Of a stretch of 64,000 bases of DNA, positions 1 through 64,000 are shown piece after piece (the stretch's first letter is position 1; each line of letters starts with the position of its first letter). The DNA is from Glandiceps talaboti. Lineage: Eukaryota > Hemichordata > Enteropneusta > Spengelidae. A program made the position numbers and the translations under genes. The stretch covers positions 11,287,134-11,351,133 of the forward strand of contig NC_135562.1 of NCBI RefSeq assembly GCF_964340395.1, in the 5' to 3' direction. Below the pieces are notes generated by a model that was not told the DNA's origin, did not search any database, and worked only from the letters and a program-made list of their open reading frames with translations.

Positions 1-1640
1 ATCTAATAAAAGTTATGTTATAAGTCGATCTCCTAGTGACTACTCCAGTGCATATCATTATGCGAAAACAGCAGAGGTGTTATCGAAAATAGCATCAGAG
101 GAGCAGAATGAAGATGGCGAGAAGTTGGCACTTCAAAAAGAAGTAAGAATTCTGACTGAACAGATGATGGAGTTGGGATGGGAGCTGCGTGACAAGAATA
201 CTAGGCCAGCAACTGAGAAAGAAGAGCAACATATGAGGTAACATTGAGGAGTACTAGTGATGTTATCATACCTCCGAAGTGTGAGTATATTGTGCCTGTA
301 AAGGTCCCATTTAATTATCCATCCTGAAGGGTGGTGGGTTGTATCAAAGTACAAGAAGTCTAAAATATCTCCAGGTGTTATTGCTGCAAGGGGGAGGGGG
401 GGGGGGGGGTAGTACACTCTCATAGAAGTTCAGTGCCATTGAGAATAGCCAATACGTTGGATACAGAAGTAAAGATGTGTCGTAACTCTAGTATTGGGGT
501 GTTTAGCCCGTTGCCTAGAGACAGCGAATAATTAAATTAAACCAAGTGTCTGAAGTGGGTGCCAGATATTCTTTCTCATTTACATTATTAGAATTCCCCA
601 AGGCTTAATGACAAGTACCGCCTCGTTTCAAAGAACAATTCTGCGTAATGTATTAGAACAAATCATGTTACCATAGTTACTGATCACTCTAATTTAACAT
701 ATATGTTTAAGCAAAACATCCCGAGAGGTCGCGTAGGACGTTGGATCATGACCGTGCAACAATATGATTATGAAATTGTATAAGCTTATAGGCAAGGTAG
801 GAAACATGTGAATGCTGATGGATTGTCAAGACGACCATATAGAAATTGTGAGGGTTACGAGTCAGATGTTACTGATATAAATGATGCACCTGAAATGAAT
901 GCTAGAATAAACGGAAGGGCGACCTTAGTTGATAAAGCCACTAATACAGATAGTACCATTGATAAGATCGACGCAATAACTCTAAGATGCAATGATACAA
1001 AAGTAGGGGCAAGTAGTAGTGATGAACAGTCAATGTCAACTAGTGACCCCGATTGTTGTATGGCTAGGAATTCCACAACTCAAACTGAGGTTGACAAACG
1101 GGGATAATGAAACTATACTAGTTCAGGTGGACAAGCAATGACAACAAGCCCTTCTAGTTCTGTAGATCAAGAAGATATTATGAATGATGTAAATGACATT
1201 ACTGACTCAATGGAAGATGTAAGTGATTCAGACAGATTAGTCATAGCAACAATAAGGAATCGACAACGTGAGGACCCTCTCTTAGCCAAATTAATTAATT
1301 ATTTGAATAATAATGACCAGCCAGATAATGACAAATTAGCCCGTCGACTAGTGAATATAGCGCCCAACTATGATATCATTGATGATGTTCTTTATCGTAT
1401 TGGAATACCACGGGAAAGTAGTTTCAAAGGGTGATTGTGTAAGGCTAGTAGTGGTTCCTAGATCCTTGAGAAAATATGTTATTAAGAGGACCCACGACTG
1501 TGCTTTAGGGGGTCACTTGGGATATTCTAAGACGTTGGGAGTAATAAGACTATTATACGCTATTATTGGGACCGCATGGCCAGGGATGTTAAAATGTATG
1601 TGACAATTCTGTTGTCCAAAATATAGGGTCAGAAACTGTA
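1..1640 (+). mobile_element. Fossil Ty3/gypsy LTR retrotransposon (3' part of pol)
   Basis: Remains of a Metaviridae-type (Ty3/gypsy) element in + orientation. Around 640-840 the translation resembles the end of the RNase H domain and the linker after it (VTDHSNLTYMF, then GRKHVNADGLSRRP, a very typical gypsy motif). An acidic spacer follows to about 1430, then the HHCC zinc-binding start of integrase at about 1430-1640 (RTHDCALGGHLGYSKT). The first 530 bases could be an upstream part of the same element, but I recognise no domain there. The copy is old and broken in several places. No LTR or integrase catalytic core was seen, and the left end lies outside the window. Confidence 0.8.
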
Positions 1641-2182
1641 TGTGTATTCAAAGCATGGACCAATGCTTAAATAATCAAGTCAAAAGTCTGCACGAGTCGA
1701 CAAAGAGGGACCAAAACGTATAGACCTTTACTATGTGAACACGACCCCCGGGCCTACTATGTGAGCCCCCCCCCCCCCCCCCCGGGGCCTACCGTCAAGT
1801 TTAATGCTTTGGGGTTGCAGGTGACCCGGGGCTGCGGATAGGGACCAGCGACATTATGATAGACACACCCGCACCAATATGACTTTTGTAAAGAACGGAT
1901 TCGACCTTGAGCAATTAAAGAAACGTTTAAAATATTAATGGCAGTGAAAGTAAACACTCGACTATCCATGTTTCAGGTTGTCCTTGGAAGGCAGTCTACC
2001 AGCAACGTGTTCTTATTTTATAGGTCCTTGAAGCTGGGCTGGCCGTACAGGTGATTCACCACTTTCCATTGTTCACACCACACCTTTCTCCACTCACCTA
2101 GGTAGTCAGGTAGACTATATAATATAACTCAGTATTGTAACTTTCACTTGGTCCAAGGTATAGCTCGCCCACGATTTCAAAC
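1641..2182. other. POFUT1 upstream region
   Basis: No gene seen. It holds a long C tract at 1766-1784 and otherwise unremarkable sequence leading into the POFUT1 start codon. Confidence 0.5.
2116..2124 (+). promoter_or_regulatory. Possible TATA box of POFUT1
   Basis: TATATAATA lies 59 bp before the POFUT1 ATG, which leaves room for transcription to start about 30 bp downstream with a short leader. The motif alone is weak evidence in AT-rich DNA. Confidence 0.3.
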
Positions 2183-5100
2183 ATGGCGCGTCTGTTAGGT
2201 GTGGTTGTTCGTAGCTGTGTTATTTTGGCAACGTTTCTTGCAAGCACGAGTGTTTGTAAAGCCATAGACTGGGATCCGAGGGGCTACATACTTTACTGTC
2301 CCTGTATGGGTAAGTATTTTGTCAGTTCATCGACAGATAACACCCGAGCAGGGGATGTGCGTAATTCTGGTAGCTCATTGTGTTAGTTAGTTAGCGCTGC
2401 AGGACGTGCATAATATAGGCGCTCTGTAAGTTATTTTTGAAGAACAGAATAATATGCATTTTGGTGATGGCCGTACTAGTCTACTTTTACATACAAATGT
2501 CAATTTTACCTTAGACCCGCGACCCTCCATGATTTTACCGATAAATAGTGAGGCCATGCTTTGAAACCAAACTGAAGACATGCAACTGAGCATGTTATGA
2601 CTAGTTTATCACATTACCTCAATCAATAACAATTAATTGACCACAAGCCGAAGAAAGTCATTTTACTGCAGGGGTCGGTCCCATGATCTGATTTCTACAA
2701 AGATAGCATAAATATGCTGTAAAAAAATACCAATATCATATTTCTGAAGAATGAACACATATATGCAATACCATCACCTCTCTTCGCCCACTCATTTGCA
2801 TATCAGACACACCCAGGGCATGATACAGACACATCGCAACTTCATGAGGTCACAATATGATATTTTTTCCATTCATGACAGGACGCTACACAAATCAAGT
2901 AGACCAACTGCTAGGATCGTTATTCTTTGCCAAAACAATCAACAGAATTCTAGTGATTCCGCCATTTATTGATTACCCATGTGGTAAAAAATCCCACGGC
3001 CATGGTATACAACTACCAATTCATCTAGCACCAAATGTAAGCACAATTTTTCTTTCTTTTTTTTGCTCTCTTTTTATTTCCAGGACGCTTTGGTAATCAA
3101 GTTGATCAGTTTCTTGGGTCTCTGTTCTTTGCCAAAACTGTAGACCGTGTACTGGTTATACCGCCGTCAATTTGCTATCAACATCACCTTGGTCATAACG
3201 CCAAGAATGTAAGCATGCACTCATAAATAGTTCTCAGTGATATATATAGCTTTGAATTATCAATTTTTGCATAGTGTTGATGTTGACACTGTCAACCTGG
3301 AAAGTTTCGCTATTATTTTCATTTATTTCACTGGAAAACTATAAATGCAAAAATGCAACTAAAATGCCTTTTTCATTTTTGTACATGAACACATTGTACT
3401 AGAGTAAGTCTGGTAATTTAGTAAAAGTTAGTCTTTGAGAATTAGCTGAAAACTGAAGAATCATAAAATTTTTCAGTGGTGAAATTTATCCAGGTTTACA
3501 GTGTAAAGTTGTGTATTTGCACTCAGTATTATTGGTAGGATTCTTGTGTCTTCATTTAAGGATTTCATCCTATTTCCACTCCTGCTATAACTGTAATAGC
3601 ATTTATGTTAATTAAAATCATTCTACTCTCATACTTTGACCTTTGACCTTTCCACGCCTAAATTACTGATAGCAATTAGAAGTACTCCAATCATTGTAAG
3701 CAACCCCATAGTGAGTCTCTATAACACTGTTATTACTAGAATTTTGTGTTTCAATTGAATTGATGAATACAAAAGGAACCTGAACCACTAAGAAACGCCC
3801 ATTGTAATATTGTGATTTTCTAATCTATTGCTATTATGGATAGTACCACTATGTTAAAAGCCTGAGGCAAACAATAATGGCTTCTGTTTTGACAACAAAT
3901 CCCAATGCAATGGCTAAAAGCTGAATATTTTTATTAACATTATCCAACTGTTTCTGGAAAGTTTCGTGACAAAAGAGAAAATGGTAGAATTTGGTAAACA
4001 ATGTATTTTGCATATCTAGAATCATAATTTTGTCAGGGTGCATTTGTAAAATGGCGAGACATTTTATAATCAACAATCCATAAAACACTTTATTTCTGTG
4101 TCATTGTCACTGCATTTGAGTACAAGTACACATGCTTCAGCTATTGTGATTAATTCAATTTTGTGTTCTGTATGTAGAAAGTTAGAAAAAGAAAGAGGTA
4201 TCATTTTGTAGGTAAAAATTATCAACCATGATTTAAAAATACACCAACAATCATCTCAGAGTCAGTAAGGTGCCAGACAGATCATATCACCTTACAAAGT
4301 GAATAAAAGACAGTTCCCTTGGTGTGAGGTCAAGAAACGTGGGTTAGTAATTCCCACTAAACTAGGGGGTTCTACCCAAGTCTAAAGAAATCCTGATTAA
4401 GTTTGTGTGTCATAATCTGATTGGTTGAAAGTCATCATGAATAATGCACAAGGGTCAGAGGATGACCTCAAGTCAGAGTTTGTTATTGTTATGCAAATTA
4501 CTGGTAGTTTGAAATGACAACAAAAGGTAGGCCACTGAGTAGGTGTGCATGTATACCCGTTGATTTGATTTGTGTTGTTTTCTTGTAGGGTTTTTATATC
4601 AATGCAAAAGTTATTGATAATGCACCCATCATAAAAAGTATTAAATCACTGTTGTTTCAAGTCAAGACTATTTTACTAAGGTAGAAACAAGATGAAAGTG
4701 AACCTGAAACTAATGACACGTGTTGACCATGGAAGTTTCAACCACAGGACTTTCAGTTATCCTTCAATAGAATACTATAAATTGTTAGAATGTACTACCA
4801 AAACAGAGTGACTATAGATTTTCAATTAGATGGAAAGATGACATCTCGCTCAACATTTTTTGTTACAAATTACACACACAAAAAGTACAGTTATACTGAC
4901 AGCATGCATACACATGGAATGTTACATTTTATCTCACTGTGAACACAAATAAAGTGTTTGAATCTTCCTTGTTTTACCTGAGATTGATGTGATTTCTGTT
5001 CAATCACAGTGAGATAAAATATATTAATTCATATACTTGTGTGCTATAGTGTCTGTATTTTGTTTTATGTAATTTGTAACAAGAACCTGGGCCACTATAA

Positions 5101-6412
5101 TACTTTACCCACAATTCTCTCTGATTTGTACTATCGGACATCACCTCCTTGAAGTCAGACAAATCTCACCTGTGTACACAATTTGTAAAATCATTTTTTG
5201 ATGAGTTTCTGAACATCCATTTTCATTGGTTCAGATATCAAAAGATTTATGGTGGAAGGAGACAGAAATTTGTCAACAGACTTCTGAATATTTGCAACGA
5301 AACTAAGGAAAATATAACACACCTGTTATAACTGTCAAAGAGAGATTTTTTTCTGAATAGGGATAACAAAAGAAATTTGCACACTAAATTTTTTCATACA
5401 AAATGACCACCTAAGTTAGTGATACTTTGACACTGAAAAGTCTTTTATTCAAAGCACATGTTTAATTTAGTTTAGTTGTCGGTGCATTTTTATGCAACAT
5501 TTAGAACTTTCATTTTGATACTTAGCATTATTTTGTTAAATATTACATAACTATAATTGCTTTGCTGAAAATGTTAAGAAATGTGACTTATTGGGGAAGT
5601 TATAAAATAACTGAGGAATCTCCAAACATACCAACCAGAGAGAGTTGTGAGTAAGTTATTGTACAGTGTTGGCTGTCTGCCATTGTTTTTGTCTTCCAAT
5701 GGTGTACTACCTAGTTTACCAAAGAATGAGACAATAACATGTGATTTACGTGAATCGGTGACATTTTGTCAAGGACTTACACTTTGTTCTTTAGTGAATT
5801 GAATTTACTTCATAATTTAAGAGGGGTAACCATGACTTAAAGTTTCATTTCCAATTTAACTTTTATATCTTGTACTACTATTTTATTTCTTTCATTCTAC
5901 GACTATTGTCTCATTGTTTTTGATCAGTCCACTTAAAGGCCCATGTTTCAATCCTAGGTTCTCACATTAGAGTTATCTTGTTAGTGAAACTGTGAGGATT
6001 ACATTTTACCATTTTATTGTTCTGGACACACTTTTTATAGAGCTCACCCAGGCAACTGTTGATATCACCCAATATAGACATATATAGGCCTTTTAGAGTG
6101 CTTCCAATCAAAGTATGAACGATGTTTTACTGCAACATATTGATACATTACTGAACTTGCCCTGATGCGTTGACATAGATTTAGCTACAGTAGTCACAAC
6201 ATTACCTGCACAGTGTCAAAGTTGAATAACAGTTTATTTTGATAATACCGTTGAACAGGCACGCAATATTCATTGTTGCAAATAAAACCCCATCTATTGG
6301 TAGATCATGGCTAAATTACTGAGTGATGTATTAGACAACAAACCTCAGTATAAAACAGTGAGAGGTGCCAAATTTGAAATTTGTTGCGATTGTAGTTATC
6401 AGTACTGACACA

Positions 6413-6471
<59 letters not shown>

Positions 6472-9400
6472 TGTGGCACATGTTTCATCTGACCCTACTA
6501 AATTATGTACAAAGACACAGACCCATTTTGGTAATGTATCAATATATGTTACAGTAGTTTGTGTTCATACTTTGATTGGAAGGCACTGTCAGAACTTTAA
6601 CCACCATTAAAACAGTTTCCTGTATTTCCTAATTAAATTTTATATCTTTTAACTTCCATTTTATGTCTTCCACATCCACTACTTGTTTTTCTTTGATCCC
6701 TTTTAAACAGACTTTTGATTTTCAAAGTAGATATTTACCTTGGTAGTTGAGCCTTTAGTTTACTATTAGATAGACCATAGACCCTCGTTGGTGGAGGGTC
6801 TATGGATAGACACAAACTGAAACTATTGTCGCTCATGTTGATGCAACAGTGATAAGCTATTGAATGGATGTTGGTTTAATTATAGTCTCAGTAGGGAGTC
6901 CAAGTTCCAAGAACTTGCAGTGTAGTGTTTAGGGACTTCCAATGTTTATGCTATGTTGATCACAGGGTGATTAGAATCACACAACAGAGGAACCGCCATC
7001 ATCCACTTGTGTAATCTACCACATTGAATGAACCCTGTGTCTAGGTTTGATTACCATTGTTGTATGTGATTGTAGCAAGGTTTGTTTACATTGAAGTCGT
7101 AAACCTTGAATACAAAGAATTCATGTCTGTAAGGGACACTGTGATGGGGCGCCCTCACACATCGGCCAACCCCTACCACCAGAGATGAGAGGAGGCTGGC
7201 GAGGGCGAAACGTCATGACATATCTTACAGTCTAGTGAGAGTGGAGCGACACAACATATCAAACTGTCTACAGTGACTTAAGCCAAGATCAACTTGTAAA
7301 AACCTTAGGGACTATCGCACAATGTCACACAAGCTCAATAAATGAACTTTGTTCATTTAGGGGGAAGGGGAGGGGGCTGGCATCAATGTGATTGTTGAAC
7401 TTCATGTTCACACTTCATACCAACTTTTGAAAACCTTTCAATTCTAAAGTATTTACTACCGAGATGTTATGTCGATTAAAATTTACTGCCAATGTGATAT
7501 GTAGTGCTGGCTTTCCAGTTAGTATGCTAATGTTTTTACATTGTATTGTTAGTGGTGTGACTGCTACAGTTTTCATCATAGTCAAAAGTGTAGATGTCGC
7601 ACTCGTGAATGTTCATTTTAGGAGGGAGGGGTTTTGAACAAAGTTTATATATTGAGCCTAGGTGAGATTGCCCCTTATATGTATATTTTAGAATTTACTT
7701 GAGTTTGTTTTTATTCAAAACACAGGTCAATATAAAATTTTTTGTGCATGTAAGTTGTAAAGATGCAATGTTAGTATATAAAACCATTAGGCAGAATATG
7801 TATTATTATACTTTTACGCCGAAACTTTTACAAATATTTTTTTTTTAAATTTCTAAAATATAACAAGATAATAAATTTATGGTTTTACAGTCTGATAAAT
7901 CATGTATGGTTATATTTTAATCTGAAACTTTCAAAATATTTTTTTTTTAAATTTAAAAAAAGATTTGACCAGGTCAAATTTAATGCTGTTGTAGACTATC
8001 TTGTAACAGAAAGTGTACAAACTGGTAGTGCAGTGTTATCCTTTTGATGATGCAATACAACATTGGTATGTAGACTAGCAAATTGGTATAAACTTAGTCC
8101 ATAATGATGGCAATGTTTAATGTATAGGAAATTGTAACTGATGACCTCAGGTCTAATTAGCATAACAATGGTTGTCATTTTACACACATGTTGCCTAGTA
8201 TCTAAAATAGTTCTAGTAATTGTGTAGAGAATGACTGAAATGACAATTTGATGAGATACCTTTGTTTATAGGCCTGGCTAGTTTAGGCACGAATGATACA
8301 ACTCTATTCACTGTTCATTATACATACCTGTTACCATGGTAACTTTGATATCTCAATATTGTATGTAGAGAGACCATTCAGACATATATATATATATATT
8401 ACCACATGATCTCATGCGAAAACTAATATGGATGTACAGCTATTCAGAGAGCGATGTCTGACCTCATAACTTCATGCTAAAAGTAATTTGGATGTACACG
8501 CTATTCAGAGATATATCTGACCAAGTAATCTCATACTAAGTGAAGTGGAAAAACAATCATACACTTGCAGGGTCAGAATGAAGGTCACAGCAATGATAAG
8601 TGATAAGTACCATGTTTTTAACTGGATTTTTAAAATTACTTCCATCTGGTCGCCGGTTCCGTGCCCCCCAAATTAGAATAATGAGAGCAAAAACAAGTTT
8701 TATCCCTAATGAAATCAATATTATAAATAATCCAAGGTCGAAAAGTTAACATACCATCAAGAACTGTTGACTTTTTAACTTCAGTGATGCTTGATTGTGT
8801 ATGTATGTATGTATGTATGTATGTATGTACGTATGTACGTACGTACGTACGTACGTACGTATGTTCATTTCTGTACATTAGGTGGTTTATGTCAGGTGTA
8901 TTACTGTATGTGTATTATTGTAGTTTTGTATTCTTTTGAGACCACAATTACTTAATTTCTCTGAACAGAGATAAAGTTTCTTGTATCTTGTATACTAAAG
9001 GTAATTTGGATGTACACACTATTCAGAGAATTACCTGACATGATCCCATGCCAAAACTAATGTGGTTTCTTCTATGTACAGATTTACAGACCATACACAG
9101 AGATGTTTGATTTGGAGGCAGTCCAGGAATACCACACTGTCATCACTATGGAAGATTTCATGGAAGACTTAGCACCATATCATTGGGCCAAGGGACAAAG
9201 GAAAGCTTACTGTTCAAGGAAAGCTGCAGAGTTTAACGAGGACTCTCATGGTGATCATGTGTGCACCAGGGTAAATATTCATTTGGTCTTTCCACTGAAA
9301 AGAAAATAATCATAGCTCGCCAATGAAAGAGAGCTACTTTGTCTGGCACTTACCATTGCAATATAATGTTGGTGTGATGTAGAATGACAGAACTGATGAT

Positions 9401-12400
9401 GTAAACACTCATTGCTGTGATGTAGAAGATGAAACTGATGATGTAATCACACATTGCTATGATGTAGTATGACAGAACTGATGATGTAAACACACATTGC
9501 TATGATGTAGTATGACAACTGATGATGTAAACACACATTGCTATGATGTAGAATGACAAAATTGATGATGTAAACACACATTGCTATGATGTAGAATGAC
9601 AAAACTGATGATGTAAACACACATTGCTGTGAGAAAGAACATGCATAGAAATAATTCCAGTAAATGGAAATATATTTTCAGTTTTAACAGTGTCATATGA
9701 ATGGTTACCATGTTAACGCATGACAACACATTATTTATTGGTAGGGTTATTGTAACCATGGAAACATAGAAATGTGGTTTAAGTCGTATAGTTTTGTATC
9801 TGATATTAAACCATAATTTGTGGGTAATTATAGTAATGCAGAGAGGTGATCTGGTAAAAAATTATTTTTTTTGGGGGGGGGGGGGGAGGGGGGTTTACCA
9901 AGGTAAAGAGCTGAAAAATGTGAGGAATATTCGGCTTGAGCGTTTGTCAAAAACACAATTTTATATTCTTTTTTATTTCTAACAGCCTGGCAATCCTTTC
10001 AAGACTTTCTGGGACTACTTTGACATTGAGTTTGATGAATCCGAAATCTGGGATGATTTACATTTCAACGTAGATTACGATGAATGGAGGCAAGGATGGA
10101 TGGAGAAATATCCACCAAGTGACCACCCAGTTTTAGCATTAATGGGAGCCCCTGCACAGTTCCCGGTTACCCAGGCCAATGAAGCACTCCAACAATACGT
10201 CAAATGGAATAGTGATGTCAAGGAAGAAGCTGATGACTACATTGAGAGAAATCTTAGACGGCCATATGTTGGTGTTCATCTCAGGAATGGAGCTGATTGG
10301 GTAAGATTTCGTTTAAAGAGTTCAGCAGTCATCTGGTTTCAGACACGCCCACACACGCATACATACATACATACATACACACACACACAGACACAAAATC
10401 CTCACCAGTAACTGCAGACACCCAAACAACACTTTGTTCCTGAACATAAATTGATGTTTTACAAATGAAGTTTGCCCTGATTAAAGTATACTTAGACATC
10501 CTTGCTTTTGTGGGTTGCCGATTAAAACTGAAACAGTGAAAGGGGATGAGTACCATTGTCTGGGTGCAGTGCCCTCAGTGGCAACAGCCAGAGGGGTCTA
10601 GCAGCTAGACTAAATGAAACATGCCTGATAATTTAATTCATTTCATATGTCATTCATTTTGTAGGTGTCAACTTGTAATATGGCTGATGGTAAAACATAC
10701 ACACATCTGATGTCTTCACAACAATGTGTTGGTTATCATCGGGACAGAGCATCACCCGTTACCAAGGAGATGTGTATGCAAGGTGAACCCCAAGTTGTGA
10801 GAGAGGTCCGTGAAGTTGTACAAAACATCGACGCTAGAACTGTCTACATCTCAACAGATCATCAACCAATGTTGGAAGATTTATCCGAGACTTTAGAAGA
10901 TTTAAATGTAAGTAATTATATTACTGGGCCCTTGCTTGCAACGCAGATAAATACAGTATGAGTACACATTTATATAAAGCACCTTCTAAAATGAATGTCC
11001 ACGATCCATAACCGTCTGTATACATGTAATCATTCTCCTGGCACAGACTGATATTCGCAGTGGCCCTCTATAATTTCAACTCTGCAGGGAGCATATATAT
11101 AGAACTAAAGTATTCATATTGCAACCTCTATCCTACCAGGTACCCTATTATACAGCTGGGTTGGTTGGTTGGTTGGTTGGTTCAGATCTTACCGAAGGAC
11201 TTCAGTCATTCAGTAATAAATGGCAGCAGCGAGGCTTGAACCAGTAACCTTCATATTCCAAATTGGCCATGCTAACTATTTGACCATTATGAATCTGAGT
11301 CTGCATAAAATGTATAAAATTCATTTTTACATCTATTTCATGTTTTCTTTGTTGTGCTCTATTGACAAATTATAATTCATATCCTTTTCAAACCAACAAA
11401 ATTAAATTAGTGAATACTTAAAGAAAGAAAGTATTACTCAGTCTCTGGTAAATTGAGCCTTTGGTTTTCTAAGATAGACACAAACTATTGTCACAACATG
11501 TTGATACAACAGTGATAAGCTATTGAATGGACATTGGTTTAATTATAGTCTCAGTACGGAGGTGTCGCAGAAAACTAGTTTGTTTAGTGCAGTGCTGTTT
11601 TGGGACTTCCAATGTTTGCACTATGTTGATCACAGGGTGATTAGAATCACACAACAGAGGAACTGCTACCATCCACTTGTGTAATCTACCACATTGAAGA
11701 ACAATAGATTTAGTTTGTGTCTATCTTAGTAAACCGAAGGCTGGATTATCATAGACAGAGTCATATTTGAAAGCTGGTACATAAAACATACCAGGCAGCT
11801 TTCTGTATAATTTCACCATTCCAATCAAACTGTACAAAGTGGGGACAGAGTATGTAGTGTTAGCTTAGAATCTTAGTCAAGTGAGGAGTTTTGTCTCTCG
11901 TCATTCCTCTACCACACCTGGCATTTTGCTAGTAGCCATTTATTCAAAACCTAAAATTAGATTACAATTTCCTGCAGTGATGTTCACCCCAACTGAATAT
12001 ATGGTAATTATGCTTACATCCATCCGAGTTGGTTCTAATCATGTAGTGACATTGTAGATGTCATCTCTGTGGGAAAAATTTCATTATAGAGTCATGCCAG
12101 GTAATGATAGTAAAAAGACTTGGAGCAGTGTCAGAAAGTATAATATAAAAATTTACACTATTCTCAAAATTATCTAACACCCTGTAATATCATTGCAGCA
12201 TTTCATCCCCATTTCAATGCACTCTTGGAAAAAGGACAAGAGTGGTACTTTTGTTAACCAAGTAATTTTTCATTACTATTTCTCATTCTACAGGTTGAAG
12301 TTTTCCACCTAGACCCAGAGAAACCAGAACTTGACTTGTACATCTTAGGCGAGGCAGATCATTTCCTTGGTAACTGTGTCTCGTCCTTCTCTGCGTTTGT

Positions 12401-12476
12401 CAAACGTGAACGAGATGTCAATGGAAAGACAACATCATTCTTTGGCTGGAAGGGTGCTTCACATGATGAATTGTAA
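2183..12476 (+). CDS. POFUT1: GDP-fucose protein O-fucosyltransferase 1
   Basis: Transfers fucose from GDP-fucose to Ser/Thr of EGF-like repeats (Notch and others) in the ER lumen. Coding exons: 2183-2309, then either 2882-3036 (2a) or 3084-3208 (2b), 9082-9270, 9986-10300, 10665-10907, 12294-12476. All junctions are GT-AG and the phases agree, giving 393 aa with 2b or 403 aa with 2a (human about 388). A hydrophobic signal peptide ([16 protein letters not shown]) precedes [14 protein letters not shown]. Family landmarks are [14 protein letters not shown] (exon 2b), [13 protein letters not shown] (exon 3), [15 protein letters not shown] and [14 protein letters not shown] (exon 4), [17 protein letters not shown] (exon 5), and [19 protein letters not shown] with FVKRERD (exon 6). 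It ends in HDEL, an ER-retrieval signal. Introns 2-5 hold MITEs, SINEs and simple repeats. Identity is certain; the duplicated exon 2 is the odd feature. Confidence 0.97.
2882..3036 (+). CDS. POFUT1: POFUT1 alternative exon 2a
   Basis: 155 nt, entering in phase 1 and leaving in phase 0, with acceptor TTCATGACAG and donor GTAAGC. It encodes [18 protein letters not shown], then [15 protein letters not shown] and a 10-residue longer tail. The first 30 residues are almost the same as exon 2b and correspond to the human GRFGNQADHFLGSLAFAK segment. The GRFGNQ motif reads GRYTNQ here: Arg and Asn are kept, Phe-Gly is replaced by Tyr-Thr. The reading frame is intact and the splice sites are good, so this looks like a working alternative exon rather than a relic. 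Confidence 0.88.
3084..3208 (+). CDS. POFUT1: POFUT1 alternative exon 2b (canonical form)
   Basis: 125 nt, same phases as exon 2a, acceptor TTTTTATTTCCAG, donor GTAAGC. It encodes [18 protein letters not shown], then [18 protein letters not shown]. It keeps the canonical GRFGNQ and the YQHH of the vertebrate protein, so it is the ancestral-looking version. Only 47 nt separate it from the donor of exon 2a. Confidence 0.93.
3287..3503 (-). mobile_element. MITE, TACTGTAAACC family
   Basis: Terminal inverted repeats: CACTGTCAACCTGG at the left and CCAGGTTTACAGTG at the right. The interior (GTACATGAACACATTGTACT, CTAATTACCAG-like) matches in reverse the copies at 44097-44302 and 57820-58745. No coding capacity. 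Confidence 0.7.
4860..5082. mobile_element. MITE with TTGTTACAAATTACA ends
   Basis: TTGTTACAAATTACA at the left is the inverted complement of the right end (TGTAATTTGTAACAA). A second inner inverted pair (TTATCTCACTGTGA / TCACAGTGAGATAA) lies inside. About 223 bp, non-coding. Confidence 0.7.
5095..5330 (+). repeat. Dispersed repeat copy (second copy near 45890-46130)
   Basis: The segment with TTTCTGAAC..CCATTTTCATTGGTTC and GGTGGAAGGAGA recurs in the same order at 45890-46130. Family unknown and diverged. Confidence 0.45.
6407..6470. repeat. CA microsatellite
   Basis: Uninterrupted CA dinucleotide run in POFUT1 intron 2. Confidence 0.95.
6742..7055. mobile_element. MITE, GGTAATCCAGCC family, copy 1
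   Basis: About 310 bp, closely related to 11456-11742, 17946-18267 and 42187-42493. Shared core includes GATCACAGGGTGATTAGAAT and CACTTGTGTAATCTACCACA. The consensus ends are long inverted repeats reading GGTAATCCAGCCTTCGGTTT. This copy has a small palindrome inserted in its left arm (6774-6805). Confidence 0.8.
6774..6805. mobile_element. Tiny palindromic insertion (32 bp)
   Basis: CCATAGACCCTC, a 7-base loop, then GAGGGTCTATGG: a perfect 12-bp hairpin. It splits the MITE arm and is flanked on both sides by ATAG (6770-6773 and 6806-6809), as expected of a target duplication. A close relative is at 29048-29079. Confidence 0.65.
7124..7235. mobile_element. Short MITE, CTGTAAG..GCGCCCTCACAC family
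   Basis: About 112 bp with inverted ends (TGTCTGTAAGG / CTTACAGTCTA) and the family core GGGGCGCCCTCACAC. Related copies lie at 23246-23352 and 23362-23469, with half-copies at 38658-38855. Confidence 0.65.
7308..7674. mobile_element. MITE, GGGACAATCGCACAA family, copy 1
   Basis: Left end GGGACTATCGCACAATGTCA; the right end is a degraded inverted copy. The interior (TGTTGAACTTCAT, GATGTCGCACT.GTGAA) matches 43263-43650 along its length. No coding capacity. Confidence 0.75.
8373..9063 (+). repeat. Interrupted 60-70 bp tandem repeat before POFUT1 exon 3
   Basis: Three adjacent units near 8390-8545 and a fourth at 8996-9063 share AAAACTAAT.TGGATGTACA followed by CTATTCAGAG. The block between, with the TATG/TACG microsatellite, looks inserted. 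Confidence 0.6.
8803..8863. repeat. TATG/TACG tetranucleotide microsatellite
   Basis: A run of TATG units that changes to ACGT units. Confidence 0.95.
9369..9627. repeat. 42-43 bp minisatellite, 6 copies
   Basis: Consensus starts ATTGCTATGATGTAGAATGA and ends GATGATGTAAACACAC. Lies about 100 bp after the donor of POFUT1 exon 3; the unit does not include exon sequence. Confidence 0.9.
10597..10613 (-). repeat. Solo terminus of a 154-bp MITE
   Basis: GTCTAGCAGCTAGACTA is the exact reverse complement of the left end of the element at 63380-63533. No partner end found nearby, so it appears to be a truncated relic. Confidence 0.4.
11068..11290 (-). mobile_element. tRNA-derived SINE copy 1
   Basis: Read on the minus strand it starts with a tRNA-like head: an A-box-like TAGTTAGCATGG, then a B-box-like GGTTCAAGCC, then the shared tail (CAGCTG..., GGTACCTGGTAGGATAGAGG). 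It has an inner GGTT run. Same family as 16575-16826 and the tail at 35093-35230. Confidence 0.65.
11456..11742. mobile_element. MITE, GGTAATCCAGCC family, copy 2
   Basis: AGCCTTTGGTTTTCTAAGAT at the left and its inverted partner TCTTAGTAAACCGAAGGCT at the right, with the family core between. Lies in the last POFUT1 intron. Confidence 0.85.
12462..12473 (+). other. HDEL ER-retrieval signal of POFUT1
   Basis: The last four codons before the TAA read His-Asp-Glu-Leu, a classical KDEL-type signal. It fits a soluble ER-lumenal POFUT1; vertebrate POFUT1 uses the weaker RDEF. Confidence 0.9.
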
Positions 12477-14209
12477 AGTACGACAAACAATTTCTTTTAC
12501 TTCCTGACTACATCATCACTAAAGTCTTGATTTTGCCATCACCATGGAAACTTAAAGAGGCACTGTCTGTAACTGTTGGCTCCATTTATGGCTGAAGTTA
12601 ACTAAAAGTCTGCACAAAATTCACAATACAATACATGCTGAAGTTATTTCACAGCATTTCAGCATTTGGAACCCAAGTATTCCCAGAAAGACTTGGTGAC
12701 AGAGAAAGTGGAAATTTCCAATGTTTATAGCACCCTCCAAATTTATGTCATAATGAATATTTTCATGTCATATCTAAATATCTAATTAGAGATATACCAG
12801 TTGTGACCATTTGAGATTCACTTCTAAGAATTTTTTTGACATAGAGTAAAAATTTTCATTAGTAATGATTCAACTTGTTTTCTTTGCTGGAACAAATTAA
12901 AAAAAAATCAAAATGGGATTCATAGTTACAGAGTATGCTCCTTTCATGTTATTTTCACCATGGAAAAAATCATTACGTTGTCATTGATTGTACATGTTTT
13001 TTTTTCAAAGTACTTTTCAATATTATAGCTTCTGCCATGATAAGGGTAACACACCAAATCAGTCGTACTGTGGCTATAAAACAAACTGTTCTGACCTTGG
13101 AAAAATTCATTACGTTGTATGTACACATTTTTTTTTCAAAGTACTTTGCTATACTGAATAACTCAACTGAAAACAACTCTGTGAATTACATACTTATAAA
13201 ATATGTATTTTAATACATGATAGACATCACCTTGAAATGAACAAAATAAAATTTTCCATTTATTGTGTGTGTATGTTGGCAGACTAGACCTTCGCATAAA
13301 TTACTTTGTAAAGTAACAGGTTTATCACTTTCAAAATATTTTAAAAATTTGATGTTGCACATTCAAGATTGTTCTTTCCTGAAACAAACCAAATTTGTTG
13401 ACATGTTCTCCAGTTAATTAAAATAATTCTTTTTTTTTCCTAATCAGTACTAGAAAAAAGCCATATTGAAATCTTGAGGTCAAAGGTCATATCTTCATTT
13501 GCTGTGATATTCTCCATCGTCTTGTTATATTTCATAATTTTTTAAAATTATGAAACTGTGATGTCTTCTGTGCCATTTTATAATTTTGATAATAAAAATA
13601 TCAATAAATTCAACCTTGTTGTAATATGTGTGTGTATAATGTATCTGCATGCATCAGTATGCCCTCTAAGCCAATTTGACGCACCACGGATACACATAAT
13701 TTCTAGTGATGTACCAAAATTTGGTGTTCCCCTCTGAGCCAATTTGATTCACCACTGACACATAATTGAGGTGTTTCCCTATCTCTTACTTACTGGTGAC
13801 TCACAAGAAATGCTAGTTTTTATCATTTGGACCGGAAACAACGAAATTTGGCTATTATTAGAGGGCATACACGTATGTGATGTTACATACAAGTGTATAT
13901 ATTTAAATACATACTCAAAGTATCTATGTTAGTTTTCATGCATATTTCCTTTGTCCATTTCAGTAGCTCTGTTCTATGAAGAGGTGTCTATGTTTGCAAG
14001 AAATTTGCATATATCAAAATCTTAATGTACCAAGTACATTGATACTGGGATTTACTGTACCACTCTATAGCAATTCTGAGAGAATATATTAAACATAATT
14101 TTAAAAACTTCCAATACTGTTATTGACATGCAGCTGAATTACAATTCTTGTAAGATGCCTTGCCTTTTAAACTTCAGCATTTCCCTCAAAGTATCCTTAC
14201 TGCTAAAAA
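12477..14209. other. POFUT1-RIOK1 tail-to-tail intergenic region
   Basis: Holds the 3' UTR of POFUT1, with AATAAA at 13245-13250 and again at 13591-13596 as possible poly(A) signals. It also holds a near-repeat of two segments (12950-13020 and 13095-13150), an inverted-repeat element (13657-13870), and the short 3' UTR of RIOK1 on the other strand. No further gene seen. Confidence 0.6.
13657..13870. mobile_element. MITE with GTATGCCCTCTAA ends, copy 1
   Basis: GTATGCCCTCTAA at the left, with its perfect inverted partner (TTAGAGGGCATAC, one base spare) at the right. The interior (TTCTAGTGA, AAAATTTGGTGTTCCCCT) matches 41677-41845. The ends would allow a TA target duplication. Confidence 0.8.
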
Positions 14210-29433
<15,224 letters not shown>

Positions 29434-29904
29434 TTTTGGTTCATTTTCTAACCCTTTGGTCTGAGGTCTTTTTTTTCGAACTGAAAAGTCTAAACATTAT
29501 TTAAAATTTTAGAGTGAAAACTACATTTTGTGATCTAAAATTCAATCTTCTAAAAATCAGTACTCCTAGTCAAATCTGAATGTCTGGGGTTGGCAGTATT
29601 GGCTGCACATCCCAACCAGAACTGGCAATTGGTACTGCCCCCTGGTTACAAACTACTTTCAAAATGGAGTTAAAATGGAGCCTACGGTAACTTTTGTAAG
29701 AAACTGTCATAGTCTTTGTCCTATGTTCTGTCAGCCCCAAAAGAATATATAAATAAATAAAAAAAATGAATAAATAAATAATTATATAAATAATAAATAA
29801 ATTTACAAGAAATGTTAGCAAAAGTAACAAAAAGAGGAATGTATGAAGATTTATGTAACATTCACAGATTCTAATTTTGACTCATTTTCTTTTTCCTTTT
29901 TTAG
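29434..29904. other. RIOK1 upstream / TMTC2 pre-exon-2 region
   Basis: Lies between the RIOK1 start codon (minus strand) and the first recognisable TMTC2 exon (plus strand). No exon encoding the TMTC2 N-terminus (the part ending in the lumenal Asp-Asp pair) was found here. An AT-rich TAAATAAA-type stretch runs at 29742-29803. RIOK1 promoter elements should be here, but I see no distinct motif. Confidence 0.5.
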
Positions 29905-32900
29905 TCGAGCAATTCAGAAGAACCAGGATTTATTACCGGAAACACCATGGCAGAATATATTCCAGAATGACTTTTGGGGGACACCACTGACTCACAGTGG
30001 TAGTCACAAGTCATACCGCCCTCTATGTGTGTTGTCGTTTCGATTGAACTATCTGCTGGCAGAGTTGAATCCATTTGTATACCATCTAACTAACATAATC
30101 CTACATGCTGTGGTCGTGGGACTATTTACATCTTTGTCAGAGTTTTTGTTGAAATCTAAAACACTGGCAGTCCTTGCTGGACTTGTCTTTGCAACCCATC
30201 CTATACACACTGAAGCCGTTGCTGGTGTAGTTGGCCGGGCAGAGATCGGAGCTGGATTATTCTTTCTTCTATCATTCATGACATACATCAGATACTGTCA
30301 GTGTAGATCACTGTCAATTTTACAAGTTGATGATCCTATCAGCAGACAACAATACTCGGTGAAATCATGGATGTATTTATTTTTAAGTCTTCTATGTGCT
30401 TCGGCTAGTATGCTATGGAAGGAACAAGCCATTACAGTACTGGCTATTAATGCAGTCTATGATGTCTTTATCTGCAACAAAATACAACCACTGAGTGTCT
30501 TCCAAATCTTATATAAGGTACGGAATGTACTTAAGAACCTTAATTACCTATTAGGGATAGAAAATGGTTTAAAATAATTTACTTGAACACTATCAGCACA
30601 CAGGAGATTTCATCTTAGCTTGCAAATGCTATTAACGATGTATCAAGATCGATAGGAATGATCACCAGGTTTTATGTTGAGATAGACACAATAAAGTTAA
30701 CACACAAATATCCCTTACATAGTGTCTGCTCTGTAGACACACTAAAGATAACACACAAACATCCCTTACACAGTGTCTGCTCTGTAGACAATACAGATAA
30801 CACACAAACATCCACAGTGTCTGATCTGTAGACACAATAAAGATAACACACAAACATCCCTTACACAGTGTCTGCTCTGTAGACAATACAGATAACACAC
30901 AAACATCCACAGTGTCTACTCTGTAGACACAATAAAGATAACACACAAACATCCCTTACACAGTGTCTGCTCTGTAGACACAATAAAGATAACACACAAA
31001 CATCCACTACACAGTGTCTGCTCTGTAGACACAATAAAGATGACACACAAACATCCACTACACAGTGTCTGCTCTGTAGACACAATAAAGATGACACACA
31101 AACATCCACTACACAGTGTCTGCTCTGTAGACACAATAAAGATGACACACAAACATCCACTACACAGTGTCTGCTCTGTAGACACAATAAAGATAACACA
31201 CAAACATCCACTACACAGTGTCTGCTCTGTAGACACACTAAAGATGACAAACATCCCTTACACAGTGTCTGCTCTGTAGACAATACAGATAACACACAAA
31301 CATCCCTTACACAGTGTCTGCTCTGTATTTTGCTAATGATAACAAAAACAAATACAAATGTAACCAAATGCAGAGCAGACACTATGTAAGGGATCTTTGT
31401 GTGTGTTATCTTTGTGGTGTCTATCTCAGTCTCAAAGACTTTCTGCTATGTCCAGATCTAATTTTAGTGAAACTCATACAGTGACCAAATTTCAAATACT
31501 AAGTATGTAATTTTCACTGAAAGTGGGGCAAGACTGCTTGATGTTCAAGGTGTATATTTTATATAGGTTAGGGAGCATCTGTACTCCTTAACTTTAGTAA
31601 TGGTAGCTCATGTTGTTGAGATGATTACTTCATTGTAGCATGTTTTGTGTACAAGATGCATATTTTAAGTAGGTTAGGGAGTTTGATGGGGGGGGGGGGG
31701 CTATCTGTATTCCTTAACTTTATTGACTTTGATCATTTGATTGAGATATTCATTTTGTGCTTTACTGGACTTTTCATCCAATATTAAATCATGTTAGGTT
31801 ATACTAATTTTGAAATATTGATATTTTCAGCGTAAATATCGTCCGGTGTGTCTTGGTGTTTTAGTAACTGGTTTATGGGGTGTGGCAGTACTGGCGTGTA
31901 GAATATCCATCATGGGAAGCGTTCCACCGGAATTCTCACCATCGGATAATCCAGCATCCAATTCCAGCAGTACCTTGACAAGATCATTAACATATCATTT
32001 CTTACCAGCTTTCAACATCTGGCTACTGTTAAACCCATACTTGCTAAGTTTTGATTGGTCAATGGAAGCCATACCTCTACTAGAGTCAATTAGTGACGTT
32101 AGAAACCTTGCAACATTATTACTTTACTTTAGTTTACTCTTATTTGGCATCTGTAGTTTAAAAGGACTCTCTAGAAGTAACAATGGCGATCTTAACAGTA
32201 ACAACACAGTTACTTCAACATCTAATGGTAAACTTAATTCTACATATCAAAAGCTGCAAAAACCAAAGGTGCTAGTCGAAAGATTTGAAATAATTATATT
32301 GTCTTTAGCAATAATGATAGTACCATTTATACCAGCAACTAATTTATTTTTCTATGTGGGATTTGTGGTAGCCGAGAGAGTCTTGTATATTCCCAGTATG
32401 GGATATTCACTACTCTTGGTCTATGGAGTACATATTTTATGTTGTCGTGTCAACAAAACCAAACACAAGTACTTTTATCTGATTATGTCAGTATTATTGA
32501 TATTGTTCAGTGTTCGTACGTTTCTACGAAATCAAGATTGGCAAACGGAAGAAGCGTTATACAGAAGTGGCATTGCTACAAACCCACCAAAGGGTAAGGG
32601 TTTAGTCCTGCATTTGTATATATAATTAGTTCATTTGCATATCAGTTAACATTGCATGGAAGTGGTATTGCTACAAACCCACCAAAGGGTAAGATTGCAG
32701 CCAGGTTTAGTCCTGCATTTGTATATATAATTAGTTCATTTGCATATCAGTTAACATTGCATAGGAGTGGTATTGCTACAAACCCACCAAAGGGTAAGAT
32801 TGCAGCCAGGTTTAGTCCTGCATTTGTATATATAATTAGTTCATTTGCATATCAATTAACATTGCATAGAAGTGGTATTGCTACAAACCCACCAAAGGGT

Positions 32901-35900
32901 AAGATTGCAACCAGGTTCAGTCCTGCATTTGTATATATAAATAGTTTATTTGCATATCAATTAACATTGCATAGAAGTGGTATTGCTACAAACCCACCAA
33001 AGGGGTAAGATTGTAGCCAAGTTTAGTCCTGCATTTGTATATATAATTAGTTCACTTACATATCAATTAACATAACCTCTTTAACATCAGAAATTTAAAG
33101 AGTTTATTTCCTAGGGACATTCTAAGTTGACATTTGATTTGGATGATTTTCAGCCTTGGTACTGATAAAATGTTTGAGCAAAGCCAACTAAATGTTTATC
33201 AATAAGGTTGACTATCAATGCGAGTTTTCATTGTGACCAGTCAGCACGAATATATTTTCATTGTGACCAGTCAGCACGAATATATTTTCATTGTGTCCCG
33301 TCAGCACGAATATATTTTCATTGTGACCAGTCAGCAGAATAAATTTTCATGGTGACCAGTCAGCAGAATATATTTTCATTGTGTCCAGTCAGCAGAATAT
33401 ATTTTCATGGTGACCAGTCAGCAGAATAAATTTTCATGGTGACCAGTCAGCACGAATATATTTTCATTGTGACCAGTCAGCACGAATATATTTTCATTGT
33501 GACCAGTCAGCACGAATATATTTTCATTGTGACCAGTCAGCACGAATATATTTTCATTGTGACCAGTCAGCACGAATATATTTTCATAGTGACCAGTCAG
33601 TACAAATATATTTTCATTGTGACCAGTCATCACAAATATATTTTCATTGTGACCAGTCAGCACGAATATATTTTCATTGTGACCAGTCAGCACGAATATA
33701 TTTTCATTGTGACCAGTCAGCACGAATATATTTTCATAGTGACCAGTCAGTACAAATATATTTTCATTGCGACCAGTCAGCACGAATGTATTTTCATTGT
33801 GACCAGTCAGCACGAATATATTTTCATTGTGACCAGTCAGCACGAATATATTTTCATAGTGACCAGTCAGTACAAATATATTTTCATTGCGACCAGTCAG
33901 CACGAATATATTTTCATTGTGACCAGTCAGCACGAATATATTTTCATTGTGACCAGTCAGCACAAATATATTTTCATTGTGTACAGTCAGCACGAATATA
34001 TTTTCATTGTGACCAGTCAGCACAAATATATTTTCATTGTGACCAGTCAGCACGAATATATTTTCATTGTGACCAGTCAGCACAAATATATTTTCATTGT
34101 GACCAGTCAGCACGAATATATTTTCATTGTGACCAGTCAGCACGAATATATTTTCATTGTGACCAGTCAGCACAAATATATTTTCATTGTGACCAGTCAG
34201 CACGAATATATTTTCATTGTGACCAGTCAGCACGAATATATTTTCATTGTGACCAGTCAGCACGAATATATTTTCATTGTGACCAGTCAGCACGAATATA
34301 TTTTCATTGTGACCAGTCAGCACGAATATATTTTCATTGTGACCAGTCAGCACGAATATATTTTCATTGTGACCAGTCAGCACGAATATATTTTCATTGT
34401 GTCCAGTCAGCACGAATATATTTTCATTGTGACTTGTCAGCACGAATATATTTTCATTGTGTCCAGTCAGCACGAATATATTTTCATTGTGACCAGTCAG
34501 CACGAATATATTTTCATTGTGACTTGTCAGCACGAATATATTTTCATTGTGTCCAGTCAGCACGAATATATTTTCATTGTGTCCAGTCAGCACGAATATA
34601 TTTTCATTGTGACCAGTCAGCACGAATATATTTCCATTGTGACCAGTCAGCACGAATATATTTCCATGGTGACCAGTCAGCACGAGTTAAATGTTGATGA
34701 ATCTGGACGCAAACCTGTTCCTTGAACTAATGTAGTAATAGCAGCACACAGCTTTTAACTGAACTGATCAGTAATTGGTATTTTCTTCCTTATAAAATTC
34801 AGTATTTTGACCAACAGTTGTGATATGTATTTCTCATTCTTTCTTAGCCTGGGGTAACTTGGCCAATATACTGAAATCACAAGGCAAAGTAGAAGAAGCA
34901 GAAATGGCATATAAGAAAGCATTAGAATACCGTGGTAACATGGCAGATGCACATTATAATCTGTAAGTACTCTTTTATATTGAACGTGAAGGAACCTTAT
35001 GTGGAGCCATGATGAATTTTAACTGTAAACAGTTTTGAATCTGCTAGTTGCTGATGTGAACCTCACTGCTGTTGTATATTTCTGGGCTCAAGATATGAAC
35101 CATGATTGTGCCCTAGTCAGTCTATATGTATAAATGGGGACCTGTTAGGATAGAGGATGCTATGTGAAGGATTTAATTCTGTGCTCTTACAGAGGCTGCA
35201 ATGGATTGTATGCTCTCTAGGGAGTTGAGGAAGTATAAAAGGTCATTGTGCTGTTATTGGTCCATGTTAGGGGTAATAATTTCACAATACTTTTGGAAAG
35301 TGGTAGATGAAAATCTGACATAATCTACAAGATGACCAAATGATATGTCATCTTTCTTTGCTACTTGACATAACCTGTCTCTCTTTTCTACTTTCTTTTT
35401 TCAGTGGTATATTATTACAAGAATCTAATCGAAATGAAGAAGCACTTGAAAGCTACAAGAATGCAATAAGATATAGACCAAGACTTGCAAGTAAGTTGAT
35501 CAATCTGATTAAAAATCTGATGTGGTGAAAGCGGCTAGATGCCTTTATTTACCTCTGTTTCCAGTGTTTTGTGTTGTTTGTTTTGTTCCGAGTGATCGCC
35601 GCCTTCCCACAGCGACAATCACTCAAACAAAACAAAAGACACAAAATAATTGAAATAGAGGTAAATAAAGGCATCTAGCTGCTTTCACCACATCAGATTT
35701 TAATCAGATTGGTAAGGTGATGTGAAGCCTCAAGAGTAGTGCTGAGATACCAGCTACTGTGTTTGTTCATATCGTTTCCTTTATAGTCTTTTAGTTGTAG
35801 TACAAATTCACAATTAATTTTACAATCTCATACCTGTTGGCCCATTACTAGAAAGCTGAATGAAATGATGCAATATAGGTTGGTGGCTTGCATATATCTT

Positions 35901-38900
35901 GATACATTGTTTCATTACTTACAATTGTTTGCCTACATTTTGATAGAGTGATTTGCATAAACCTCGATACATGGTTTCAATACTTAGAGTGACTCACCTA
36001 CATCTTGATACATTTCAATATTTACACTTTTTTGCCTACATCTTGATACATTGTTTCAGTATGTACTGTGGCTTATCTACATCTTGATACATTGTTTCAT
36101 TACTTACAGTGGCACATCTGAATCTTGGCATGACCTTGGCAAATGTTGGGAGACAGGAAGAAGCTAAAGTTGTGTACAGACATGCTGCTACTATGGATGA
36201 CATTGGACTCAAAGATCCCAAAAGTCAGAATAAAGCTATCATTTCAGCCATTTATAATCTAGGTAGATTGTATCATGATGAAGGCAACTATCAAGTAAGT
36301 AACAAATATATTGGTCTAAGATTCTAATAAATGGCAGCAGATAAAATCATATTTTGAGAACAATCTATATACAGAGCTTATGTTATATTGACTGATCTCT
36401 CTAAAAATGATGGCAACGATGATGACGATGACACATTGACGGTGACGACGACGATGGCAATAAAGATGACAACAACAATGATAGTGTTAACGATGATGAT
36501 GATGGCACATTGACGGTGATGACGACAATGGCAATAAAGATGACAACAACAATGATAGTATCCTAGGTGATGATAGTGACAACAATGATGATAGTGACAA
36601 TGATAGTGCCCTTGATGGTGGTGGTGGTGGTGGTGACATAGCAACAAGCAGCAAAAGACAGTAGCACAATTGATAGGGAAAGACTAAATAATGTGACAGC
36701 CATCATGTATTTATGTTAAGTGTGGTATTTACATCTTGTTGATACAAATTTGTGTATTGGTGTTTGTTTTCAGGAGGCATCAACTATTTTCCAAGAAGCT
36801 ATCGATAGATGTCCTGAGTACTACTCTCCTCAGAGTTTATATAACATGATGGGTAAGACTCCTTATCTTATCAAAGTTTATATAACATGATGGGTAAGAC
36901 TCCTTATCTTATCAGAGTTTATATAACATGATGGGTAAGACTCCTTATCTTATCAGAGTTTACACAACATGATGGGTAAGACTCCTTATCTTATCAGAGT
37001 TTGTACAACATGATGGGTAAGACTCCTTATCTTATCAGAGTTTACACAACATGATTGGTAAGACTCCTTATCTTATCAGACATTGTACAATATGATGGGT
37101 AAGACTCCTTATCATATTGTACAATATGGTAGTTTAAAATCCTTATCATACCAGAGTTTGTACAACATGATGAGTAAGACTCCTTATCTTATCAGAATTT
37201 GTACATGTTTGATAAGATCCGTTATCTTCCTGCCATGTTTACAACATTATGGGATGTGACTCCATGTTCTTAAGGTTTGTACAATGCAGTATATTATACC
37301 CCTTAGTTCCTCAGAAGTGTGTACATTATATGTCATACCACTTAGTTCCTCAGAAATGTGTACAACATACATGTCAGTCATACCCCTTAGTTCCTTAGAA
37401 GTATGTACAAGATCTCATATCACTTATTTTGTTTGTACAAATGATGCATTCTTAATTCTAATTTTATACTCCTTATATTTTATAAAAAATAACATAAACA
37501 TAAAACATTTAAATGCCTGGGTATATGTCAAGTTACTGTAGTCCCTGTAAACACATCCAGTAAAACTTTGTAAAAATGGATTTCCCTGACCTTTGACCCT
37601 TGACCTACAGCTTGTTTTGATTGGAATGATGACCTCTAGTTTCCATCCCGACCTTTTAACCACATAACACAAACCTGTAGATTTCTATCAACTCAGAGTA
37701 AAGTCTCAATCTTTAAAGTTGTTATTCATGAGTCGCATGGTTAATATAATATAAAGATGGGTGTGTTTTAGTTTATAAAATGGTGTCCCATACGTGTTCC
37801 TTACTACTGGTAGTATTTTTATAAGCACTGAGATGAACTACTAGTATTCTTCATGTTTCCGGCACAACATGTTTTATTTCACCATATGATTAAATGAATT
37901 AACAGCCCTTCATTGAAATACACAACTATTACTTACCAGTGTTGGTCTATTTCAAATGTCAATTTTATCCAATGCCCATGTTGAGTATATTCATTAAATT
38001 CATACAAATCTAGCACTTCACCCAGTGCAAACACAGACAAATATCACACCACACTTGCTCCAACAATGAATTCTCACATCAAAAGTCAATCACTTCATCC
38101 ACTGCACATACACAGTCATATCCCATCTTTGATGCACAGTGCAGTCTTGTATCACAAGTTAGACAATGTGACGAAGTTCATTCTGATTGGTCAGAAAACA
38201 AAGGAAACAAGCACATCTGTTGGCTGTATTGTTAATGAGTAATAAAGTTATATGTATGTTATCCAATCAGAGGTAACCTTGAGATAACTTTACATCACCC
38301 CCTCACAAGTCAATCACTTGGCTTAATGCACACAATGAAATCTTGTGGTACACGAATCTATCACCTGGTCAATGCAGACACATACACACTCCTGGAGTAT
38401 ACTCGAGTACATATTATCCTAACAGTTATTCAATAGGTGTGTATGTGATTGGTTTTCTCACAGAATGAATGAAATGCATTGAGATCACTGTTCTTACTGT
38501 CGACTGCTCAAGTTTCATAATGAAAAAATATAGTATACAGTTCATATTGTCCTGTCTACAATTGAAAAATATGAAATATCCTGGAATAAGTAGGGATACG
38601 AGTGTTAATCAGAGAAGAGAGATAGCATTTCCAGATTCAGTAGAATTTAATTCAATATGACAGCTAGTCTGCAAGGTACACAGTGACGGGGCACCCTCAC
38701 ACATTGGTCAACCCCTCCCAAGACAGCTAGTCTGCAAGGTACACAGTGACAGGGCGCCCTCACACATTGGTCAACCCCTCCCACAGCAGCTAGTCTGCAA
38801 GGTACGCTGTGACAGGGCACCCTCAAACATTGGTCAACCCCTCCCATGACAGCTAGGTAACTTCCCTTGTCTTTCCAGTATACAATAATATAGTTAAAAT

Positions 38901-39092
38901 AACAGACATGAGTCATAATCAGATACAAGTAATCTAATGTATTGTAACTAACAAACATTATTAATTGCTTGGCTGAAACTATGTATGCACGTTATAATGT
39001 TCTAACTAACATTAATGTTAAAGGTACTTTCTCCATGTTATTCTTTCATTTTGTTAATATCAAAGATTATAGTTTATATCCAATTATATATC

Positions 39093-39132
<40 letters not shown>

Positions 39133-39321
39133 TGTCTGTCTGTCTATGTATGTATGTATGTATGTATGTATGTATGATGCTAATTTCGTGTATGTTTGTG
39201 TGTATGTATGTGTATGTTTGTGTGTATGTATGTATATGTGTGTGTATGTGTGTGTGTGTGTGCGTGTATGTGTGTGTGTGTGTATGTGTGTGTATGTGTG
39301 TGTGTATGTGTGTGTGTGTGA

Positions 39322-39410
<89 letters not shown>

Positions 39411-40764
39411 TACAATCAGAATCTATTGAAACAAATCGTAAAGCTAAAGTGTCGTAATTTTATCCTATGGAGAACATACCCTAACAATGACATTAATATT
39501 GACTAGCAGTTGTAAAAACCACCAAGCTGGCTGAGGCTGTCACTAAACTATATGCATTCTTATATGTGCACAACATCAACATAAAACTGATGTACAATGA
39601 TATCCTTATATCTCTGCTATTTAGTAGATGTTTGACATGTACTTGTATTTGTTCGTGTTTTAATTGCATGCCATATATATTGTATTAGGGGATTGTTTAT
39701 CCAAACTTGGTCAGTACGAAGCAGCTGAAACTTGGTTTCAGAAAGCATTATCAGTGAAGGCAGATCATGTACCTGCTTATTTAACCTATGCACACCTGCT
39801 AGATACGACTGTAAGTATACTAATTATCACAACAGCCAATCAAATTTTATGTAGCTTGGTTACAATCAGCTTTTCTTGCAATATTTGCCAAGAAATTCGC
39901 ATGTGCTATTTAGTGGACAAGCTGTGTATGAAGAAATATATGTATTTGTTTGTTGCTGCATTCAGAAGGACATTGACTTTTGTACATAGTGAATAGATAC
40001 TGCAAAGACTTTATTAAAAGAGATATAGCAAAACATAGGTAAAACAGTCCTTTAAGCTGTAATGACATGTTAGACGGGAACATCACTCCAGGAAACAGAC
40101 ATTTTCATAGACTGTGGGTTCTGGAGGGTCATTTCATGATTTTACATCATCTACAATTACTTTTTAATTAAATGTGTTTTCAGAGAAACAACAAGTTGAT
40201 CTTGTGCCTTTATAGGGTATCTTTGCTATGGTGCCAATGCATCATGGGAGCCAGCAGAAATAATATATTCATGGCTGAACAATGAATTTTAATGACTCCT
40301 GAGTGCCGCTTCAGTGTAAAACATGTGTCATGAATATTCATTGACTCTCCAGAACCCAAAGTTCATGAAAATGCCTTTATTTCCTGGAGTGGCGTTCTCC
40401 TTTAGGAGAAATTTACCTATTTTACCATTTTTATACATATTGATAGCTATGTGAAATGTCCGTTAGTTGCTGTACTATTCATGATATGGCTTATAACACT
40501 TCTGATAATGTGTACAGTTGTATAATTGTTTCTGGTTTTCACCAAAGGGAAGAAATGAAGAAGCTGAACGTATGCTGAATAAGGCTTTAAGTTTAGAACC
40601 TAACAGTTCAAGTGTCTACCAACACTATGGTGAGTATGTGTAGTGACTATCTATATGATGCAAACATACACACAAACAAACAAACACTCAGATAGACACA
40701 GGCAGACATACACTAAACAGATACATACAATATCAAACAAGTGTTCATACATACATACATACAT

Positions 40765-40832
<68 letters not shown>

Positions 40833-42088
40833 CTGGCATACATTCACAGTATGGAGAGACTAAGGTCAATACAACTTCCATGTTATTTAATTCTGCTATG
40901 ATTTGATGGTATATCTATATCTTTTATTATTAGGTCAACACTATGCTCAGAATGAGAAGTATTCAGTTGCAGCATCTATGTATCAGAAGGCAGTAGAACT
41001 GAATGGTGATGACTTTGACATTGTCTTCAATGCTGCCAATGCACACAGACAAGCTGGACTCAAGGAGAAAGCTGAGGTGTATTATTGGAAAGCTGTACTA
41101 CTAAAACCACAGGTAATGGCAAATGTTATCAACTCTGTTCAAATACATTTCAGGCATATTCAGAACATTGCAGCAAAGATCATCATGTGGGCCAAGAAAT
41201 ATGATCACATAGCAACAATCCTTAAAGCACTCCACTGGCTACCAGTACAGGATAGAATTATTTTAACTTTTGTTGATCACTTACAAATCTCTGAATGGTC
41301 TGTTGCCAACCTACATATCTAACCTAATTCACATGAAGGCAACTCCCAGGATGAACCTAAGTACAAACTAGTGTCATATGGTGCATGTGTTCTTATGTGC
41401 TGCACCCCATCTATGGAATACACTGCCATTAGAAATATGACAAAAACCAACAGCTGATGCTTTCAAACAGAACTTGAAGACATGTCCTTTCTCCAGTCTC
41501 AGTCTGTACAGCACCTCTGAACTCAACATCGTAGTGGAAACTGGTTCTTTATAAATTCACTGATTGATTAATTGATTGATTGATTGATTGAATTTCATTC
41601 ATTTGTGTCTTACATATGAATACATTTAATTCCTTTGTTAATTGTTATTACTGGTCTTACTGTTAATCAGTGCAAGTGTGCACCCTCTAAGTCAGTTTGA
41701 CAAGTCACTGATGCACACTATTTCTAGTGACACACTAAAATTTGGTGTTCCCCTATCTCTTACTATGTGGTGACACAGAAATGGCAGTTTTATTGTACTG
41801 ACCCACAACAACAAAATTTGGCTATCCGATGATTAGAGGGCATACTGGTGTCAATGAAGCCTGGTGTATTTCTGAATACCTATAAATTAAACCCTGTATT
41901 GTTGTTGCTGTTGTTTTTGTTTGTAGGAGCCCAGTGCACATCTGAATCTTGGAGCAATGCTTCATGTGAATGGCAAACTAAGGGAAGCTGAACTACAGTA
42001 TATGAAAGCATTGAAGCTAAAACCAGATGATGAAATCACAAAGTCTAATCTCAAGAAGGTCAGAACTCTAATCAATAAAAGTAAATGA
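29905..42088 (+). CDS. TMTC2: Transmembrane and TPR repeat-containing protein 2 (first exon missing)
   Basis: ER multi-pass protein of the TMTC family, linked to O-mannosylation of cadherins. Exons: 29905-30517, 31831-32593, 34848-34962, 35405-35490, 36110-36294, 36774-36852, 39689-39810, 40548-40629, 40934-41112, 41927-42088; all GT-AG, phases agree, 794 residues. The first exon starts at the human SRAIKTNQD point (here RAIQKNQDLLPETPW) and reads NDFWGTPLTHSGSHKSYRPL and ATHPIHTEAVAGVVGRAE, almost identical to human TMTC2. Exon 2 of this list covers the DUF1736 region (SDNPASNSSSTLTRSLTY, LLSFDWSMEAIPLLES) and several membrane spans, with VGFVVAERVLYIPSMGYSLL. The rest is about eight TPR units (AWGNLANILKSQGKVEEAEM to SAHLNLGAMLHVNGKLREAE). 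Human has 836 aa, so about 28 N-terminal residues, including the first lumenal acidic pair, are missing here. Confidence 0.95.
30679..31429. repeat. 51-bp minisatellite inside an inverted-repeat element
   Basis: About 13 units of CACAATAAAGATAACACACA.. ending CAGTGTCTGCTCTGTAGA. The right edge (31369-31429) is an inverted single copy, and the left edge carries the same extra TGAGATAGACAC as its mirror. The 51-bp period (divisible by 3) creates long spurious open frames on both strands. In the first TMTC2 intron seen. Confidence 0.9.
32560..33060 (+). repeat. 105-bp array covering the exon 3 donor of TMTC2, 5-6 copies
   Basis: Unit: GAAGTGGTATTGCTACAAAC..CCACCAAAGG (exon end, SGIATNPPK), then GTAAGATTGCAGCCAGG and intron sequence to TTAACATTGCATAG. 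The first copy is the real exon end (donor at 32594); later copies keep the exon piece and GTAAGA donor. Confidence 0.93.
33218..34690. repeat. 30-bp minisatellite, about 48 copies
   Basis: Unit GTGACCAGTCAGCACGAATA plus TATTTTCATT, very uniform. Variant units (CATAGTGACCAGTCAGTACA) recur near 33587, 33737 and 33857, showing block duplication. Because 30 is divisible by 3, open frames of over 400 codons run on both strands; they are not genes. Fills most of a TMTC2 intron. Confidence 0.97.
35093..35230 (+). mobile_element. SINE tail fragment
   Basis: GGGGACCTGTTAGGATAGAGG and GCTATGTGAAGGATTTAAT match the SINE at 16575-16826 in the opposite orientation; the tRNA-like head is absent. Confidence 0.55.
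35501..35711. mobile_element. Foldback element, about 95-bp arms
   Basis: CAATCTGATTAAAAATCTGA.. through GCCTTTATTTACCTCTG is mirrored by CAGAGG-like TAGAGGTAAATAAAGGC.. to TAATCAGATTG, with AGTGATCGCCG / CGACAATCACT near the loop. Starts 11 bp after the donor of the TMTC2 exon ending at 35490. A degraded relative is at 45224-45425. Confidence 0.8.
36407..36652. repeat. Degenerate GATGAC/GACAACAATG simple repeat
   Basis: Imperfect trinucleotide-type repeat with a roughly 100-bp second-order period (ACACATTGACGGTGACGACG recurs). No gene; in a TMTC2 intron. Confidence 0.85.
36833..37200 (+). repeat. 42-bp array covering the exon 7 donor of TMTC2, 8-9 copies
   Basis: Unit: AGTTTATATAACATGATGG (exon end, SLYNMMG) followed by GTAAGACTCCTTATCTTATC. 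The first copy is the real exon end (donor at 36853); later copies diverge gradually but keep GGGTAAGACTCC. Confidence 0.92.
38658..38855. repeat. 63-bp tandem repeat of a MITE half, 3 copies
   Basis: GACAGCTAGTCTGCAAGGTA..GGGCRCCCTCACACATTGG..CAACCCCTCCCA repeated three times; matches one half of the 107-bp MITE at 23246-23352. Confidence 0.85.
39097..39404. repeat. Compound GT/TATG microsatellite
   Basis: GT runs interleaved with TCTG, TATG and GTGTATGT units. Open frames on it are artefacts. Confidence 0.97.
40072..40405. mobile_element. MITE, CACTCCAGGAAATAAAGACA family, full copy
   Basis: About 60-bp inverted arms: GGGAACATCACTCCAGGAAA..GGGTTCTGGAGGGTCA at the left, TGACTCTCCAGAACCC..TCCTGGAGTGGCGTTCTCC at the right. 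Non-coding, about 334 bp, in a TMTC2 intron. Confidence 0.8.
40747..40830. repeat. TACA/CA microsatellite
   Basis: TACA units followed by a CA run, in a TMTC2 intron. Confidence 0.95.
41130..41596 (+). mobile_element. LINE 3' end (CR1/L2-like), 5'-truncated
   Basis: Starts within 20 bp of the TMTC2 donor at 41113. Translation gives IQNIAAKIIMWAKKYDHI then ILKALHWLPVQDRI, the conserved C-terminal end of ORF2 after the reverse transcriptase in CR1/L2/Jockey-type LINEs. In another frame it reads CAAPHLWNTLPLEI and FKQNLKT. The frame is broken at least twice. It ends in a TTGA repeat tail (CTGATTGATTAATTGATTGA), typical of CR1/L2 microsatellite tails. Confidence 0.75.
41677..41845. mobile_element. 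MITE with GTATGCCCTCTAA ends, copy 2
   Basis: Matches 13657-13870: CACCCTCTAAGTCAGTTTGA, AAAATTTGGTGTTCCCCTAT and the right end TTAGAGGGCATAC; one internal block is missing. Confidence 0.75.
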
Positions 42089-42186
42089 ACAGAACAAGAG
42101 CCACTGTTGGTATTTTAGTCTTCGTTTGTCAGGATTTTGTAACTAGTCTTGGAGATATAAAGTGAGACAGAAATTCATATTACTAT

Positions 42187-42493
42187 GGTAACATAGTCTT
42201 CGGTTTACTAAGATAGACACAAACTAAAACTACAACAGTGATCAACAGATATAACAGTGATAAACTATTGAATGGATATTGGACTAATTATCGTCTCAGT
42301 AGGGAGGCCTCTGTAGAGTTTTATTGACAAAGTTCCATGAACTTCCAATGTACTATTTTGGGACTTCCAATGTTCATACTATCTTGATCACAGGGTGATT
42401 AGAGGAACCACTATGACCCACTTGTGTAATCTACCACACTGAAGAACAATAGATTTAGTTTAGTTTTTATAGTAAACCGAAGGCTGGATTACC
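42187..42493. mobile_element. MITE, GGTAATCCAGCC family, copy 4
   Basis: GTCTTCGGTTTACTAAGATA at the left, inverted TAGTAAACCGAAGGCTGGAT at the right; the family core is somewhat shortened. Confidence 0.85.
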
Positions 42494-42756
42494 AGTGTCA
42501 TCCAATGGTAATGTCTGATGATACATGTACATGTACATGTTAGTCAATACTCTGTGTACATTGTACAATAAGATATTACAAGTGGAACTTTCTGTACATT
42601 TCAAGCAGCATTTTCAGTAAAGAATGACAAAATGGTTTTGAAAGCTGTTCAACCATTTTATATGTAGTAGTAGGCAGAGCTCATAACAAATGTCATTTAA
42701 TTTTTTATCAGTTAATGAAATCCAAACCTTACACAGCTAAAAATCAAAATGGATTG

Positions 42757-43020
42757 TCAGGACTGACCTGTCCCAGGCATGGTGCCTGCCACAGGTGTAA
42801 TTGAACTGGCATGGTGCAGGCGAGATGGAAGAGGCCTGCCACAAGCCTAACAAACAGGCCTGTCACAGGTCTGACTGGTCAGGCCTGCCACAGGAATGAT
42901 GAAACATGGTGAGAGAAGCCTTACAGCACAGACCTGATAAGACAGGCCTGTCACAGTCTGGCTGGTCAGAATTGCCACTGGCCTGATGTAACAGTCCTAT
43001 CACAGCCCTGTTTCAGACAT
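42757..43020. repeat. Degenerate CAGGCCTGCCACAGG repeat
   Basis: Units of roughly 35-40 bp around GGCCTGYCACAGG, palindromic at AGGCCT; heavily diverged. GC-richer than its surroundings. Confidence 0.75.
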
Positions 43021-43262
43021 GATAATCTTTAGCTGTGTATATTTTGTTGGTTTTGGCAATAAAGCATTGAAATAACACCAACAACTCGCTATCAGATAAT
43101 GATACACATTATTGATTTACCCTTAGCAAAATACTTTATTACACCAACTACTATTGCTTGCACATTTGAATTAATAGTTGTATTAGATATGGCACATATT
43201 TTAAAGCTTTTCACTTGCTGTGAAACTGAAATAAAAGTACTAAAAAAATAGCTTTAACCTTA

Positions 43263-43650
43263 GGGACGATCGCACAATGTCACACAACTTCTTTCATGGG
43301 GGAGGGGGGTCTGGCATCAACAGGATTGTTGAACTTCATTTTGGCTCTTCTAACCAAATTTTGACAGAAAACTTTCACCCCTTCAATGATAACAGCTTTT
43401 GTATTTACTACTGAGATGTTGATAAATTGTATTGTGCTGAATTTCTGTTAGTATTTTAATGATCTAATGTGTTCACAATTATGGTTTTACATTACATTGA
43501 TCATAGTGGTGTGACCGATACAGTTCTCATCATAGTTTGCATCATATATAAATGTTTGATGTCGCACTTGTGAACATTTGTTTATGGGGTAGGGGAGGGG
43601 TTTTGACCTAAATGAATGATGTGCGTTTGTTGAGCTTGTGCGATTGTCCC
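43263..43650. mobile_element. MITE, GGGACAATCGCACAA family, copy 2
   Basis: GGGACGATCGCACAATGTCA at the left, inverted TTGTGCGATTGTCCC at the right; co-linear with 7308-7674. Confidence 0.8.
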
Positions 43651-44096
43651 ATACACAGATATAAGAACAAAGATGTTTACATTTTTCAAAAAAAAAGTTA
43701 ATAAAGCAACCCAACATACATATAATAGTGTGTGTACATAGATTTATTACATGTCTAATAGTTTTTACAAAGGGAAAAATATGGAGTAAAGAGATTTAAT
43801 TTTTTACCTTTTATATAGTGTGTTGTATTTTCAAATTTGTATTGCTTATTTTATTGTTTGTTGTACGAGATATAGATTGTTCTGCTTTGCTTTTATGATA
43901 GTGTGTAACTATGCTAAGTTAAAATTGAAAACCATGCCCGCCTGAAATGGAGTTGTCTGGCATGATAAAAATCTATCTAACATTGCTGCAATTCATCATT
44001 TGGATCAACAAAACCATACTAATATTGCTGCTTTCATTATCTGGATTAACAAAAAACTTACAAACTGTGCTTCAGTCTCTTTATGTGAGATACTAG

Positions 44097-44302
44097 TACT
44101 GTAAACCTAGATATTTTCACCACCAGAAAATTTTACGTTTTTACAGTCTTCAGCTAGTTCTCAAAGGCTTTTATTGATTACCAGACAGGTACATTGTGTT
44201 CATGTACAAGAAGGCATTTTAGTCACTAGTTATTTTTGCATTTTTGTTGTCCAGCAAAATAAGTGAAAATAAGTCTCATGCGAAAATGTCCATATTTACA
44301 GC
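44097..44302 (+). mobile_element. MITE, TACTGTAAACC family, unexpanded copy
   Basis: TACTGTAAACCTAGATATTT at the left, inverted TCCATATTTACAG at the right. Contains a single copy of the segment (GGTACATTGTGTTCATGTAC) that is amplified at 57820-58745. Confidence 0.8.
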
Positions 44303-45223
44303 ACCACTATGTTTGGCTCAGTGCCATATCATTTACAGTGTAACAGTGCTCAGAAGATTACTTACAGAACCAGAAGATGAAATGTAGCAACGTTAGTAAG
44401 GGTTTTGTTTAGCCAGACAATGAAATGTAACAAGCCCAAGGGGGGGGGGGGGGGCAGTCTGTTTCAGGTGACATGATTTTCATTGATTTAGTCTAATTTT
44501 TACTGTCTGAATTTCACCCACCGAATATTGGTGCTAACCATAACATTGTGTGAAAATAGCTAGTATTTAGGTTGTGTGTTTGTATTTGTATTTTATTTTA
44601 AGTGAGTTTATTCTTAGTTTTGAATCATGTTACAATACATATAAGTACCAGTATGTATATTGTGTTTGAGTAAATCTACAAATACCCATGCATTACATTT
44701 TTACCCACCAAAGATATTTTCATACTAAAATATGAAATTTGTATCTCAAGTAAACTCAAAAGTTAAAGAAGTTAAACAGAATGAAATATAACTTTGTTGT
44801 TTTATCGTGACTATTTTGGTTTCAAAACTTATATTCTAAGTTACTATCCCAATATATGTTGACGATCGGATGGTGAGCCATCTGATGAGGGCAGATTAAA
44901 CCGCCGATTCAAACCACAATTTTATGCTTTGTTGGGAGGTTTGACCCATAATATCAAAAAAGTTGCCCTTGTTAGTGTTAGGGCCCACCTCAAAATGGAA
45001 TCGTCAAAAGAAGTTACCTAACTTGACAATGGTAGAGCCTTGTTTGTGTTAGGGCCCACCTCAAAATAGAATTGTTTTTAACTTTGGCGTATTAACTGAC
45101 ATCTTTTACAAATCTGTGTTTTGTAAACAAACTAACAAAAGATTTGTGAGTATGTGTCACTAATTATGTCTCTCCTTGTGTAGTGATAACAAAAGAATTA
45201 CAAGTAGTACCATGATGTAGATA

Positions 45224-45425
45224 CAGTGGGTTTGATTTCTTTTAATTATTTTTTTATTCCTTAGTATATTGTCGTTTGTTTTTGTTTTTATTGTACGAGG
45301 AGTGAGCACATCTTCCCACTCACTCACTCATGGAACAAAAAAATTGAAATAAAAGACAAAAAGACAATATATGAAGGAAACAAAAATAAATAAAGCATCA
45401 AGCCTATTCATACATCAGATTTTAA
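45224..45425. mobile_element. Foldback element, degraded relative of 35501-35711
   Basis: TTTATTCCTTAGTATATTGT.. mirrored by ACAATATATGAAGGAAAC.. and a loop region with GAGTGAGCACATC / TCACTCACTCATGG; ends in CAGATTTTAAT like its relative. Confidence 0.55.
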
Positions 45426-46665
45426 TAAACTCATATTTAAATATAGCCAATAGACAGACATGTGACCAGTACAGCTGATTGTCATGTCTATAGCTGACCC
45501 TTGACCTCTGAGGGTATCTATCCACCGTTTATCATGACATGTTACAATTATTATATCAAGTACTATAATTTATATAAATTATACAGTTCAAGAGTGTGAT
45601 TATCAGGGTTTTATATATACATGACAGAGTCTAGATACAATAATTATATTTGATGGATCTGTACAATTTTATACAAAGATATGATTTAATAAAGAGAATT
45701 CAAATAAGATATTAAAATGTGTAATTGTATATTCTATCATTTTTAGTGTGATTCTTTGAACCATCCTGGTGAATCGTTTAGGTCAACTTTCAACTTTCTC
45801 AGTCAACATCCATCTATCACCAACAAAAGTTCATGTAAACAGTCTGTGAATCATTGCTACAGGCCAATGAAAGGGGGAGGGGAGGGGATCATTTTATGCT
45901 GTATATCACACAATTCTCTGCAATTTGTATACTCAGACATGGATGCTTTCAAGTCAGGTAATTGTCACCAGTGTACAGGGTTTTGTGTAAACACTTTTGA
46001 ATTTTTCAAACTATAGAATTGTTACTGATGAGTTTCTGAATGCCCATTTTCATTGGTTCGTATGCAGGTGGTTTTTGGTGGAAGGAGATAGCAATTTTAT
46101 GAAATCAGATTTCTGAACATGTAAAAGGAAAGGTCCGATCACATAACATTACAATTTCTCATAATAGAATAAATGTATAACAAGTAACTTATACCATTTT
46201 TGAACTCAATTGTTTTTGGTATAGGTTAAAGAGCGGTTTCGTGTTGGGTCTATGGTTTTAGTTTCCGATATCACAAGTTCATGTATGTCGCCATTGTGCC
46301 CCTAAAAGCGCCAACCAGTGTTCAGTTTGAGAAATTGACAATGCCTGTGATGTCACTTCATGCATGAGTGAACAGTATTTCGTGTACGCACTGTAATGAC
46401 GTGTGGTGACCTTGGACTAGCGGATTACCTCTCCCCTTATACCTCCATACCTGAACTTATACCACTTCACATAAAACACTTTGTTCCATGAGTATTTTAC
46501 ACGATTTTATCGGCACTGTGGTATTGCACTGATTCGATGAAATATCCAGATATTGTACTGGTGTGATAAAATACTAACCTAATATCTAAGACAATGCTCT
46601 ACACAAGAAAAATTACGTATTTGTATTGAACATCTAAGCAAAAATTGCATAAAGCACAGAATGAT

Positions 46666-47715
46666 TTAGTTTTGAATGTCATAGAGAACACGGACGGTGA
46701 TACATGTATTGACTCAAGTAGTGACAGCGAGTAAGATTAAAGTGACACTGATAATGAATGGCACTACTGAAGGTGAAGATGATGATGATAATGATGATGA
46801 TGATGATGGTGATGACAACGATATCAGGGAACTTTTTCAAGTGAACAGATCAGACATAGTATGAACAACATGGAAAGCACGTTTTAGATACTAACTAGAT
46901 TGTGTATGATTATAAGAGAAAGGTCACGAGCCAGGTTTGTTTACTGTTTGCTTTCTAATACAGAATCAAAATCATTTAATTTGTATGTATACATATAATG
47001 GGAATATTGATTAACGTTCAGTATATGTAGTTGTCATGAGAAGGGTCATGTTTTACAAAATGGGACAAAGGGGAGGGTCATATTTTACAAATAGGGAATG
47101 GGGGAGGGTCATGTTTTTCTTAACAGACAATGTGTGATTTCCTCCGGCCCTCCCCTTGTAAATACTGAAGGCTCCCCAACAAGCAGGCTTACAAATGGGA
47201 CGATAGTGATAAGTAAATTCACGCAAGACTTTGAGGCACGTGGGGCCATTTTCAAGTCTTGTGGACGAAACAAAACATTTCAGGAGATGACTTAAACATT
47301 TAGAGGACACGAGGATTAAATTTTACTCACCAGTCTGTCACAGAAATTATGGAGAAGCCAAACTAGATCACTATCTGCAAATGCCCATCGACGTACAGTA
47401 CCCATGTCCTCGCACATCATACTGTAAGCCCACGATATGAAAATTGATAAGAACACTAGTTGCACAAGTGTCAGGTGGTTGAAATGAATTGGCCAATCAC
47501 TGACCTGTTGCTCACAATGACTTGCTGATTTGTGAGCATGTCCTCAAACCCAATTGGTCAATTTGTGACCACACAGGTGTGTCCGATATGCATGCCTTCA
47601 TCTTCTAAAGGCTTTCAGTAGTGAGATTGTGGTGTTATTCAGCTGCTATATTTTGTCGAGAACATTTTTCTTTAATAAGATTTTAGACGTGCGATTGATG
47701 TACACGTGGTGTAAA
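46666..47715 (+). repeat. Segmental duplication, copy 1 (partner 54102-55187)
   Basis: About 1.05 kb in the same order and orientation as 54102-55187, from GATTTAGTTTTGAATGTCAT to GTGGTGTAAA, with small indels and substitutions throughout. Its first half is the right part of a TIR element; the second half is unique to the two copies. Confidence 0.85.
46740..47178 (+). mobile_element. Right part of the GGGAGCCTTCAGTATTTACA TIR element
   Basis: Ends TGTAAATACTGAAGGCTCCC; the interior holds repeated GGAGGGTCAT..TTTTACAAA units and a GAT repeat. Matches the complete copy at 52493-53191 in reverse; the left terminus is missing. Confidence 0.65.
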
Positions 47716-47790
47716 AGCACGACGTGAAAGCACGACGTGAAACATCATTGTTGGTATACTTCAAATTATACATTTTAGATTAGTATATGC

Positions 47791-48282
47791 ATGTACCTCT
47801 ATGTATTTCATCGTAATGAATTAGATGAAGGGAGGATTACTCTTGGCATTTTCATTGATTTTTCTAAAGCTTTTGACACTACTACCAACCATGATGTACT
47901 ATTGTCTAAACTTGATCATTATGGTATTAGAGGTTTACCCCTACTCTGGTTTCAGGATTATCTACACAATCGTCAACAGTGTGTGTGTTCTGACAATGTC
48001 AACTCGATGTATTTACCAATAACTTGTGGAGGTCCTCAGGGCTCAGTTCTTGGCCCTTCATTGTTTTTGTTGTACATTAATAATGATATTCCATTTTCGT
48101 CATCAATTTTTGACTTCAGATTGTTTGCAGACGACTCCAATCTTTTTCACACATTTCCTCTAAATCAAAACACCATTGATCTCTCCTCGATATGCCACAA
48201 TTACAATAAAGTGACGGATTGGTGTAACGTTAATAAACTATCAATGAGAAAAAACCCGAAATTTATTGTAATTAGAGGCTGA
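47791..48282 (+). mobile_element. LINE reverse-transcriptase fragment
   Basis: An open frame of 163 codons covers the middle of a non-LTR reverse transcriptase: GIFIDFSKAFDT (motif A), LDHYGIRGLPLLWFQDYLHN, CGGPQGSVLGPSLFLLYIND-like (motif B) and RLFADDSNLF (motif C; the usual two Asp are present), then KVTDWCNVNKLSMRKNP. Resembles the CR1/Jockey/Rex group. The upstream endonuclease and the downstream end are missing, so it is a dead fragment of about 0.5 kb, although this piece has no internal stop. Confidence 0.88.
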
Positions 48283-48338
48283 CGCAGACCAATGACTGTC
48301 AGTGTAAATCTATGTATAGCGGAACCACTGCTACATGT

Positions 48339-48339
48339 G

Positions 48340-48397
<58 letters not shown>
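48339..48397. repeat. CA microsatellite
   Basis: Uninterrupted CA run just after the LINE fragment. Confidence 0.95.
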
Positions 48398-48399
<2 letters not shown>

Positions 48400-50313
48400 C
48401 AAAAACAGGAGAGCTATTCTGACCGATAGGTCGCTTGTTATTTTCCACAATACGACTTCACACAGTGTATTTGGCTTACACTTGTTACGCCTGTCCACTG
48501 ATACAACTGTTTATGGAAATAAAGTTTTGCATTCTGTATAAGAGAGTCAAGTTGGCCACAATCCTAACTAATACTGCAGATTTGATTTTCCTTAAACATG
48601 CAATTGCATGTACCTTACGCAAAATTGAGTAAATAAAGTAGCGGGGATTAATGTCATTGTGAGAGCTTTCATATGAGTAGACAAAAAGGGCAACATCACA
48701 CCATATCGGTATAGCAACGAATCTGACAAATGACAAAAAACAAAACAGCAAAGTGAATATTACTATAAATCTACCAATAGTTGTTTAATATGTTAAGCAG
48801 AGCCGGAGAAAATGTGGCACATAAAACGAACAAACCCCGTTAAAGTAGACACAGAAACGCAGACAATCAGACTGTACAATACCTATTTATTTCGATCAAA
48901 ATGAGTAGTACAGGCTCTTACAAATACATTGTTATATAATAGTCAATGACAAATGAAATATAAAGTATAAAAAAGTTAAAGCAATTGCAAACAGTTTTAT
49001 CAAATTCCAATACAACTCTCAAAGAATGCAAATACTCATAATTGCTTTAATTCACTTGTTTAGGTTGTCATGGTACACATGGCTATCATGCAAATATCTA
49101 ATTAACTTGTCGTCCTCTGAAGCCAGAACTTACGCCATGTTTCATTCAATCTTGTTAATAATTGCCCTTCTTTACTATTAGACAAATAATAGAAACACAA
49201 TCTCACCAGACTCTCATTGACAGAGGTAAATATACGATATAATGGATTAATTTATAAAGTAGATTATAACCTCAAAACATTTCATTCAGTAATTAAAAAA
49301 TATACATTTATCATGTAACATACATTAACAATATCTAATTGAATAATTCAAACAGTAGTTAATGTGTCGGTTCGTGACCATTTAATAGTTAAGTAAACAC
49401 GTGGACGGAAAATGTACTCTACTATTTACAATATGTAATGGATTGAGTTCGAAAGTTCATAACAATACATAATATCTAATTTATGAAATACAAAGTATGA
49501 TATAAATTATCAAATTTACATAATCTATTTAATTACTAATAAAGCAGAACATGACAAGAAAACTAATGGATTTACTATAAATTATCACGTGCAAACAAAT
49601 ACAATACAATTTTGAATGTACAGTCGCCTTTAGGACATACAGTGTCAGATAATTCAAACTAAGCTACTAGCCTAGCCTCGAGAGATGGCTGACGTTATTT
49701 CAATAACAGTGTATACTATTAATTTTTAATTTCGCTCATCATCAAGGCTAGCCACCACGATTAGAACATGCAGTGTTGGCATGACATTCTCATGCACAGA
49801 ACCTGATTGGCCAAATGCATGGGCACAGCTGTCTGGTGATAATTGGTCAAACTTAGATTTGAGATATAGTTCTGATTGGGCAAGAATGTAAGTAACTTGA
49901 CAAACTGAATTGAAACTCCCCCATGAACTAGTCTGTGTATATTTACTTACATCGAACATAAATCTTGCGTTGTAGTGAATTTTTCCCTAGGTCCTAACGA
50001 AGATTCAGATACCGAGAAGTTTGGAATCCTGCGTGGAATGTAAGGAGTTTACTATAGGAACGGACAAGCCTTGGGCGAACACAGACTCAACAGTAACAAT
50101 AATGAAGTCTTTAACCACTTTCAGACTTTTCTTTTCAATATCGCCAGACTTTTGTGCTCGACTGTGTGCAAAGGCGGAGCTTCAAATCTACATGTGCTAA
50201 GTATTTTGTGTAGATTTGACGGCGAGCGAAATTCAAGAAATCACTAATGTCAGTTATAATCGCTAAGATAATGTCAGTTACCTTTAGATTACAAGACTAC
50301 GGGTAGGATAAAT
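48398..50313. other. Gene-free AT-rich region downstream of the GPCR
   Basis: Very AT-rich; TTTATT at 48888 (AATAAA on the minus strand) could serve the GPCR transcript, but that would make a long 3' UTR. No coding exon or clear repeat family recognised. Confidence 0.45.
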
Positions 50314-51571
50314 TTAAACTGATGTGTCAGTGACACCTGTCCTTTGTTTCTTTGGAGTAAATTTCCTTGATAGAAAATGACGATAGTGTCCCCCAGACAA
50401 GGCATAAACAAACGGATTGACACACGAGTTGGTATAAGCAGACAACAGAGCAAACTGGCGAAATCTAAAAAGCTTAATAGAGTTGAATGGATAGCTTGAG
50501 TCAGTGATCATCCATAGATTCATAACATGTAGCGGGCCCCAAAGCAAAATGAACAACAAAGTTACGACCATCATCATTTTGGTCACTTTCCATTTTCGAT
50601 TGGCAATAAGTCTATTGTGTGTAGAAAGAGTTTCTATTTCTCGACTTCTTGTTTTCTTGATGATGATTATTGAAGTGACAAGGAAAAACATAACAGTGAT
50701 GCCAAATGTACAAATTGCGGTATATATCTCGTAGATGACATATCCAAGCTGTGATGGAAATATTTTTCGGCAATACAATTCACTGCTGTCGATAACAGCC
50801 GTTGTATAAAGCCCCATAGGAATATGTGCTATCAAAGAACCTGAAGAAATGAGAAAAGAAGACAAATAATTTAGAGAAGAAATATTGCTTAGACGATATA
50901 CCTTACATTGCTAAAATACAGATCAGTCATAAGGTTTAGCTTGAATGTGATGTTGACTTTCTACCTCATGATAGCGTTTGCGCACTTTGCAGAATAACCT
51001 GAGTTTAACGAATTAAAACAATATTATCATTAAGTCATAACTAGGCAGGTGTCAGTTTAGGAATACCCACCGGTCGGGATAATTAGCCCAAAACGGTAGA
51101 ATAACAGACATTCAGTATATACCCCATCGTGATACATGATTATTATGTTTGTGTGGTGAGCTTACTGTATGGTGAGGTTGTAAATTGTACATTACTATCA
51201 GGTATATTCCTATAAATAGAAACAAATCATAAATCACGTGATGTTAAAAGAAATCAATTACTCTGACTTTCTACTCACATATCCACACACATATCGCAAT
51301 GATGACGGCATTCCGTTTTCTCCTGTGCAATGTTTTGCATGGATTGGCGATAACATAACATCTATCAGTCATAACCACCATTAGTGTTAATGCTGTAGCC
51401 TGAATTGTGACCTTCGTGAAACAAAAGTGGATAATTATACAACCTAATACATCAAGCAAACATTCACGTGTTGTAGTCGTGGTTACTCTTACAATGCAGA
51501 CGAGTTCACGAATAAAGAAGGGAATGTATTTTGATTGTTAAGTTTTGTACCCAAAGGCATTAACTAATAAT

Positions 51572-51654
<83 letters not shown>

Positions 51655-52323
51655 CTTAATGATCTCTGAATACGATACGGTAAATATCGTTCAACATTGT
51701 CTCCATATTTCTAAAACATATTACTATATTTATGGTAGGTGCGCAGTTGAGATCAATGGCCAAGATGGAATATCGAAGTATGACTTGATAGACATCGGTT
51801 GAAATATTCAACAGTTGGCCTAAACGTTATAATGTGTAGATAAGCATATGAAAGTTACTGAATAAGAGGATATCAATATTGCAATCAGCAAATGTAAGAC
51901 ATTTATTTAGTTAATAGTGTCACGAAAGACCAGAAACAAAGGTTTGCTCTGCTTTTTTAGTTGAAAGTATGGAATTACAACTAGCATACTTACATATTGC
52001 ATATATCCTACAAACCAGCACATAAAATAACCCAATGTCCAATGTGAAGAAACATATAAGCTTGCTGTTGAACCAGCGCAGAACACGAGGAAGATTAAAT
52101 CTGTGACTGCAAGACTAGCTACATACACGCTTGACACAGTGCGTCTTTCTCTCATTTTGATAACAACACCAATAACTGTTCCATTTGCAATTACACCGAC
52201 GACGATTGTAATGACAACGCATACTACAAATAGAAGAATGTCCACATTTAAAATGAATTCATTGGGAACATGATAGATGTGTCCAGTTGTTGTGTTATTC
52301 GTAACTATACCGACTGATTCCAT
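50314..52323 (-). CDS. Kisspeptin-receptor-like class A GPCR
   Basis: Seven-helix peptide receptor, plasma membrane. Three exons on the minus strand: 52323-51994, 51411-51279, 50840-50314; GT-AG, phases 0 and 1, 329 aa. The N-terminus has an N-glycosylation site (NTTTG). TM1 has GVIANGTVIG, TM2 YVASLAVTDLIFLVFC, TM3 FMCWFVGYMQYVTIQATALT. The stretch FMC.FV.Y.Q.V..QAT..TL, then D-R-x-YV and TLHRRKRN, follows human KISS1R (GPR54) closely, and TM6 has WGP as KISS1R does. TM7 ends NPFVY. ECL2 Cys is in ELYCRKIFPS. The DRY position reads DRC. A short third loop and tail (about 20 residues) end the protein. Signals presumably through Gq, as KISS1R does; the ligand cannot be told from sequence, and an orphan of the galanin/allatostatin-A side is the alternative. 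Confidence 0.9.
51573..51651. repeat. TA microsatellite
   Basis: TA run in intron 1 of the GPCR gene. Confidence 0.95.
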
Positions 52324-52492
52324 AACTTAACCTAATACTTATCCAGATTAGTAAGTATTTACGATATCCTATTTAGAGAAGACGCGTAATAATCTAGGTA
52401 ATATGCTGTTACTCTATCAAAATGAAGTGATTATAATAGATTGTGCACGTCAGGACGACTGACTAACCCCCATTATGATAATATATGCAATT

Positions 52493-52921
52493 AGGGAGCT
52501 TTCATTATTTATAGGGGGCGGAAGAAATCACACATGGTCTGTTAAGAAAAACACGACCCTCCCCCCATTCCCCATTTGTAAAAAGTGACCCTCCCCTTTG
52601 TCCCTTTTGTAAAACATGACACTCCTCATGACAACTGCATATACTGAACGTTAATCAATATTCCCATTATATGTACACATACAAGACTCTGTATTAGATA
52701 GCAATATTTGTACATACAAAGTGACAAACTGTAAACAGTAAAAAAAAATGGCTAGTGACCTTTCTCTTATAATCATACACAATCTAGTTAGTATCTAAAA
52801 ACGTGCTTTCCATGTTGTGCATACTCTGTCTGATCTGGTCACTTGTAAAAATTCCTTGATATCATCATCATGATCATCATTATCATCATGATCATGATCA
52901 TCATGATCATCATCCATCATT

Positions 52922-52961
<40 letters not shown>

Positions 52962-53191
52962 CCATTATAGTCTAACAACAACAAGTGCTCATCTCACTTT
53001 TATATCTCAAAACACAAAACAAATTGACAATAATTAAATCTTCAGTTTGGTCACAAAACTACGGATTGTAAAATGTTACCCTCCACGAATATTGTAATGC
53101 CAAATATGACCCTCCCCCAAGAACAGGTTTGTAAAGAGTGACCCACCCCCGATTCCTCCGCCCCCTCCTGTAAATACTGAAGGCTCCCTTA
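52493..53191. mobile_element. About 700-bp TIR element, complete copy
   Basis: Left GGGAGCTTTCATTATTTATA then GGGGGCGGAAGAAA; right TTCCTCCGCCCCC then TGTAAATACTGAAGGCTCCC: inverted ends of about 38 bp. The interior carries ATC repeats (52861-52965) and G/C-rich GACCCTCCCC motifs. No transposase. Starts 170 bp upstream of the GPCR start codon. Confidence 0.75.
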
Positions 53192-53744
53192 TACTCTCAT
53201 GATAGAAATGGCTGTCGGCATATATAAGTAATAGACTCAGGAGTTGAGAGGTATGTAACAGAAAATATTTATGAGCATATGTCAATTCAGCTTATATGAA
53301 TGAAAACTAAAATGCATTAACTTGAGATCAGCTATGCAATTAATTGTTGAAAGCAAACAACATATTCATTTCAGTTCAATTAAATCAGAAGAGGCCGGAG
53401 TGGGCACAGAGCATGATGGGTAAAAAGCTACATCACTATGACAGCTCATTTATGATGTGAGCCTCCATGCCTCCATTGCATACGCTTCGACTGTGTGTGG
53501 GTGGCTCAGTGCTCACCAGCCAGCATTTTCAACTCGCCGTACCGTTCACAAGAATTCATCATTTTAGATACTATGCAAGCGAAAATCTCGACTGATATTT
53601 CTTCCTCCGTGCTACAGGAATCAATTTGGCGATTTCGTGAAGCATACTTGACCCTGAGGTCGTAAATTTTGGCCCGGTTTTTCGCCAATTTTTTTTTTCG
53701 CCCAAAATTTACAAATTTTACAAAAGAGATGGATTATTGTGTAT

Positions 53745-54194
53745 GTGGATGTAGTAAGAGAAAGACATGGGTCATAATTTGCAATTTACAATATTTGGGG
53801 GAGGGTAACATTTTACAATATGTAGTTTTGTGACCAAATTGAAGATTCAATTATTGTCAGTTTGTTTTGTGTGTTTTTTTGCGATGTAAAAGTGAGATAA
53901 GCACGCAACATGTTTTTTACGAGTACTTAACATGCCAAAATAAAAAATAAATAAAAATACATATATTGTAAGAAGATTGTTTAATAAAACGATGCATTTT
54001 GCTGAGTGTACCATCTCACCTTATCACTCATACTGTCTGTTAATGTTGTTAAAATATGGTGATGGTAGCAGTGATGATGATGATGATGATGAAGATGATG
54101 ATGATTTAGTTTTGAATGTCATAGACAATACGGACAGTGATACATGTACTGACTCAAGAAGTGACAGTGAGTCAGATTAAAGTGACAGTGAAGG

Positions 54195-54246
<52 letters not shown>

Positions 54247-54622
54247 ATCAGGGAACTTTTACAAGTGACCAGATCAGACAGAGTATGCACAACATGGAAA
54301 GCACGTTTTAGATACTATCTACATTGTGTATGATTATAAGAGAAGGGTCACTAGCCAGTGTTTTTTTTTACTGTTTACTGTTTGTCACTTTATATGCACA
54401 AATATTGCTATCTAATACAGAGTCTTGTCTGTGTACATATAATGGGAATATTGATTAACATTCAGTATATGCATTTGTCATGAGGAGGGTAATTTTTTAC
54501 AAAATGGGTCAAAGGGGAGGGTGACTTTACAAATGGGGAATAGGGGGAGGGTCATGTTTTTCTTAACAGACCATGTGTGATTTCCTCCGGCCCTCCCCTT
54601 GTAAATACTGAAGGCTCCCTAA
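53745..54622 (+). mobile_element. TIR element, second copy, inverted to 52493-53191
   Basis: Shares GGAGGGTAACATTTTACAAT, TTTTGTGACCAAA, the GAT run (54078-54245) and the right end TGTAAATACTGAAGGCTCCC. The left terminus is not recognisable. Confidence 0.65.
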
Positions 54623-55187
54623 CAAGCAGGCTTACAAATGAGACGAATAAGTGAATTCACGCAAGACTTTGAGGCACGTGGGGGGGGGGGCATTTTCAAG
54701 TCTTGTGGACGAATTAAAAAATTTCAGGAGATGACTTAAAAATTTAGAGGACACGAGGATTAAATTTTACTCACCAGTCTGTTACCAAAATTATGGAGAA
54801 ACCAAACTAGATTAATATCTGCAAATGCTCATCGACGTACAGTACCCAGGGCATTACTGTTCATGTCCTCTCACACCAAACTCAAAGCCCAGAATGAGAA
54901 AAATGATAGGAGTACTAGTTGCACAAGTGCCAGGTGGTTGAAATGAATTGGCCAATCACTAACCTGTTACTCACAATGACTTGCTGATCTGTGAGCACGT
55001 CCTCAAACCCAATTGGTCAATTTGTGACCACATAGGTGTGTCCAATACACATGGATTCATCTTCTAAAGGCTTTCAGTAGTGTGAGATTTCAGATTTTCA
55101 ATTGTGTTATTCAGCTGCTATATTTGATCGAGAACATTTTTCTTTAGAAAGATTTTAGACGTACGATTGATGTACAAGTGGTGTAAA
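54102..55187 (+). repeat. Segmental duplication, copy 2
   Basis: Direct copy of 46666-47715; the two blocks enclose the GPCR gene and the LINE fragment at a spacing of about 7.4 kb. Confidence 0.85.
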
Positions 55188-56681
55188 CAGTTTAATGAAC
55201 TCGAATCGGGCTGTAGAGATATTGCACCAACCACAGACACGCAAGAATTTCTTACTTGTCTGTGCACCAACCGAAAGCGATGCGCTTTGCAATTATCTCC
55301 ACTATATAGGCTATATTCAATACAGCAAAAAACTGTGTTGGTTGTCATTGGAGATTTTCATGCGTATGTCAGACACCAACAAATTGTGTTAGTTGTCTTA
55401 GGTTCGTAATATCACAGATAAGTAAGAAATAACTGTTGTAATATACATGATGTATAACTTTGTAGTGTATGTTTATGTGGAAGACTAGTGGGCTTCCTAA
55501 GGGTCTGTGTCTTTAAAAAATGTGTGTGTGGGAGAGAGCCTGAGAGACTAAGACCTTGTATATGCTTAGTCTAGTTCCTGTACGATGTTTTAGGATTACT
55601 ACGATGATCTCCACTCACGTATAGGAAAAGTCGTTATTCTAGCACAGAAATCTGTGCTACCCCCACTGGGTGAAGGGTAAATGATGCATGTCAGTAGTAA
55701 TCCATAAAGAAAAATGATGTTTTATCACTTGTCAATGTGACTGGACAAATTAAGGATCCTGCTGTGTGTGTTGTGTTGTGTTGTGTTAGGTTGAAATTGA
55801 AATGTATCTATCTTTATGTCAAAAACATGTCCCATGGGTGAAACACCAAGCCAACATCATTTCCACTGTAACACATGACAAGACACACAATACATATGTA
55901 CATATAAATTTCATTTTTATTATTTTTTGCACAAGTTACACTGTAAAAATCACCAACTTTAAGAGTGAATTTATAACTCTTGTTTTCAAAATTAAACACA
56001 CTGCAAACTAGAAATGTTGGATTGAATTAAAAGATACAAAAGATACTGCATTATTAGACCAATGGTCATTATTCTATTGTACAATTCAAAACAAAGACCT
56101 GTACACTCTGCATTTGGAATGTTTTACAGTACAAAATGAATGGATTATAACTGGTGAGATTGAATGTACTGTGTCTGTTACCTGCAGACACGGTCAAATT
56201 ATTTTATTTACACACATAAGTTTTGATGATCATTACGAAAAATAATTCAATATTAGACATTATTTTATATTCTATTATCACAGTTGTGTTGCCCTAAGAG
56301 GAAGACAATTTCCTTTTTAAGTACATCAGTTACAATAAAGCCTGCATTAATTGGTTTCCCAGAGATGCCGTGCCAGTCTAGTTGAAATTTCTACTTTGAG
56401 TTATTTTTCAGTGTTGGACTGAAATGTACTGTAATGGTTGGCTTTCTATACCAATATGAAATTTGTAGTTACGGTTGCCTTTCTATACCGATCTGAAATT
56501 TGTAGTAATGGCTGGCGTCAACAACATTGAATTGAACATTCATCAGTTACCTATTACAATATTTGTGTTCTGTAAGTACACATATACAACAATGGCAAGT
56601 CAACTATCGGGAAATAAACAAACACACACAAACTATTATTGACATGTTGATACGGGTTAGCAAATGATGATGATGTAATTA

Positions 56682-56915
56682 CACTTGGTAGAGTGGTATT
56701 TGTAATTACACTTGGTAGGGTGGTATTTGTAATTACACTTGGTAGGGTGGTATTTGTAATTACACTTGGTAGGGTGGTATTTGTAATTACACTTGGTAGG
56801 GTGGTATTTGTAATTACACTTGGTAGAGTGGTATTTGTAATTACACTTGGTAGGGTGGTATCTGTAATTACACTTGGTAGGGTGGTATCTGTAATTACAC
56901 TTGGTAGGGTGGTAT
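56682..56915. repeat. 28-bp minisatellite, about 8-9 copies
   Basis: Unit TTGTAATTACACTTGGTAGG plus GTGGTATT, nearly uniform. Confidence 0.93.
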
Positions 56916-56979
56916 CTCTTGTGGTGGTACATTCAACCTCATTTCTAACTTTCATATGAACTGCTTGGTTTATGAGACT

Positions 56980-57112
56980 TCCAGTCTTTACACAATCTTG
57001 ACAACAGAATGATTATATTTACTTAACCATGACACCTTGATAACCAACTAGTGTAATCTACCGCAAACAACAATAATTTTAGTTTGAGTTTATCTTAGTT
57101 AGCCAAAGGCTT
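56980..57112. mobile_element. Degraded right half of a GGTAATCCAGCC-family MITE
   Basis: GACTTCCAGTCTTTACACAA, ACTAGTGTAATCTACCGC and TTTTAGTTTGAGTTTATCTT match the right half of the family with many changes. Confidence 0.55.
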
Positions 57113-57819
57113 GACTTTAAGTAGTAATAAATCAATTGTGCCACCTAAACTCACTGGACATTTTGAGTGACACAACTAAGTCTTTCATTACAGTTCACAC
57201 ACACACACAGACACACACACACACACACACAACAACAAGAGGGGATAATTACATAAACACTTAAGACAACTGTTGATTTTTTGTTTTATATGTACAAAAA
57301 GTTATGGTTCTATACAATGAATTTACAATTTTAATGTATTTGAATGTCATAGGCCTGGGAATATGAATATTAATTCATTTGATTTGAATGTTCTCAGCCA
57401 GGGAACATGAATAGTTTGCACATTACCAAGTTACTGTACTTTGTTAAAATTATTTTTTGGTCACACTTATAGAAATTTGAGTCTTTGAAGGAGTATATAT
57501 CTAAAAATACCACCAACCATGAACCTTTTTTAAAGTTTTTTTTTTAAAGTTTTAAAAATTGTTGTAAACTACCCTTAAAATTTAATTTACTTGGTTTATT
57601 ACTTTTGGCATTTTGTAGTAAGTACATTTGTTTGTTCAACCACTCTTTCAATAGTTTTCTGAAGTACATCGACTGGATTTCCCAGAACTGAACAGAGAAT
57701 ATTTTCGGAATAACATCTTTCTGTGACACACCATTGACTTGTGAAATTCAAATAGGAAAAGTATTTTCTATAACTTTGTATAAAGCATCTCAGCTAAGTT
57801 GTATGTTCATGACATATGA

Positions 57820-58745
57820 TACTGTAAACCAAGATATTTTTGCTACTACAAATTTTTTGCAATTTCACCGTCTTCAGCTAGTTCTCAAAGACTATTTTTT
57901 TTCTAATTACCAGACTAGTACATTGTGTTCATGTACAAGAAGGTATTTTAGTCACTACTTAGTCACTGTTCATGTACAAGAAGACATTTTAGTCACTACT
58001 TATTTTTTTCTAATTACCAGACTGGTACATTGTGTTCATGTACAAGAAGACATTATAGTCACTACTTATTTTTACTAATTACCAGACTAGTACACTGTGT
58101 TCATGTACAAGAAGACATTTTAGTCACTACTTATTTTATTAATTACCAGACTGGTACATTGTGTTCATGTACAAGAAGGTATTTTAGTCACTACTTTACT
58201 GTTCATGTACAAGAAGACATTTTAGTCACTACTTATTTTTACTAATTACCAGACTGGTACATTGTGTTCATGTACAAGAAGACATTATAGTCACTACTTA
58301 TTTTAACTAATTACCAGACTGGTGGTACATTGTGTTCATGTACAAGAAGACATTTTAGTCACTAGTTATTTTTATTAATTACCTGACTAGTACATGGTGG
58401 TCATGTACAAGAAGGTATTTCAGTCACTACTAATTTTCTCCAACTACCAGACTGGTACATCGTGTTCATGTACAAGAAGGTATTTAGTCACTACTTATTT
58501 TAACCAATTACCAGACTGGTACATTGTGTTCATGTACAAGAAGACATTTTAGTCACTACTTATTTTAACTAATTACCAGACTGGTACATTGTGTTCATGT
58601 ACAAGAAGGTATTTAGTCACTACTTATTTTTACTAATTACCAGACTAGTACATTGTGGTCATGTACAAGCAGACGTTTTAGTCACTACTTATGTTCACAA
58701 TTTTGTTTTCCAGTGAAGTAAGCGAAAATTTCCAGGTTTACAGTA
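57820..58745 (+). mobile_element. MITE, TACTGTAAACC family, with 65-bp internal array
   Basis: Same ends as 44097-44302 (TACTGTAAACC / TTCCAGGTTTACAGTA), but the internal segment ACCAGACTGGTACATTGTGT..CATGTACAAGAAGACATTTT..TAGTCACTACTTATTTT is repeated about 13-14 times, with some shortened units. Confidence 0.9.
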
Positions 58746-61700
58746 TGCTGTTACTAAGCAAAATTTAACATTAAATTGTCCATTATATACAGAATAAATG
58801 ATTGGTTAAAAAATAAATGCACACATGGTCTCTGCAAGATTCTTGAATTCTAGTTAGCATTTGTTAAATACGTTATTATTTCTAGTCAAAATTTACAGGG
58901 AAAAACTTCTCTACATGGTTAAGCTTAATTGAGTCGTCTATAGGTGAGATGCCACAAGACATGCAAATAACTGTATAGAGGAGAAATTAATGTTTACCTG
59001 ACACTCTCAGATCATAAATGTATTAAAAATGTTTCACGACCCATGGAAAATGTTGATTTTTGTGTTTGTGCTATGCTAAATCTCAAAAGAGATATAGGCA
59101 GATGAAAATCAATGATTCCAAATATTTCCCCTTTCACGGTCTATTATTCAAGGAACATTGTGAGTTGGTGCTTCATTTATATTTGCATACCTAGAATCAT
59201 ATCTAATGTTCCCAAGTATGCATACTGGTGCTTCATTTGCATACCTAGAATCATATCTAATGTTCCCAAGTATGCATACTGGTGCTTCATTTGCATACTA
59301 GAATCATATCTAATGTTCCCAAGTATGCATACTGGTGCTTCATTTGCATACCTAGAATCATATATACTGTTCCCAAGTATGCATACTGTGCTTCATTTGC
59401 ATATCTAGAATCATATATACTGTTCCCATGTATGTTTATCGGTGCTTCATTTGCATACATAGTGTCTCATCTGTTGTGATAATAATTTTTATTGAGATAC
59501 TGTATGCTATGGGCCTTAAAGTACAATGTACATATCTGAGTTTGTATAGAAAAATATGTTGATATAGCTTCAACATTCATATAGTAAAAAAAAAAGAAAT
59601 GACACCAGATATGCAAATGAGGCACCAACTTTAAATATCCCAGACTTCATGGATAAATGTCTGCCAATATCATCAATTATATAGCAATCTTTTTAAAAAG
59701 TAAACGCTAGTATTACCCAGACGTAAAATAACAATTTTTCTGGGTTGTGAAACATCCCTCACACATTTATCACAGGTACACTTCAATTCCCTTCTAAAGC
59801 AACTCTACGACCAGTTATAAATAGTTTTTGTTACATAAACCAGGGTTCTACATACTTATGAGTAACATTTTTGAGTAACATTTTGGTCAAATTTGTTTGC
59901 TAGCATTAAACCCTAGGCAGCATAGAGGCAATGACGTGACCAGAGAGATGACAGAGCATAATAATTACATCATCTCTACAACAATGTTATTATCACCACA
60001 CTGCCTAGTGATAAGCCAGCAATCAGACACTTTGAAAAAGTTTTTTGACGTCACTTGAGCAGGTGAATTGTTACTTGTAAGTACTTAGAAGCCTTAGTTG
60101 TGTAACAAGAAATATTCATCACTAAGTTTTATCTACCTAATGCACATATGCAAGTAAGTCTAGGACCACTTTTGTAATTACAACTTCATTCGAAAGATTA
60201 GTCTAGGACTATGTAACTTCACTCCTAAGTTTAAAACTAGTGTATTATATGGTGTTGATTATAGTAGCACACGTCACAACACACTTGTAGATATACACAA
60301 CATGGAGACGTCATTGTAAGCATGCCAAGATATAGCAGTACACAAAACTTGTATCATTAACGAACAAACAAACATTGTCTACTAAAGGTACCTATGGCAG
60401 TGAATATAACGTAGTCAATTTCTACAAGCATAGACTAACACCCCCTCCCCCAGTTAAGAGTTTAAACTATGGTTATTTTTTTTTATACTATCTATGTTTC
60501 AAACAAAATGTATTCATTTCCTCAAAAATAATATGCCCACAGAAGAAAATGTCTAAGACCTAAAAACCTAATACGCCAATAATGTAATATAATACATGGT
60601 ATGTTCTTTGAGGGCTTATTACCCCCTAAGTTCAGTACCAAAAGTAAGGCCATTTAACCCACCCTTAAGAGTTCAATGCCAATATAGATAAGGCTATACA
60701 ACCCTGTGAAACAACTTGAATAACAGAATATTTACAATTTAATACGACATCTCCCATTTGTCTGTGAATAAAAACAAGAATTTATCTACATACAAATGGC
60801 ACCAAAAATCTTCAAATTTACACAAATTTATGATTAAGTTACTTTACTACATATATTGCATAAGAGTTCATTTTTTATTACATATAGAGTATCACACCAT
60901 TGACTAGTCTTACATTTTGTCTTTTACAATTTAGCCTACAACAAACACACTCTCACATACTTTATATCACTCTGTACATGGACATGCATATAATAATAAT
61001 CACCTCTAGGTAAAGTTCATTGGCCAAAAAAAATCATACCACAAAATGAAGAGAGTATGGGGTCTGGGGATATAAAGAATTCAAACTGACCTTCCTAATA
61101 AAGTGCGCCCTCTAGTGACAATGACGTATGCTTTGTGATATACCTATTTCATCCAAAAATTCCAAATTGTTGAGTACCCTTTTTTCAGTTACGCTGTTAT
61201 TTGAGAATCCGAAATGGGTTGATATACCTGTATACATGTTGTTATAACACTTAGAGGGTGCTGTTGATAATCATATCATATAATGTCACTTCATCACTGG
61301 AGGGCGCAATTCATTTTGACAGTTGACAGTACTATATTCTGATTCGAAACAATGACATCATGAAAACATTTAACCACGAAACAAACTCACAGCCGAAGTT
61401 TATGATTATAAAATACCAAACTTTTTGATATTTTACCCAATGAATCTTGGGTTATCCCTCTTTGATTATTTGATAAAATTATGCATGTGATACAAGTATA
61501 AACATATTCAAATGGACATTTACTCATTGTGATGTTGCCATAGAAACAACAGAGGACAGAAATGACAAATAACATTCAGAAATCACATTTTTATTTTCCC
61601 TGATATCTTATAAAAGGTGTGACTGGACGGACAATTTCTTATTAATATCCCCTCCCTTTAAATAACTTAACGGCATTGCAGCAGGAAAACGTTGCATTTC

Positions 61701-62013
61701 TAGTTCAGAAATAAACCTTTCTAAATAAACAGCGCCACCTTGTGATAACTTTGCAATCAGAGAGAGTGGTATCTAAGAGCTGATAATTAAGATTTTTTCT
61801 TTAAAAAATCTATCTCTCAGCTTGATACAAAGACAAGCTAGGCACACTTGTGATATTGGCTAAAAATTGAAAAATATGTTTTCTATCATGGCTCATTGAT
61901 ATACCACAGTATTTATTATATCTATGTATCATCATTTTCTATCATTACAAGTTTGTATCAATAGAGGGCGTTGTTTACGAAAATGTCTATTGTGCATTGC
62001 TATGATGCTATGA
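58746..62013. other. Gene-free region upstream of the minus-strand terminator exon
   Basis: Holds a 54-bp repeat (59166-59462) and otherwise AT-rich sequence. GCGCCCTCTAGTG-type boxes occur at 61106 and 61300. Part of it must be the 3' UTR of the minus-strand gene ending at 62014. No other gene recognised. Confidence 0.5.
59166..59462 (+). repeat. 54-bp minisatellite, 5-6 copies
   Basis: Unit TGGTGCTTCATTTGCATACC..TAGAATCATATCTAATGTTC..CCAAGTATGCATAC. Confidence 0.9.
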
Positions 62014-64000
62014 TCACCATCTTTTGATGTTAGCCAATCCGGATGCTGTAATTGTACCATGTGACTGTGAATAACTACCAAACACTGTCCTTGCATTACT
62101 TGAACTATCCATGCTACCTTTATTGTAGTATTGACGTTTTCCATAGCTACCAGCTGACTTGTGTCTACTTTCACTGTAATTACTGGGTGCTCGCTGTCGG
62201 TTATCCCTGGCTGATGATGACCTTTGAACCTGAATGAAGAAACATCATATAAAATGTGTCACTTGATAAATAAATTTGAACGTTACCGCCTTCTACCAAT
62301 GTCAAACTTACTAGCTGTGAGTGGCTAACACAGAAATCACTACATAGTAAATTGTCAAACTTCGCAGCCTTGAAGTGCTACAAACCATAACACTATATTA
62401 TCAAACTTACTGGCTAAGATGTCGTGAAAACACCAAACAATTATCCAAACCTTTTCTGTTGTGAACTGCTGAAAACAAAACACAAAAATTTACAACTTAC
62501 TAGTCATGCACTGCTGAACAGAATAATTTCCAACTTACCATACCAGTAGGGAACTTCTGACATAGAAATCACTTTATCATAATTTCCAACTTACCTGAAT
62601 TGTACTACTAAAAGTATCATACAGTAATTTGCAACTTACCAGTCTTGAACTACTGACATGGAAACCACTTGATGATGCTGGTGTTGTTGTTGTTGTACTA
62701 TTATAACTCCTTGAATCACGGAGACCACCTGAATATGACCTTGTTCTTTGATGTGACCCAGAACCTGGTCGTCTCGGATTGTGACTAGATGAGTACACAT
62801 CTTTACCATAACTACTATGTCCCTGAAAGATATAAAAATCCACAATTGTTATTTATTAAAGGGGCACAAGCTGAGTGTATACATATCTGGGTGTTGTTTT
62901 TGCTGCATACTAGTATTTAAAAGGTGCTCACAGTATTCTACTTACTGATGTACACTTAACCATCACTTGCAAATGACTGAACTCAAACCCGGTATTAAGA
63001 TATAACTTATAAATGATCCAATGACATAATTTGTAGTATGTATCAAAAAATGTTTAGGAAATTCTGACTATGCAATCAACTGTTCTACTAATGCCAGAAT
63101 ACAATCGTAATGTTATAGAAGACATGCATTGATACTAACATCATACTGGAATGTTAAGTATTTTCACTCGAATAAAAAGTTTATAAACTCAGCCTGTGCC
63201 ACTTTAAATCAATAAGCTCCAACGGCCGATGTACAGTCTCAAAATAGTCAAGAAAACGTCTGAAGTCAAATGTACAACACAGACTTGAAATATAGTCTAA
63301 TCACATTCAACCTCATTGTGTTTTACACTATCTTGATTACAGAAAGATTATATCTACATAACCAAAGCAATGCTATCACTAGTCTAGCTGCTAGACCTCG
63401 GATGTTCTTCCGATAGAATATGACACGTATATAGAACATCACTATCGAAAATGGAAGTTCGGGCAAGCCCTCACTGTGAACTTTGTTTGCTTATTGTATC
63501 GGAAGAAAGCCTGAACGTCTAGCAACAAGACTATGCTATCACCCACTTGTGTGATCTACCACATACACAAATAGTTTATAAGTTTGTGTCTATCTTAGTT
63601 TGCTGATAGCTTAATTTCCATAGTAGTATATCAACAATAGTTTTAGTTTGTGTCTATCTTAGTTTGCCTATAGCTTGATTTCCATAGTAGTATATCAGAA
63701 GAGATCTATACTTACATGAGATGAAGAATGGAGATTTTCATAACTGCCAGTTCGTTGTCTTTCTAAGTAACTACTTGCATGATTGAGATTTTCATAACTA
63801 CCCGTGCGTTTTCTTTCAAGATGGCTTGCACCATAAGTACCTTCCTGACTTCGTTGTCGCTCCACGTATGTGCTGGCATGGACATTATCCAGACTGTTAG
63901 ACCGTTGTCTAAATGGTCGCATTGATGACGTAGCTGCAGGGTGTACACTACGATGTGGATGGACCATGGGTGATGGAGGCGTCTTTGTTCTCCTACTGTA
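62014..64000 (-). CDS. C-terminal exons of an unrecognised Ser/Arg-rich protein
   Basis: Three exons on the minus strand: 64000-63716 (open to the window edge), 62822-62640, 62229-62014; all phase 0, GT-AG, 227 residues to a TGA. I do not recognise the family. The first piece starts YSRRTKTPPSPM and holds imperfect repeats of about 17 residues: RQRSNSLDNV, RQRSQEGTYGASHLE, RKRTGSYENLNHASSYLE, RQRTGSYENLHSSSH. The second is Ser/Tyr/Thr rich with a Thr run (NSTTTTTPASSSGF). The last is basic and polar (RQRAPSNYSESRHKSAGSYG) and ends GLANIKRW. No folded domain is visible; it reads as a disordered, phosphorylation-rich tail of a larger protein, possibly cytoskeletal or signalling. That the three exons belong together rests on matching phase, composition and splice sites. 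Confidence 0.75.
62290..62660 (-). repeat. Degenerate repeats of an exon/donor junction
   Basis: Read on the minus strand, AAGTGRTTTCYATGTCAG.AGTT..CTGG or similar followed by GTAAGTTG occurs at the real donor (62638-62639) and again, diverged, at about 62535, near 62500 and near 62310. Confidence 0.5.
63300..63680. mobile_element. Degraded GGTAATCCAGCC-family MITE, split by a younger MITE
   Basis: TTTACACTATCTTGATTACA, CACTTGTGTGATCTACCACA and two copies of TTTGTGTCTATCTTAGTTTG belong to the family. The element at 63380-63533 is inserted in it, and its right end is duplicated. Confidence 0.6.
63380..63533. mobile_element. 154-bp MITE with 9-bp target duplication
   Basis: Left TAGTCTAGCTGCTAGACCTC..TTCTTCCGATA, right inverted TATCGGAAGAAAGCC..GTCTAGCAACAAGACTA. 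TGCTATCAC stands on both sides (63371-63379 and 63534-63542). Confidence 0.8.

Follow-up and report, generated by a model that had tools for sequence, protein, structure and literature searches.

Tandem, probably mutually exclusive exons spanning the catalytic loop and most of the EGF-contacting hairpin of POFUT1 in the acorn worm Glandiceps talaboti

The gene for GDP-fucose protein O-fucosyltransferase 1 (POFUT1), which fucosylates Notch, carries two adjacent versions of its second exon in the hemichordate (acorn worm) Glandiceps talaboti, named 2a and 2b. We consider it likely that the two form an ancient mutually exclusive pair, with one or the other in each mRNA, because both are intact and constrained, are compatible with the reading frame singly and incompatible jointly, and because the 2a type is also present in sea urchins. 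The window, that is the whole stretch of 64,000 nucleotides that was analysed (RefSeq assembly GCF_964340395.1, contig NC_135562.1, positions 11,287,134 to 11,351,133), holds within its first 12.5 kb one complete POFUT1 gene on the + strand, built as follows:

2183..2309, + strand: POFUT1 exon 1, with the start ATG and a signal peptide-like N-terminus (...YCPCMG); leaves in phase 1.
2882..3036, + strand: POFUT1 exon 2a, 155 nt; open frame with AG/GT sites, 75% identical to 2b over 32 residues, with a tail common to urchin X1 proteins.
3037..3083, + strand: intron between 2a and 2b, 47 nt; long pyrimidine tract, with the likely 2b branch point predicted at intron positions 7-10.
3084..3208, + strand: POFUT1 exon 2b, 125 nt; canonical type, identical to P0001.
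9082..9270, + strand: POFUT1 exon 3, shared by both forms; phase 0 at either end.
9986..10300, + strand: POFUT1 exon 4, shared; its HLRNGADW stretch holds the equivalents of worm Arg240 and Trp245.
10665..10907, + strand: POFUT1 exon 5, shared.
12294..12476, + strand: POFUT1 exon 6, shared; terminates in HDEL-stop.

Spliced through exon 2b, the gene encodes a protein identical at 393/393 residues to P0001, which NCBI annotates as GDP-fucose protein O-fucosyltransferase 1-like isoform X2 of Glandiceps talaboti; aligned to the window by tblastn, P0001 matched positions 2183-2317 at 96%. The 2a form is 97% identical to the 2b form where the two align, and it could therefore be the second member of the P0001 cluster, which counts two members at 90% identity. 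The two Glandiceps forms score 214.5 and 226.8 bits against the Pfam O-FucT family (PF10250; cut-off 31.5), and an O-FucT domain with a GT-B fold like that of solved POFUT1 was found. The equivalents of worm Arg240 and Trp245 (R257 and W262) are encoded by a shared exon and are identical in 16/16 aligned rows. The loop (GRFGNQ) and hairpin (YQHH) of the 2b form are the ordinary ones of the family; the gene departs from an ordinary POFUT1 in having two versions of exon 2, with a longer and different hairpin encoded by 2a.

Just upstream of the gene, at about 600-1750, a stretch judged by eye appears to be the remains of a retroelement (VTDHSNLTYMF...), with two reading frames that have no Pfam match, and a reverse transcriptase fragment of a retroelement (RVT_1) lies at 47779-48279. 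Positions 29828-41322 hold likely exons of a TMTC O-mannosyltransferase gene with large minisatellites in its introns; Pfam matches are TMTC_DUF1736 at 31822-32622 and TPR at 39664-39993, and 29828-30574 is TMTC-like by eye, with no Pfam match. A 105-bp tandem repeat of 4.5 copies at 32599-33073 repeats SGIATNPPKGK from the end of a TMTC-like reading frame, possibly an exon end multiplied together with its donor. It is followed at 33225-34685 by a 30-bp minisatellite (48.8 copies, 95% match) that leaves more than 420 codons open in two + frames and one - frame. The - strand carries two fragments of a rhodopsin-type GPCR (PF00001) at 50317-52326 that probably belong to a single gene as exons, and 100 N at 27310-27409 mark an assembly gap.

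All exon coordinates given by an earlier sequence-only reading hold, as do the lengths of 155 and 125 nt, entry in phase 1 and exit in phase 0, the GT/AG sites and the intron of 47 nt. That reading had also proposed that either exon keeps the frame and both together break it, and this was borne out when the exons were joined: with exons 3-6, 1-2a-3 splicing yields an open protein of 403 aa and 1-2b-3 splicing one of 393 aa, and both 1-2a-2b-3, which meets an early stop, and 1-3, which skips both exons, are frameshifted. Thus the two exons are alike in intron phases, usable singly and frame-breaking in joint use. They are also adjacent homologues at the same position of the gene: a six-frame search of the window aligned them at 75% identity across 32 residues (E 4e-13 and 3e-13) and turned up no third copy of exon 2, the next best match having an E of 0.051. 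The close alignment proposed for the two exons holds for these first 32 residues and fails for the tails beyond PPxIxY, which measure 20 residues in 2a and 10 in 2b and are not recognizably alike, 6,538 of 20,000 shuffles scoring as well. Over the first 30 codons, 29 of 90 bases differ, distributed 7/3/19 over the three codon positions; the excess at third positions (19/29) has P = 3.9e-4 against an expectation of 1/3. The dN between the exons is 0.16 (0.16-0.19 over 30 to 33 codons), and dS is not computable, i.e. saturated. Because of this combination of low dN, saturated dS and third-position bias, both copies have evidently long been constrained to code for protein, and exon 2a is not a decayed copy.

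The short intron offers a plausible means of exclusion. It contains adenines at positions 3, 4, 7, 9, 10, 40 and 46 only, and the sole AG ahead of the acceptor lies in the donor (positions 4-5). The adenine at position 40, 7 nt from the intron end, is judged too close to serve as a branch point. The 2b branch point is thus likely one of those at positions 7-10, which would place it 7-10 nt from the 2a donor and 37-40 nt from the intron end, an ordinary distance. Some animals do splice introns as short as 47 nt, so the size of the intron alone is no proof of exclusion. Most branch points are reported to fall in the stretch bounded by the acceptor and the nearest AG upstream of it (PMC5224494). 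A parallel for steric exclusion is described in an unrelated enzyme, vertebrate OGDH, for exons 4a and 4b, where mapping placed the human branch points 25-41 nt from the donor and a steric limit of ~50 nt was proposed (PMC7969005). Any branch point inside the 47-nt intron falls below that limit; those of POFUT1 are predicted, at 7-10 nt, whereas the OGDH ones were mapped (PMC7969005). A survey of human mutually exclusive exons reported such closeness of donor and branch point in 57 (9%) clusters (PMC5740500). Exclusion between 2a and 2b is therefore probably steric: U1 on the 2a donor and U2 on the 2b branch point would be unable to bind together at this spacing, and any double-included mRNA would be frameshifted anyway. 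The branch point might also lie within exon 2a, in which case 2a would be excluded just as effectively.

The acceptor of 2b stands out in the gene, with 35/40 pyrimidines in the 40 nt before its AG, against 23-27/40 at the five other acceptors (24/40 at 2a). Tract strength and canonical sequence hint that 2b may be the default and 2a the regulated form. The hint is a weak one because in U2AF1, whose duplicated exons Ab and 3 are chosen through the organization of branch point and pyrimidine tract, with a long tract before one of them, the long-tract exon is the repressed one; U2AF1 is moreover a splicing-factor gene (PMC5224494). Separately, GCATG was seen at 3213, close to the donor of 2b, and TGCATG at 4546 and 7745 in the long intron 2, occurrences that chance may explain. 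GCATG is the core of the RBFOX binding motif.

Exons of the 2a type are not confined to Glandiceps. A full-length protein search gave 530 matches, of which the best 120 were considered with one protein per 90% cluster; besides the window, 2/122 fetched protein entries are of the 2a type, namely Lytechinus variegatus X1 (P0011) and Diadema setosum X1 (P0014), both sea urchins, with the pattern GQF[AS]GQVEQLLGTLYFAK...PPFINYPCGRKTHxH. The Glandiceps tail PCGKKSHGH recurs in them as PCGRKTHxH. Of the 122 fetched proteins only P0011 and P0014 have the PCG[KR]K hairpin; the other 119 with the motif region lack it. Segments of the 2b type (YQH) are found in Glandiceps X2, Saccoglossus X2, Anneissia X2, Antedon X2, Strongylocentrotus X2, Pseudocentrotus and P0015, which is taken to be an echinoderm protein, as well as in Ptychodera X2, whose model begins inside exon 2, and in Apostichopus X2, with YSH instead of YQH. 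The Ptychodera flava X2 protein (P0005) begins MPPFIEYQHH... and so is missing the catalytic loop and all of exon 1, perhaps a consequence of how alternative exons are annotated. When run against the window by tblastn, P0011 and P0014 reach 68.6 and 68.9 bits on its 2a against 45.8 and 47.0 on its 2b, while Saccoglossus X2 scores 53.9 bits on 2a and 82.8 on 2b. The tails sort in the same way. The score of the Glandiceps 2a tail is reached by 1/20,000 shuffles against Lytechinus 2a and by 0/20,000 against Diadema 2a, and by 14,266/20,000 against the Strongylocentrotus 2b tail. For the Lytechinus 2a tail the figures are 15,749/20,000 against the 2b tail of Glandiceps and a borderline 1,089/20,000 against that of Strongylocentrotus; the two 2b tails of Glandiceps and Strongylocentrotus are matched by 81/20,000 shuffles.

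Within the urchins, the resemblance changes at the borders of the exon. Lytechinus X1 agrees with Strongylocentrotus X2 at 12/13 residues just before exon 2, at 23/32 and 3/10 inside it, and at 269/305 after it; with Diadema X1 it agrees at 28/32 and 18/23 inside exon 2 and at 223/305 after. Its exon 2 is thus closer to that of Diadema and its remainder closer to Strongylocentrotus, as alternative exons predict. Among the labelled ambulacrarian proteins examined, 7/7 X2 are of the 2b type and 2/2 X1 of the 2a type, a division expected in 1/36 cases under random labels, although this pattern is a weak one, noticed post hoc in annotation labels that are also common among the vertebrate proteins listed. 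Dedicated searches with the 2a region were less productive: that with Glandiceps 2a kept 3 proteins out of 4 candidates, P0001 and two from Mesorhabditis, all with an ordinary GRFGNQ and no PCG tail, and that with Diadema X1 kept just Diadema X1 itself and Lytechinus X1 out of 7 candidates. When a tree was built from the 32 exon-2 columns that all rows share, the three 2a rows did not come together (2 changes), and a single origin appeared in 8% of 200 bootstrap trees; the tree was put aside as a test of the origin of 2a, having too few columns to resolve much and being compatible with a single origin. The 2a/2b pair is probably older than the echinoderm-hemichordate split. The proposal of tandem exons with a mutual-exclusion architecture in POFUT1 was thus upheld and extended, in that the gene is complete, 2a is constrained as coding sequence, and its type is common to two sea urchins.

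Exon 2 spans the segment from the Gly preceding the loop Arg to the residue aligned with mouse Asn87, which comprises the whole catalytic loop and most of the hairpin. Roles have been published for the loop Arg and for the catalytic Asn (worm Asn43, mouse Asn51) (PMC3180450, PMC8631701); Asn43Ala and Asn43Asp are reported to have no transfer activity, and in simulation the Asn shuttles the acceptor proton (PMC8631701). In mouse POFUT1, the hairpin Val72-Ser91 is described as moving while it keeps contact with the EGF domain via His80 or Phe85 (PMC6096484). The motif region is present in 121/122 fetched proteins and the Asn in 117/121, the exceptions being the two urchin proteins of the 2a type and two crinoid X2 proteins. 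The latter, P0006 from Anneissia japonica and P0007 from Antedon mediterranea, are of the 2b type with GRFGSQ, the catalytic Asn being replaced by Ser; in crinoids, the other form is perhaps the active one. Glandiceps 2a reads GRYTNQ and keeps the loop Arg and catalytic Asn, with loss of the EGF-contacting His and a hairpin longer by ten residues. In the urchin 2a type (Lytechinus, Diadema), the loop Arg is changed to Gln and the catalytic Asn to Gly, which suggests that this form is transferase-dead.

The sequence-only reading had stressed a change from Phe-Gly to Tyr-Thr beside the Asn. The change is there, but it is probably the lesser one, because the Gly is already replaced by Ser in some 2b types (Strongylocentrotus, Pseudocentrotus, Apostichopus and P0015) and because Glandiceps 2a keeps Arg and Asn. 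The longer segment of ten residues, also proposed, is real, and the swap to a longer hairpin is the bigger change, its mouse equivalent contacting the EGF acceptor. Nothing was found in support of a possible change of sugar donor, and a switch of donor specificity was set aside, Arg and Asn being retained in Glandiceps 2a. Structure prediction gives the Diadema 2a-type protein a POFUT1 fold with the insert at the tip of the hairpin. All three known 2a sequences have an invariant Cys-x4-His-x-His in the hairpin, and one may speculate that it binds a metal ion or a thiol.

Other accounts of exon 2a have to be weighed against these data. It might be a regulatory (poison) exon, spliced mainly together with 2b so that the frameshift leads to mRNA decay and tunes the amount of POFUT1, the 2a protein itself being unimportant. 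The frameshift and early stop of 1-2a-2b-3 agree with such a role, which is nevertheless quite improbable given the constraint at first and second codon positions, the annotated urchin proteins that carry the 2a type in a full-length reading frame, and the 47-nt intron that makes joint inclusion unlikely. A dead or dying duplicate, recently useless, unspliced and open by chance, would fit the ordinary 2a acceptor tract. It is very unlikely in view of the saturated dS with low dN, the third-position bias, the intact splice sites, and the 2a-specific tail shared with sea urchins. The divergence at 29/90 bases, well beyond that of haplotypes, and the occurrence of both types as proteins in other species also make it extremely unlikely that two haplotypes or paralogues were collapsed in tandem by the assembly, the run of 100 N elsewhere in the window (27310-27409) being what could be cited for an artefact.

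Alternatively, urchins and acorn worms may each have duplicated the exon independently, with the copies growing alike later. The 32-column tree, in which the 2a rows are not united, and the difference between GQF[AS]GQ of urchin 2a and GRYTNQ of Glandiceps lend themselves to this account, but it would require the same insertion point right after PPFI[DN]Y and the common PCG[KR]K[ST]HxH, a likeness reached in at most 1/20,000 shuffles, to have come about twice; concerted change of the first halves in each lineage would account for the tree as well. We regard independent duplication as improbable.

An inherited pair of mutually exclusive exons is the reading we prefer, and its consequences can be drawn from homologous structures. 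One exon swap would exchange at once the loop of GDP-fucose and catalytic Asn and most of the EGF-contacting hairpin, with 2b, bearing the strongest pyrimidine tract of the gene, supplying the default fucosyltransferase and 2a a regulated form. In Glandiceps 2a, GDP-fucose binding would probably be kept, as Arg and Asn are retained, and the longer hairpin without the conserved His would alter which EGF repeats are held or for how long. In urchin 2a, where the Asn is also lost, the protein is predicted to be transferase-dead and might act as an EGF/Notch chaperone or competitor. Such a form need not be useless, because Drosophila OFUT1-R245A, which is transferase-dead and chaperone-active, is reported to rescue embryonic neurogenesis via its chaperone activity; the likeness is a possible one, and OFUT1-R245A differs in being an engineered point mutant at another residue and no splice form (PMC2242781). 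Counting against a chaperone role, point mutations of mouse Pofut1 that leave it without activity are reported to destabilize the protein and abolish Notch1 signalling (PMC5667770). A bolder version, tentative and rather doubtful at present, is an Ambulacraria-wide inherited splice switch by which POFUT1 becomes an EGF-binding protein that no longer fucosylates (urchins) or is re-targeted (hemichordates), and whose Cys-x4-His-x-His hairpin could bind a metal ion or the thiol of an unfolded EGF domain.

We found no report of mutually exclusive exons in POFUT1 among the matches listed from the open-licence literature (PubMed Central); one paper there, on wool shedding in sheep, contains both terms (PMC11670804). 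In this pair, alternative exons would be exchanging the active site of a glycosyltransferase, for which the literature searched offered no second example. The debate on whether sugar transfer or chaperoning underlies the role of POFUT1 in Notch signalling has drawn on engineered mutants. Two natural forms, present in a hemichordate and in sea urchins and differing in exactly the catalytic loop and the EGF hairpin, would make this question testable in tractable embryos. If the Ambulacraria-wide switch is true, splicing would separate chaperoning by POFUT1 from the sugar elongated by Fringe, and would tune Notch without Fringe.
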